Assembly: GCA_022829145.1 (NCBI GenBank)
Contig: CM040745.1
Coordinates: 24,520,906 to 24,584,905, forward strand
DNA: 64,000 nt
Origin: Albula goreensis
Taxonomy: Eukaryota; Chordata; Actinopteri; Albuliformes; Albulidae
Direction of reading: 5' to 3'
Position numbers and translations under genes: made by a program. Below the pieces are notes generated by a model, which was given only the letters and a program-made list of their open reading frames with translations, did no database searches and was not told where the DNA came from. Shown here piece after piece: positions 1-64,000 of this stretch. Position 1 is the first letter of the stretch. Each line of letters begins with the position of its first letter.

Positions 1-1492
<1,492 letters not shown>

Positions 1493-2015
1493 CTATAAAG
1501 TGGAAAAAAAACTGACATGGTAAATACCTGTTAGAAAATTAGGGTATCAAAAAGTGAACGTATTTTACCTGAGAAAGTCAAAAACTGAAAGGATTACTCT
1601 GGCTGAAACAGAATCGTATGCAAGTAATGTAACATTACAGTTCCTTTATATGTCAAAGCACTATAGGTATTTTACTTGCTGCTTACAGTGCAATTTGCAC
1701 AACCTCACCGGCAGCTAAACAACACTGCAGTGCTCGACGGGATACACCTTCCTTGGCATGTAACAGCTGTAGTGACAGCTCCTCATCCAGCAACTGCATT
1801 CAGCCATCTAACGTTGCATCTAGTAGATATGACTGACTCAACATCTGACACACAGCGTAAACGGAAGTACAGTGCAGAAGCGGACATGTAATTACAAGCA
1901 GTTAACGTTAAGTTATATAAAAATAATGTCTTGCTAAGTCTCCACTTACAGAAATGCAACATAAGGGTCATCAGCTGAAGTCAAATAACATGCAGTGTGA
2001 TGGGTATCAACTCAC

Positions 2016-2240
2016 CTAGAAGGTTTTGCTGTCAAACACTATACAATTCCACAGTTTCAGTATAAGATCCGCTATTCAGCTATTTTAATTGGATACTCTG
2101 CTATTCGTAAAGGACTCCACAGCGGCAGCGATCGGGTCCATTGCAAATATCCACTGCTGGCTGATGTGTATTATTAACTAGCTTGGACACAGCGACCCGA
2201 TGTTGATGCGCCGGAAATCTTGCGTGCACTGCGCAAGCGC
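2016..2240 (-). promoter_or_regulatory. PHKA2: Probable PHKA2 non-coding first exon and promoter
   Basis: On the minus strand a strong donor (CTAG|gtgagttg) lies at 2016/2015. A usable acceptor (ttatag) lies just upstream of the PHKA2 start codon near 1495. Above the donor the DNA becomes CpG-richer and contains TGCGCAAGCGCA at 2230-2241, close to the NRF1 consensus. This suggests a 5' untranslated exon with its promoter around 2.1-2.3 kb. It is inferred from splice consensus and base composition only, and the transcription start was not determined. Confidence 0.4.
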
Positions 2241-2699
2241 ACATTGTTAGGCTCTGTGACTATCGCTGCAGCAAGAATTTCAGCCCTCTACAAATTCTTG
2301 TCACACCTCAGAGTTTGCTTCCTAAGTGACTAAAACAGCAGTGCTAAAGGCCCTCACACATCCGTCTACAAGAAGAGATATATGAAGAGGTCAGACAGAT
2401 GCTGCAGTTGTTGAAAAAAAGGTCAAAAAGCCAAGCAACTCTAAAAAGGGGGATGTATAATGATAGACATATACGGGGATATTTCTCATACGCTGTGATT
2501 GGTCTGTAAAGTACATCCAATATTCGGAATGTTTTTGATGTTGAGAAGCTGTTGAGATGAGATTGAAGAGTACCACTGAAATCACAAATTCTAAACACGA
2601 ATATGATTGAAGGCATATATCTAAGAATATGAGAAAGTATCTATTAAGAATCTATTGGAAGTTTGTTATCTATAATATAGAGAAATGATAGATGACTGA

Positions 2700-3400
2700 A
2701 ATCAAGGCAATGCAGTACGAATATATGCGAAGGATCATACTGATTTGGGAAGGTACAAGGCTGTCTTTTTAACGTATATCTTGTTTAAAATACTGGTTTC
2801 TGCCATAATGGATTCATTGTGGTTCTTTAAAAGTAGCAGCATCTTAGGACTCTGCCAGCAAGGTTTTACAGGGGAGAGTCACGCTGAATGCCCTTAATAA
2901 GATACAAATATTGACAGAGTACCACAAGAGACAGGCTAATTGTCTGAATAACGGGTTTATTTTGGAGTGTCTTTGAAATAGGCAGCAAAGTGAATTAAAA
3001 CGATTAATAAAAGCAAATGGGCATTCTTCCGTGGGAAACTTAGTCCCATAGGGATTGGTGTTGGGACCTCTTCTCTACATTATTTACATGATGTTTGATA
3101 TGGGTGCACAGAAAAATATGCTTTCATACACAGAACATTTCAGAGATAACTAAGAGGGATGGGTGAGTACTAGGAAAACCACAAACCCTAATATAAATAA
3201 GGCATCTGCTCCCAGCAGCAGATATCCAAGAGTAAGGGAAATTATTAATGAATTGGACCATGTTCCTATGAGATCACTAAAACTGGAGGGATTCCAGACA
3301 TCTGGAAAGAAGGAAGTGTGATGTCAGGAAACAGGAAACCAGAGGGCAGTCACTTAACTAGCACCTTATGTTCAAAACTGAAATTATAAAGGGACAAATT
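2700..3400 (+). mobile_element. Decayed CR1-like LINE reverse-transcriptase fragments
   Basis: Plus-strand translations show broken non-LTR reverse-transcriptase motifs. Near 3047-3100 the DNA reads VP-stop-GLVLGPLLYIIYM, corresponding to the VPQGSVLGPLLFxIYxND motif with the Gln codon mutated to TAG. Around 3195-3260 it reads KASAPSSRYPRVREIINEL, resembling the family motif SPGPDGIHPRVLKEL. Near 3290 there is an IPDIWKE-like stretch (compare VPExWK), and near 3345-3385 HLTSTLCSKL (compare VSLTSVPGKL). Stops and frameshifts show it is dead. The segments are not in the order expected of a single intact element. Confidence 0.55.
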
Positions 3401-5738
3401 TAAATGATTTCTTGAAGATTACAAGAAATCCTAAGCAATTACAAGCCTTATTTCTGGTGAGAAACAAATCTCATTGTAAAATGAACAGAAATGATAAGAG
3501 TTACAGGCAGAAATGTAGGCTCCCATATGGCACTGGCTGTTTTTGCTGCAACCTTTACATGCGTTTTTCGATTGCATGTGAAAGCAAAGATAATTGCTGC
3601 TGACTTTATTGTTCATCAGCAGCCTAAACAATGATGCTTAGACACTATTATAATGTAGATGTATCACTCTTGCTTATTTGAAAGTGTATATTTACAAATG
3701 TGTACTGAAGTGTAAATGCTTAATGTGGTGTTCAATTTTGACATTGTTACCCCTGCTCCAAAATTCTGAATAAGGTTTTGAACCCCCCCACTTTATTATA
3801 ATTATAATGTATAATTTTTAATTATTAATTATAAACCACTTAGTTGCAGTAATTTTTAAATTCATCTTACTGACTTTCAGAGGGAGAACTGTGTCATACA
3901 TTTCAAAAACACCCTGGTCTGAAGGTGCCCAAGGGAAGTCAAAGAGAATGAAGAATGGGGCCTTTTCTTCCTCCTTATTTTACCAGAACATGCTGGCTAC
4001 TATAATGTGGTAGCAGGTCATGCTACCTGAATACTTATGGTCTGTTTCTACAGGCAGTGGATACAGAGAATGGAGTTTGGATATTGTCTTGCATTTCCTG
4101 ACACATTCAAGTACTGTATCAAAATAACCTTCTACCCAGGATGGAGCTACAGCATGTGATCTGAGTACAGCTGATAAGCATGAACAGTGGTATGCAAGTC
4201 ATTCAGATTTAATGGTGTATACGTAGTCCTTTCCATGTGACATACAAGGCATATGACCCATGTTTCAACCCCTGTCCTGAAAACATCACTTTGGGAACTC
4301 CAATCATAGTGTGAATTGTCAATAAGGCAAAAATGGATGTGTCAATGACATCTAAAAATGTTATTTATTACTTAAATGAACATTTAATGATTCCTAATAG
4401 TCTCTTTTTAATTATGTAGATTTTAAATAATTCTTTTAATCATTTCTAAATAAAATTTTAAAAATTAATCAAAAGATCTGACAGCATTGTAGATTTGTAG
4501 AGTGAGTCTACAGATGTCACTGATAAAAAAGAATGAAACCAAAATTAATCACATTTTAAGCTGAGAATAAATGTGTTACCTCAATTTTAATGTGTTGTTT
4601 GATGTATCAACAATGAATGCAACAGTGCCTGAGGTAGTTTCAGCTAAACTGTGTACTCATGAGCTACCTGCTCATAATTTAACAGTAATCCCTTTTCTTT
4701 TAAGGTTCCCTTGCAATTGCTCAGATTGAGGTCCATTTGATTTGATAGAATTTGCCCGTTTAGAGACAAAGTGCATTGTTTGAACCTAGCCTGTTCAACT
4801 GAGATTTTTCCTTTACCAAAAGTTTTGGTCCAAGAGTAGCTACAGCAACCACCAATACGTTTGTTGAAGTATTCCACATTCATAGGTTAATCCATTCTGA
4901 TGATATCTTTTCTGATGATAGATAGCCAAATGATTGCCACCAGCTAGATGAGTTAAGCGCAATCTGTCATAACACTTTAGCACTGTTATGAAAACTAGCA
5001 AATATGTAAGCTGGGTAATGGCTTTGTAACTTGAAATGTAGCCTGTATACAGTAGTCATGTAAACTATACAAAAAGATGTAGAATATTACAGTAAACTTT
5101 ATATGTCATTTTTAAAGTTTGTTTTCAACTGTAAACCGTAGTTTGCTTTGTTTGAATTTTAAATTAAAAATTAATCGTCCAAGTTAAAATGAATGGTTTT
5201 AAGGTAAGGACGGTTGAATGTGAGCGAAGGTTTAAAAACATATAAACTCAAACAGACATATTACGCAAGCATGAAATCATTTAAGTGCGGACTTTGACTG
5301 AGGCAGCTCAGGACATTCACGTTTTCATTTTTGAACCTCTCTGGTTCGACACCACCTTTTGTGCTTGTGTTTTATGTAACTCTCCTGATCAGACATTAAT
5401 TTTTCATTCAGACTTGAAATGTTGGCTTGCTTATCGACATAAAAGTTTCCTTAATAGACTTTATGACAAATATGAACTAAAAAGATATTAAAATAGGGTA
5501 CAGAGCACAAATGGATGGAAGAAATAAAAACAATCAAAGTGTAAAATAATACATTTTAATGAGAGTTTTAATGTTCGTTAATGTAATGTGTTTTAGCTAC
5601 ATTGTATGGGTGTTTTAAAGGCCTGTTCTTAACGAACTTTAAAACTTTACCAAACCCTCCAGGACAGTAGGTGGCAGTATAATGTTTTGTGGCTTTAAAA
5701 AGAGTTCCGTGGCGAAAACCTGAAGAAAACAACAGAAC
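3401..5738. other. Intergenic DNA upstream of ZRSR2, no gene seen
   Basis: AT-rich sequence with only short chance reading frames. The last few hundred bases before 5739 are the likely ZRSR2 promoter and 5' UTR. No TATA box in a convincing position was seen. Confidence 0.6.
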
Positions 5739-6871
5739 ATGGCGGACGCCGTTGTGTGTGGGGGTAATTCAGCGATGAAACTTGAGCGATGCGGGTAAAT
5801 GACACAACTTACAACTATTTCAGTATGTAAGAATGTAATTTTGTATTTCCTCATATGTCCTTGGTTTTGCAATTAGCCATACAACTTCCTATTGCGCTTC
5901 TTCAGTCATAACGTCACTCACTTAGCTAGCAGCATTAGCCATGGTAAGTTAGCAAGCCATCTAGCTAGCTATCTAACTTCTCTAACAATGTCTATTACCT
6001 TAAGACTGTGTGTTCTTCATTTTCAGGCAAAAGCAAAGGCGCGCTGCATTTAAGAAAGAAAGACGGAAAAGAAAACGCCAAGCCCTCGCAAAACTCAGAG
6101 ATTCAGGTTGGTAGATGGCTAACTAGCAAGCCAATACACAGGTACTACCAGTGTGAACCATCAGTTGAACATCCTGCCAAGCATGCCTTTGAAAATTACT
6201 TTGCACATGGAAAAACTTAATAATAAAGAATTGTTGTAGTTTAAGAATACTTGAACTTTAATCGTGGAGAAAGTTCACTGGCTGTTGCATCGTTTAAAGC
6301 ACAAATATTTCTTAGACTTTTTTTTTCCTTCATTTCAACGCATTCTCTCCCGCCTCAAAAGGAGTGTTATGTTTGTTTGCAGAACAGTAAACAACATAAG
6401 CGATTTAATTCATAATAATAATGTATCACTGTTGTGAGGTGTAGTTCAGAAGAAACTAGGGACACTCATTATAACATAAGCATGCAACGTCAACCAGGTG
6501 ATAAACGGTATACTAAACATTTTAGACCAAATTTGTGTGTAAAATCGTAAACACTCCATTCAAAAAACTGAAAAGTCGACTAAAGCTGTGATACAAAATG
6601 CTGAAGTTGCATTTAGTGGTAAAATTCCCAGTGGTCTGAGCATGTCACTCACTGCATACAGGAAACAGGGAAGGCAATGGAAGGTTAGCCTGCATAATTC
6701 ATGTATGTCATAGAAGTGTGACCATCTACAGATGGCTGTAATACTGAACATTGTGAGCAACTTCTTTCTGCCCTTATATGAGGAAATGGAAAAATCCAAG
6801 CAATATTTTATATTGTAGCTTTTTTAAATATGTATAAATATTGTAGCTTTTTTTATTATGTATAATTCAGA

Positions 6872-6906
<35 letters not shown>

Positions 6907-9900
6907 GAAAGAAGTAGTGGACAGAATTAACAGAAATGATACTCTGGACCTACATTGGTGGCAGTGAATATCAGTTGTTTTGTATTTATTTTGATATATG
7001 TTTTTGGACTACTTAATTAAATGTACATTTGTATAGAAATGCAGCAAAAGCATGGAGCCACACAAATATCTGAAAATGATTATGATGATGATGATGATGA
7101 AGAGCAGGAAAGGCAGGCTGAAGAAGAAAGGTAAGATAATGGGGCCTGCAGTATTGCATGCATGAATTCTCATTCATGCATCAACTCACATTTGGTACAA
7201 ATGTATTTTAACTGAAATACTGCAATGCATTATTTATTTTAATGAAACAAGTACATTATTCTGACCTTGATCGATATGCACCTTTTACATGATAGCACTA
7301 GCCTTCATGTATATTGGCATTCTGAGAGTTCTTTGTCTGATTCAGGCAAAGGCTACACCAGGAGTGGATGCAGAGAGAGGAGGAAGCTCAGGAGCAATTC
7401 AGGCTGAAAATGGAGAGAGTGGAAATGGCCAGAAAGAAACAAGAGGAGGAGGAGGTAAAGGTCATGCTGTGATCATATGGTCTAACAAAAAAGTAGACCA
7501 AGAGTAAGAGCAAGAAGTGGCATGATTGCTGGTGTCCTGTCCTTTCCACATTTATTGTTTACCTTTTCTACACTCCCTTCCCTTGCCTTGATGGGGGAAA
7601 TCCCAAAAATGGCTGGATGATTAAACAGCTTCTAAACAGAGGGTGGTTAAATTACAATAATTGAAAGTGGAAGGAGAGATCACAAATTCTCTGCTTTGAG
7701 TAATGCCTTTATTATTGCCATTTTGCCATTTGTAGGGAAATCAAGGACACTGTTGGTGAATTAGGGGCCACTCAGTGAGTGATTTAATGCTATGGCTTGT
7801 GCAGCTTCTTGTTCATGTTTTGCTCAGAAAAGATGTGTAACCGCACAGAAATATCTTGAGAATCTCTTGAACACAATGCAGTCCTGAACCAATGGAATTG
7901 TTTTTCATCAGAGTTGTATAACCTTTTCCTGAACCTTTAATTGTTTTTCTGTGCAGAGGAGAATAAAGGAGGAATGGGAAGAACAACAGCGAAAAGAGCA
8001 GGAAGAGAGGGAGCAGAGAGAACAGGAGAAGATGGACAGAGAGGTGATCTGTGCAATAGGAGGATAGAGAAACCAGCCACATATCCTCTTTTGTTTATTC
8101 ACCAGCTTTAATTTATGAGAATAGCTTCGACTTTAAGACATACAAACAGCCCTCACAGTGAAAACATACAAATGTCACTGGTCTCACATGTTATACGTAT
8201 GCCATTTGCTTCTAGTTGCAGAAATCCAAATGATGTCTGCCGAATTCTAGGGTTGTACTGTAAGATTATTGATTAGTGAGCAACAGCTGCATTCATAAAA
8301 ATTGAAGTGTATGAAAAGATTGGACTTGAAGAAATACTTTGAAGCGTTGCAGTCAGGATTGTAGGGTATTTTAGACTGGGACAACTCTTGTTCTATAGCA
8401 TAATTTTTTGCAGTTGTAAGACCATGGATTGATGTTCTTTTCACAAGTATGGATACTGAATACACATAATGCATCTGAATCACTTCTATGCCATGCATTA
8501 CATGCTTATATTCTCCAAAAGAATGTTGTTGTTTTTTTTAGCCAGTTTTTTTCCCCCATGTTGTAGCTGAGTTGCATTAGTAGCTTACTTCATGTGAATT
8601 ACTGCCCACTCAAACTAAATGCAACAGCATTTTCTCAGTGGAAGCATTTCATAGCTAACCCCCACTTTTAGTGCAATGCAGAATAACATGTTGGATTTTT
8701 GTAATGAATCACAAATCAACATTCTTAAACCTTCACACAATCATTTTTAGAATTTTTAACTGGAAGCTGAGTTTGTGTAGTCTGATCATAGCCCATTGAC
8801 TGGTAAATGCCTTGTTGGTAACTGTGTGGGTCTTCATAATCTGGAAAAAAAAAAAAAGAATTTGTTTTATCTGTAAGCATTTTTTCCATTCATGCTCTTC
8901 CTTAACTACGATGCACACAAAGAGTGAGTGACAGTCCTGCAGGTACCTGCTGCCACAGGAGGAAAAAATGTATCTTTTTATGAGGGTTGCTGGGACACTG
9001 AACATAAAGCCCCAGCAGAATTGTGTTCTGTTGAAGTTGTTTTTGAATCATGTGTGTTTACATAATAGTAATTACATTCTTTTCTGTGGGAAATCATGAA
9101 AGTGCCAAACTCATGTTGTGTTCGTATGAGGTATAACTGCCAAAATATGAATGATGCCTTGCCTGCTATCCCAATGCCTACAGTGTCAAATGTCATTATG
9201 TAAGTGTCTGTGTTCTTAACAATCAGTAACAGATATCTACTAGCCCACTTCAGGTTTTTCACCAGTACTGTGTTTGCACCATTTATAGGAAGCAGTACAG
9301 AAAATGCTGGACCAAGCTGAAAGCCAGGTATGTAGAAATCAGCCTTGCCTGTGACTCTGTGACTGTGGGGGGGCTGTGCAGGGATCAGAGTGTGCTAAGC
9401 ACCGTGTCTTGCAGACAGCCTGTTGTCTTCAGAATCAAGAAACAGCATTGAAAAGCAAGTGATTATAAAATGGGAATATATCACAGAGAAGCAGAATTCT
9501 ATTAACTCTCTTCATAGACAAACCAAGCTATGAGTTGAGTAGCATAGTGATATTCATTGGTAAGTTGATCTAAATAATACACAATGGAATTCATGGACCA
9601 AAAATGTATCTTATTAGCAGTGTTGGGGAAGCTATATTTTGAAAGCATAGCTTTGTAAGCTACCAATTACTTCTCACTGGAAGAAGTTGAACTACAGCAA
9701 AGCTACCCTAGGAAGAAATCTGGTTTGGTTAAATAAAGCTACTTATTGGCAATGTACATGTGATACAAAACTATAACAAAATATAATACAAAAATCACAT
9801 GCTAGCAATGCCACTCAGTTCAGTTTATTGCATGCTGCAAATATGCCAGGAGGAGGCTGTTACGAGTATGAACTGGAAATAAAAACAAACAGCCTTTGGG

Positions 9901-12575
9901 TGATTGATACAGCTAAAATGTGAGATATCATGCACGTCAGACATTATTATGCATGGCTTGCAAGAGAGAAATTAATTGTTACCCTTTAAATGGGAAAAAA
10001 AAATGTTTAAATGTTATACACTTTTAACATCCCTATTCATTATAAATATTGAAATAATCAAGACTCCATAGATTTGTCTAGACTTGTATACCATGAGCCA
10101 CACTGGGACATGTATAATTCCACTGAGGTTCTGTAAGTCAGTGGTATGGGGTGATGTGTGGGCATTTTCATGATCTGTGAGTGAGTGGCGAACATTTCTG
10201 ACTTTAATGTTATCTTCCCCATGCTGTTCTGTTTCTCCTGGTAGCTTGAGAATACAGGTCCATGGAAAAATCCTGAGGCACCTGAGGATTATGGAACAGA
10301 GAAGGACAGGGCAAACTGTCCCTTTTTCCTCAAAACTGGAGCCTGCAGGTTCGGGGACAGGTAAAGAATAGGAAATTCTCCTTTGTACCTATGCAAGAGC
10401 AAATACAAGGGATTCTACCTTGTTCATGAAGATGCAGCTGAGGTATGAAACCCACAGTAATATAAAATATTACTGAATATTTTAAGTAATATCTCCCTTC
10501 AAAAGAAAACCGAAAAAGTAAAACATTGGGCTTGTGAACTTGACAGATGGGAGCTAATGAAAGGCTAGCAGTGGTTGGTGGGCTCCTTAACAGTAACTTG
10601 TGATTGACAGTTTCACTGTGTAACAATATGTTTGTATACTGCACCCTGTCTCCTCCCCTGTGTGACTTCAGGTGCTCCCGTATGCATGTGCGCCCTCCCT
10701 CCAGCACCACGCTGATGATCAGAGGCATGTTTGTGACGTTCAGCATGGAGCAGAGCCAGCGGGATGATTATGACACAGATGCCAGTTTGGAGTTCAGTGA
10801 GGATGATCTGCACCAGAACTTCCTGGAGTTCTATGAGGATGTGCTCCCGGAGTTCAAGAGTGTGGGGAAGGTTGTACAGTTCAAGGTAACTTTCACAGGG
10901 GCATGAGGACTGAGGTGCAGCTTTTCCACAGCAGGTGGAGGAGCCATATACTGCAGATACTGTACTACTGATGGTGTGTGTGTGCGCGTGCATGCTTGCG
11001 TGCGTACAATGACTAATAGATCCTACATTGTAAGTCATTCTGCTTAGAATATTCCAATTTATCAAAGACTCATTTTGTCTACAGGTGAGCTGCAACTTTG
11101 AGCCTCACTTGAGGGGAAACGTGTATGTCCAGTATGACACGTAAGTTCATGTCGTTAAGCACTTCACCCACATCCCTAATGCTGGATAAAAACATGCTGT
11201 GCTTTGGAAGTCATATGATGTATTCTTCTGGGGCAGAGTTTGTACAGGGGTGTGTCTGTCTTTACAGGGAGATAGAGTGTAAGGAAGCCTTTATCACATT
11301 TAATGGTCGGTGGTATGCAGGAAGACAGCTGCAGTGTGAGTTCTCACCAGTCACAAGGTGGAAGACTGCAATATGTGGTAAGAAGGGGAAAAACTGTTGG
11401 AGCACTTCAGTATATGAAGTTGAATAACTAATCTACTTTTGTGCTGATTTGGAACTCCAAGTAATTCTAGCGAATGAGTAGTGCAGATATTTTTTTCCAA
11501 AAGTTTGGCAAGTTCAGAAATCATCCAAATTAAAAATATTTTCATGAAAAAATGTTTTTCAGGTATTTATATTATGACACACAAATTGACTTTTCCAGTC
11601 AGCTGTTGATTCATATTTCCATTTCTTAGGACTGTTTGATAGGAAGAAGTGCCCTAAGGGGAAGCACTGTAATTTCCTGCATGTGTACAGGAACCCTAGC
11701 CGGGAATTCTGGGATGCAGACCGAGACTTATCTCCTGACCGTGGTGGAGCTGTCACTGGCCCGTATTCTGAACGTAGAGACTGGTCCTACAGGAACCATA
11801 AGTACAGTCCTGAGAGGCCCTCAGGGAGGCGTTGGGGGAGGCGAGACCGAAGCAGGGACAGGCGAGTCGCAGCAGGGGGAGGCGGAGTCGCAGCAGGGGG
11901 AGGAGAAGTCGTAGCAGAGGCAGGAGGAGTCGCAGCAGGGGGAGGAGGAGTCATACCAAGGAGAGGCGGAATCACAGCGGGGAGAGAGAGAGGCGGAGTT
12001 GTAGCAGAGGGAGGAGGAGTCACAGCAAGGAAAGGCAGGGTCGCAGCAGGGGGAGGTGGAGTCATAGCAGAGAGAGGAGTCTAAGCAGGGACAGAGAGTA
12101 TAGAGGGCAGCTGCAGTCAGGGAGGAGCAGTGTCCAACGAAAGAAATCAGAGAATGAGAGTCATTCTCCATTCTGGTGTCGGGATGCACACCAAAAGAAT
12201 GGGTCACCCAGGCAGCTGGGCTCCAAAGGGGAAAAGGCAGAGAATAATAGTGGGAGGAGCCCAGCTAACAGCCCAGAGAACCTGGATAAAACTGAGAAGC
12301 ATTCTGACAGCAGCTCTACACACCATCACCGCAAACATTCCAGAAAGAGTAAAAAAAGGAAGAGCAAGAAGAAAAAGAAGAAGAGTAAGAAAAACCGAGG
12401 CGTTTCACCCAGTGGATCAAGTGAGGAGTCTGAAGGTGAGGGGGAAGTAAAAATGTCTCTTGTCCCCCAAGGTGAGAACAAAACTGAGACCCCTGGCAGA
12501 GGGATCAGTCCATTGGAACCAGACCTCAGTCAGCACCTTCCGCAAGAGGCGCAGGAAGGGCTTACAGAGAAATAG
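5739..12575 (+). CDS. ZRSR2: U2AF1-related minor-spliceosome factor ZRSR2, with an apparent 1-base frameshift in the RS domain
   Basis: Eleven exons: 5739-5794, 6027-6106, 7037-7130, 7346-7454, 7957-8043, 9289-9327, 10245-10360, 10672-10885, 11085-11140, 11268-11377 and 11630-12575. All phases agree and all introns are GT-AG. The protein has a basic N-terminus, an Asp/Glu/Arg/Lys-rich coiled-coil region (about 20-155), a first CCCH zinc finger (C180, C189, C195, H199; C-X8-C-X5-C-X3-H), a U2AF-homology RRM (about 200-310, with [14 protein letters not shown]), a second CCCH finger (about 319-339) and an RS-rich tail. ZRSR2 contacts the 3' splice site of U12-type introns in the nucleus. In the last exon the conserved frame leads into Gly/Ala/Val repeats and stops at 12084 (about 471 aa). 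The RS frame (stop 12573-12575, about 635 aa) needs one extra base near 11864. The start ATG (MADAVVCGG) was chosen because its donor at 5795 gives the only matching phase. Confidence 0.9.
9618..9760. mobile_element. hAT-like non-autonomous transposon fragment
   Basis: Within ZRSR2 intron 6 the sequence starts CAGTGTTGGGGAAGCTA and continues with AGCTA-rich, SINE-sized text typical of a common fish hAT-derived family whose termini begin CAGTGTTGGG. No matching inverted CCAACACTG end was found nearby, so it looks truncated. The family call is from memory. Confidence 0.45.
11858..12080 (+). repeat. 18-bp tandem repeat encoding the RS domain of ZRSR2
   Basis: Degenerate copies of an 18-bp unit resembling GGAGTCGCAGCAGGGGGA are arranged head to tail. 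In one frame they encode Ser-Arg-Ser-Arg-Gly-Arg units, in the +1-displaced frame Val-Ala-Ala-Gly-Gly-Gly. Because the unit is a multiple of three and purine-rich, several frames on both strands stay open. Only the SRSRGR frame makes biological sense for this gene. Confidence 0.85.
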
Positions 12576-12688
12576 AGCTGCAGAAGATGCAGGCAGATGT
12601 TCACGAAAACAGTCCATGTCTTTTGGCCTCTAATTCATTCACTCCTGTGAGCAGCCTCAATAGGGTCAGTGAATTCTAAATATGTATG

Positions 12689-12694
12689 AATAAA
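12689..12694 (+). terminator. ZRSR2: ZRSR2 polyadenylation signal
   Basis: A canonical AATAAA lies about 115 bp after the RS-frame stop codon. It is in the expected place for cleavage and polyadenylation of ZRSR2 mRNA. Confidence 0.7.
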
Positions 12695-12699
12695 CCTTA

Positions 12700-15600
12700 T
12701 TTTTCATATTGAAGAGCTTTTTGTGCGTTTAGTAATATAGTGCACCACAGTCAACTGATTCTGGCTTTAATCTGTCTGACCTAATTTCACTCCCAATGTT
12801 GTACAGTGAAACCATAAAGTCATTGCTGCTCTTGCTCGTAAACCTTGGATTCCCTCACTGCACTGTCACTTTTCTGTTTGGCATCATTATTTAGGGCTGA
12901 CTGACATTGGACTACATTCAGCCATGTGCATGAATGAAATACAATTGATTCCTTACAGGAACACAGGACCATAGTGCTGCACAGACAGTACTGAAACACA
13001 CATGAATATGTGATAGACACCAGAAAGCTTTGGCTAAATAAGTATGTTTGGCCAGAATTGTGCAGTGTAGGTTACATGGGGTCAGTCTTTTCAAGTGTAC
13101 AGTACTGGCAGAGTGGTTTTATTGAACCATTTTTGGTTCAATGAATTTTCATTAATGTTAGGGGCTACCCTGTAGTATAAGCGACTTGTTTTGGACCCGT
13201 TACCAGATTAGGTGAGAAGCACATTGCTGATTGACTCAAGTCAATGAAAGACAGTTGAATGCAGCTCCACCTTAAAGATTGTTCTTAACTTCATTTCAAC
13301 AATTACAACTGCATGGTATCTTTTAGGAGATGACCAGCATAAATGCATTCATTTTTTAATAGAACAGACACAAAAGAAGCACTCCAGGATATGGTACCAA
13401 CTTTATTCTGTTTTGTCAACTGTGGTCAAAAACCCTTCAGAACAGTGTGTGGTCAAGTAAAATGTTAACCAAGGTGAGATGATCAGTTTGAGGAATTTCA
13501 TCATCTCTGCTAGAGTCAAGAGTGATTGTCCACTCACTCGCATTCTGCCTGAGCCAACTATGCATGTTGTCAGCAGAAGCAGTGGTTGCATAGCTCAGCT
13601 GTGGGGAGGCGGGTTGAGAATAAGAAAAATAGGTTTAATTCTCCCCTGGGCAGCTCTTTGTTACCTTGGCAGCAAGAATTCCTTGGCACAGGAATTCCTT
13701 CTTTTATTTGTGTGAAAAGTCACACTATAAACAAACAGTTCTCATCTATGCAAGTGAACAATTACAAATTCTTCATGCATATACACAAGGACACTTGCTT
13801 AAAATCTGGAAATAGGGGAACGTATACAGCAACATAAATGTAAAAAAAAAAAAAAAGACTGGTAAACTTTCGGGATCAAAGATATGTGCAGTTCTCCAAA
13901 AGTCAAATTCAAGCATGCTTGAAGCACTTTCATGGCTTATTTTCAAAATTTTGGTCAATTTCTCTTCACACACATTCCTATAATTCCCACTAAGCACACT
14001 AACAAACATATTGGTCGTTATTTCATAAATGAATTTGCTGAGAACAATTTTCTTCACATAAAGCTGATCCGACCTCAATGAATGTGCTCTTTATGGCACC
14101 TCCAAAACAGATGACTCTCTTTAGTATGAGAAGACGTGAAACATTAGTTGACAAAACTGAAAGTTCTTTCTGAATAATCCTTAACAGCAAGGATGAGATT
14201 ATCTGAACGAAAAATGCAGTCTTCATGTTTCAGTGGACATGTTTCAGTGGAACAGTTTTCTAATACTTTATGGGGAAGGAAATCCATTTACTCAGTTTTC
14301 TGAAACATTGAACAAGTAAAAATGCAATCTTTAGATTTATATACTGGGTACTGGATTGGATATTTTAATTGAAAAGTCTTCACTTATTACAATATGTATT
14401 TTCTTGTGAAATCCCATGATTAGCTCAGTCAAAAAATGGTAGTGCAGAGTTTGCCTTTAATCATGAAAATAAAATGCTCATCTGAAACTACATATACAAT
14501 TACACACAGCACTTGCTTGTGTCAACAAGATATATAAAGTGATGAATTATTACCCAAGTAAAACAATGATGGGGGATATTCTGTGGTGGTTCTTAGCATT
14601 TTTTTATGTTGTAATCTGACAGAAACTAAACTGTATAACAGATTAGGCATATACTGACTGAATGTTTCACTGGCAAATAATTGAAAAGCTGGAAACAAGT
14701 TACACTCACTATCTATTAAACATTTTGCCAAGTATGTGCATATGTATTTTTTCATTCCCATGATTCAGAAATTATAATGCAAATCATAGCAGAATATCTG
14801 ATGTATAATTCAATATGTATGGAATAGTGTTCAGCACATATCAAAACAAAATTTTATGTACAGTAATCCCTCACATACACGGCACACAAGAATAGAGGGA
14901 TGACTGAAGAAAGCTTTGGGCTGATAAATACCATTAGCCAACTGAGTTCCCAATAATTAAAAGTGCTCAGAAATGTCTACAATATTGCATGAGTACATTG
15001 AATATGTAATATAGAGTACTTCAATGAAACAATTTCAGTTTGCAGTAGCTTTACAAGGTAATATAGTGTTACTTAAGTTGTAGAGAATATATTAAGTGAA
15101 GAATTTAGGATAGAATAACAACAAAATAAACTTCCTGTAAAAAAAAAAAATGACTGGTTGTGTATGCACAAATCACAGTAACTCACCTTGATCCACATGG
15201 GTTTTTGTGTTCCATGCAGTGTTAATTTGATGTTGTTAATCCTGCCATTTTCCTCCAGAAAGCATGCTCTTTTAGTCATATATAACTTTAAATATGATAT
15301 TCCTTCCCTCTCACTTTTCCAGAAAGTAACTGACATTGCTGTATTTTTGTCACTGTTTTTTTCCAATTGGAGTGCAGTTCATCTTGCATCACATTTTTAC
15401 ACTTGGTTCATGACAATAATGTTAATGATGTTCCAAATTAACAGGCATAACAGATGATTGACTGGTAGATATGTGAGCAGTTGCAGTATATCAAGCCATT
15501 TTACAGTGCAGTCACTTTCATACATTGTACTACACATTGTAAAACATAATTCAAACCACAATGTCATTGCATTAACAGTATACTCCATTCCAATAGAAAA

Positions 15601-15715
15601 TGTGTGAAAGTGGCATTAAGTGGTATACAGTATACTCCATACAAACCATCATTATGAACTATACTGACATACACTCCTTCAGTGGGGATGGACTTTGTGT
15701 CACAAGTGGGCATGA
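12700..15715. other. Intergenic / AP1S2 3' flank, no gene seen
   Basis: AT-rich sequence between the ZRSR2 polyadenylation site and the AP1S2 3' end. Part of it may be AP1S2 3' UTR: reverse-strand AATAAA copies occur near 13402 and 13682. No coding exon was convincing. Confidence 0.5.
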
Positions 15716-15719
15716 TGGG

Positions 15720-16075
15720 TGGCTTTTTGTAGGGACTACAGTAATGCATACAGAGGTGCCGAGAGAGGAAGAGGCTGATGGGTAGGTGAAGCCTGAGGAG
15801 GGACTCTGCATGCAGGGAGGGTGGAACCAAGACGTGTGGCCCTGCATGGTGTGTTGGTGGTGCCAAGAGGAGGTACTCTGTTTGCTGGAAGCTCAGGTAC
15901 AGGAAGTGCAGCTCTGCATGCATGGTGAGAAGATGCAGGCATAAGGGCTCTGCTTGCATGAATTATGGAGCCAGGGACTGTAGCTCTGCATGCATGTTAG
16001 ATGGAGATGGCAGAAGGGGCTTGGCTAGCAGGCAGGGTTGAGCCAGAGGGAGAGGTTCAGCTTGCAGGTGGGCGT
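15720..16075. repeat. Degenerate 36-bp minisatellite in the AP1S2 3' UTR
   Basis: About nine diverged units follow one another, most of them 35-37 bp (three consecutive ones between about 15957 and 16064 are exactly 36 bp). Each tends to end with a variant of CTCTGCATGCATGG or GCTTGCAGG. The array begins about 15 bp beyond the AP1S2 stop codon in transcript direction, so it should lie in the 3' UTR if the terminal exon extends normally. It keeps a minus-strand frame open for some 130 codons only because 36 is a multiple of three. Confidence 0.75.
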
Positions 16076-16088
16076 CAGCAGCAGACTT

Positions 16089-19000
16089 TTAGTATACAGG
16101 TACATTAAAATACTCGTGACGGGGCTGCAGAAGATAAATGTGTGACACAGCTCAGTACGCAAACCCAAATGCCTTTTCACACAATCAAAAACATACAATA
16201 AAGTTGTTTGAATTTCAAGTTTCTGAAGTAAGTGCCACTGCTGCAAAGTCAATCAATTTAGAAGGGCACACACTGGCACACCTCCCAATATGAAGCATGC
16301 AGCCAGCTGCTGCTTGTCTGCAGTCACTGAAACCTCCCTTTAAAATTCATCAGCTGTCCAGCCTGTACCTCTCCTGAACACAGTGTTGCACTTATCACTT
16401 GCAGGTAATTTTTAACAATTGATCACAGTTTTTCAAAACACATTGTTATAATATTATGTAAAAAAACAACTGTAACTATTGCACAAATAGCAACACCTTT
16501 TAGTCAATCATAAAATGGCAGCAGTGCTACTGCTGGTATGTAAACATGTTAATCTCATTATTAACATACTGCTACAAACAGTTAGGGAATATTCTGCAAA
16601 CTCAATGAAACTGGACAGGAACAGCTGTTGTTGCCATGTTACTGGAGCACCAGAAGCTGAACTGAATCTATTAATCTATATTCTGCCATTCAGTATTAAG
16701 AGCAACACAGAAATACCTAAATATAGCAGGCTGTGAATTCAGAGAACCACCTAGACTATGGCTGTGGTAGTAAAATCTTTCAAGAAGCAGTTATCTGTAC
16801 ATCTGTAACATTAAACAGCCACAGCAGAGCACCCACGCAGAGCTGTCCCCCATGTGGGGGTGAACACTTTGTGGGCGTGAATGCACTGGGATTGCCATAA
16901 TGGACTTATGTATCATCATAGGGATCAGGTGCAGCTAGGCTAGGGATGTACCTCTTGCAGCAGGTCTGCCTGTTCAATGGCCTTCAGCACATTCTTCTTG
17001 GAGGTCTCCTGTGCCTCGCCTCCAAGCAGAAACTCATCCAAGATGAAGTAAGCCTTCTCAAAGTTAAAGATAATGTCCAGCTCGCACACCTGCTAAGAAA
17101 TCGAAGGGACCACACCGAAACACACACAGAGCTAAGTCTGTAGGAAACAAGAGGGTGCTTTTGGGAAATTCCACTATTAATCCAATTAAGAGCCTAATCT
17201 TTCACTTGTCCAGTCATTCAAAACCATGCCTTGGTCTTTTATTTAGGGTATCTCAGATGCTTGTTGAGCTTTTTCAATACAGCCTAGTTAAAATAAAAGT
17301 GATAAGAGGATTTAAACCTCTTTCCCATAAGAAACTAAACCCAGGCTTTGTTAGAATAAGTAGTCTGGTATGATTGGTGCATCACACAATAGACATTCTC
17401 ACTCATGTTCATTTTCAAAGATTCATTGCCCACAAATGAATGTCAAGCCATATGCACAAATGTATATAAACCTGTAAATTACTGATAATATTCTAGAGAA
17501 CATTGTTAGGCACTTTTTATTTTGACCTGGTTATTTTTCAAGATTTCAAATTCTAATGAAAGACAAGGTGACTCACGCTGCCAAAGTACTTATCCAGCAG
17601 CTCCACATATCGGTGGATGATCTCCAGTGTAATGAGTTCATTATCCTGGTCCTCAATGGCACAACAGAAATACAAGCTCGCATATCTGGGACAAGACAGT
17701 AATATGCTTCTCAATAAACACACTGAAAGTAGAAATACTGTTGGCTTTTAATTCGTCTCATTCACAAAAGCACTTCTCTTTCTGCAAAACAACATGGATA
17801 CCATTTGCTTCAGGTGTATTTAAGACAATTTTTCTTTGTAAATTCAGCTATCCTGATTGAATTCACTTTCTGTGAGTCACTCGATACAATCATTTTCTAC
17901 ATTAATCAATGTGAGCAACTGCTGAATAGACTAAATGGAAAAAAAAAAAAAAAAAAAAAAGGCACTGCAGGGGTTGCAACTGGGTGTCATAGCAACTTGC
18001 TAGGAGACCACACAGGATCTAGGGCACTACTGAGTAAGCTCAATATTAAGCAGCAGTAGCATAGCTGGTATTTGTTTATCAAACTTATGGGATATTTACC
18101 ACCAATACTGGCCTTCTGTTATTAGAAGGCAACTTATGTGTTAGTTTATAATCATATAATTTTTGGCATGTGTCCCAGACTTCATGATTTTCTTCGATTC
18201 ATGGTTCAAAAATTATTCTTATTCCTATCAAACATATGTAAACAAATGGTTGATAAAGGCTGTCACAGTGTACTTCCTCCAAAAAAGAAACACAATTTCT
18301 GCAGACAGATGTTCATGGATAATGTGGAGTCTTTTAGTAAACTACAAACATGCTTAAAACAATGCATGATTATGAGAACAGGCCATTTAGCCTATGTAGG
18401 CTCATCATTCACAGTTTAGAGAGTATCCAGCACAGTGTCAAGCCTGGAACTGAACACCCCTAAGGACTCTACATCTACGATGTGACCTGGAAGGCTAATC
18501 CACACATTGATAGCTCAGAGTAAAACATACTGATAATCACAGCAGGATTCACCTTTAACAGTTTCTTTTACACATCATGCCAGGAGCCAGTTTAGTTGGC
18601 CTTCTTTGCATTTTCTTAAGTACCTCTACACCTTTATAATACTATGATGCCCAGAACTGCACACAATATTCTCTGACAAAGCATTGCTTTACATCAGTAC
18701 AAACTTCATTTTGTTTATATACTTTCTACTGCATGTTCCAGCATCCTGTTGAAGCTTTAACTGCTATGACACAATGATCAACTCTGGTGAAGTAATACTC
18801 AAGCCTCTGAAAATCTGAACACATTCCAATATAGCTTCTGAAGCGAAATGGCCCAGAATGCATACATTTACTTATTTTGAATGTCATCAGTCCATTTCTG
18901 GATACTGTTAATCTCCTGGGTTACCATTGTAGATTCCCACTTACTTTTCATAAAACCTGAAGCCTTGCATCATCGGCATGTGCAACTATTTTGCTTTTAA

Positions 19001-19446
19001 TATCCGAATCAAGATCTTATGTTAAAAAGTTACAGCCCCAATGCCAGCCTCTATAGGGTTCGACTTTCCACAGTATGTTGCTCAGATATGATCCTTTCTA
19101 CAATTATTATTATTATTATTATTTTTTACCTTGCAGCTAATTTTGAACCTACTCTGAAATGACAAGTGCAATGACTTATTAATGAAAAGGGGTTTGACAT
19201 GCTCATACGGGGTTGGGCCATGGTTTTAGCAACAAGCACAGACAATATGTGGAGGAATGTCACTGACCTCTTGTATATGATTTTAAGATCTCTCCACTCC
19301 AGAAAGCTACACATCTTGGGCTTGCGAGCCAAAACCATCTGTACCAGCTCACGGGTAACTTTCTTCTTCTCTTTGTCGGAAAGTGGCACGTACCACTTTT
19401 GCAACCTTAGTTTCCCCTGTCGACTGAAAAGCAGCATGAACTGCAT
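16089..19446 (-). CDS. AP1S2: AP-1 complex subunit sigma-2
   Basis: Four coding exons on the minus strand: 19446-19268, 17685-17577, 17089-16952 and 16124-16089, with phases 2, 0 and 0 and consensus splice sites. The 153-aa product starts [19 protein letters not shown] and contains [34 protein letters not shown] and [15 protein letters not shown]. It is the small sigma subunit of the AP-1 clathrin adaptor, which sorts cargo at the trans-Golgi network and endosomes; the sigma family binds dileucine signals together with gamma. The final exon gives [11 protein letters not shown]-stop, a C-terminus I recognise from a sigma-1 isoform, rather than the ETPRSVLEEIGLT form, which I could not find. 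The acceptor lies directly before the ATG, so the 5' UTR must come from an upstream exon. Confidence 0.92.
18370..19070. repeat. Degenerate ancient interspersed repeat
   Basis: Inside AP1S2 intron 1, text such as GAGAACAGGCCATTTAGCC, CCAGAACTGCACACAATATTC and GAATCAAGATCTTATGTTAAAAAG recalls a widespread, long-decayed fish interspersed repeat, possibly LINE-derived. The assignment is by memory of its wording rather than by comparison, and the element is too diverged to set its ends. Confidence 0.4.
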
Positions 19447-20562
19447 CTGGGGAAGGAAGCGTAAAGAGGCGTACAGTTATTTCTCAAAATGATTTGCAGT
19501 AAGTACACACAATCCCTTGCCTCTAGATCAACTCCTTTCCACAATATTTGACTGAATCCATTTTCTTCTGGCAGCCACATGCCCTACATTCATTATATCT
19601 GAGGAGAGAGAAAAGTTTTACATACTCCTAGATCATATTAGACTATAATGCTTACTTTTTAATCAATGTTACCGGAGTTAATTTGACATGAATTCTTGGG
19701 ATTAGTGGAAAATGATGCTTTAAAGCCTTACTGACAGGACAACCAAGGAAAAGGACATCATTAATGCAGAGATGAAGCTAAAAATGCTTTCTTTGGTTTG
19801 TCCTATATTTTCTCCAACTTCTCAACTGTTGCTGATTCGATTATAGGACTACAGACTGCAGTTGCATACGTGTGATAGTATTTTATCACAATTAGTTATT
19901 CACTTAATGGATTGTAACATTCCAAGCGATTTACACAACGAAATGCATCAAAGCGGAGTAGAACATAATTTAGTTACCCTTTTGAAGTTTATACAAAGCA
20001 CCGTTTGACGTTTTTTAAATGTTTAAGGACGCAGAACAGGTGACGACTGTTGTTAACCAGTCAGACAGCCTCAGAAAGGTGCTCTTTTACTCCGTTCTGG
20101 TTCCATCGGATGTAACAGGAATTCTGAAGTATTAATAATTACTGGAAATAGTGTTTTTTTTTCCATTTTAAATTATTTCATGTCATACTCACTTTATTCT
20201 GATAATTACTTTTTTAAATTTAGTTAGGTATGAGTTAAAAGAAAACTTGGGATAGCAATATGGAAATACAACGTATATATGATTTTCTCGCATACCATGT
20301 CGGAACACGCAGCGTTTTTAAATTCATCATACTACAGGAATTCCTAACTATTCTTCCAAAAAAAAAAAAAAAAAAAAAAGACCATAGCCGTTGCTACGAG
20401 CTTCTGCAGTCCAGTTAGGTAGCTATCACGTTAGCTAGGCTAGCAGCGGACTTATCTGGCTTGTTGGCAAAATCTGTTAGTTCTGAGACAATATACAAAC
20501 GCTAATCTAGCGATGTTTTGATAATATCCCAAACAAAAATAAACTCGCCCCATACTACTTAC

Positions 20563-20640
20563 TTTGACTGTATGTGTCTTCCTATGGAGAATTCATGTGC
20601 AAATATAGAACATTCGTGATGAATTCCAAACTTCAGTGTG
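20563..20640 (-). promoter_or_regulatory. AP1S2: Possible AP1S2 non-coding first exon
   Basis: On the minus strand a perfect donor (GTCAAA|gtaagtag) occurs at 20563/20562, about 1.1 kb upstream of the AP1S2 start exon, which itself begins with a splice acceptor and therefore requires an upstream exon. The extent and transcription start are unknown. A CCAT/CCAAT-like motif is present near 20750. Confidence 0.35.
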
Positions 20641-20649
20641 CTCAAGTAT

Positions 20650-22870
20650 CTCAGCAGCCCTCCTAAGTGGGTTCAGGGTTCTCCCTTTATGAAGATTGAA
20701 GGTTGTAAGCAAGCTCGACTTTATTGGATAAGGATCCAATGTCTGCAGTTGCCATTGGTGTAAGAATCCCGTTACCCCCGCCCGTACTCACACAGCTCTG
20801 AGAACAAACGACTCCGTGGACCTATAACAAAACCTAAAGCAAGAGCAAAAACTTCCATGGTCCACTACGCTCCTCTCAAAAAGGTTTTGGGGGAATGCTT
20901 AAACTTCCACGAAACGTTTTTCTACACTTTACTCAATTTACTTCCGAGTTGTAAACTAACAATTTAAGAAATGTACCACCCCCCCAAATCATGTACAAGG
21001 TTCTAGCTACCTTTTGAATTGTTTTGACTCCATTTCCTTTTAAAAGATAACAGGAACGTCCGAGAGGAAAATCATATTTTTTGTATTTTAGAATCACCTG
21101 TAAAATAATTGTACTCTGCAATTAACAGTATTGTGCAGTTTAGAAAATGTTAGAAAAAGTTTAAAAAGGAAAATGGTTCTTGTCTGAACGCTGTGGGATC
21201 TCTGATATACCTATTTATTAAAATTCTAGATCCAATGATTGATTATACCGCCCCAGATATAGTTCCGGCTGTAAGAGAAGTCCCTCCTCCAATCATGAAT
21301 GAGCAACAATCCTCTTATGTGGAATGCGGCCCATTCTTCAACTCAGTTCCACCCGCAGTATTCATTTCCAACCAACCTAGACCCCAACCACAGACCACAA
21401 CTTTGGCCGCAACTCCCATCAATCTCATTAGTTCCTTTCTAAACATTCAGATACAATTATGCTATTAATATGTGAAACAAAAAAATTATTCACATATAGT
21501 CATTCCCTCTCATTCATTTTTGGGTAAAGGAGAGAAATGTAAATACAAGAAAAGTGCAATATCAGACATCCAGCTTATAACTGCCAGCATGCAGACTCCA
21601 AACACCTGACATAAACAATAGTTGGACACTATGATCAAATGAAACACATTTGTGAAAACCTCTGTTAGAAACATCTCTGAGTTTCAATCTGGCAGCAGAG
21701 AAAGCTAATGCTCTGCAAATTAAGGGTGGTCAAGACTATCTATCACATGTTAACCAGGTAACAGAAATTATTTATAGCTATCTACCATCTTATTTTAGGT
21801 TAAACAAAGCCACTGTCAGTTTTACTATTAAAGTGAGCAAAAAAATATTGTTCCCTCTTTTCGAGGTGTCTTATCACCTTTTATCCCTCCCTTGCTTGAT
21901 AACTTAGCTTTATTATCTCAACTTGAAAGTTGGGAACTTGACTGTTGTTTGGCCATTAGGGGGCATAGCAGTGACATTAAGTTGTCTTAGGAACACTGTC
22001 ACCCAGTTTAATTGGCTAAATAACTCTTTTTCAACATAGTTAGACTGGTTTAGAAAGACATGGCATTAAAAAAAACATAGGATGATCAGAGATGCAGTCC
22101 AGAGCTCTAACATTCTGCAGGGTATCTCTAGACTCCTCTTATCAACACCTTTGTTTTGTTTTATGTGCTCCTGGTTTACATTAAATAAACCAATGTTTTC
22201 CTTGTTTTGCCAAGTTTTTTAGGGCTTAAACAAAAATGGTCACAATAACAGTATATTCCAATACAAAAAGGCTAAACATGAAAACACTTAAAAATAAAAT
22301 GTTGAACATTCCCTGATACCAATATATAATACAAGAACATATGTAAAGAATTCTCAATGCCTTTTTTTGGTATAAGTGTTCAGGTTTTTAGACATTCTGA
22401 TCACCCAAAACAGGTGCTTACTTAGCCCACCTCTCAGTGCTGGCTATCACCATTCAGTACTGTGGTCTGATTGATTACTGACTAAACTGGACCATGAAGG
22501 GAAGTCTTTACTTTACTTATTGTGAAGTCAAAATAACTGTCTTTTATAACTGACAAATTGTGAGAAACATTTCAGCCCCACAAATATTCTCACAATTATT
22601 AAGAACACAAGAAAAAAGGCTTGTTTTATCTCTCATAGGATACCATTCTTCAAAATGCACAAGTTATTCACATATGCCAAGCATCAACATAAAACCAAAA
22701 TAAAACCAATGTTGGTAAAATATACTTAAGATCCAAACTGAAAGCTAAAAGGTTTGCTCCAATGAATTATGTTCTCTGTAGTTCCATTATAGGAGAATAA
22801 GGAAAACCATCTGTATAAAGTGCTCAGTTTTATCCAAGTAACCCTCACCTATAGGTATCTACCTGGGGGA
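20650..22870. other. Intergenic DNA between AP1S2 and C3orf38, no gene seen
   Basis: AT-rich sequence with only short frames. It should contain the AP1S2 promoter on the left and the C3orf38 3' UTR on the right. No conserved protein motif or RNA gene was noticed. Confidence 0.5.
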
Positions 22871-22881
22871 TATTAGCATTT

Positions 22882-24476
22882 TCATTCACATAAGAACAGG
22901 AGTTCTCTTGTATCATATGTTAATTCTGGTGATGCCACTTCCTCTCCCCCTGTGAGTGTGTTTTGTCCTCTTATTTTCAGATGGGTAAATTTAATCTTCC
23001 AGCTGTTGGTGTCCAGTGGGGAACGTATGAGGCCAAATGCTTGCTCGAAGATTCCTAGACAGGTGCGTTCGCGATGTATGGTCCCTGCCACTGCCACTGC
23101 CACCAGCCCATGAGGCGACATGGCGCATTTCAGCCCTTGGGGCACCAGGTTGGGACAGAAGAGGAGTCTCTCATCCCTAACAAGGGCTAGGAAACGATGA
23201 CTAACCAACTCTGCTCCATGAAACTCATCTGCCTGCTGCATGTCTGTGATGTAGCAAAGGGTCATCCGCACATCCTCCCAGAAGTGCTGAGGACCCCAGT
23301 CAAGTGGTGTTTGGCCAAGTCCATTGTTCTGGGAGTTCAGAACCTGAAAGAACCACTGACAGAACTGCTTTCCCAAGGCCTGGTAGTCAAACGTACTGGT
23401 TCCTTCCCCTTCTCTGTGAAAATCCTCCTTTTTGTCATTGGCTGGGCCAATATCAGAGACCTTGAAAAGAAAACATACCTTTTTTGTGAAACTTTGTTAA
23501 TTTCCTGTTGTTATTAATTAAATCCTATACTTACTTCTCAGGATAGGCATGCCATATGGCTGCACTTCAAAGGGCAAATCTTGCAGGTTTTCTCTTAATG
23601 ATATTGTTTCACAATAAGGCATGTCAGTAAAATTGTTCACAAATGTTAATTTGTTTAAAATCGTGATACTTAAACTTACACATACTGCCCCTAAATTTTT
23701 TCAACCTCTGCCTAACACCTAACTACTCATGTAACATACAAAATAAAAACTTAATAATGTAAATTTCACAAAAATAACTATTCTAATTACCTTTATAATA
23801 ACATTTTTCAGAATTGTTTTGCAGTCACGACATACCTACTGCAAGAAATTAATCTAGTCACACTTTTACTTTTTTCAACATAGGCACCAGAGTTTACCTG
23901 TGAAAATTGATAACACAGCGAGCAGTGGTCCAGTCAACAATACGTTAAAATGCAACCTTCAACGTTACAATGTTTTCATTTACATTGCGCCTAGAGTGCA
24001 CCTATTCACATCCACATATGTATATACATAACTTCGATTACCATCTTCTCGGAATCCCATAGCTGCAGAGTTCTCTTCACAAGCTGATTTTTTTCACTGT
24101 TTGGAGGCATTACTACATTCATGCCGGCCAGGTATTTGAACAGAACGTCACGGTGCACCTTCTTTCGCCTCAGTAACTCTTCCGCACTCTGGCTGTATGT
24201 AAGGATAGCCTCCATTGCCTCTGTATATTAATAACGACAATGTATAATGAGAAATATAACGAACAGTGCAGCAGATGATTATGGTCCAATTTGTATGATA
24301 AACAATCGATGGCTATATTGAAAAAATGCTGTCAAATTTCCGGCCTCACCTTTCGTGTTTTCCACTGCAATCATCCGGTTAGTGACGGTATCACTGAGAG
24401 ACAATAAATCATTATTTGACAGACGACTCAGCATTTCAGTGCAACCTTCTCGCTCCTTTCTGGATAACCCTGACAT
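22882..24476 (-). CDS. C3orf38: C3orf38 homolog
   Basis: Three coding exons on the minus strand: 24476-24350, 24220-24042 and 23460-22882, phases 1 and 0. They give a 294-aa protein, slightly shorter than the roughly 330-aa human one. Matching blocks are MSGLS at the start, DTVTNR, AILTYSQSAEELLRRKKVHRD (as broken pieces), FCQWFFQVLNSQN, WGPQHFWEDV, GLKCAMSPHGLV and TCLGIFEQAFGLIRSP. The middle and C-terminal part resembles an NTF2-like fold in general descriptions of the family, and an apoptosis-related role has been suggested for the human protein, but its biochemical function is not established. It lies head to head with the Grx-DEP-DUF547 gene, about 1 kb apart. Confidence 0.93.
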
Positions 24477-25496
24477 TGTCCAATTATTGTCAATAAACCA
24501 GCAAGCCAGCTAGGTACAGCAACTACGCGGACTGTTCTTCGCTCATACTGTGGAATTACTGATCCGTCTAGAAACTACGGCCAGCCACCAACGTTCCGGC
24601 ACGAGCTGTAAAAAGTAATTTGGGCTGACTCTACCCCTCACTATGTTGACAAAGTTATCACTTCTTAAAATCAACAAAAATACACCACATATGTACCTCA
24701 CTATATTTCGAAGTAGATCAAGTCAATTTAGTTCACCAAAAATATGTTTTTGGTGAATGTTAAGTCATCTGATACAGCGAAATCGCACGGGGACTAGAAT
24801 GTAGAAACAACACGACCCACTAGTCTGTATAGTAACAGGATCGACGTACACAGCGGTGTCGTATGATGATAATCAGCACTGCACATTGCAGAGTTTGTTC
24901 TTTGGTGCAGAAAAGATACAGATCCCACTCAGCTTGACAAAGACGACCTAAAGCTCAGCGTATGGTTGATTCACGAGGACCAATTCAGCGATCGTATCAT
25001 TTGGTTTGAGACCCTGTTTTGCTACACTTAAGTTTAATCAGAATCTTTTGGTCAGTGATGTGATAAGCTTACTGTATTTATAGTATTAATCAGTCTACAT
25101 ATCAAAATGTGGAATATAGCATGGAAAGTAATGCGGAACATGCATGGAGTGCCTTATTTGCCTTGTCCGCAAAAATCTCTGAAGGCCTTTGTATGATCTG
25201 CACTAATTAAGTTGCAGTGCTCTGCAAGATAGATTTGCTGGCGATTCCACATTGACCCAGTGTGAGGGACTGTACAATTCCTGGTAATGTGTATTATTTT
25301 ATAATACTTAATCGATTGCATTTTTCCCCAGCCAAACAATTTTACAATTTATTTGTTAACGAGTTCACATCCCTTTCTTCAGCGCTGTTCCATGGGTACG
25401 CAGAATTGATTCTTGAGAACTATTTCTTATTCATATGAAATAGAAAAAACAGCTGACTAGCAGTTCGCAGTGTGTTAATATGCCAGCAACTTCACT
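24477..25496. promoter_or_regulatory. Shared divergent promoter region of C3orf38 and the Grx-DEP-DUF547 gene
   Basis: The start codons of two divergent genes are separated by about 1.0 kb with no other gene between. The part next to C3orf38 has several CpGs. No TATA box was noted for either direction. Divergent transcription from this segment is inferred from layout alone. Confidence 0.5.
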
Positions 25497-28400
25497 ATGC
25501 CGAGCCTCAACGCAGGTAAGACATTACGAGAAAATAAATGTAGTAGTTAAGAATAGCCTGCATCATGGTGGTTACAAGTTTCAGTGACGTATCAAATTGA
25601 CAGATGATCCACTTGAGGTGGCCAAATAATTAGAAAATCTAATATTAAAACGTGTGTCACCACCTACGCTAACTGGTTTAAGTCGATGATTCACACTCGG
25701 CAAATTTATTGAAAATGACGCACCCATGATAGTTGCTATACACAATATATGTTTTTGGAATATGTGTACCGTTTTTTTTTTTTTTTTTTTTTAAATCGCA
25801 GAAGCTCTTGTCAAGGTCAAATTCATGTGCCGGTAATTTCAGCATTTTCATCCAGATTCGATATCCACTTAGCCAGATGGTGAGGTCTTCCGACAAACGC
25901 AGGTCAAGCTGAAGTCAAGCTAGTCAAATAGCCACCTAATCACATTTACTAGTGGCTTATGGTGGGATTACATTTTAGCAGTAACCATAATATACCGGGT
26001 TACTATGTAGTCTTACTATATTGAAAATGACGGGATTCGGGGCTGCTTGATTTAGCGACTGTATAAAACATAGCCTATGCGAGATCGATAGATAGATGGG
26101 TTGAGATGAAATGCTTGCAGGTAGCGTAGTCAACTGAATTCAGCTAAAATGTCAAAAACAACATGGTAGTCCGCGTTTAAACAAGGTAACGTATGCTACT
26201 AGGTCATTAGTTAATTTTCATTTTATGGTCTGATCAGGAAAAAAAGAACGCTTTTTTGCCAGTATTCGACTGTCTTCAAGGGTAAGATAACGCGTCTACA
26301 CACGAAACTGTGTTTTTGATTGCCACTTATAAATATTTGTGGTCTTGCAAGACTGCAGAATCGAGCAACTGGCCAGCACACCGTGCGGTGCGTCGCAGCT
26401 GGTTAGGCTAACAAAGATAAACAGGATCAGGATGGATTCAGAATAGCCTTCTTCCAATTTGAAATTAATTTTAATTTATTTAATTCGATAGCCTGCTTTA
26501 CGGCGATATCAGACACACACAAATATCACCTAGTTTCCTTGAGGATAACACGTTCAAAGTTACGGTTCTCTTCCATGAAATGAAAACAGCACAATTTTCT
26601 TTTGGCACTTTCAAGTTTGCCTGGCATGCTATTGGGTATTTTGTTTTATCTTGGAGTGTACGTGACAAGTTATGACGCATTATGAATTGTTATTTGTCAC
26701 AAGATAATCGAAATGAGAAGTTTCTGAACTCTAATGATAAATTAAGATGGTTGAAACCTTGTTTACATTTTAAGCAGTAAAGAATGGAAATATACTGAAA
26801 TAATTTTATTTTGAAGTGCTTCGTTTTCCTCAAATGATTTCGATCAAGAGTTGCATGGCGCGGGTGACCACACATGAAGATGTTTACTACCCTCAGCTGT
26901 ATCGGTCAGTAAATCATGAAAAATTGGAATTTTAGCAAGAGGAATAATTAGGCATAATGCGGCATTTAGAGGGAGAATCATCCCACACTAGAGATTCAAA
27001 TTATAAAGCCACCCAAGATTTTTTTTTTTTTTTTTGTAGATTTCTTCCCTTGGTATGGTATTTGACCTTTTATGAATTATTTATTGGTATCACCACTGAA
27101 ATATGATTTTCTGAATACTCGATTGCTCAATGTAGCTGACTGGTGATTCCACTCACCTGTTCCCCCTAGTCGAGATCAGTTCTGATTAGAAGGGAGGAAT
27201 GAAAACCAGCAGTACTACTGGGCCAGGTTTGACCATCCATGCTTTAGAGGCTGAGGCTACCAGCATCTCTCACCTCCTTTTAACCACATTTTTACTCACC
27301 AAAATTAGTTGTATGAGCAGATGTGTAATGTATTTGTTTTTCATTTTTAACAAATGAAATAATCTATATGCTTTTGAAGTTTCAGCATTTACATAATTAT
27401 ATTTAAGTAGAAGATAAAAAAGAAACCGCCTTTGTTGATCCTTTTTTCTGTTTCGTTTACAGGATCTCCAATGGATGGAGCAGAGAAAAGCCAGATGGGA
27501 AGGGTGACAATATACTCTGTGATGGGCTGCCCACACTGTCTGCAGGCCAAGTCTTGCCTGCAGGAACTGGGGTTGCAGGTACATGAGGTGGACATTAACC
27601 AGCACACAGAGCTGTGGGTTCGAGTAAAGGAGCTCACAGGCCGCAGCACAGTGCCCCAGATATTCTTCAACAGTGTCCACATTGGTGGAAACGATGACCT
27701 CCAAAAACTGGTGAGAATGTAGAAATGGAATCATTAAATTGAGAATCTAGCCACTGGCAGATGGATAAAAATGTGCACCAAACTACAAGCCTAAAAATGT
27801 GAAACTACAGTCTATGGATTTGTAACAAGGTATTAATCGAAATCCATGGAAGGTCAATTTTCTCTCTTCAGCCATATTTCAGAAATGGCTATGCATGCTA
27901 TAAAGAATAAATGTCTTAATCATATCCCAGGGATTAGGTGGATCAACTACTGCTTTCATTTTCGATAATGGACTGTATGGAAAATTATCCCTTTATAACA
28001 ATGTTACAATTTAGTTTTTAATTTGTTCTGTAATTAAGTACACCTGGTGACTGAAACTAAATAATTTGTTAGGAAACAGTGAATTCAAAGACACATGGCA
28101 AAGAGCCAAACCCGCTGTGGGTTAATAAATGTACTATAAAAAATATTCAAGAAGTTATCCAATTTTGAAAAAAAAAATATTCAAAAGTATGCTTTGAAAG
28201 CTGTATTTAATGAAAATATGGATTTAATACAAAATAGCATACTGTCCATCCACAGGGCCAAGTTGAGAACCCCTGATATAGTAGTTGCCCTGTTTGAGAG
28301 ACATATCACTACATTTTAGAAAAAGATGATCATGAGTTATATTTGGTTTGGTTAAAGATTACCTATATAATTATATTCTGTTTTTGCCATTTGTAATGTT

Positions 28401-31400
28401 ACTGTCCTTCATGTCTTTTGGGCTGGGCAGGCTCCAGAAGAGCTGGAGCGCCTGGTGCACCAGGTGAGAGAGGAGCCAGTACCATCAGACAGTCCCCCTC
28501 TGCCTGAAGAGAGCCATGTGGAGGCACCAGGGAAGCAGGATGGAGGTGAGTATGCACTGTAACAGAGGCTCAGTGTTGTCTCAAAAGTTGTCTTTCCTGA
28601 GTGGGTGCTGGAACACTGTCCTCAGAGTCCTTCTTATATCGCACCTTTTTAAAATGTGATCACTGTAAGGAGCTATTGTTACATTAATAAATATGCATAA
28701 GTAGTTAATAGGTGTTCTACCACACAGACTGACAAAAATTAAACCAATGACTGTAAGGCAACCTGTTGTCATCTGTGTGTGCTTTAAGTTTAATTAATGA
28801 AGAAATAAATTAATGTAGCCATAAAATAAAGAAGCAAAAAACTGGAATATCAGCATATTGCACAAATATCAGAATACTACAGATTAACTGAGAATTGGGA
28901 AGCAATAATAAAGCCCAAGTGCTTTTTTGTTGGGGGGAGGCATAGAGAGAGACCATTAGAAATTTCTGTGCATGTTACGTGTTGTTGGGACAGCGGTGCT
29001 GGGCAAACATTGACATGTACCAGCTTGTAGTTGGTGTAGTAATGGGGTGTTTATCCTTGACTTTGCTTAAGGAATATAAGCAATTTATTAAGATTATTTG
29101 GCAGTTTCTGGAAAAATTAATAAGTCATAAAGTTTATATTTAGAAACTGAGGCGAAAACAGAAGGAAATATAATAAATGTACTGAGCTTCGCACTGTTTT
29201 AGAACCATATAAAATGTATAGGCCTGCTCAACCAGTTGTTCAGTAGCCGTCTTAACCGTTACTGCATTAGAGCATTACTGGGTATATCATTGTCTGTTAT
29301 TGTCTCTCAGGTCTCTTCGGTCAAACAAAAGAGCACTTTTGTTTTTTGTGCTTTGACTTCGATAGAAACTCCAAGCAAGAGCTACTGTTGCCATTTCTTA
29401 CTCTACTATTGATTTGGCAGTAGCTTCAATAAATTGATAGGAGAATGCTGTGTATGAAACCACAAAGAAAAATAGAATTTTTCACTCACAGTAGAAGCTG
29501 GAGCTGTGGTTAGATGGAACATGAGCTTAGGCCAAGCCAGAGCAGACCTGTGGGTAGTTTGGAGCTGATATGTTTCCAGTGAACAGCTACAGTGGCCACA
29601 AAAACTTTGGTCCAGTGTGACATCATGCTGTGCTTTTGAAAGTTCGGCCTTGTTTGCCTCTTCAACAGAATTTAAGTGTGAGAGGGATGATTGGGCTGAC
29701 ATGGTCGAGGAGTTCAAGCAGTGTGGCGTGATTGGCAGCCACAGAAAGGGGCTGAGGGTGTTCAGAAACAGCTTCACTGGAGCTCAGTTGGTGAATTGGC
29801 TGGAGAAAGAGAAGGGCTTGGGTAAGTCATCTGTATACTTTTGTTATAAGTTTGGGAGGGAGTTAATGATGGGTATTCAGGATAGTGTTTCTTGAAACTG
29901 ATGGGAGACATTTTTAGCAATGTCTCTTGTGCCACTTTATTTAACAGTGAGTGAATTAGCTTGTATCTTTGTCATAGGATAAGCTTTCCAGAAATATAGA
30001 ACATTTCCTCATTTGATTTTCTCTGATATAGGTCTTGTGAAACTAGGTCACTTGTTCACAGTACATTTTAGGACTTTGTTGTGGCATAAGCTTCAGTGTC
30101 CCTTTCTCACATTGTACTAGTTCTTGCCAGCCATAAAAATACCCATTTAAATTCCATTACTGATACTGAATTTACTTATGATATAAGTGTTATTACCTGA
30201 TCTGACTGTTGCAAATACAGACAATTTGAAGACATTCAGGAATTACTCTTGAGAGTCATATTTCAGCAGGCGTATAAACTGGATGACCATACACATGCTC
30301 ACATGTCTAGGTGTTTTGCTGTCTCCTCAGAGAGATTCTTATTCAATTAATAGAGGTTTATAAAGAAAAGGCTCTCAATCATTTAGAAACAGTTGGAATA
30401 CACAAGGAAGTAAGATAAGGTTGATAAACCTAGTGCTTCAAATCACAAAGAAAATGGGTTGCTTGGTAAAAAGCCTAGGTGAACAGCCTATTTTAAAAAA
30501 ACAAGGAGGAAGAGCCAGTCTGCAGTAGGTCATTTGATTCACTCACCTGCCCTGTGTTTATCTAGGCTATGCAAAACAACCCAACAAAGATGCGATATTC
30601 AGTGCTCTAAAATGTAGAAAATAACATTTGCTTGTTCAAATGTATTAATTTAGGATCACCCATCTTTTAATGCCTCAGATGCAACATCTTTTATTTGAAT
30701 GCATTTCTGTTGCATTCTTGGTTATTAACATGATTGATTTTTCTCTACTCCAACATAGTGAGAGCTTCATAATTTACTAATTTTGTGAATTTTAGAATTT
30801 AACACATAGTTGTAGTGAACTAATAATTCTGGTTGTGCTGTGGTATTGGTATTTACACTAAATGTACATCAGGAGCAATTATGTGAGGAATGCAGCATTT
30901 GCAGGATAAAATACATGCCAAACAACCAGTGTATGGCTCCACTGTCTCAACAGCCACACAAGCACTCTAAAGCACATTCAGGGAATATGTCACTGGCATA
31001 CCTGATCACCACATGACATCTGAATCTCTGTGCTTAACACTAAGGACAAATACAGTATAACCTCAGAGACCAGAAAATGCTAGTAAACCAAACTGGAACT
31101 TGTATTTTAATTATGTCTCCTTAATTCAAATCTCTGATACAAATAGGGCAGCATTTACCTGAAACACTATCATATCTTTATCTGGTTAAAAAAAACCTAA
31201 AATACTATAATTAGAGAAACATACATGTCTGAGACCTGTTTCTAAAATACAATATATTGGAAAATGAACAAGTCAGAAAGAAAATACTGTTCATATACTG
31301 AATACAAAAGCTGGTGGTTGTACAAATCGTTGTGAGAAAAATGATCCGTTCCCCAGCCCACCACCATCTCTCTAATTTGGGTCTGAAGATCTAATTTATA

Positions 31401-34400
31401 AAAATTTCAGTTTTGGTATTGGGCCAGAAGAGCAGACATTGTTGTAGGTGCTTTATCATATCGGACCATATATGCCATTATCAGTGTTTTAATTTATTAA
31501 ATAATTGTGTGTAAACATACAAATAGCATATAACCCCACCAGTAAATGAAAACCAGATTTTGCTTTGCAAATGTTTTTGTCCCTCTTAAATAAAACACCT
31601 TTCCAGACAGTTTTTATTTCATCTGAAAAAAGTATTTTCTAGAAAAACATTAAAGACTTGTTACAAACTTTTAGATAATCTGAACGGTTACCTCACATTA
31701 CAGCACTGTGAATAGAAATGTGTACAATACAACATAATCGGATGATAATAGGCTTAAGCTACGTAATAAGCTTTACTGTAAATCATGGTTACCATGGTTT
31801 GTCGCTCTTAAAAATTTCAATACCCTGTAGATTTTAGGTAAATGTAATTTGGCTGAATTTATGGTCTTATGGTTTTATACTATTATGTTCAACGATATCT
31901 ATGCAGTTATTATTGTGATCAGGTAATCATTTTGGCAAGTCTGTGTTGTAAACTTAAAGGAAATTAATGTAATATACAAATGCAAATTTCCCAGGAATCC
32001 ATATGGGAAATTTTTTGTCATAGATACTTGTAAAATATTTGTACTCTGCCACTTATTGATGTTGATGTTTTCTAGAGATTACCAGATCTGATAAGTTTCA
32101 TGTTAGCAGAAACTATATTAATCATAGTAGTTAATTCTGGGTTACTTGCGGATAAGAAACCAGCTCTAGGCCGAAGGATGTTTTAACCACATGCAGGACA
32201 ACTGACCTGAATTGATTACAATTCTTACACGCTAACCAATTCTTGCTTGCACCTTGTAGACAGGAGTAAGGCATTTGAGACGGGCAAGGTTTTGATGGAC
32301 AGGAAGTTTTTTAACTCTGTGATGGGGAAAAGAGAGTTTGAAGAGAGTAGCGCCCTGTTCAGAATGCTGGAGCATGACCCACACTCTGCACTCAACGTGA
32401 GAGAGATGGCCACTTGCAGTCCGCTGGAGGGTATGTAGAGACGAAATAATGACCTGGTGATGACCAGGGTCAAAACAAGTGCACATTTACAATGCACCTA
32501 CATGTGATGTAGCTGTGAAGCAGGAAGGACTAACCCCAAATCCCCTCCTAGGTGCTGTACTCAGTAACATACATAATATATTCCTTATTGTTAAGAATCT
32601 AACATTGTGTCAATCAGTTCTCCAGAGGAGCGATGGTTTTTAAAAATTAAACCCAGGGAAAAGTTTGGCTGGACATGTGCACATACTATGTAGGTTGCAT
32701 TTAGAGTTTCAATTGCGAGATGTCAATCCAAACACTTTCTCTGGGTTTACTTTAAGGGGCCAGTGTAAAGTTTATTAAGAGCTTTTGTGTATTAGCTTAC
32801 CCTGTGGTGGTTCTGGAAGACCACTGCTTTTTGTTTGTAGTTTCCAGTGTCTAGTAAAGAACTGCCACTCAGTACAGAAAGTTGAGACATTGCAGAGATT
32901 AAGAAGCACTCTCAGCCCCATTACAACTCTGGGTTTCTATGGAATCTGCCTAAGGAACAGAAATTTGCACTGTGAGTAGTGAAGTGCTTGCAGCTCAGTT
33001 TTGTGATTCTGTTTGTCCCACTGTGATGCTGGTGTGCTCTGATGGTGTCTGTGTCCTCTTGTCTGCCATGTCGGCCTTGCTGTGGTCACTGTGCATTCCT
33101 GAGATTGTTCAAATCATACTTACTATCTGGGAAAATCAATTTAAATGGAAAAAAAGTGAATTTTTATTCTTAATGGATCTTGAACCTTAAGGGAAATGAT
33201 ACAACAGTTTGCTTTGTTCTGAATGTCTCATTCCAACTACATGGACAAAGGGGTAAACTGAAAGCTATGTAAGCGAGTGCCAAGTTAAAAAAAAAAAAAC
33301 ATGCAGACTTCAATATCCTTTGTGAATTGGAATCCAAAGGACTAATTTCTTTTTCACCTCACTGCTGCAGAATTAAGAGGACATTAAGCCCTGTATAGGT
33401 TAGCTGCTTTATTTCTACATTTTGTGATCTGCTTTTACTGATAAAAATAACCAGAACAGTGGTGTTTAATTTGGGTCCAAAGGAGCCATGATCATTTTGC
33501 CTTGAACAGTAGGTCACCCTCTATAACCTATATTGAACCATTGGAATCACATTAATTGGTGGTTTAATAAGGAAGTTTAAAAACAAAAAAGAACCAGTAA
33601 AAGGACGCCTGAGGATCTGTAATGACTGTTTAAAAAGCAAAAAGGCATGTAATAGAAAAGCTGATAGAACATGAGGTGTGGAGATTGTATTTCATTTTTA
33701 AGTTTTGGACTTCAGTTCCCATCATCCCTTGTGGGGAACATTCTGTGCTTAGCTGCTTGGTATACTCAGCCAAGCCATTTACAGATCTTAGTTCATAATT
33801 CAAAAATTTGGAATACTTTCCAAAATTAAAGGGTGACATACAGTGTAATTCGAAAAGTGTCTGTTAGTGATCAGAGGTCTGACAGACTCTATGATCAGTT
33901 TATTCTCTTCTTCTGATAGTGCTATCTGACATATCGCGGGATAATTAAAACTGATATATTTTCAGCCTGTGATAATTGGCTGTACATTCTATGTTACTTC
34001 TGACTGCTAACAATAATTCCCACTACTCTGCTATATGAAATAAAGACTGTTGTGTTCTGTTGTTACCATGCTACCAGTTAAAGCAGCAGGAGATCAGGCC
34101 ACATTCCCTTTATGAGCCTTCCTTTGCTCAAAACAGCCTCTGTTGGGGCTCCCAAGTGGCATATCCATATGAGGAAAACTTTATTATTCTACTGCCTGTG
34201 ACTGAGAGTCCATCAGGGTAACATAATTCCCCATAGTGACCATTGGCAGTATGTAAACAACCACTGTTAATGACACAATTATGACTAGTCTGTTGTATTG
34301 CTCTGTTTTGAAACAGTGATACAACACTATTTGCACAATGAAAAATTTACCATCAGGAGCATTAGTGAATTCCATGTCTCTTATGTGTTCAGCTGCAGAG

Positions 34401-36986
34401 TTGTCAGAGACTCTCCGGAACATGATGCTGAGACTCTATTCGGAGCACCTCTCTGTGGATGGAAAGGTAAGATGACTGTACTGGTGAAATACCATACTCA
34501 AAACATGTATTGTCATAATGCATGCCCCACTTACTCTTTCTACATGCCCATTCCAGTCTTTGTGTCAAAGGCTTTGCTTTGGTAACTTCTGTTTGGTCCT
34601 CCCAACCCTAAAGTGCCATTGTAGTCTCTTCTCAAATCTCTTAATCAAGAATCATTCCATTCCAATTCTGTATTCAACTCAATCTCCTAAGTACCTCAGA
34701 CTTCTAAACATGCAGGTTGATTTAGTGTTCTGCTCAACATTGGAAGAGATACTGTACCAAAAGTGACTGGAAAAATATTGCATACTGGCTTGGGATAAAC
34801 ACTTCTTCATGAAATGTGTGAATGTGGCAGTGATATTGCATACTGTTGGATGTTTCTGTTGTATTTTTGATTGACTTTTCACCTGTTAACTTGAATTAAA
34901 TATAGTCACAGATAAGTTCCTAAGTATCACATAACAAATGTAGTAGTAGTAGCATTACTACATGCACTCTCAAAGCTGCTCCCAGTTTCCCTTTCTGCAC
35001 TAATCCTCTGGCGCTTCCTTACACAGTATTATCAGTATGCAAACAGAATATGCAAAAAAACTAACATGAAAGTGGAAGTTTGAGGAAGAAAGCTTCACCT
35101 CATGTGTGCTGTTGGACATCCCTGTTCCCTTGCCTTTCCCCCTCTCCCCCACTCCTCAGTCAGTGGATTACAAGGCGATGTCCCAGAGCCTGTCGTTCGA
35201 GCATTACTGCGAGCTGGCTGTGCAGCTGCAGCGTGTGGAGCTGCAGGCTCTGAGGCGTGAGGAAAAGCTAGCCTTCTTCATCAATATCTACAATGCCCTG
35301 GTTATCCATGGAAATCTACGGCTGGGCGCCCCAAAAAACATGTGGCAGAGATACCGGGTAAGAGTCCATCAAAAACATCATGAGCCCTTTACACTGAAGT
35401 TACTCTTCACACCGAACTTCTTAGTTACAGTCCCTGTAATTCATGTTGTAATAGATTTTCCCCTCAGTCATGTGGTATGTTCATGCCATTCCAAATTTTC
35501 TGTATTCGCTATCATATAAAAATGATTTTGAATTTACAGTATTGAATGTTTTGTCTGTAAATATGTATATATAATAATGGTTCTTGTGTGTTTGTTGGTT
35601 ACAAAAGAAAATATTATGTTATATGCATTAACTGGTAATGCCATTCCTGATTGTTTTCCAGTTCTTTAACTATGTCAGTTACCTCATTGGTGGGGAGGTG
35701 TACACCCTGCAGGACATTGAGAATGGGGTACTGCGGGGGAACAGAAAGGGTATTGCACAGATCCTGAAACCATTCTCAAAGAGTGACCCCCGGCTGCAGG
35801 TACATTAAAAAAAATCTCAAGCTCTCATTTTAATGACATTCAGACTCTACAAGCACAGGTGTGTATACATATACGTGTGTGAGTGTGTGTGTGCGCATAC
35901 ATTCTGTCATAACTGTGTTCCTGCATTCCAGTGTGTTTATTAGGAAGGGGAGTCTTTGTTTTTCCTGTTCAAAGTGGTGGGGTCACCTAGTCTTGTCTCT
36001 GATTTGATTTGCACCAGGTGGCACTTCCAGAGGTAGAGCCCCTTATTCACTTCGCATTGAACTGTGGTGCAAAAGGATGCCCGCCTATCAAAACATACAC
36101 AGCTGAGGTAAAAGGAGAGAGTATTCATTAATGATTTTTGTAGTGTAACTGTAGGCACAAAAACACAATCAAATATTTTTGCAGCAAATACATTAGCCTT
36201 GGATACTAACTTTGATTCTTCCTAATAATATAATTGAAGGTAAGTGTAGCTATAGCTAGCTTCCAGACTGTTAATGCTGTGCACTTACTTTTTGCCTGAC
36301 CTAAATTATGTTTTGCCTGAATTGAGAATAGTGAAGTCAGTTGAGGGAGGCCTCACATTCTGGCTGACACCCACAGGATATCGACCGTCAGCTGCGGATG
36401 GCAGCAGAAGCGTTCCTGGAGAATGACGAGGGCTGCAGAGTGGATGCTGTGAAAGGGGAGGTCAAACTCAGCCAGATCTTTAAATGGTACAAAGGGGACT
36501 TTGGTGACACAGATGAGGAGGTACAGTGATATATCATTATGACATTATCATGGCACTATGTGGTGCAGTGGTTAAAGCAATGGACGTTAGACTTAGGTGC
36601 TGAATTCTTCATATGCTTATCACTATAATTGCACCCCATGCACACTACAGTGTTCACTGCCAAAAAGATGAGCTCTCACTTAATCATGCACGTTTCTGTA
36701 CGTTTCATAGAGCGGTTGCTCTATGATGTCTCTGGAATACTGGTTCAATTGAAATGTTGTTATTGTCAGTATTTCATGTAACCAGGTGTAACTGATCTAT
36801 GGTGTAACTGATGATGGATGGCTGTCTATTGTGTCTGTTATGGCTTTCAACCCATAGATGCTGAACTGGATTTTAAACCACATGAGTGACTCCCCTAAAA
36901 AGTCCAGTCTACAGACTGTAATGAAGGGCGGCAGCTTCAAAGTGAGTTTCATGCCATATGATTGGTCCAGCAACAGCAAGGACTGA
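25497..36986 (+). CDS. Glutaredoxin-DEP-DUF547 multidomain protein
   Basis: Eleven exons in consistent phase: 25497-25515, 27463-27710, 28431-28545, 29669-29821, 32260-32430, 34393-34466, 35160-35357, 35662-35799, 36018-36107, 36377-36520 and 36858-36986. The product is 492 aa. Residues 20-89 form a glutaredoxin fold with active site CPHC (29-32), cis-proline TVPQIFF (69-75) and a GGNDDL glutathione-binding turn (81-86). A Pro/Glu-rich linker covers 90-127. A DEP domain follows (about 130-215; RKGLRVFRNSFTGAQLVNWL). DUF547 fills 236-492 with FFINIYNALVIH (299-310), HFALNCGAKGCPPI (383-396) and a terminal MPYDWSSNS. There is no signal peptide or membrane segment, so a cytosolic protein is likely. 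Known domain properties suggest thiol redox chemistry plus membrane or G-protein docking through DEP. The function of DUF547 and of the fusion is unknown to me. The start in exon 1 is preferred because MPSLNAG joins exon 2 in frame; an ATG at 27471 is a fallback. Confidence 0.9.
36545..36740 (+). mobile_element. Possible tRNA-derived SINE fragment
   Basis: In the last intron of the Grx-DEP-DUF547 gene, GGCACTATGTGGTGCAGTGG and the following TTAAAGCAATGGAC look like a polymerase III A-box head of a tRNA-derived SINE. The B-box is degraded and the ends are not defined. Confidence 0.35.
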
Positions 36987-37156
36987 GGCTGCAGCCCTTG
37001 TGTCTATACAGTGGACTATCAGTGGACCTGGTGCCTGTGTTACTGTAAGCACAGTCCCCCTTACACATGGACTTCAGATGGTAAATTCTCCCAGGAAACA
37101 GCTATAGAGATGTTTAATTCCCAACCCCACCCTCCTCCACTACTAAGCAACACAAC

Positions 37157-37162
37157 AATAAA
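37157..37162 (+). terminator. Candidate polyadenylation signal of the Grx-DEP-DUF547 gene
   Basis: AATAAA about 170 bp after the stop codon, on the coding strand. Later copies exist, so the real cleavage site is uncertain. Confidence 0.45.
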
Positions 37163-37199
37163 ATTCTCCATAAATTCTCACTCTGCACAACCATGAACT

Positions 37200-39380
37200 G
37201 GACCTGTAATCAGAACTGAAAATTTAGCATAAACTCTGAATTGAATTTAAAATATTGTTATAAAATGTGTATTTTCAGTAATTCATATATTGTATCATAT
37301 TGGGTCCAGTTACTTGAACTCATATTTAGCAGCAGTTTAATCACATAGTGTATTCAGGTTGCAGACCATGTCAGTATATTCACATTTGAACGCCCTTCAA
37401 ACATAAGGTGTGAGTAGAAGACTAATTTGGGATGATCAAATTCTGACATTCTCAGTTCACAGAAAATTACCTACATTTCATGGTGCTTGTTCACAGGACA
37501 GTTTTGTGCTGTTCAGTTCAGATTGAATCTGGACAGTGGCAGTCGCAGTGGCCTCTGTGAGTCTCATGGGACAATGCTGGGCATCCTTTCCTTCGTCAAT
37601 CATTAGTGACTCCTTAGGTGTAGCTGGGTAGGTCATCTTGTTAAAGCACTACTCCAGTGTGTAGAATGGCTGCAGGATCTCATATCAAACTCCGTTTGTG
37701 TCAGCACAAACTGCAACCAGCAGGCACACAAGGCATTGTATAATTGGCCAATTGTCATTATGTCGTAATTCTGTAGCAACCTGTGCTGCTTACTCGGGCA
37801 CCCACAATCTGCTTGCCAAAGTCTTCCTCTGCCGATGTCTATGCAAGCACTGTTTGCTGATTGTGGTGTATTGTGAAAAGAGTGGCAGCTGACATCACGT
37901 TCCAGGGGAGTGTGTGCTTGCGAATATATCATGACTCTTTCGGTCAATTGTGTGCTTGCACCTTGTGCAAGGTGCACGACTACTGCCTAGTATCTGTGAC
38001 AGCTTAGCTTGTGGATGGCAGAGTAAAGAGTAACTTTGGCTGGCTGTGTGGTTTATGTGGTACTGTGCATCTTACGGAATTGATAGAGCACCATGCAGGG
38101 ATGGGATAGGGATGTAATTATAGCTGGATGTTTTAACTTTGTGGAGGCAACAAATGACATAAAAACTCCTACATGTGCAAAAAAGTATCATTTTGATTAC
38201 AATGTATGTCAATATAATAATTGTGTAAGAACTGAAAATACAAAAAACTTTGCATATTTGCAATATTAAGTGACACTACTGTAGTATATTTATTGCATAA
38301 GACCTTGGGTTTCAAACGGTTTTAGTTGTGTATTTTAAACACATGAACAAATTGAAAAAGTACACGGAAAAAATATGCAAGATTTATTTAAATTACTGAG
38401 AACAAAAATTTTGTGAAAAAAATGCTGAATACCTTTTGTGTATTTGTGTACATGAAGAAAAGTTTTTCATTTTTCTGTCTGGTAATTGTTTGTTTGGGAT
38501 TTTACTCTGAGAACACCTTGCTTTAACCACATGGGTGTAGTTTCACTGCTCCACCACTAAGTTTTTTTCATAGTTTTCAAAGATCATTACAAGAGCTGCA
38601 TGCTTTCGGCCACCTGGATTTATAACCTGTAATGTTAGTTCAGTTTAAATATGCTGAATGTTTCTACTGTTTCTACTGTATACATAGGGTTTACTGAGAG
38701 TCGGCAGTGGAGCTATTCAAAAAATCAAATCATCTTGAGTTCAGTGGCAATTGTGACAAGGCAGAGTATCTATGTTAAAATAACTGTTTAACAGCCAAAT
38801 GTAATAATAAATTCCACCACTGTAAGTCACACCTGCTAACAGAAATATGTTTGTATTTTCTACATTTAAACATAAGCAGTCATTTTTAGAATCTCTAAAC
38901 AGGTTGCATCAGGTTGTTTTACTAGTGATGCACCCAGTTAAGGCATTCATGAAGACGGCAGTAGTGATCCCTCTTGGCCCTATGAGTCCAGGTCTTTTCA
39001 GCTCTGACTAGTGCTCATGCTGTTCAGACACTTGTGATCTGCCTGCACCAGTACCATCAGGTTCAATCTCCTTCAGGGCAATGGGGATAGCAGCTTATGT
39101 GGAGCATTTCAGATTGGAAAATTGGTGTACTACCCGCGTACATCACAATGAATGTGTGTGATGGTGTGTTGCCCCTTTTTCTTGAAAGAAGATGCTGCTG
39201 TACGTATAATTTCAACTGGTGAACCTTTTCTGCAAATTGGATATGGGGTGTACTGACAATGTTACTCGATGGACTGTTTGGGCATCTATCTACTGAAGGA
39301 CTGAATTGCAGAAAATGAAACCTTACTAAAAACTTTCTTCAGTGGGCCAGATTCTGTTAATGGTTGGAATCTCATTTTTC
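37200..39380. other. Intergenic DNA, no gene seen
   Basis: The left part of the space between the Grx-DEP-DUF547 gene and ZNF654. It contains a moderately GC-rich patch near 37.5-38.05 kb that reads like old repeat DNA but matches no family I can name. No coding exon was recognised. Confidence 0.5.
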
Positions 39381-39385
39381 CATCT

Positions 39386-39849
39386 CTGGGGCCTCATTTA
39401 TAAAAATGTACCTTGATTTTATCTTCAACTTGACCATAAAATCATGTCTTAAACTGTGCATGAGCAGGATTTCTAAAAATAAATGCATTCTCTGATAGAA
39501 CATCGCAAGTCCTTCCAATGCATATTTCATTTGCAAATCACAAATATTCTCAAAAGTATATGCAGCATTTACAAGCTTCTTAACTCCACCAGGGGAACTC
39601 CCTCAAATGGTGGGTTTTTGTAGTTTGACGTACTTGATTGTTACTGTCACTTTTATGCTATTAAAACATGTTTACTGTGTCCCATTAGAAAGGAAATCTC
39701 TGTATGATAGGTCCAGAGTTTGCATAGAGCGGAGCACTTCTCCACATCAAAATGAAGCTTTATAAATACCACTTTTTCATGTGGATTTAGATCTACACAT
39801 TTGAAAGATCAAATTTGATCAAACCAGTATTTTATGAATGAGGCCCCTG
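39386..39849. mobile_element. PIF/Harbinger-type MITE with CTG target duplication
   Basis: Terminal inverted repeats GGGCCTCATTTATAAAA (39389-39405) and its inverse with one mismatch (39830-39846) bound a 458-bp, non-coding element. The flanking trinucleotide CTG occurs directly on both sides (39386-39388 and 39847-39849). Three-base TWA or CWG target duplications and GGG-starting ends fit the PIF/Harbinger superfamily. It has no transposase and is non-autonomous. Confidence 0.7.
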
Positions 39850-42800
39850 CTATTACTCTGTCCTGTGTCTGATCAGCACTCACAATAATTAAAAAATTGG
39901 GGGGAGGGTATGTTCAGTCCCGCTTGGCATCGAGAGTAAAATCCCAACAAAACATGTCTGCAATGGGATTTGTCTTTGTGAGCTGAGCTGCTCATAGATG
40001 ATTGTGCATGTGTTATGACAGTGTTTGTTGCATGTTTTCCACTAAGGGCTCCGGTTCAAACCTGAACCCTTGCTAGGATGTTGATTTTCCTTTTTCTTGA
40101 GACAGTGCCTTCAATCCCTGCATGACAGAGCATACCTCAGTAACCTCAAACATATACAAGAAGAGTCTGTCCAGTTTGGTTTACCCTGCACATCTCTCTC
40201 ATATACATCATTGACAAGGTGTAGTTGCTAATTTTCTGGGCTTACATCACTCTTGTTCCCTCTCTCGAAGATAATAATCTCTGGCTATTTTACAGCTCTA
40301 CATGTCAACATGTTCATCCGAGAGAGGGTAACTCACTCCCCAGAACTGCAATATCGTATCTAATGTTTACCTCATTCATGTTGACTTAATCAGGAAAAAA
40401 TGTGATGCAAACCTTGAGAGCCAACAAATGGACTTTCAACTGTATTCATGCTCTTGCATGGGTTTAATATGTTACATATCATAGAACTCTTAAGCAATAC
40501 TTTTGTGACTCTGTAGAAAATGTAAAATATGCAAAGAATATATGAAATAAATATTGACTGACACATGGTTTTTCACTCATTGTCTTGGATTCTATAGAAT
40601 GGTGATGCCTACCTCAATTTCTGCTTTGCTCAACTACACTGGTTTACATTTTGGAGTCTTTTTTTTTGTCTTTTTCCCCCCATTACTATAATTGTTGACT
40701 ACGGGTAGACATGTTTCTAGGCTCCATAAATACCACCAATGTCTTGCTTTCAGATCTATAAAGAATGACCTTGCTCTCTGGGCATCTCCATATGTGTTTT
40801 CAGGATTTTATTTTGCAAAACACCAAAACAATCTACTCAGGTTTTCAGTGGGTCATTTCTATATTTAAAATGGAAAATGGATCTGACAGAGCAAGGTTTA
40901 TCAAAGATAGGATTATGAACTAGATTAATGCCCCTGGGGTTTTTTTTTTTTTTTTTTTTTTAAAAGAAAATGTGTCCAGGGGTATTGGTTCCATTAAGCC
41001 TTCAAAAATGAACATGCTAGCATGGGACAACAGTAACACTGTTTAAGATGAATCACTGTCAAAGGAAAAGGTCTATATGCTGTTATTGCTATGAAAATCT
41101 CTTATAAACTTGCTACACTGAACTAAATTATGCATATTCCTGCTGTAATAAACAGAAGACTTAACATACCTGCATAAGAATATTCCAACCAAAATGTATT
41201 CAATGCCAGCTATTTCACATCAAATAACACTGCCATTTTAACCAAAATGGAGATAAATTAGTCTGATGATATAACCCAACTGTTTCTATGATCATTTACG
41301 GTATATCAAATGGCACAGTATCAATCCTATACTAAAACAAGAAAAAAAAGACAAAAAAACTGAGTGTGTGAAATATGGTAAATAATTCAAGAAGGAAACT
41401 CAAAATTAAATAGTTTCTGGAAAACAAATCGGAGAGTCAACCCTGAATATAAAACCTATGGGCTAGCAGTGAAGCTCCAGATGACACCAGATTGCCAAAT
41501 GTAAAATACCAGCCACAAGTGATTACCACACATTTGACTTCCTTTTGGTTATTTAGCAACATACATATTCTACATCCTTTGGTTTATTTTTAAAAAAGCA
41601 TTAAGAACAATAAAAAAATTTCCTCTGAGAAAAAAAATACAGTAGAGGATTTTTATACTCAGATTATAAAAGAATAAATACAGCATTCTATTTACAGTCA
41701 TACAAGTATACATAACCAGCTGAGCAACCCATACTGAAGCCAAATCAGGCCAATTTAGAACCAATATAAACAGTTTGCTGATGAGCAAAAGAGCCTGGGT
41801 AAAGGTAACTAGAACCACACCTATGATAGAAAATCATGTTAGGCCTGGGACACAAGCATTTAAAACAGAAATTAAAGGAAAGGACTCACCTTAACTACAT
41901 ATTACTCCATGTTAAGAATAATAGCTTCCTACATTATACCAAACAAAATACATGTGAACTAAAAAACTGGCAACATCTGCTCAAACTCAGTGCTGAAAAT
42001 GAGTAAGTTCCCAGTGGAATCTGAATTGATTATTGCAATGACAGTGATAGAACAACACAACCCTGTACATTGCTGGATATTTGCAGTTAAGTTAAAACAG
42101 TCAATCATCAACATACTTTGAAAGAAGAATTCACTTGAACTTCCTGCTAACTTTGAATCGGATAGGGATATTAATTTGTGGATTCATCCTTCCCCCATAT
42201 GTCAATCTGTAGCCAAAAAAATGACAACTTCATACCAACAGATCACTACAAATGACAGTCATGCACAGCACCTTGTCACATAAATATGCTTCTGTTCACT
42301 ATGGCAACAGCAGTTCCAAGTAAAACCTTTAAACAGCAGTTTCACTCTGGTGTTCCCCCTGGAAGAGAATTTGTAAAGAGAACCAGACAAAATTAATTTG
42401 GGAGTCCTCTTTTTCAAATTAGTGTTTTATTTAAAACCAATTTCTGTTATATAAATGTGTTTTTCTCTATTCAATCATAAACCATTCAAACTCTACACAT
42501 TTACAGAACTAAGATAAAAACAATGAGAATAAATAAGACTGCCACTGTTCATGCATTGAACAGTTACGCGCCAACTTCTGACATTTTTGTTTTTTTTTTT
42601 TTTTTTTTTACAAAATGTACTTTATAAGGAAAAAACCCACAGCATTGCTTTTAATAGAGCTCTGATAAAAAGGTTAACCCCCATTTGACCTTTTGGATTT
42701 TACTTCCTGTCATTAAATGGTTCCCCATACCTGAGTGATGTGGAATACTGTCCATGTACAAGAGATACACTCATCTGCTTTTCACTGCAAGGCCAACAAT

Positions 42801-43640
42801 CTCTCACATTTGTGTAACGCCAAGGCCCCTCAGAGCACTGGGACTGGGACATGTACAGTGCAAGTCTTTCTTTCAATGGCAATGTGGTTTCATTCATTAG
42901 GCAAAATACAGTACGGTACTTCATGAGAAATTTCCTTCACCTTTCTTTGACCTCATTACAAACTTTTACATCACACAATGCATGTGGATCAGATTGAAAT
43001 AAACAGGAGAATCACTCGAGGTGAAGGAAGGAGTACTGCAGTAAATCCCTCAATGCCAACAGAAACTGCAATAGTCATAATGCGTCTGTGGAATAAACGC
43101 TGGGGTCACGGTGTCATAAGATTAAGTCTTTATTACATCTCCCAAGGCTGTCTTTACACAATGGGCAGAGTCGTCACAGCCTGTGAAGTAATAATACAAA
43201 ATTGTCTATCCAGCAAAACCATTGCCAATAAATATTGCAGGAAGTTGATCATTTGGGTCCAGGCACTTCTTAAGAATGGGAATGTGTCCTGACTAGAGGC
43301 TGTTAAACTGCCACAGACATGGTGTTACCAGAGACCGACTCCACTCTCACAGAGTTCTCCACAGTGAGCGCTCCATTACTCCATAGCACTAGAAGAGGAC
43401 CCTACGTGCCTTACAAAGGTGATGCCTTGTAAGTTCTGGTATTAGTCCCTCTGCTTCCCCACTGCAACAGTTTTATGAACTCAAGTCATTTGAGTCTTTT
43501 CTGCTGGACAGCTGGGGGTAAGAAGATTGCAAAAAGGCCCACCCATCAGGCCATATGGAAGTAAGTTAACTCCATAGATACAGGTCGGCTTCAAACCTGT
43601 CCATTCCTGGATGCTAACCACAAATATCGCTGCTAGTTCC
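39850..43640. other. Intergenic DNA and ZNF654 3' UTR region
   Basis: AT-rich sequence with a poly-T run near 40939-40962 and another near 42590-42609. On the minus strand AATAAA at 42431-42426, about 1.2 kb after the ZNF654 stop, is a candidate polyadenylation signal. No other coding sequence was recognised. Confidence 0.45.
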
Positions 43641-43649
43641 ATCTTTATT

Positions 43650-46600
43650 TCACCAGGCACCTAGAAAATAAGATTTAAGGAAGATATTTTAACAGTCATG
43701 GGAGGAATGTCACTATAATAAATTTGAAATCGACTATGGGACAACACTATAACTGTACAAGTGAGTACTTTTGTATAATACCCTTAAGTATCCCGCTGTA
43801 GCAATGGATAATATGGAAAACAAATTATGCGTCAACCATGATGGTTAAACAACATTAATAATGTATATTACAATTTTAATCTATAAACAAATAAGTGTTT
43901 TTTTGAAAAATCACTTTCATCAAGTGGGAAAACTGCAGACTAACTTACTTTCTTCATCAGAGTCAAACCCAAAGAGAGACGTGCACTTGTTGAGAGAGAG
44001 GTGGCTCTGCAGGTCCTCCACACTGCTGAAGGAGGAGAAGCACTTGGTACAGCGTCGTCTCTGAGCCTCGCTGCTCGGGTTGTTCTGCTCCACAGAGGAG
44101 CAGGACTCAGTAGGTGACAACTTCCTGCGCTTTGGCATGCTGATGTAGCGCTCATCGAGGTAGGCCGAGGGAGGAGGTCGCACAAAGGGCCTGCTGGACA
44201 TTGCACCATAGGCAGAACGCTCCGCTTCAACTTCTTTGACCTTTTTTTGTCCCTGGACATTGAGCTCCTGGTGCCGTGTTTTACTATCTGATTCCACTTT
44301 TTTGTCCACATTGTTTTGTAGTATGGTCTCCTGACCACTGTCCTGTACGGGAATGTTCTTGGTCTCATTTTGTGGCAGAGCAATATTTTCACTGTGTCCA
44401 TTCATTATCTGTGTGTTAGAGCCAATGTGCTCTGGAGATCCCACATCGTCATTTGCTACAGGCCTTTCTACTGTGCTTGTTTCACTCACAGTCTTGTTTA
44501 CCTCTTTTACTACTTCTTTGCTGGTTACTGCTTTGCCTTCCCTATTAATCGCATCTAGTACAGTGGCATCTTTTTTTGCAGACTCTTTCTGGACTTTCAA
44601 GCTACAATCTGCAGCATTTTGGGGGTCTTTTCTTTTCTGTCTCATTGACCTGTGGACTTTGCGGTGTGCCCCAGGTTTCTGCTTGTCATCGTCTATGTTA
44701 GGACCTGGGTAATGCTGCCACTCATGATCTTGCAGTTGAGACAAGTGACAGAAGATTTTGGAACAATCAGCATAGGAGCACTGTGCTTGAAGTGGCTGGT
44801 GACTTTTTAAGTGACCCCGGAGTTCTGCCCTTGTTTTGAACCTGGTTTTACATCCAAGATGAAGGCAGAAATGTTTCAAGGGATGGTCATGCCTTTTGAT
44901 GTGATCTTGGTAGTGCAAGAAACTCCAAAATGTTCTTTGGCAAAACTCACACTTTCCCTTTCTCCAGTGGAAGGCAAATTCCTGGACTTTTACATCACTG
45001 TGGTGAGATGACATTCCATGTCTGATCATCGATATCCCTCTTCTGACAAACTTCTTTGTGCATCCATCTGCAGGACAGCAGTATTGTTCCTTTCCAATCT
45101 CCAACTTTCCTTCCACAATGGATCCATTAGCTTTCCGTGCTCGTTTTTTCTTCTTGATGGCATTGGAATCCTCTTCTCCCTCTGTGGTCTGCAAGACTTT
45201 AAGCTTTTTGGTGAACTTCCGGTTGTTTGAAGGAACCATTTTTTCAGCACTGGCAGCTGTTTTCTTTTCTGACTTGGCACTTCCTGATGATGACCTTTTT
45301 ACATATTCCAAGGTTTTGGGAGTTCCATTTTCAGGAGGTAAGGTACAATTACAGTCTGCTTCGGATCTCAACTTCTTTATATGTTGCTCCAAATGTTTCT
45401 TTGCAATGAGGGGACGGTTAAATATTTTTCCACAAAACACGCACTTCAGAGAGTCCCTCTGAAGGTGAGCAACAGCATGGCGCATAATGTTGCCACCTTT
45501 GAATTCTTTGTTGCAAAGCTTGCAGCGATACTTCACAACTTTTTTTGGATGCGTATGGGGTACAGTTGCCAGTTCAGGTACAGGTTCATCAGAATCCTTT
45601 TCTTGCTCCACATCTTCAACCTGTGACAGCATAATGGGAGGCTCTTGGTCTTGCACAGATTCAGGAACAAGGTCAGACTGGCCCACACTGTCATTTAGGA
45701 CATGGTTAATAACATCACAAGGGACCGTTTGATCAGTGAGGACAACAGTTGCATTGTCAAAAACAATTGTGTTATTAACTGTGTCACCAACTGTGTCACA
45801 AATGCTTTCAGCATTTTCATTGCAGGCTGTTACACTTTCATTGAGGGCACAGACTGTGTGCTGGAGAGGACTGCCTAAGTCATTAGTAATAGAGGTCGTA
45901 TCATCCTGAACACTAATCACGTTCTGAGGAACAGTGGATGTTGAATCAACACAACTCTCTTCCGCTTGAATAAATTCTTGATGACCAACTGTTTCAGGTA
46001 GCTTCTCAATAACCTCAGGCATCGTTTCTGATTCTACAATGTCAAGCTCTGAGCTTGAACCCACTCCTGATGGAGTCTGTGATGGCACAACTTCTACTAC
46101 AGGAAGCTCACAGACTACTTCTGAAGGTTTCTGCACAATCTCAGTGTTTTCTGACAGACACTCCTGTGGTGCAGAGGACAGCTCTTCTGGGGCTGATGAC
46201 GGGGGCTGCACAGTTTCCTCAGCAGCATCCTCTGGAACTCTACAATAGTTGTGCAACTGCTGTATTAGGCCTACATTATTATCTATCTCAACAGTACATT
46301 CCTGGTAATCCTCCCCTACACTGTCTGGTAGAGGGGCAAACAATGGTGAGTCACCAATGGGTTTGGTGCAAGAGCACTCTTCCCTGTCACAGGATTCCGT
46401 TAAGTGCTCTTGTAATGGAACTTCCTCTATGTCGATTCTGTCCCCATGAGTGTGATCCTGTTGAGCAATGTCAAACAGATGTTGCATTTCCACATCCTGC
46501 TGCTCTGAGAATATGTCCATCACTTCATTGTCAGGTATTGTGACTTCCAGCATGGCAATTGGGATGGCAGTCAGTACTGGGTCATCTGGTAGAGCTACAG

Positions 46601-47653
46601 CCAGTGGGGGTAATGTCTCTATTTGAAGGTGAACAGTTTCTTCATTTGTAGTGACGCCTGCTGGCAACTGAGGTGTTAGCTCAACACCACTGCTGCTTTC
46701 CTCTTTGAAAACTTCTTGTGCTTTGTCTGTGTCATTACATGTCTGTACCAAGCTATGGTCAGGAAGCTTAGCCTCTACATTTGGAGGAAGTTGTTTTTTC
46801 CTGCCTGGCCGTCCCAAATTTCTTGGGGCACTGTTCTCTTCCTGCTTGGCCCCCTCTTGCAGACGCCAGTGAGGTTTCCTGCCACGTCGTTTCATGGTCT
46901 TTTTCTCAGCCTGTCTGGCCATTAGTCTCTGCTGCCTTTTGTCATGTTGTCTGATTGAGTTTTCCTGAGCCATGTCCAGTTGTCTGAAGGACCGTCTTAA
47001 CTGTGAGTCATCTGTCACACTGATAACACGTGATCCTGGTTTCCTGCCTCTTCTCTTGACATGAGACACCTCAACCCCCTCAGGTGGCACTACAATGCGT
47101 TTTATCACAGGCTTATTTGGCTTTTTCACAGGGTGTCTCCTCACTAGATTTGCATTATAGTTTGGTGTGTCTGAGAGGACTTTAGTTGGTTCCTTCACAC
47201 AGTAATTTGGTATCCAATTGTCCTCCTCCATGATCTCATTTAGAGCAGCTTGCATGACCTTCTCATTCATAAGTTTCAGACAGTTGGTCCTCAGAGTGAT
47301 GAGATTCCAAAATTCTGGATCAAAAAACAGTCCCTTTTTCAGGATTTGGAGGATCTCAAAGCGGATGTGGTTTTTGACCATACAGTAGTCTGCATGGTAT
47401 TCCTGGTCTGGATGAGTGTAAAGGAGGTACACAGTCTTATAGGACTCCACAGTGCGTTCCAGGAAAAACACCAGAAGAGCACAGGCCCTGCAGACCTCCA
47501 GGTCATTGGGCAACAAGAAGGCAATGGTCTTATAGATGAGCAACTTGGCTACAGGGTCATGGTGCAGGTCCATCTGAAGAGCACGCGCACATAGCTCCAC
47601 ACAGAACTGCAAGCCTTCGTTCCCCAACTGACAAAAGAAAAGGGAAATTTTTA

Positions 47654-47691
<38 letters not shown>

Positions 47692-50600
47692 AGTGGACAT
47701 GAACAGTGTACTGAATCATTTGACAAAAATAATTAGCATACAACCTATAATTAAAATCATGCAATTTGTACATTAATAAACAGTCTGAGTGATCAAATTT
47801 ACATAAAGAATTACTTAAAAATAGAACTCACTTCTGTTCTGATGACTTTCATGAACGGAAAAATCGATTTCACATTAGTTGCACAAAGCATCAACTGATG
47901 ACATTCCTCCAAGAATTCCTGTTTTGAGGGGTTGGACCTGAGGTGCAGTTTGCTCCATATGAATATAAGGTCCCTGGAAAAGTAAATGGTAAAACATATT
48001 TTCTATCCAAGAAAGTCAGAATCTGTTTTAGGTTATTTTCATTGTAACTGTCCATTTCAGGCCACACCCATCCGAGTACAGATGGCCTTGAAAAACAACC
48101 ACCAGGTTTTGTAAATATTCCTCATTCTAAAGGACCTACTGTATGTGCAGTCTGTCTTACACTTGAATTTGGTACATTTTACAATATGTATCAATGCAAT
48201 CATGAATTAAGTATTCAAAACCATATCCTCCAAGTCTATCAAGAGTGCCCCCTACCAATGACAGTAATACCCAGCCTTACAATCAGCTATAACTGAAGTG
48301 AAAACCCTGCTGAAAAAAACTTTTTCCCACTGACTGCACATGTATCCCATAAAAAATTTTAGCAATTGGTGAAAAGAAAGACAAAGTTATTCTTCCTCCA
48401 AAGTTTTTTTTGTGAGTATTTGTGAGTTTGAGTTTTTTAATTTTTTATTGCTACTTGATTCTTGGTGCATTATAGTGCTGAGTGAGCCATCCTACAAAAA
48501 GCTGTGGCTAAGGTTTTGTCTTTCTATTCACAAAATTCTGGCGAAAGCAAGGTTGGCTTACATAATAGACCAGAGTTCTCATTTACACAAAGGTCTACAT
48601 TAAAACTGTAATGTTTGAGCCCCCAGCAGCTACTTTTAAATTTTCAACATCACTGTATTTTCTAGTTATATATTGTACTCAATTGATTTGCTTTCATAGA
48701 TTTTTTTTGTGTATCATATGTATAAATTCACACACTCAAGTGCACATAGGTAAACCTTTACTGTTTAACTAAGCTGTGCAATATTGCAAGAGTCAGAGTA
48801 CATACTGAGTACATGTCTCAGACAGTTGGCTACAGCTCAACTAACAGCAGGCTACTGAAAAGCATCAGTACTGTTCTGCCTCATAGGCCACTGGTAGAAA
48901 GCTGCACTGTTTGAGCTAAGATGCAATGAACAAAAAAGAATATTTATAAACAAGTCATTGAATAAACTTTGTTTGCTTTCTCAACTCACTACAGTCAGCA
49001 GACTACAGTTAGCACTTACCAAAATGGATGAGAGGGTATGGGCTACTGCCTAGAACTCACACTTAGCTGTTAGACCTATCAAATGGCTGGCTAACTGCAC
49101 TATACAAGGTAATTTGCTGTTATATATACTAAAATAAAATGCACATTTAAAATCATGACAGCAAAAAGAATATCCTCTCCATTTGGAGAGTCTGTAAGGT
49201 AACTTAGTTTTAGTCCCATGAGGGTTTTATATGAGCAATATAATAAGTGATGTACATCAACTTTTTCAAATGACTGGCCAGATTCAATGTTCAACTATAG
49301 TATGGCTATTTCTGGTGGCATAGTTGGCAGTGCAGCCTTTTGGATTATCATCTATGGATGAAGTCAAACATCTGGGTCACTGAATCATGAGCCTCTTAGG
49401 AACACAGATAGAAGGAAAAATCCCACTGTTCCCTCACCACTATACAGTAAAATAGACATGACAAATGGATGTTCTGTTCCACTTGCAATATATTTAAATA
49501 CAAAGTGTATACATAGCTTTCTATTTACCACTTGTGTGTGGGTTTGTGTCATGTACAGATACCCTAACCAACAAACTAGGCTCTGAAGCACCAAAACATC
49601 CAGGTCAGCCCTAGTTAATGTGAAAGTCTAATTTTCACAATGCTTGAAATTTTTGGAATCACATATAAAGTGTCAATAAACTGTACTACCATTTTCCAAA
49701 TGTACCCAGATAAAATGCAAGTCTTGAGTCCTCCCTTACATAGCACTATCTGTCCATTTCTTATTGGAAATAGCCCCCTGTAGAATATCATCAGATATTT
49801 TTTTTTCTTTAGAATGCAACTAAAAACTATTATACTTACCATATGTAGTACATGTCACCATTCTGCAGTTGCTGAGTGAGGAAGGCTTTACAGAGAGCTA
49901 AGAGCAGGTCATCCCTCTCCTCATTCTCACTGTTGCATATGATCTCCACAGCATCCTTCCCATCAATCCCAGCTATCTGAGGTGACAGTAGACACAACCA
50001 GATACGTTGGGCTTACTTTCAGCTTCCTCAAAACACTAAATGTTTACCCTTTGCCACAGGCATCAACACAAAGGAGGTGTGTACTGTGTGAGTGTTACCC
50101 AAACAACTACACATTTTCAAACCAAAGCAGGCAGTTTCTGCTAGCTAGGTGTTGGTACAGGTATAACTACATATTGTCAGATGATTTATCTGATTAAGCT
50201 GGGTTGATTTAAAATAATAATAATAATAATATACACACACACCTTAACATTCTTTATTTAACCACAGTTCATTGTTCATCTTACCTCCTTATGCAAATGA
50301 TCATAGAGAGAAGCTTTCAGGAGGCATGCCAGATAGGCTTGATGGAAGTAGAGGTGTCTCCCCACTTCTGGGTTCTGTATGCACGTCTTGGCTAGGGCCA
50401 CGGCTTCCTGAATGCGCTCACAGGCGAGAAGGTAACGTACCCTCAGCTCAAAAAAAACTGGAACCTCCGAGCTCAAATAGCTGTCCACTGTCAAGGAAAT
50501 ACAAACACAAAGGATCAAAATAAAATATCTCCTGATTATTAATCTTATACAATGTGTCTGTGTAAGAAACAACCAGGGTGTGTGCTTTTACTGCAAACAA

Positions 50601-53600
50601 TGTGCAGAAATTCAACAATGTCCCTGTAATGCATTCTTACATAGTTTTAAATAGACAAGTTACCTTCATTTTAAACCTAAAGATACTCCATCAACACCAA
50701 TTAGTAAAAATTTCAGCTGGCATGAAAATAGCACACATTGCTCATGCTTCAGGACCACTGCCCAGAAACACTGTCTTAAGACTGGTCAGCAAGACGGGGG
50801 CTCACAGACCTCAGGCATCCCCTGGTTTCATCCCAACCAATTTAAACCCTTCAAGGAATCACTGCTTAACTTTAATTAGACTCAAGGAACACCTGCAGCA
50901 GGAATACAGGTCACATCTAGAATGGTGAAAAAGGTAATCATCACTTGCGGCTCACTCTGAAAACTGGGTTGTTCCTTTGCTTTGTTTTACCACTCCTTCC
51001 TCTGCTACAATCTACAGGGATTATGTACCTTCTTCACAAGGTGGCGGCGACTCTCTCAGTATTGCCTGCAGGACAGTGTTATCCCATGGCCCACCATCTT
51101 TGATGATTTGCTTCAGCAGCAACAGGTACACATTCTTGTGTCTCACTAGGCATGAATGACATTCCTACAGACAGAGGTTACAATTGTCATCATGGAACTA
51201 TTCCATGCTCCCATTCTGAAAAAAGTAAATTTAAAGCAGGTGACTTGAAATTAACCAAATAAATGTGGCACCCCAATGTTCCAAAACCTCAAGGAGGCAT
51301 AACGTGTCACCCAGCTAAAATATTTCAGTTTACTACATTGATTTACATGAGACAGCTTCTAAATATGGTAATAATGATAGCACATTTTGTTCCTCACCTG
51401 AAAAGACTCAAGAATATCTTTCAAAGGCTCCTCCAGGAATTCATCCTTTCCAAAAAACAGCAGCAGCTCAAAAAAGCTCCTACAAATCAAAATATTTTTG
51501 AATAAACATCTGGTTTAATTTTCACAGGGGAAACATAATATATATTATGATCATAATGAAGAAAGCCCAAATCTAAATCTGCCTCAATTTAAAAATAAAA
51601 TTGTCTAAAATTATCTGTTGAACATCAAGACAAACTTTCCTGGATGTTAGACAAACTGGAATGGCAAACCCAGACATTCTCTGAACGTATCCCTTTCATT
51701 GACCCATTAAAGATATCTTATGTTAAGAGCCATCCATCCTCAGACATTACAATTTAGATCTGAGACATTTTAAACATCTTACAGTCTATTCAACCACTTC
51801 ATACAGAGAGGCAATATTCAGCTTTTCATTCAAATGAGGCAACTGAATACAGAAACCCAAAGTGTTGGACATCAGGAAACAGAATGCTAAATTTGCACCT
51901 GTTGGGATTAACTGGTGATTTAATTTAGTAATGCTATCACAGGTCCATAGTTATCAATTATATGCTTTTACTGCAGTCAAATATGAAAAAGCATAGTCTT
52001 CAACCATAGCATTATGATACAACTTAGGCGGGAATGAACATACAAGGCAAGGCTGCTCAGGGCATAGCGGACATGTTCACAGTCAGATGGGAAGGTCACT
52101 GTGTCACGAGCAAAGTAGCAGAGTGCAGTCCGTAGCACCTGTAGCTGCGGCAATGGCACCTGCCATCGTCCGGTCTGATCCTCCACCAACTGTACAGCAA
52201 GACAGAGATGTGGCCAAATATGAATCTCTACCAGGCAAAGTTCATCAACAAGTGTTGGTTCATTAAAGACAGAAACCCTCTTCCATTCATCATTATTTAA
52301 AATGATTTCTCATATGGACAGTCTAGCCTTTCAGAGCCCAACTATGCTTTACAATATAGTGATGGCATCAATATAACGATTAAGGCAAATTCAAAAATCA
52401 TTATGAGCCCTGCAGACGTTGATAAAAACCAAAGACACTGGACACAAAGGTGCACAAACAAATTGAATTATCGCACTCACTAGAAATGTTATGTACAACA
52501 TAAACACGTCCTAGCGCCTTATCAGAACAGTCACATGGGCATTGCCATAGTTGTTTTGCCATTAAGAGGGCAAGACGAACCTTGTACGTAGGCCTGTATC
52601 ACATGTAGGCCAAACAAATCCCGGCAATATCGAACGTCAATTTGTCTTTGTGACTGGGAACAATACAAATGCAGTCTCGTAGGACCAATCACTATTAAAT
52701 GAATCATACAACTACAGACAGTTTTATTTTGTGAAAGTAGATGTGGTAAACTTAATCAACATCATAATATTGCGAGCTTTAGCAGCTACTTGGTCGTTCT
52801 GTTGCATGGCCAATAAGGGTTTTCAAATACCTGTGTAAAGAGGAGAGGGAAAGACCGTTTACTTTGTGCAAATTAATTTACAGGTTAAGGGCTGCAAACT
52901 AGCTGACATTAGCAAACGCACGCTGGCTAGCTAAGGTTACCTGTAACGGCATTTCGCTCCCAGTAAACACTTCCAAAGCTGGCACACGAAACAGTTCACG
53001 AGAAATGGCTAGAACTAGCTAAGAGTAATATTTTTGAAAAGACCAGGTATTTATTTAGTCGACCAATTTAGAGCACTAAATGAGGAAATGAAACTATCTA
53101 ATAGTTACATTTGGACACTGTCAATGGGTTTCTGTGCATTAGCTAACTAACGTTAGCGAGTTAGCTGCATCGTGTTTTCTAGGACACATTAGTATCTTAA
53201 CACAACGACAGCTACCTGTAAAACCATTAAAATTATCCGAAGGTTTGTTCCCAACTACAAAGCTAACGTTTACTGATAATGTATGACTACAGGCTGAGTT
53301 AGCTAGCTACACAATTAAACGCAGAAAACTATGAAAAGAAAGTAAACACTGCATTGGATAATAGCAAGCTAGCCGTGGCTACTTTTACTGGGGGAGGGGA
53401 ATAAGCTAGCGTTATCTATCCAGCTAGATTTAGTTACGTTACTAGCTGGCTAGCTAGCAGCTAGCTCCCTAGCGACGGCCCTTATATATCCATATGTCTG
53501 TTCTTCGATTACTTTGCTTACCTCGCAGAATCTAGTACAGTAGTTCTTGCTTTGTGATCCACGTTCCTCCCCATTGACACAGTTCAATAAACTCCCTAAC

Positions 53601-53647
53601 TGTTCTTTAAACCTTTCTGACTCCAAGTCACTCTCTTCTTCCGCCAT
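43650..53647 (-). CDS. ZNF654: C2H2 zinc finger protein 654
   Basis: Nine coding exons on the minus strand: 53647-53522, 52189-52044, 51479-51398, 51164-51029, 50487-50285, 49976-49840, 47973-47832, 47627-43949 and 43660-43650. All phases agree, giving about 1,553 aa. The N-terminal 450 residues are the helical, repeat-like region shared with ZNF292 and RLF (CLEFFELLLFF-type helices, LPNDLEVCRACALLVFFLE). Three AT-hook-like basic motifs follow (RRGRKPGSR about 516, RRGRKPHWR about 573, GRPGRKKQ about 596). After an acidic region come C2H2 fingers at about 1023, 1053, 1171, 1214, 1243 and 1273, and a last C2HC-type finger near 1513. It is probably a nuclear DNA-binding regulator. If the last donor is not used, the frame reads on to a stop at 43920. 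Identity is supported by C3orf38 and HTR1F nearby, as on human 3p11. Confidence 0.92.
47660..47687. repeat. Poly-A run (poly-T in ZNF654 sense) next to a splice acceptor
   Basis: Twenty-eight consecutive A on the plus strand. In the sense of ZNF654 this is a poly-T run ending about 32 nt before the acceptor of the 3.7-kb exon, where it extends the polypyrimidine tract. Confidence 0.9.
52890..53465. promoter_or_regulatory. TAGCTAGC / CTAACGTTAGC-rich segment in ZNF654 intron 1
   Basis: Many copies of TAGC, GCTAGC and AACGTTAGC occur here (for example near 52920, 53142-53165, 53295, 53370 and 53440-53470). The segment is immediately downstream of the first coding exon of ZNF654. Similar but shorter clusters are found at the starts of ZRSR2 and AP1S2. 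Whether it is regulatory or merely a low-complexity tendency is not known. Confidence 0.4.
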
Positions 53648-54936
53648 ACTGCTTGTCTTACCCTGCGCGTACAACAACGACCACACAACTCCTGTAAGAT
53701 TAACTTCCGGTACAACCCACTCTCTATACTCTGATTCGATAATGTTTATATCAGTCGCATACTTCCTCCCTATGTTTTTGCCACCGATTGGGCTGTTTTG
53801 AACATCATTCATATGCACTTATCATATGTTACTGTTTGAAATATCTGATTGGACACGTACTTCAGGCTTGGTTTTTATCATAATAATAGATTACGCATAG
53901 TTAAGTTGCCAGTTGGTTACACTCTATCAATTATAGCACCCAATTAGTTGATAGTTAATTAGTCGTCAGATAATTCTGCCTTATCACACCTTTACCACGA
54001 CTTTTCTTGAGAGACCCAATAATTGAAATAATTTGGCACACTTTTTATTTAGGCTCGGGGCTAAAAAAATATAAATTACTTTTCAACCTGTATTTTCGAA
54101 ATTTTCTAGATAGGCTAAATGTTACACGGGCAGTCTAAGCTCCTAGATAATTCTTGCTACATGGCCACATGTAACTACTTGCAGCCTGCTTGCTAACAAC
54201 ACATTAATTTGTTGATTAATCGGAGCGTTACCAGTTTAAATAATCTGATTGATATTCTACAATCAAATGTTATTGCGTGACAAAAACAGGATCACTCCCT
54301 CCAAACAACGATTTGCCTTGATAATTAAGTCCAATTTGCGGCCATTTGCTGTTATTTTCACTAATTTCTTATGAGGCAACAGGTGAAATTCAAATAAACA
54401 ATAAACCAAACGTAAAATGATGAAAATATGTCACACCCATGCCGATAACGCTACTTCCGGACTAATCTCTTTAAAACCTCTTGCAAACCTGACTTTAAAG
54501 GCTCACCGAACGTTTGGCTCTCATGTTAGTTGTAACTAGGTAGTTATAATTTAGCTTCTGGGTCGTTCAGGTGAACTATAGGTATGTAATGTTTGTTCAA
54601 ACGGGTAAATGTTGTACTTGAGCAACTTTTCAATTTTATGCCTTCCAGATCAGTTAGAGGTATTTGTTTGAGCCCACTTGCATCAGCTTGACATTGATGA
54701 TCTTTTAGGTGGTAAAAAAAAATCCAGTAATTTAAGGATTACTTTGATGAGGTTGTTCAAATTCATTTGATAGTTCCCATAACCTGTAGCTCAGATCAGC
54801 TGTGTCAAACTTGTACAATGTGCTTGTGCAGAATTGTGTGTTTCAACTGATGTCTTGATCAGTTATGTTGCATCTCAATTTCTTGAATGTCTAACTGCTT
54901 TGTCTTTTGGATTTTTGACAGCCTTACTGACTTAAG
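53648..54936. promoter_or_regulatory. Divergent upstream region of ZNF654 and the claudin gene
   Basis: Holds the ZNF654 promoter on the left and the claudin 5' UTR on the right. A claudin non-coding exon probably ends near 54581 (ACTATAG|gtatgtaat) and splices to an acceptor at about 54921 (tttttgacag), just before the start codon. The exon start was not determined. Confidence 0.4.
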
Positions 54937-55566
54937 ATGGTGGCAGCAGCTCTACAGATTCTTGGTGTGGGACTGTGCATGCTGGGATGGCTGGGGGCCA
55001 TTGTGTCTTGCGCTCTACCACTGTGGCGTGTTACAGCCTTCATTGGGAACAACATTGTGACTGCTCAAGTGATGTGGGAAGGCCTGTGGATGAGTTGTGT
55101 GGTGCAGAGCACAGGACAGATGCAGTGCAAGGTCTATGACTCCATGCTGGCCCTGTCTCGAGATCTGCAGGCCTCCCGTGCCCTCATGGTCATCAGCATC
55201 CTTCTGTCAATCTGTGGCCTGATGGCCAGTGTTGTTGGTGGAAAATGCACCAACTGCATGGAGCAGGGCTCCACTAAGACCAGGATCACATTGGCAGCAG
55301 GCATGCTGTTTACTGCTGCTGGTGTGCTCTGCTTGGTACCTGCTAGCTGGTCAGCGCACAGAGTCATTAGAGATTTTTACAACCCTTTGGTGGCACAGGC
55401 CCAGAAACGGGAGCTAGGGGCTGCCATATTCATTGCATGGGGTTCAGCTGCCCTGCTGCTCATTGGAGGGGGTCTCCTGTGTAGCTCCTGCCCTAAAAAA
55501 GGACAGGACAAAGTCGGCCGATATAAGTTGGCAACCAACCACAATGTGCGCACAGGTTATGTCTGA
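54937..55566 (+). CDS. Claudin (claudin-3/4-like)
   Basis: An intronless 209-aa reading frame. It has four predicted membrane segments (about 8-28, 82-101, 116-136 and 160-182). The first extracellular loop carries the claudin signature W30, G49-L50-W51, C54 and C64 ([18 protein letters not shown]). The second loop contains DFYNPLVA (146-153), as in claudin-3/4. The tail has membrane-proximal cysteines (C182, C185) and ends in TGYV, a PDZ-binding C-terminus for ZO proteins. Claudins form tight-junction strands controlling paracellular permeability in epithelia. Teleosts have a large claudin expansion with many single-exon copies, so I do not assign a paralog number. Confidence 0.93.
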
Positions 55567-55688
55567 CATGACTTAAATCAAACTCCTTTGTAAATGAGGG
55601 TGCAGCAATGTAGCCTTCTTACAATGACTGTCCTCTTTTGGTACATTTTAAAACTGTTGATGTTCTATGTCACTTTTTAAAAAAGTTT

Positions 55689-55694
55689 AATAAA
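55689..55694 (+). terminator. Claudin polyadenylation signal
   Basis: AATAAA 123 bp after the claudin stop codon on the coding strand, followed by GT/T-rich sequence. Confidence 0.75.
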
Positions 55695-55719
55695 TGTGCT
55701 TTGTATGGAAAACATCTCA

Positions 55720-56480
55720 ATGTTTTATTGTGAAGGTTCTGTGGATAGTGTGAAATGATATGAGGACAGCAGCAGGTGGCAGTAGTCAAGTCTTTGACTG
55801 TGGTAACAACTAAAGTGCTGAAGATGTTTTCAGGACTCAAGTGTTCAAGCAATACTTCCTGGATGGAAAGATGACATTGAAGGTTGAAACAAAATCTGAT
55901 TCATTTTAATAGATAAATATTGCCACAGACTACCCCAAAAGTGTTTCATAAATCTGGTGGACTAATGTTTTTGGTGTAATGTTCAATATAAGTCTGCACT
56001 CATTTTGATTGGTTGTGATCATGTTTAAATGCCCAGTCTACCTGCAGTAAACCTGTGATCTTTCCTAAGATCCTGAGAGGAATGCTGGTGAAATGTGTCT
56101 TCCATTCATGCATTTGTGTTTGATGTACATGTTAGGATAAGCATAACGTTTTGCAAACCCCATACTTTAGCAAATTTTGCAATTCATAAAATTTTGAGAA
56201 ACAATGAAAATTACCATGCTTTCAAGCCCTCGATGGACTCAATGTGGCAATGGAGGATTGTGCAACGCCATCTGTTTGCATTGGGTTCATATATTTTCTG
56301 ATAACCTGCACTTCCACAATTCGAGTCCAGTGGTTCTTAATTGCATGCTGGTTTTTGTTTCTGCCAATTACTTGATAAATGGAAGTTTTAGAAGATGTGT
56401 ATATGAAAATTGTTACTAACATAATGCAAGTTTGGATATTTGTGTTCCTTGTGTGTCTATCAAATTGTGTAGTTTTAATG
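55720..56480. other. Intergenic DNA, no gene seen
   Basis: Between the claudin polyadenylation signal and the PIF-like element. Only short chance frames were seen. Confidence 0.5.
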
Positions 56481-57417
56481 ACTTGGGACCCTATTTTGAA
56501 AGTCAGACATCAAAAGTCAGAAATCGGTCATTGCCTGATTCTTGCAACATTTGATAGGAGCGGTAGATGCGCAAAACGATTTTCGATGACGAAAGTCCAA
56601 CTTGCTAAATCAAACTGGGCTGGTCCATTCTATGGTGCTACTTGCTATAGGAGGTCCATCACATGGTGCAACCTGCAATGGGTGGAGTACTGTGTTAATA
56701 TTAATTAGAGGGTGTTGGCATGACATTGCATGTTTCAGCCAATCATGCCAATCATGAGTGTTGCATTCAACAAAATCATGTGCATCCAGTACTCTCAAGA
56801 AAACATGGAAGATCCAAGGCAGAGGAATGTGCATTTCACACCAGAGAAGATGGAGGTTCTTATATACAGGTGGAGAGGTATTAATTTGGAGAAATTGGCA
56901 TTGTCTGTGCTTGGAATACATATGTTCATTGCCAAGTTTGAAACTATAACAATTCATAAAATACCAGAGAGATTTCTGTTGAAATATTTTTATTACAATT
57001 AAATTATTTGAGTTATAATGGAATTTTAACCATTATTGCCTTTTGTAATATTTCTGAAGTCATGTTATGACACCGGCTGGCCGAGTTTTGGCTACCTTCA
57101 AGTTTTTCACTCCAAATAGACTGACTTTTGAGTCTTCTTTAGCGCAAGGGTTTCACTTTCGATGAAAATAGTAATTCGGGCATTGTGCCTCATAATTTGC
57201 ATGGAACTCCCATTTGTTTTCAGAGAACACTCCCAGACATCATGCCTCTACGCCCCTTTATTATGTCAGAGGTGAAAGTGGCTTTGTGCTTCTGCAGTTC
57301 TCCTGTTGCGCTGCTGGCGTGTTGCCAAAAATAACTTTGTAAGTGTCATAGCAGTAATGGCGCATTTAAAATTAGTCCTAGCACGTTGCGCCTGCTAGTG
57401 AAAATAGGGCCCCAAGT
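56481..57417 (+). mobile_element. Decayed PIF/Harbinger-like transposon with Myb-like protein remnant
   Basis: Inverted ends ACTTGGGACCCTATTTT (56481-56497) and its inverse with one mismatch (57401-57417) bound about 937 bp. Inside, a plus-strand frame near 56810-56880 reads RNVHFTPEKMEVLIYRW, which resembles the start of the Myb/SANT-like accessory proteins of PIF/Harbinger transposons. No transposase (DDE) frame is present. No target duplication could be settled because the inverted repeat extends into the flank. Confidence 0.5.
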
Positions 57418-59092
57418 TTCCCCAGTTTTTCTTCAATTAGGACTTCACTGATGTATAATTAAAATGTGTATTCTCTTCATGAAACCATTTGCCTTGGGAA
57501 TACAATAAGAGAATGAAACTATTCATTCATCTGACAGTTTACCTGTCTTGGGATGTGAAATATGGATCTGCTTTTGATGTGATTATGTGTCCAAGCAGGA
57601 ATAAGAGCAATTAAAACTCATGGGTTGCAACTGTGGTTGAAACGAAAACCAGCATACATGGGGGTGGCCTGAGGACTGAACCTGAGAACTACTGTTCGCA
57701 GAGGTTCTGTGGGGACCACAGTATTTAGGACTGTGTTTTCCAGTCCGCTGATTAAGGTTTACAATGCAAGGTAGTAAAATGCCTGAGTTAAAACGCCTAA
57801 ACTACACCAGCAGGGGTCTCTCTTACCCCATCTACCTTCCTAATTCACTGGCTGTTTTAATACACATTAAACTAAGGACTCAGTATCACACTGGTTTTCC
57901 CCACTCCCATACCTTTTGCATTTGATTATATGACCTTCGTAAAGTTATAATGGCACATTGTAGAGAGCAGAATTGAATTCATAATACTTTTTACTTTCAA
58001 TTTGCTACAGTGTTTTATGTAATCATAATTAAAAAGTATGCACACCTCTAATATAAAAGTGAATACAATAACAAAAATGCATCCCTGTATTTTACAAAAT
58101 ATCAGTGCTTTTATGTTGTGAAAAGTACAAGGAAAATCATTTAGGCCAAGGCACTGCAAATGCGTGCAGATCATGAAGTGTAGCTTAACACACTGTGAAC
58201 AACAATATGTGACAATAAATGATCTCAGAGTTACCCAGCTGTAAAAACACAGACATATTTACAACTCTGCAATTGGTACACTGCATGGAAATATGTGCAC
58301 AACCACTGAATATTTAAACAATTGTGTTGGTTAATTTGTAATTGCTCCATTATTCCAGTAGTTTTGGAATCTGCCAGTACAGACTGATATTTTTTGATAC
58401 ATGTATTTGGTTTTCTAAAACCTTCCCTTATAAATCTGTTTAACACTTGCTGAGTAATGTCAGAGAATGTGTGTCCCAATTCCAAAAAAAATGTGTCCTC
58501 CTTTCCTCCTCAACCTTCTTGACTCCACAACTTCCTCCTTCTAATACCACACCCTTAGTGTTTCTGTCTGGTCAGAAGAGGAGCTCCTTTTGTCATATTG
58601 TGATTAATATTGTGGTATTTTCCATTTCAGGTTTTAATGTCACAAGTGTTAGAGGACAAATAACATAATGTCAATTATACTGTAAATGAGAGGTGAGGTT
58701 GCACTTCACCCCCCTATATCAATTAACTGGGTTTATAAATGTATGAAAATACAGAATTAAGTATGTTTGTAAATGTATATACACAGTAAGGGATTCTATA
58801 TACAAGATAATATTTGTAATATTTGTGAAGGTCAACCTTTGTACATAGTGTAAAAATAAAGCAATATCTGGACCTCCAATATGATATGAGTAATATTAAC
58901 TGCCTAAAACAAAATGAGGTGAGGTCCAAAATTTCACCTAGAAGCTTGATAATTATGTAAATTGTGAAAATGTTTTGTGTGTATTTCTGTGACCCTTTAT
59001 CTTACTACCCTTAGATAGTTCTTCAGCAGTATCGATGATATAATTTACACATTATTTCAGTCTTTCTCTCTCTCTCTTTCCCAGTCTCTCTA
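57418..59092. other. Intergenic DNA and HTR1F 3' flank
   Basis: AT-rich sequence with a (CT)n run near 59064-59079 just beyond the HTR1F stop codon. No coding sequence was recognised. Part is probably HTR1F 3' UTR. Confidence 0.5.
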
Positions 59093-60178
59093 TCAGAGGT
59101 AATATCTACACTTGACCAGCTTTTGAAAGGCCTTTTTGAAGTCCTCATTAAATATTGTGTATATTAATGGGTTTATAAGGGAATTGAGGTAGCCCAGCCA
59201 AGTCAGAAAGTCAGCTATTTCTGCTGATATGCAGCATGAGGTGCAGGTGTTGACGATGACCTCCTTCAGAAAGAAGGGCAACCAGCATATGATGAAAGCA
59301 CCCAGGATCAGGCCAAGAGTGGTGGCTGCCCTCTTCTCCCTAGTTCCCGAAATTTGATGCCTTCTGAGGGACCTCTCCCTGTGGGACCCAGACCGTGGGC
59401 TCCTGACAGTGATGCGGACACGGTCACCCTCAGTAGATGGGTCTGAGTAAGACTTCTCAGGAGGGCTCAACACATCAGGGCTATAAGGTTCCATGTCAGA
59501 ACACTTGGGCAGCATGCTGCCATTCGTTTCTTGTCTGTTGATGCGGCTGGCACCCCTCTTATGATACAGAGTTTTGGCTGCACGATAAATCTTGTAGTAC
59601 AGTATGAGTATGAGGGCAAGTGGAATGTAGAAGGCCCCAAAGGTGGAGTAGATGGTGAAGGCAATGTGGTTGTGCTTGATGAGGCACTCACTGGCACAGT
59701 CTCCATGGTACCTCCACACTAATGGGGGAAGTGAGATTAAGATTGAAAGGATCCACACCGCTGCAATCATGAATGTTGCACGCTGTGACGTCCGCTTGCG
59801 TGAGTACTCCACCGCATCTGTGATCGCCCGGTACCGGTCCAGAGCTATGGCTGCCAGATGCAGGATAGAGCAGGTGCAGCACGTGATGTCCACACCCAGC
59901 CAGATGTTGCACACCACCCGGCCCATGATCCAGTTCTGCTTGATGATGTAAACGATGCTGAAGGGCATCACCAGAATGGCCACCAGCAGGTCTGTGACTG
60001 CCAGTGAGCAGATGAGGTAGTTGGCAGGATGATGCAGCTTCCTGGTGACGATGATGGCAGTGATGACCAGGGAGTTTATGCCAGTGGTTATCACAGCAAG
60101 AAGGGACAGTGTCAGGGACAGCAGGACCTTACTGCTGGTGCTTTTGCTAACCTCAGTTGTGCAGTTAGTTAAATTCAT
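59093..60178 (-). CDS. HTR1F: 5-hydroxytryptamine receptor 1F
   Basis: A single 361-codon exon. It is a class A GPCR with seven hydrophobic segments. Key residues: N-glycosylation sequons at N2 and N5, D97 (Asp3.32, amine anchor) in VDITCC, DRY at 114-116, disulfide cysteines C90 and C165 (or C161), CWLP at 298-301 and NPLIY at 336-340. RAITDAVEYSRKRT and KIYRAAKTLYHKR match HTR1F rather than HTR1E. The receptor couples to Gi/o to lower cAMP on serotonin binding at the plasma membrane. The N-terminus is shorter than in human HTR1F and starts MNLTNCTTE. The third intracellular loop is Ser/Pro/Arg-rich. An upstream non-coding exon is likely. Confidence 0.95.
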   Translation of the reverse strand: MNLTNCTTEVSKSTSSKVLLSLTLSLLAVITTGINSLVITAIIVTRKLHHPANYLICSLAVTDLLVAILVMPFSIVYIIKQNWIMGRVVCNIWLGVDITCCTCSILHLAAIALDRYRAITDAVEYSRKRTSQRATFMIAAVWILSILISLPPLVWRYHGDCASECLIKHNHIAFTIYSTFGAFYIPLALILILYYKIYRAAKTLYHKRGASRINRQETNGSMLPKCSDMEPYSPDVLSPPEKSYSDPSTEGDRVRITVRSPRSGSHRERSLRRHQISGTREKRAATTLGLILGAFIICWLPFFLKEVIVNTCTSCCISAEIADFLTWLGYLNSLINPLIYTIFNEDFKKAFQKLVKCRYYL

Positions 60179-60199
60179 CCTTCCAGGTGGCGCAAATTT

Positions 60200-63100
60200 C
60201 CAATATTATGTAATTCAAACAAAAATGAAGAATACATTAGTTTAAGGCAAATGTAATTATAAAATGAAAGTATTTTTTGTTATTTTACAAGAATCAAATT
60301 ACTGTATACTGTTATATTCACCACACAAACAATACACCCCAAATTTCATACAGAGATCAAGCTGAACGTTTTTGTTCAACCAGCTATTCTGTCATGGAGG
60401 AGGAAATTGTCACGGTGACCAGGTGCAATCTGTGGCTTAGCTGGAGAATTATTCAGCACCAGATCATATACAGCACAGCAGGGATTATCAAACGCTTTCT
60501 GGGGAGCCCCCTGTGATCAATGGCTTTCATTACAGCCAATATCTTAATTATGGTTTATGAAGAATTGTTCTACAGTTTTTTCCATTCTTTAACATAATGT
60601 ACAAATGAATCATTGCATTTGCTCTGTCATTTTCCACAAATGCTTTTGCCGCAGTGACTAATGATAGTATGACAAGGAGGTTACGTGAATCCAATAATGG
60701 GTAGAACTACACTCTATGGCAAGATCTGCTGTTCCTCTCCTTACAGGCAAATACATTGATGTTATAGGGGATCATACTATATCCCTGCAATTCTTCACAC
60801 CAGAAGTTGGCCTGTTCACTTCTGTACCTTCAAGAGCATCAATTGGACAAATCCAAGGAGAATCTGGTTTTGTGACAGGGACTGTGGGCCATCCAAGCCT
60901 TTGTCCTCACTGTTATCAGTCACACTGCAGTGGGAAGCATTGCATGGTCACCATCTAAAAAGAGTGAATCAAGAAGAAATACCAAATGTTAGTGTGAACA
61001 GGAAGACCAGGTTGCTTGATAAAACAGTGGATGGTGTACAGCAAGCAGAACACTGCCATATCCCTGACATGAATATTGATCAAAGAGAGGCCTGTGATTT
61101 TCACAAAAGCAGAGACCTCTCACTGTGGCCTTAAGAAGGAAACTCACACAGTTAGGGAAGACAACAGAGCTTACAGCACATTCATGTTTTTTTGTATAAT
61201 GGATATAAGTTATTTAGATGCCTTGGCATTGGATCTCGTTGATACCATTGTCTGGAGAGGGCATTGAAGCTATGCATAATGTGGCAGACCTTTGAAAAAA
61301 GCATGGGAAAAAACATAATCCAGTTTCTGTTTTCCATGACCCCAGAAATGCTCATGAATGTTACCCCTGTTTAATTTTCAATTTATTCAGTTACCTCAAA
61401 TAACACTCATTTAAACCTGTTAAGTTATCCACATTAAAATGAACTGAAATCGTTATCTTCATTACTTTCCACATTCAGCAATGCAAACGGTTCTTGATGA
61501 TATTAAAAATTAGTTGCTGGTTGATGTCTGGCAGATTATGTAAGAATTGAAATAAAGGACAGTTAAATTGGCCAAATATATATAAGCTACACTTAAGATA
61601 AATATATATAACATATACAAAATATAAAATACAACCTTTACCCTTTATAAATTAGCTATCACTTTCTTAAACAGAATATATCACCATTATTACAATTATC
61701 TGCATTGGGTCAAAGGTCACAATTTCAGCCCTTGTCCTTAAATAGTCATAGCACAGCAAAAAACATATATTTATTGATGAAACATATATATTTTTTAATA
61801 TATTTAAAATATTGTGTGTGTTTCTGTACTGTCCTGGCAGCACAAGAAAGGATTTTCAGTTAAATGTATTGAGAGACTCAATACATTTTATTGATAAGAA
61901 ATATAAACTTAAAATTGATAAGAAACAATATTAAGTTTATATAACCAAATTACTCAAGAACTGAAAGCCCTGCTGATGAAATAGTCACTTAAAATATACA
62001 AAACGTTGCCCATATTTGGAATTCTAAATCTGTGTTTCTCTGCCCCCATGCAACATTACTCATATTAACACATGGGTTTGCAATCTGTGTGCTTGGTGAA
62101 CAGAAACTAGTTTGTAAATGTATATTAATTAAATAATAAATATGGTATAGTATGGTTCACTCTTGAGTAGATGCCATGATTCAGTCTTAAGACTCCGGTG
62201 TACTTCAAATTAATATGAAGATTTATATGAAGCATACATAACAAAAACAATGATGAGAACAACCTTGTTTGCCCCCACATCACAATAACTCCATCTATTT
62301 ACAAATCTTTCCACCATGTATGTGTGGAAATGGTTGTCATGGAGACATTGTCTTTGTCTCAGGAATTTTCATTGAAGGAAGCTAATGAACTAATACAATG
62401 GTGCATAACGGCAGCTGTCATCAGATGAACAAATGTAAACAAAATGCACTTCTGTTCTTTCAAAGGTAAAATGTTTTATGTGTTTTATATGGTCAGTGAA
62501 GTAAACACAGAAGAGGTCATTTTTGTCCATGTCCAACAAAACATATTTCAAGTAGTCCTGCATGGGTAAATTTTGTTTGGTAATTTTGGTTGAAGCAAAA
62601 TAATGAGGGCAATGAATTGAACACTTGAACTTTCATGAAAAATGATTTTGTTTGACTATTAATAGTTAATATTTAAATACTTAAAAATTAATAACAAGCA
62701 GTGGCTGCAGGAGCACTCAAGGGAAACTGCCTACCTGCAACTTTTTGTAGCCAACTGCACTGCAGCCTGTGCAGTCCTGTGACGCAAATTCCTGCTGCTC
62801 AGATTTCTTGCATTGTCTACTTGGACTGAGGACAGTCACTTGACTGAAGGATTTTCAGTCTTTCATTTTGCACATTTAATTGTACTTCTCTGCACTTCCA
62901 TGAACTTTTTAGACCTACTCACTTGAGTTTACAAATTTTATTAAAGAATATTTTTAAGGCCCTGCTCTACAACTGTTTACATATGTGATAAAAACTTATG
63001 AGCACAAGATATTAAAGAATACTCACAACAAACTTCTGCATTGTGACCCCAGGTAAGCTGAGCCATCAGTCGTCCTTATTCAGGAAATCGAAAAAGGTCC

Positions 63101-64000
63101 CACCAATAACCATCAAATTGTTCATGACACTATTCCCATTAGGTATAGCAATCAATCAAACTCACAAGACCTGAGCAGAGCATTTCTTTGAAATTCTCCT
63201 TGAAAACAATCTTGTGAAATCAAGGTCACTTGGAAGCAACATTCTGTATGTATCTTTAACAAAAGCTTTCCATTTAATGATCAGTACTTTCACCTGCTAT
63301 TCTTTGGAATTCAGTTGAACCTCCTGTTAAGGGGTGATGTGAAATGACAGACCAAACAGAACATTAGAGGCAGTATATATTAACTCATCAGAAGGAACCA
63401 ATAGTTAATCAAGAATAACCAAAGGAGAGGGAAATCAAACTGAAAATAAAAACCCAATTGACACGTGACTGCAACTGATCAGAAAGATAGAAATCCTTTG
63501 TAATTTGTACGAAACAAAGATTAAGTTCTACACATACTTACTTAAAAAATGAGGAAAGCTCACAGACCACCAGACAAACTTCAATGTCATGAACTCCAAT
63601 GTCCTGTAATACTGGCATAGCTGATGAAAGATTCTGCACCAGTGGTATAGAGTTTTATATTCTTCTTTCATGCCTGGATTCCTGGGTAATTTCCATTTCA
63701 TGGATCAGGAAAAAATGATTCAATCAATAATTGTCTGTTTTTATTCTCTCTGCAAAATATGAATTGTGAAACACCACATTACAATTTTCAATGTAAATAC
63801 ATATTTTATTGGATGATCTAAACCTTCTTTTTGAGTCCTGGCAAGGGGTAAGCACTATGTATAGGGCCAGTAGAAATTCCTGACTTCTTCAGTAACCAGT
63901 CATTCCCTTCGCTATGCACTAGGAGTTTACTGTAGCCTCTTCTCAAGCTTCTTGTTAAACAGTTACTGCATTATGGTACATTAATTACATTGAATAATCT
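60200..64000. other. HTR1F 5' flank and intergenic DNA, no coding gene seen
   Basis: AT-rich sequence to the end of the window. A frame of 80 codons at 60716-60958 has no family resemblance I can name. No tRNA, rRNA or recognisable mobile element was found. Confidence 0.5.
62735..62900 (-). promoter_or_regulatory. HTR1F: Possible HTR1F non-coding exon
   Basis: On the minus strand AGTTGCAG|gtaggcag forms a good donor at 62735/62734, 2.6 kb upstream of the HTR1F start codon, in a locally more GC-rich patch. HTR1F genes commonly have untranslated upstream exons. This is suggested by consensus alone. Confidence 0.25.

Follow-up and report, generated by a model that had tools for sequence, protein, structure and literature searches.

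A gene of 11 exons in the fish Albula goreensis almost certainly encodes a protein of 492 amino acids, in which a glutaredoxin, a DEP and a DUF547 domain follow each other. We tentatively read this protein as a cysteine-dependent metabolic enzyme, which is reduced by its own glutaredoxin and docked by its DEP domain. The gene model, the domains, the conserved residues, the DUF547 subtype and the prokaryotic contexts are direct results; the function is our proposal. In a genome-wide search, DUF547 was found only at this locus. Such a location at one genomic place makes the function of the vertebrate gene testable by knockout. The genome protein search matched only the exons of this gene; since common glutaredoxin and DEP genes must have escaped it, it is no proof that these two domains are single.

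Gene model and genomic surroundings

The gene occupies positions 25497-36986 (+ strand) of the window, by which we mean the whole 64-kb stretch of DNA analyzed. Rebuilt from the window DNA, the protein is read in a single frame up to a stop codon. All ten introns are of the GT...AG type, and the phase is kept across each of them, including the join between glutaredoxin and DEP. Exon 1 (25497..25515), with the ATG, the first six codons and a gtaaga donor in phase 1, has no homology support and is the weakest; should it be wrong, Met10 or Met18 would offer alternative starts ahead of the entire glutaredoxin domain. This domain (CPHC, STVP, GGNDD) is contained in exon 2 (27463..27710). Exon 3 (28431..28545), an acidic and proline-rich linker, was placed solely by splice sites and frame. 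The two parts of the DEP domain, in exons 4 (29669..29821) and 5 (32260..32430), have both Pfam and PDB sequence matches.

The remaining exons, all on the same + strand, encode the DUF547 module: its N-terminal helix region (exon 6, 34393..34466), the N-x-Y-N motif with N302, Y304 and N305 (exon 7, 35160..35357), the E346 motif with the insertion of the long subtype (exon 8, 35662..35799), the HFALNC-x4-CP motif with H383, C388 and C393 (exon 9, 36018..36107), the C-terminal part with WYKGDF (exon 10, 36377..36520), and the YDW motif followed by the stop codon (exon 11, 36858..36986). Exons 6-11 are backed by bacterial tblastn relatives (35-42% identity, for example L010, L012, L014, L016, L019, and L025) covering residues 1-254 of the 257-residue module, and several of the matches begin at residue 1, in exon 6.

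An intact gene of this structure had been proposed in a preliminary description of the locus, and splice sites, frame and the Pfam domain search suggested there all agree with it. The three domains scored above their Pfam gathering cut-offs, so the matches are not due to chance. None of the NCBIfam models reached its cut-off for the 492-residue protein, the best being glutaredoxin 3 with 68 of 90 bits. Constraint on the gene may be argued indirectly, from the open frame over 11 exons and the retention of the invariant residues of the family. The protein is probably cytosolic. The 64-kb window contains no tRNA genes, and no repeats of at least 30 bases were found within 24000-38500.

It is hardly credible that separate glutaredoxin and DEP-DUF547 genes were falsely joined by assembly or prediction. 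Exons 1 and 3, for which splice sites are the basis, leave room for such an artefact, but phase is kept in all ten introns, exon 3 joins glutaredoxin to DEP in frame, and an identical domain order occurs in plants.

The gene lies between two others, with a third nearby. Upstream, a DUF4518 gene in two pieces (22885..24509, - strand) is presumably C3orf38. Downstream, a large exon (43923..47657, - strand; TPR_Rlf 1.2e-62) belongs to a zinc-finger gene of the RLF/ZNF292/ZNF654 type, which synteny suggests to be ZNF654/RLF-type. Further along is a single open frame (59096..60205, - strand) for the orthologue of the 5-HT1F receptor, HTR1F (553 bits to 5-HT1F versus 426 to 5-HT1E). A CpG-rich stretch (24000..26799) surrounds the divergent starts of the C3orf38-like and the glutaredoxin-DEP-DUF547 genes. 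The observed/expected CpG ratio exceeds 0.7 in 11 of its 13 overlapping 400-base windows (range 0.43-1.15; 6-19 CpG each), compared to 0.285 for the whole window, and the adjoining windows also reach 0.59-0.77. This composition suggests a possible shared promoter region.

For the human interval, a published gene list has HTR1F, CGGBP1, ZNF654, and C3orf38, and nothing like the gene described here. Human gene lists of this locus thus appear to lack it, while they retain its neighbors. For chicken, the portion available of one source (PMC6547531) names C3orf38 and ZNF654 and is silent on what lies between them.

The three domains and their conserved residues

The glutaredoxin domain (Pfam PF00462) spans residues 21-80 (2.5e-16, 60.1 bits versus a cut-off of 22.9). 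The preliminary description considered all of its active-site features intact. This holds for the CPHC, TVP and GG motifs: the predicted domain has the CPxC (residues 29-32), the TVP cis-Pro loop and the GGxDD. It does not hold for position C-3, three residues before the first cysteine, where a valine (Val26) replaces the usual lysine or arginine. A lysine or arginine stood there in all four PDB alignments shown, two of which were near-identical. At this position, these residues have a role in glutathione binding. Judging from the residues, V26 could weaken the use of glutathione; it lowers the claim of an ordinary glutaredoxin activity and would leave the domain assignment unaffected.

DEP is a docking domain. 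Here it covers residues 149-213 (PF00610; 1.6e-12, 47.6 bits versus 32.7). Among solved structures, those of DEPTOR and P-Rex come closest to it in sequence.

The DUF547 match (PF04784) is the strongest of the three, with residues 289-416 at 7.2e-43 (146 bits versus 27). Its conserved core includes N305, E346, H383, C388, and C393, all of which are kept in the A. goreensis protein; both cysteines are where the preliminary description had put them, and the pair is conserved across DUF547. We compared the domain with prokaryotic relatives, using the best 80 of 587 confirmed, of which 73 entered the alignment (A2). Left out were L035, cut by a contig end, L036 and L050 with broken frames, L051, which is open at the 5' end and of doubtful label, and L081, L085, and L088, near-duplicates of L079. 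In the numbering of L009, N89, E130, C177, and F227 occur in 73 of 73 rows and N86 in 72; H167 and C172 are also found in all 73, by construction, as both were part of the search pattern.

The distance from the glutamate to the histidine divides the family, in a grouping made here, into a long type (about 34-38 residues; 34 of the 73 rows) and a short one (12-24; the other 39). With a spacing of 37, the A. goreensis domain is, by this measure, of the long subtype common to bacteria and archaea, and all 24 rows L009-L032 have 36 or 37. In the DUF547 tree, it joined the branch that separates the long group from the short one. Because this placement had weak support (72/40), we claim no descent from a particular bacterial group.

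The predicted DUF547 fold is compact and confident (mean pLDDT 93.5, pTM 0.90). A structural comparison with the PDB gave no clear match, and the sequence search for solved relatives returned only two chance-level matches (E 0.28). Besides the A. goreensis window, the domain is present in bacteria and archaea, and it also occurs in plants. Two pattern searches of viral contigs yielded 11 and 17 matches, none of them confirmed, and no DUF547 was found in phages.

Prokaryotic relatives and possible functions

The closest prokaryotic relatives (L009-L025) share 35-43% identity with the domain over the best segment. Among 20 open reading frames scanned with Pfam, chosen from the best 80 mostly for long N-terminal parts and including every one of the 12 in which over 300 residues precede the match, nine (all among these 12) carried a glycosidase-type domain with DUF547 at the C-terminus. 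Three were trehalase-like (GH15 with TREH_N; L016, L032, L039) and six had a mannosylglycerate-hydrolase-like domain (MGH1; L024, L025, L027, L028, L030, L036). These fusions offer concrete candidate substrates. None of the 20 contained a glutaredoxin or DEP domain. A bacterial glutaredoxin-DUF547 fusion was considered as the source of the gene and rejected: among the best 80 of 587 relatives, five had some CxxC ahead of DUF547 and none a CPxC (four frames had an open 5' end, and two were broken). As no CPxC was found there, a glutaredoxin in cis would appear not to be needed by prokaryotic DUF547.

Within 2 kb of 88 DUF547 loci, we detected MerA-like flavoproteins (10 loci), TrsS-like radical SAM proteins (11) and TIGR04283-like transferases (13); the search seeds were partly drawn from the same 88 loci, which match by construction, many loci are truncated where a contig stops, and four loci from Psychrobacter are nearly identical. 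No sought neighbor family was present at 20 of the 24 loci closest to the A. goreensis domain (L009-L032, from the best 80). Three haloarchaeal copies lie near thioredoxin, redoxin or peroxiredoxin genes, one of these being SelL-like, though below its cut-off. This company of glycosidases, radical SAM and redox genes suggests a part in the metabolism of small molecules rather than in signaling. The redox-controlled signaling system of the preliminary description was a guess, from which these contexts lead away. Its remark that no function is assigned agrees with the literature searched, which held no functional paper on the protein, and neither a function for DUF547 nor an activity of any DUF547 protein.

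In the enzyme reading, which we favor tentatively, DUF547 would be catalytic, with C388 at its core together with H383, E346 and the N-x-Y-N motif, and C393 would act as a second, resolving cysteine or as a ligand. The substrate would most likely be a small metabolite, either glycosidic or bearing a thiol. The glutaredoxin, fed by glutathione, may keep C388 and C393 reduced or strip glutathione from them in cis, while docking to a membrane or a partner would be the task of DEP. Plant DUF547 proteins are not known to have the second cysteine, which would make a two-cysteine mechanism weaker.

A non-catalytic DUF547 is also possible, if somewhat unlikely. It would serve as a binding or scaffold module, on whose bound partners a glutaredoxin targeted by DEP removes glutathione in signaling. 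The docking nature of DEP, with DEPTOR and P-Rex as nearest solved relatives by sequence, and the preserved CPHC, TVP and GGxDD fit this role, but V26 is atypical of a glutathione-using glutaredoxin, and the retention of all residues conserved over bacteria and archaea is what an active site would predict. These same residues allow another reading, which we regard as unlikely: H383, C388, C393 (H-x4-C-x4-C) and E346 might form a metal site, DUF547 being a metal-dependent enzyme or metal binder which the glutaredoxin protects or loads. It draws on the spacing and strict conservation of one histidine, two cysteines and one glutamate, although the histidine and the first cysteine were in the search pattern; against it stand the lack of a solved relative by sequence and the plant proteins without the second cysteine.

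Analogy with prokaryotic pathways could also tie the protein to dietary organoarsenicals or related seleno- or thio-sugars, which is very improbable. Short-type DUF547 genes adjoin genes annotated as arsenosugar biosynthesis, one transferase being above its NCBIfam cut-off, and the long-type locus L030 has TIGR04282- and TIGR04283-like transferases, a MerA-like gene and a short DUF547. ArsS exceeded its cut-off in 21 of 29 genomes with DUF547 versus 53 of 114 without (143 genomes of one class; Fisher p 0.010, a rough value as the genomes are related), or in 20 of 28 (p 0.015) after removal of the center genome G001, itself picked from a DUF547 locus. However, ArsS is commoner than DUF547, and in only 4 of the 21 genomes (3 of 20 without the center genome) were the two at most 5 kb apart on one contig; contig breaks could hide some of the other 17. 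Moreover, 20 of the 24 closest loci, as mentioned above, have no such neighbors, the genes were named by annotation or similarity, and no evidence ties the vertebrate protein to arsenic. We rank this role low, since the connection is incomplete and involves mainly the short type. A broader version is scarcely less improbable: DUF547 as an unrecognised enzyme fold for unusual glycosides, and the vertebrate gene as its relative, connected with diet or symbionts and equipped with a glutathione reductant of its own, that mammals have lost from the HTR1F-ZNF654-C3orf38 locus. The glycosides in question would be trehalose- or glycerate-type in bacteria, and arsenic- or sulfur-bearing sugars in others.

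Comparison with known proteins

Arabidopsis At4g08550 and At3g11920 have glutaredoxin, DEP and DUF547 in the identical order, and some classifications of plant glutaredoxins assign them to class IV. Vertebrate orthologues of the same architecture are annotated as uncharacterised, for example a zgc-type entry in zebrafish. Since the same architecture exists in plants, the fusion is unlikely to have first arisen in vertebrates, contrary to what the preliminary description implied; it is probably ancient rather than new. The literature searched gave no match for the plant proteins; their active-site letters and second DUF547 cysteine may differ.

Taken singly, the domains resemble known systems to different extents. 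A DEP domain is shared by sequence with DEPTOR and P-Rex, whereas the A. goreensis protein has one DEP match and places it in a redox protein. The dithiol glutaredoxins 2mzc, 1nm3 (HI0572) and 1fov (E. coli Grx3) have the CPxC, the cis-Pro loop and the GGxDD in common with our glutaredoxin domain, the loop being TVP in all except 2mzc (TFP). They combine CPYC or CPFC with lysine or arginine at C-3, in contrast to CPHC with Val26 here. The long-type bacterial DUF547 proteins (L009 and L011, and the glycosidase-fused L024, L030, and L016) agree with the A. goreensis domain in subtype and glutamate-histidine spacing; there, DUF547 stands alone or behind a glycosidase domain, whereas in A. goreensis it follows a glutaredoxin and a DEP domain.

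Gene model and genomic setting

The gene at 25497-36986 (+), as rebuilt from the window DNA, comprises 11 exons joined by ten GT-AG introns into a single frame of 492 residues and a stop, which bears out the 11-exon, 492-aa gene proposed in the preliminary description. The predicted joining of three domains also stood. Pfam placed Glutaredoxin at residues 21-80, DEP at 149-213 and DUF547 at 289-416, all well over the curated cut-offs, and no NCBIfam model reached its cut-off on the protein. On the plus strand, the glutaredoxin domain occupies exon 2 alone, DEP exons 4-5, and the DUF547 module exons 6-11. Nearly the entire module can be aligned with bacterial relatives, including exons 6, 10 and 11, of which little or nothing lies within Pfam's core DUF547 model. 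Exons 1 and 3 were without homology support.

In the source genome (932 Mb, 208 contigs), a DUF547 family search returned this locus only, as three exon-sized matches, and the same search found none in 14 control genomes. Humans are not known to carry any DUF547 gene. A genome protein search with the glutaredoxin-DEP part, too insensitive to enumerate other glutaredoxin or DEP genes, matched four exons of the studied gene alone at E 0.01.

Upstream, on the opposite strand, Pfam detected a DUF4518 gene in two pieces, which we take to be C3orf38. CpG observed/expected exceeded 0.7 in 11 of 13 overlapping 400-base windows (starts 24000-26400; range 0.43-1.15), with 0.285 for the whole window and 0.59-0.77 in the windows adjoining the CpG-rich stretch. 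Lying at the divergent starts of both genes, this stretch would fit a shared promoter region. Further upstream, ORFs at 10604-12572 (+) resemble, by eye, a splicing factor of the ZRSR2/U2AF1 type whose tail is rich in Arg and Ser; the 11590-12081 piece had no Pfam match. Downstream of the studied gene are an RLF/ZNF292/ZNF654-type zinc-finger gene (Pfam) and a 5-HT1F-type receptor gene, HTR1F (553 bits to solved 5-HT1F versus 426 to 5-HT1E), with a claudin-family open frame between them (54931-55563, +). Excerpts of two papers, one on 909 kb of human 3p11.2 (PMC2997777) and one on an overlapping interval (PMC6034250), name the same four coding genes, HTR1F, CGGBP1, ZNF654 and C3orf38. Thus, the neighbours are kept in human, with no Grx-DEP-DUF547-like gene in the lists of these excerpts.

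Conserved residues

All active-site features of the glutaredoxin had been described as intact. Compared with four solved relatives, two of them near-identical, the domain retains CPxC and GGxDD, and shares its cis-Pro loop, TVP, with two of the four. However, three positions before the first Cys it carries Val (V26), where all four relatives have Lys or Arg. This Lys/Arg matters for binding glutathione and for stabilising the thiolate. The earlier claim therefore holds for the three motifs and fails at V26. The domain could plausibly serve as a redox module, for which, given this replacement, ordinary glutathione-dependent activity should not be assumed.

A scan of bacterial and archaeal genome contigs yielded at least 587 confirmed DUF547 relatives, and 73 alignment rows were drawn from the best 80, which were retained. 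By the spacing of the invariant Glu and His, these rows fall into two types, long (34-38; 34 rows) and short (12-24; 39 rows). With a value of 37, the window protein matches its closest relatives among the best 80. In the numbering of L009, one of these closest loci, N89, E130, C177 and F227 are invariant in 73/73 rows and N86, R135 and D226 are conserved in 72; H167 and C172 are also invariant, but both were part of the search pattern. In the window protein, the counterparts of N89, E130, H167, C172 and C177 are N305, E346, H383, C388 and C393, so that the paired cysteines, C388 and C393, are conserved as anticipated, with the search-pattern caveat for C388. By eye, the N-termini of several short-type proteins from the plasmid loci resemble signal peptides. 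One DUF547 gene (L051) lies on a possibly mis-binned contig labelled Bifidobacterium breve MAG.

Prokaryotic fusions and neighbourhoods

Among the 20 of the best 80 ORFs run through Pfam, DUF547 follows a TREH_N-GH15 module in three (L016, L032, L039) and an MGH1-like mannosylglycerate-hydrolase domain in six (L024, L025, L027, L028, L030 and L036, the last with a broken frame). These glycosidase families differ, and may be distantly related. That both carry a C-terminal DUF547 in bacteria hints at a common step that follows or accompanies the hydrolysis of glycosides. In L021 and L023, a stretch at the contig edge resembles, by eye, the end of an MGH1-like domain, which Pfam did not report there. 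The short-type L064 has a VTT (TVP38-like) domain N-terminal to DUF547. Two glycosidase-fused long DUF547 genes are accompanied on their own contig by a second DUF547, about 0.5 kb away in L024 (genome G012, contig C99) and 7 kb away in L030 (G007, C220).

Neighbours were surveyed at 88 loci (80 plus 8 plasmid loci) by similarity to seed proteins. We found ArsS-like genes at 11 loci (7 within 2 kb), TIGR04282-like at 12 (9), TIGR04283-like at 15 (13), MTA-phosphorylase-like at 7 (2), TrsS-like radical SAM at 12 (11), TVP38-like at 8 (4), MerA-like flavoprotein at 11 (10) and glucose-6-phosphate dehydrogenase at 3 (3). Such crowding close to DUF547 argues against chance, with the caveats that some seeds came from the same loci and match by construction, that four Psychrobacter loci are near-identical and that many loci are shortened by contig ends. 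DUF547 adjoins genes annotated as arsenosugar biosynthesis at three loci (L004, L006, L008), genes similar to these at nine, and a TrsS-like radical-SAM gene at ten others. Among the 24 loci closest to the window domain (L009-L032), only four had any of the families sought (L016, L021, L025, L030).

Possible function and known relatives

We consider it possible, rather than probable, that DUF547 is a small-molecule enzyme centred on C388, and that in the window protein the glutaredoxin of the same chain would keep the DUF547 thiols in order and DEP would supply location. This reading leans on the strict conservation of polar residues, the fusions to two glycosidase families and the redox genes close to some prokaryotic copies. 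The rival readings are that DUF547 is a non-catalytic scaffold, that its conserved residues form a metal site, or that the protein has an organoarsenic role. For the last, 143 genomes of one class were compared. ArsS was over the cut-off in 74 and DUF547 present in 29; ArsS occurred in 21/29 DUF547 genomes versus 53/114 others (p 0.010, relatedness ignored; p 0.015 without the centre genome). Only 4 of the 21 genomes having both carry them within 5 kb on one contig. The association is partial, and DUF547 is at most accessory in the arsenosugar setting.

The papers found to name DUF547, judged by title and abstract, include no study of its biochemistry. Among the matches listed, none described the Grx-DEP-DUF547 architecture, and none joined DUF547 with arsenosugar or with glycosidase names. 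Accordingly, the view that no vertebrate function has been assigned agrees with the listed matches on DUF547 and glutaredoxin-DEP. PMC9405309 mentions a plant 4CxxC subgroup and proteins that join Grx to further domains; neither "DUF" nor "Dishevelled" appears in that paper.

Plant glutaredoxin reviews describe Grx-DEP-DUF547 proteins, and vertebrate databases contain uncharacterised entries of this kind. On this background we count the architecture as already known, and the window gene adds one more example.
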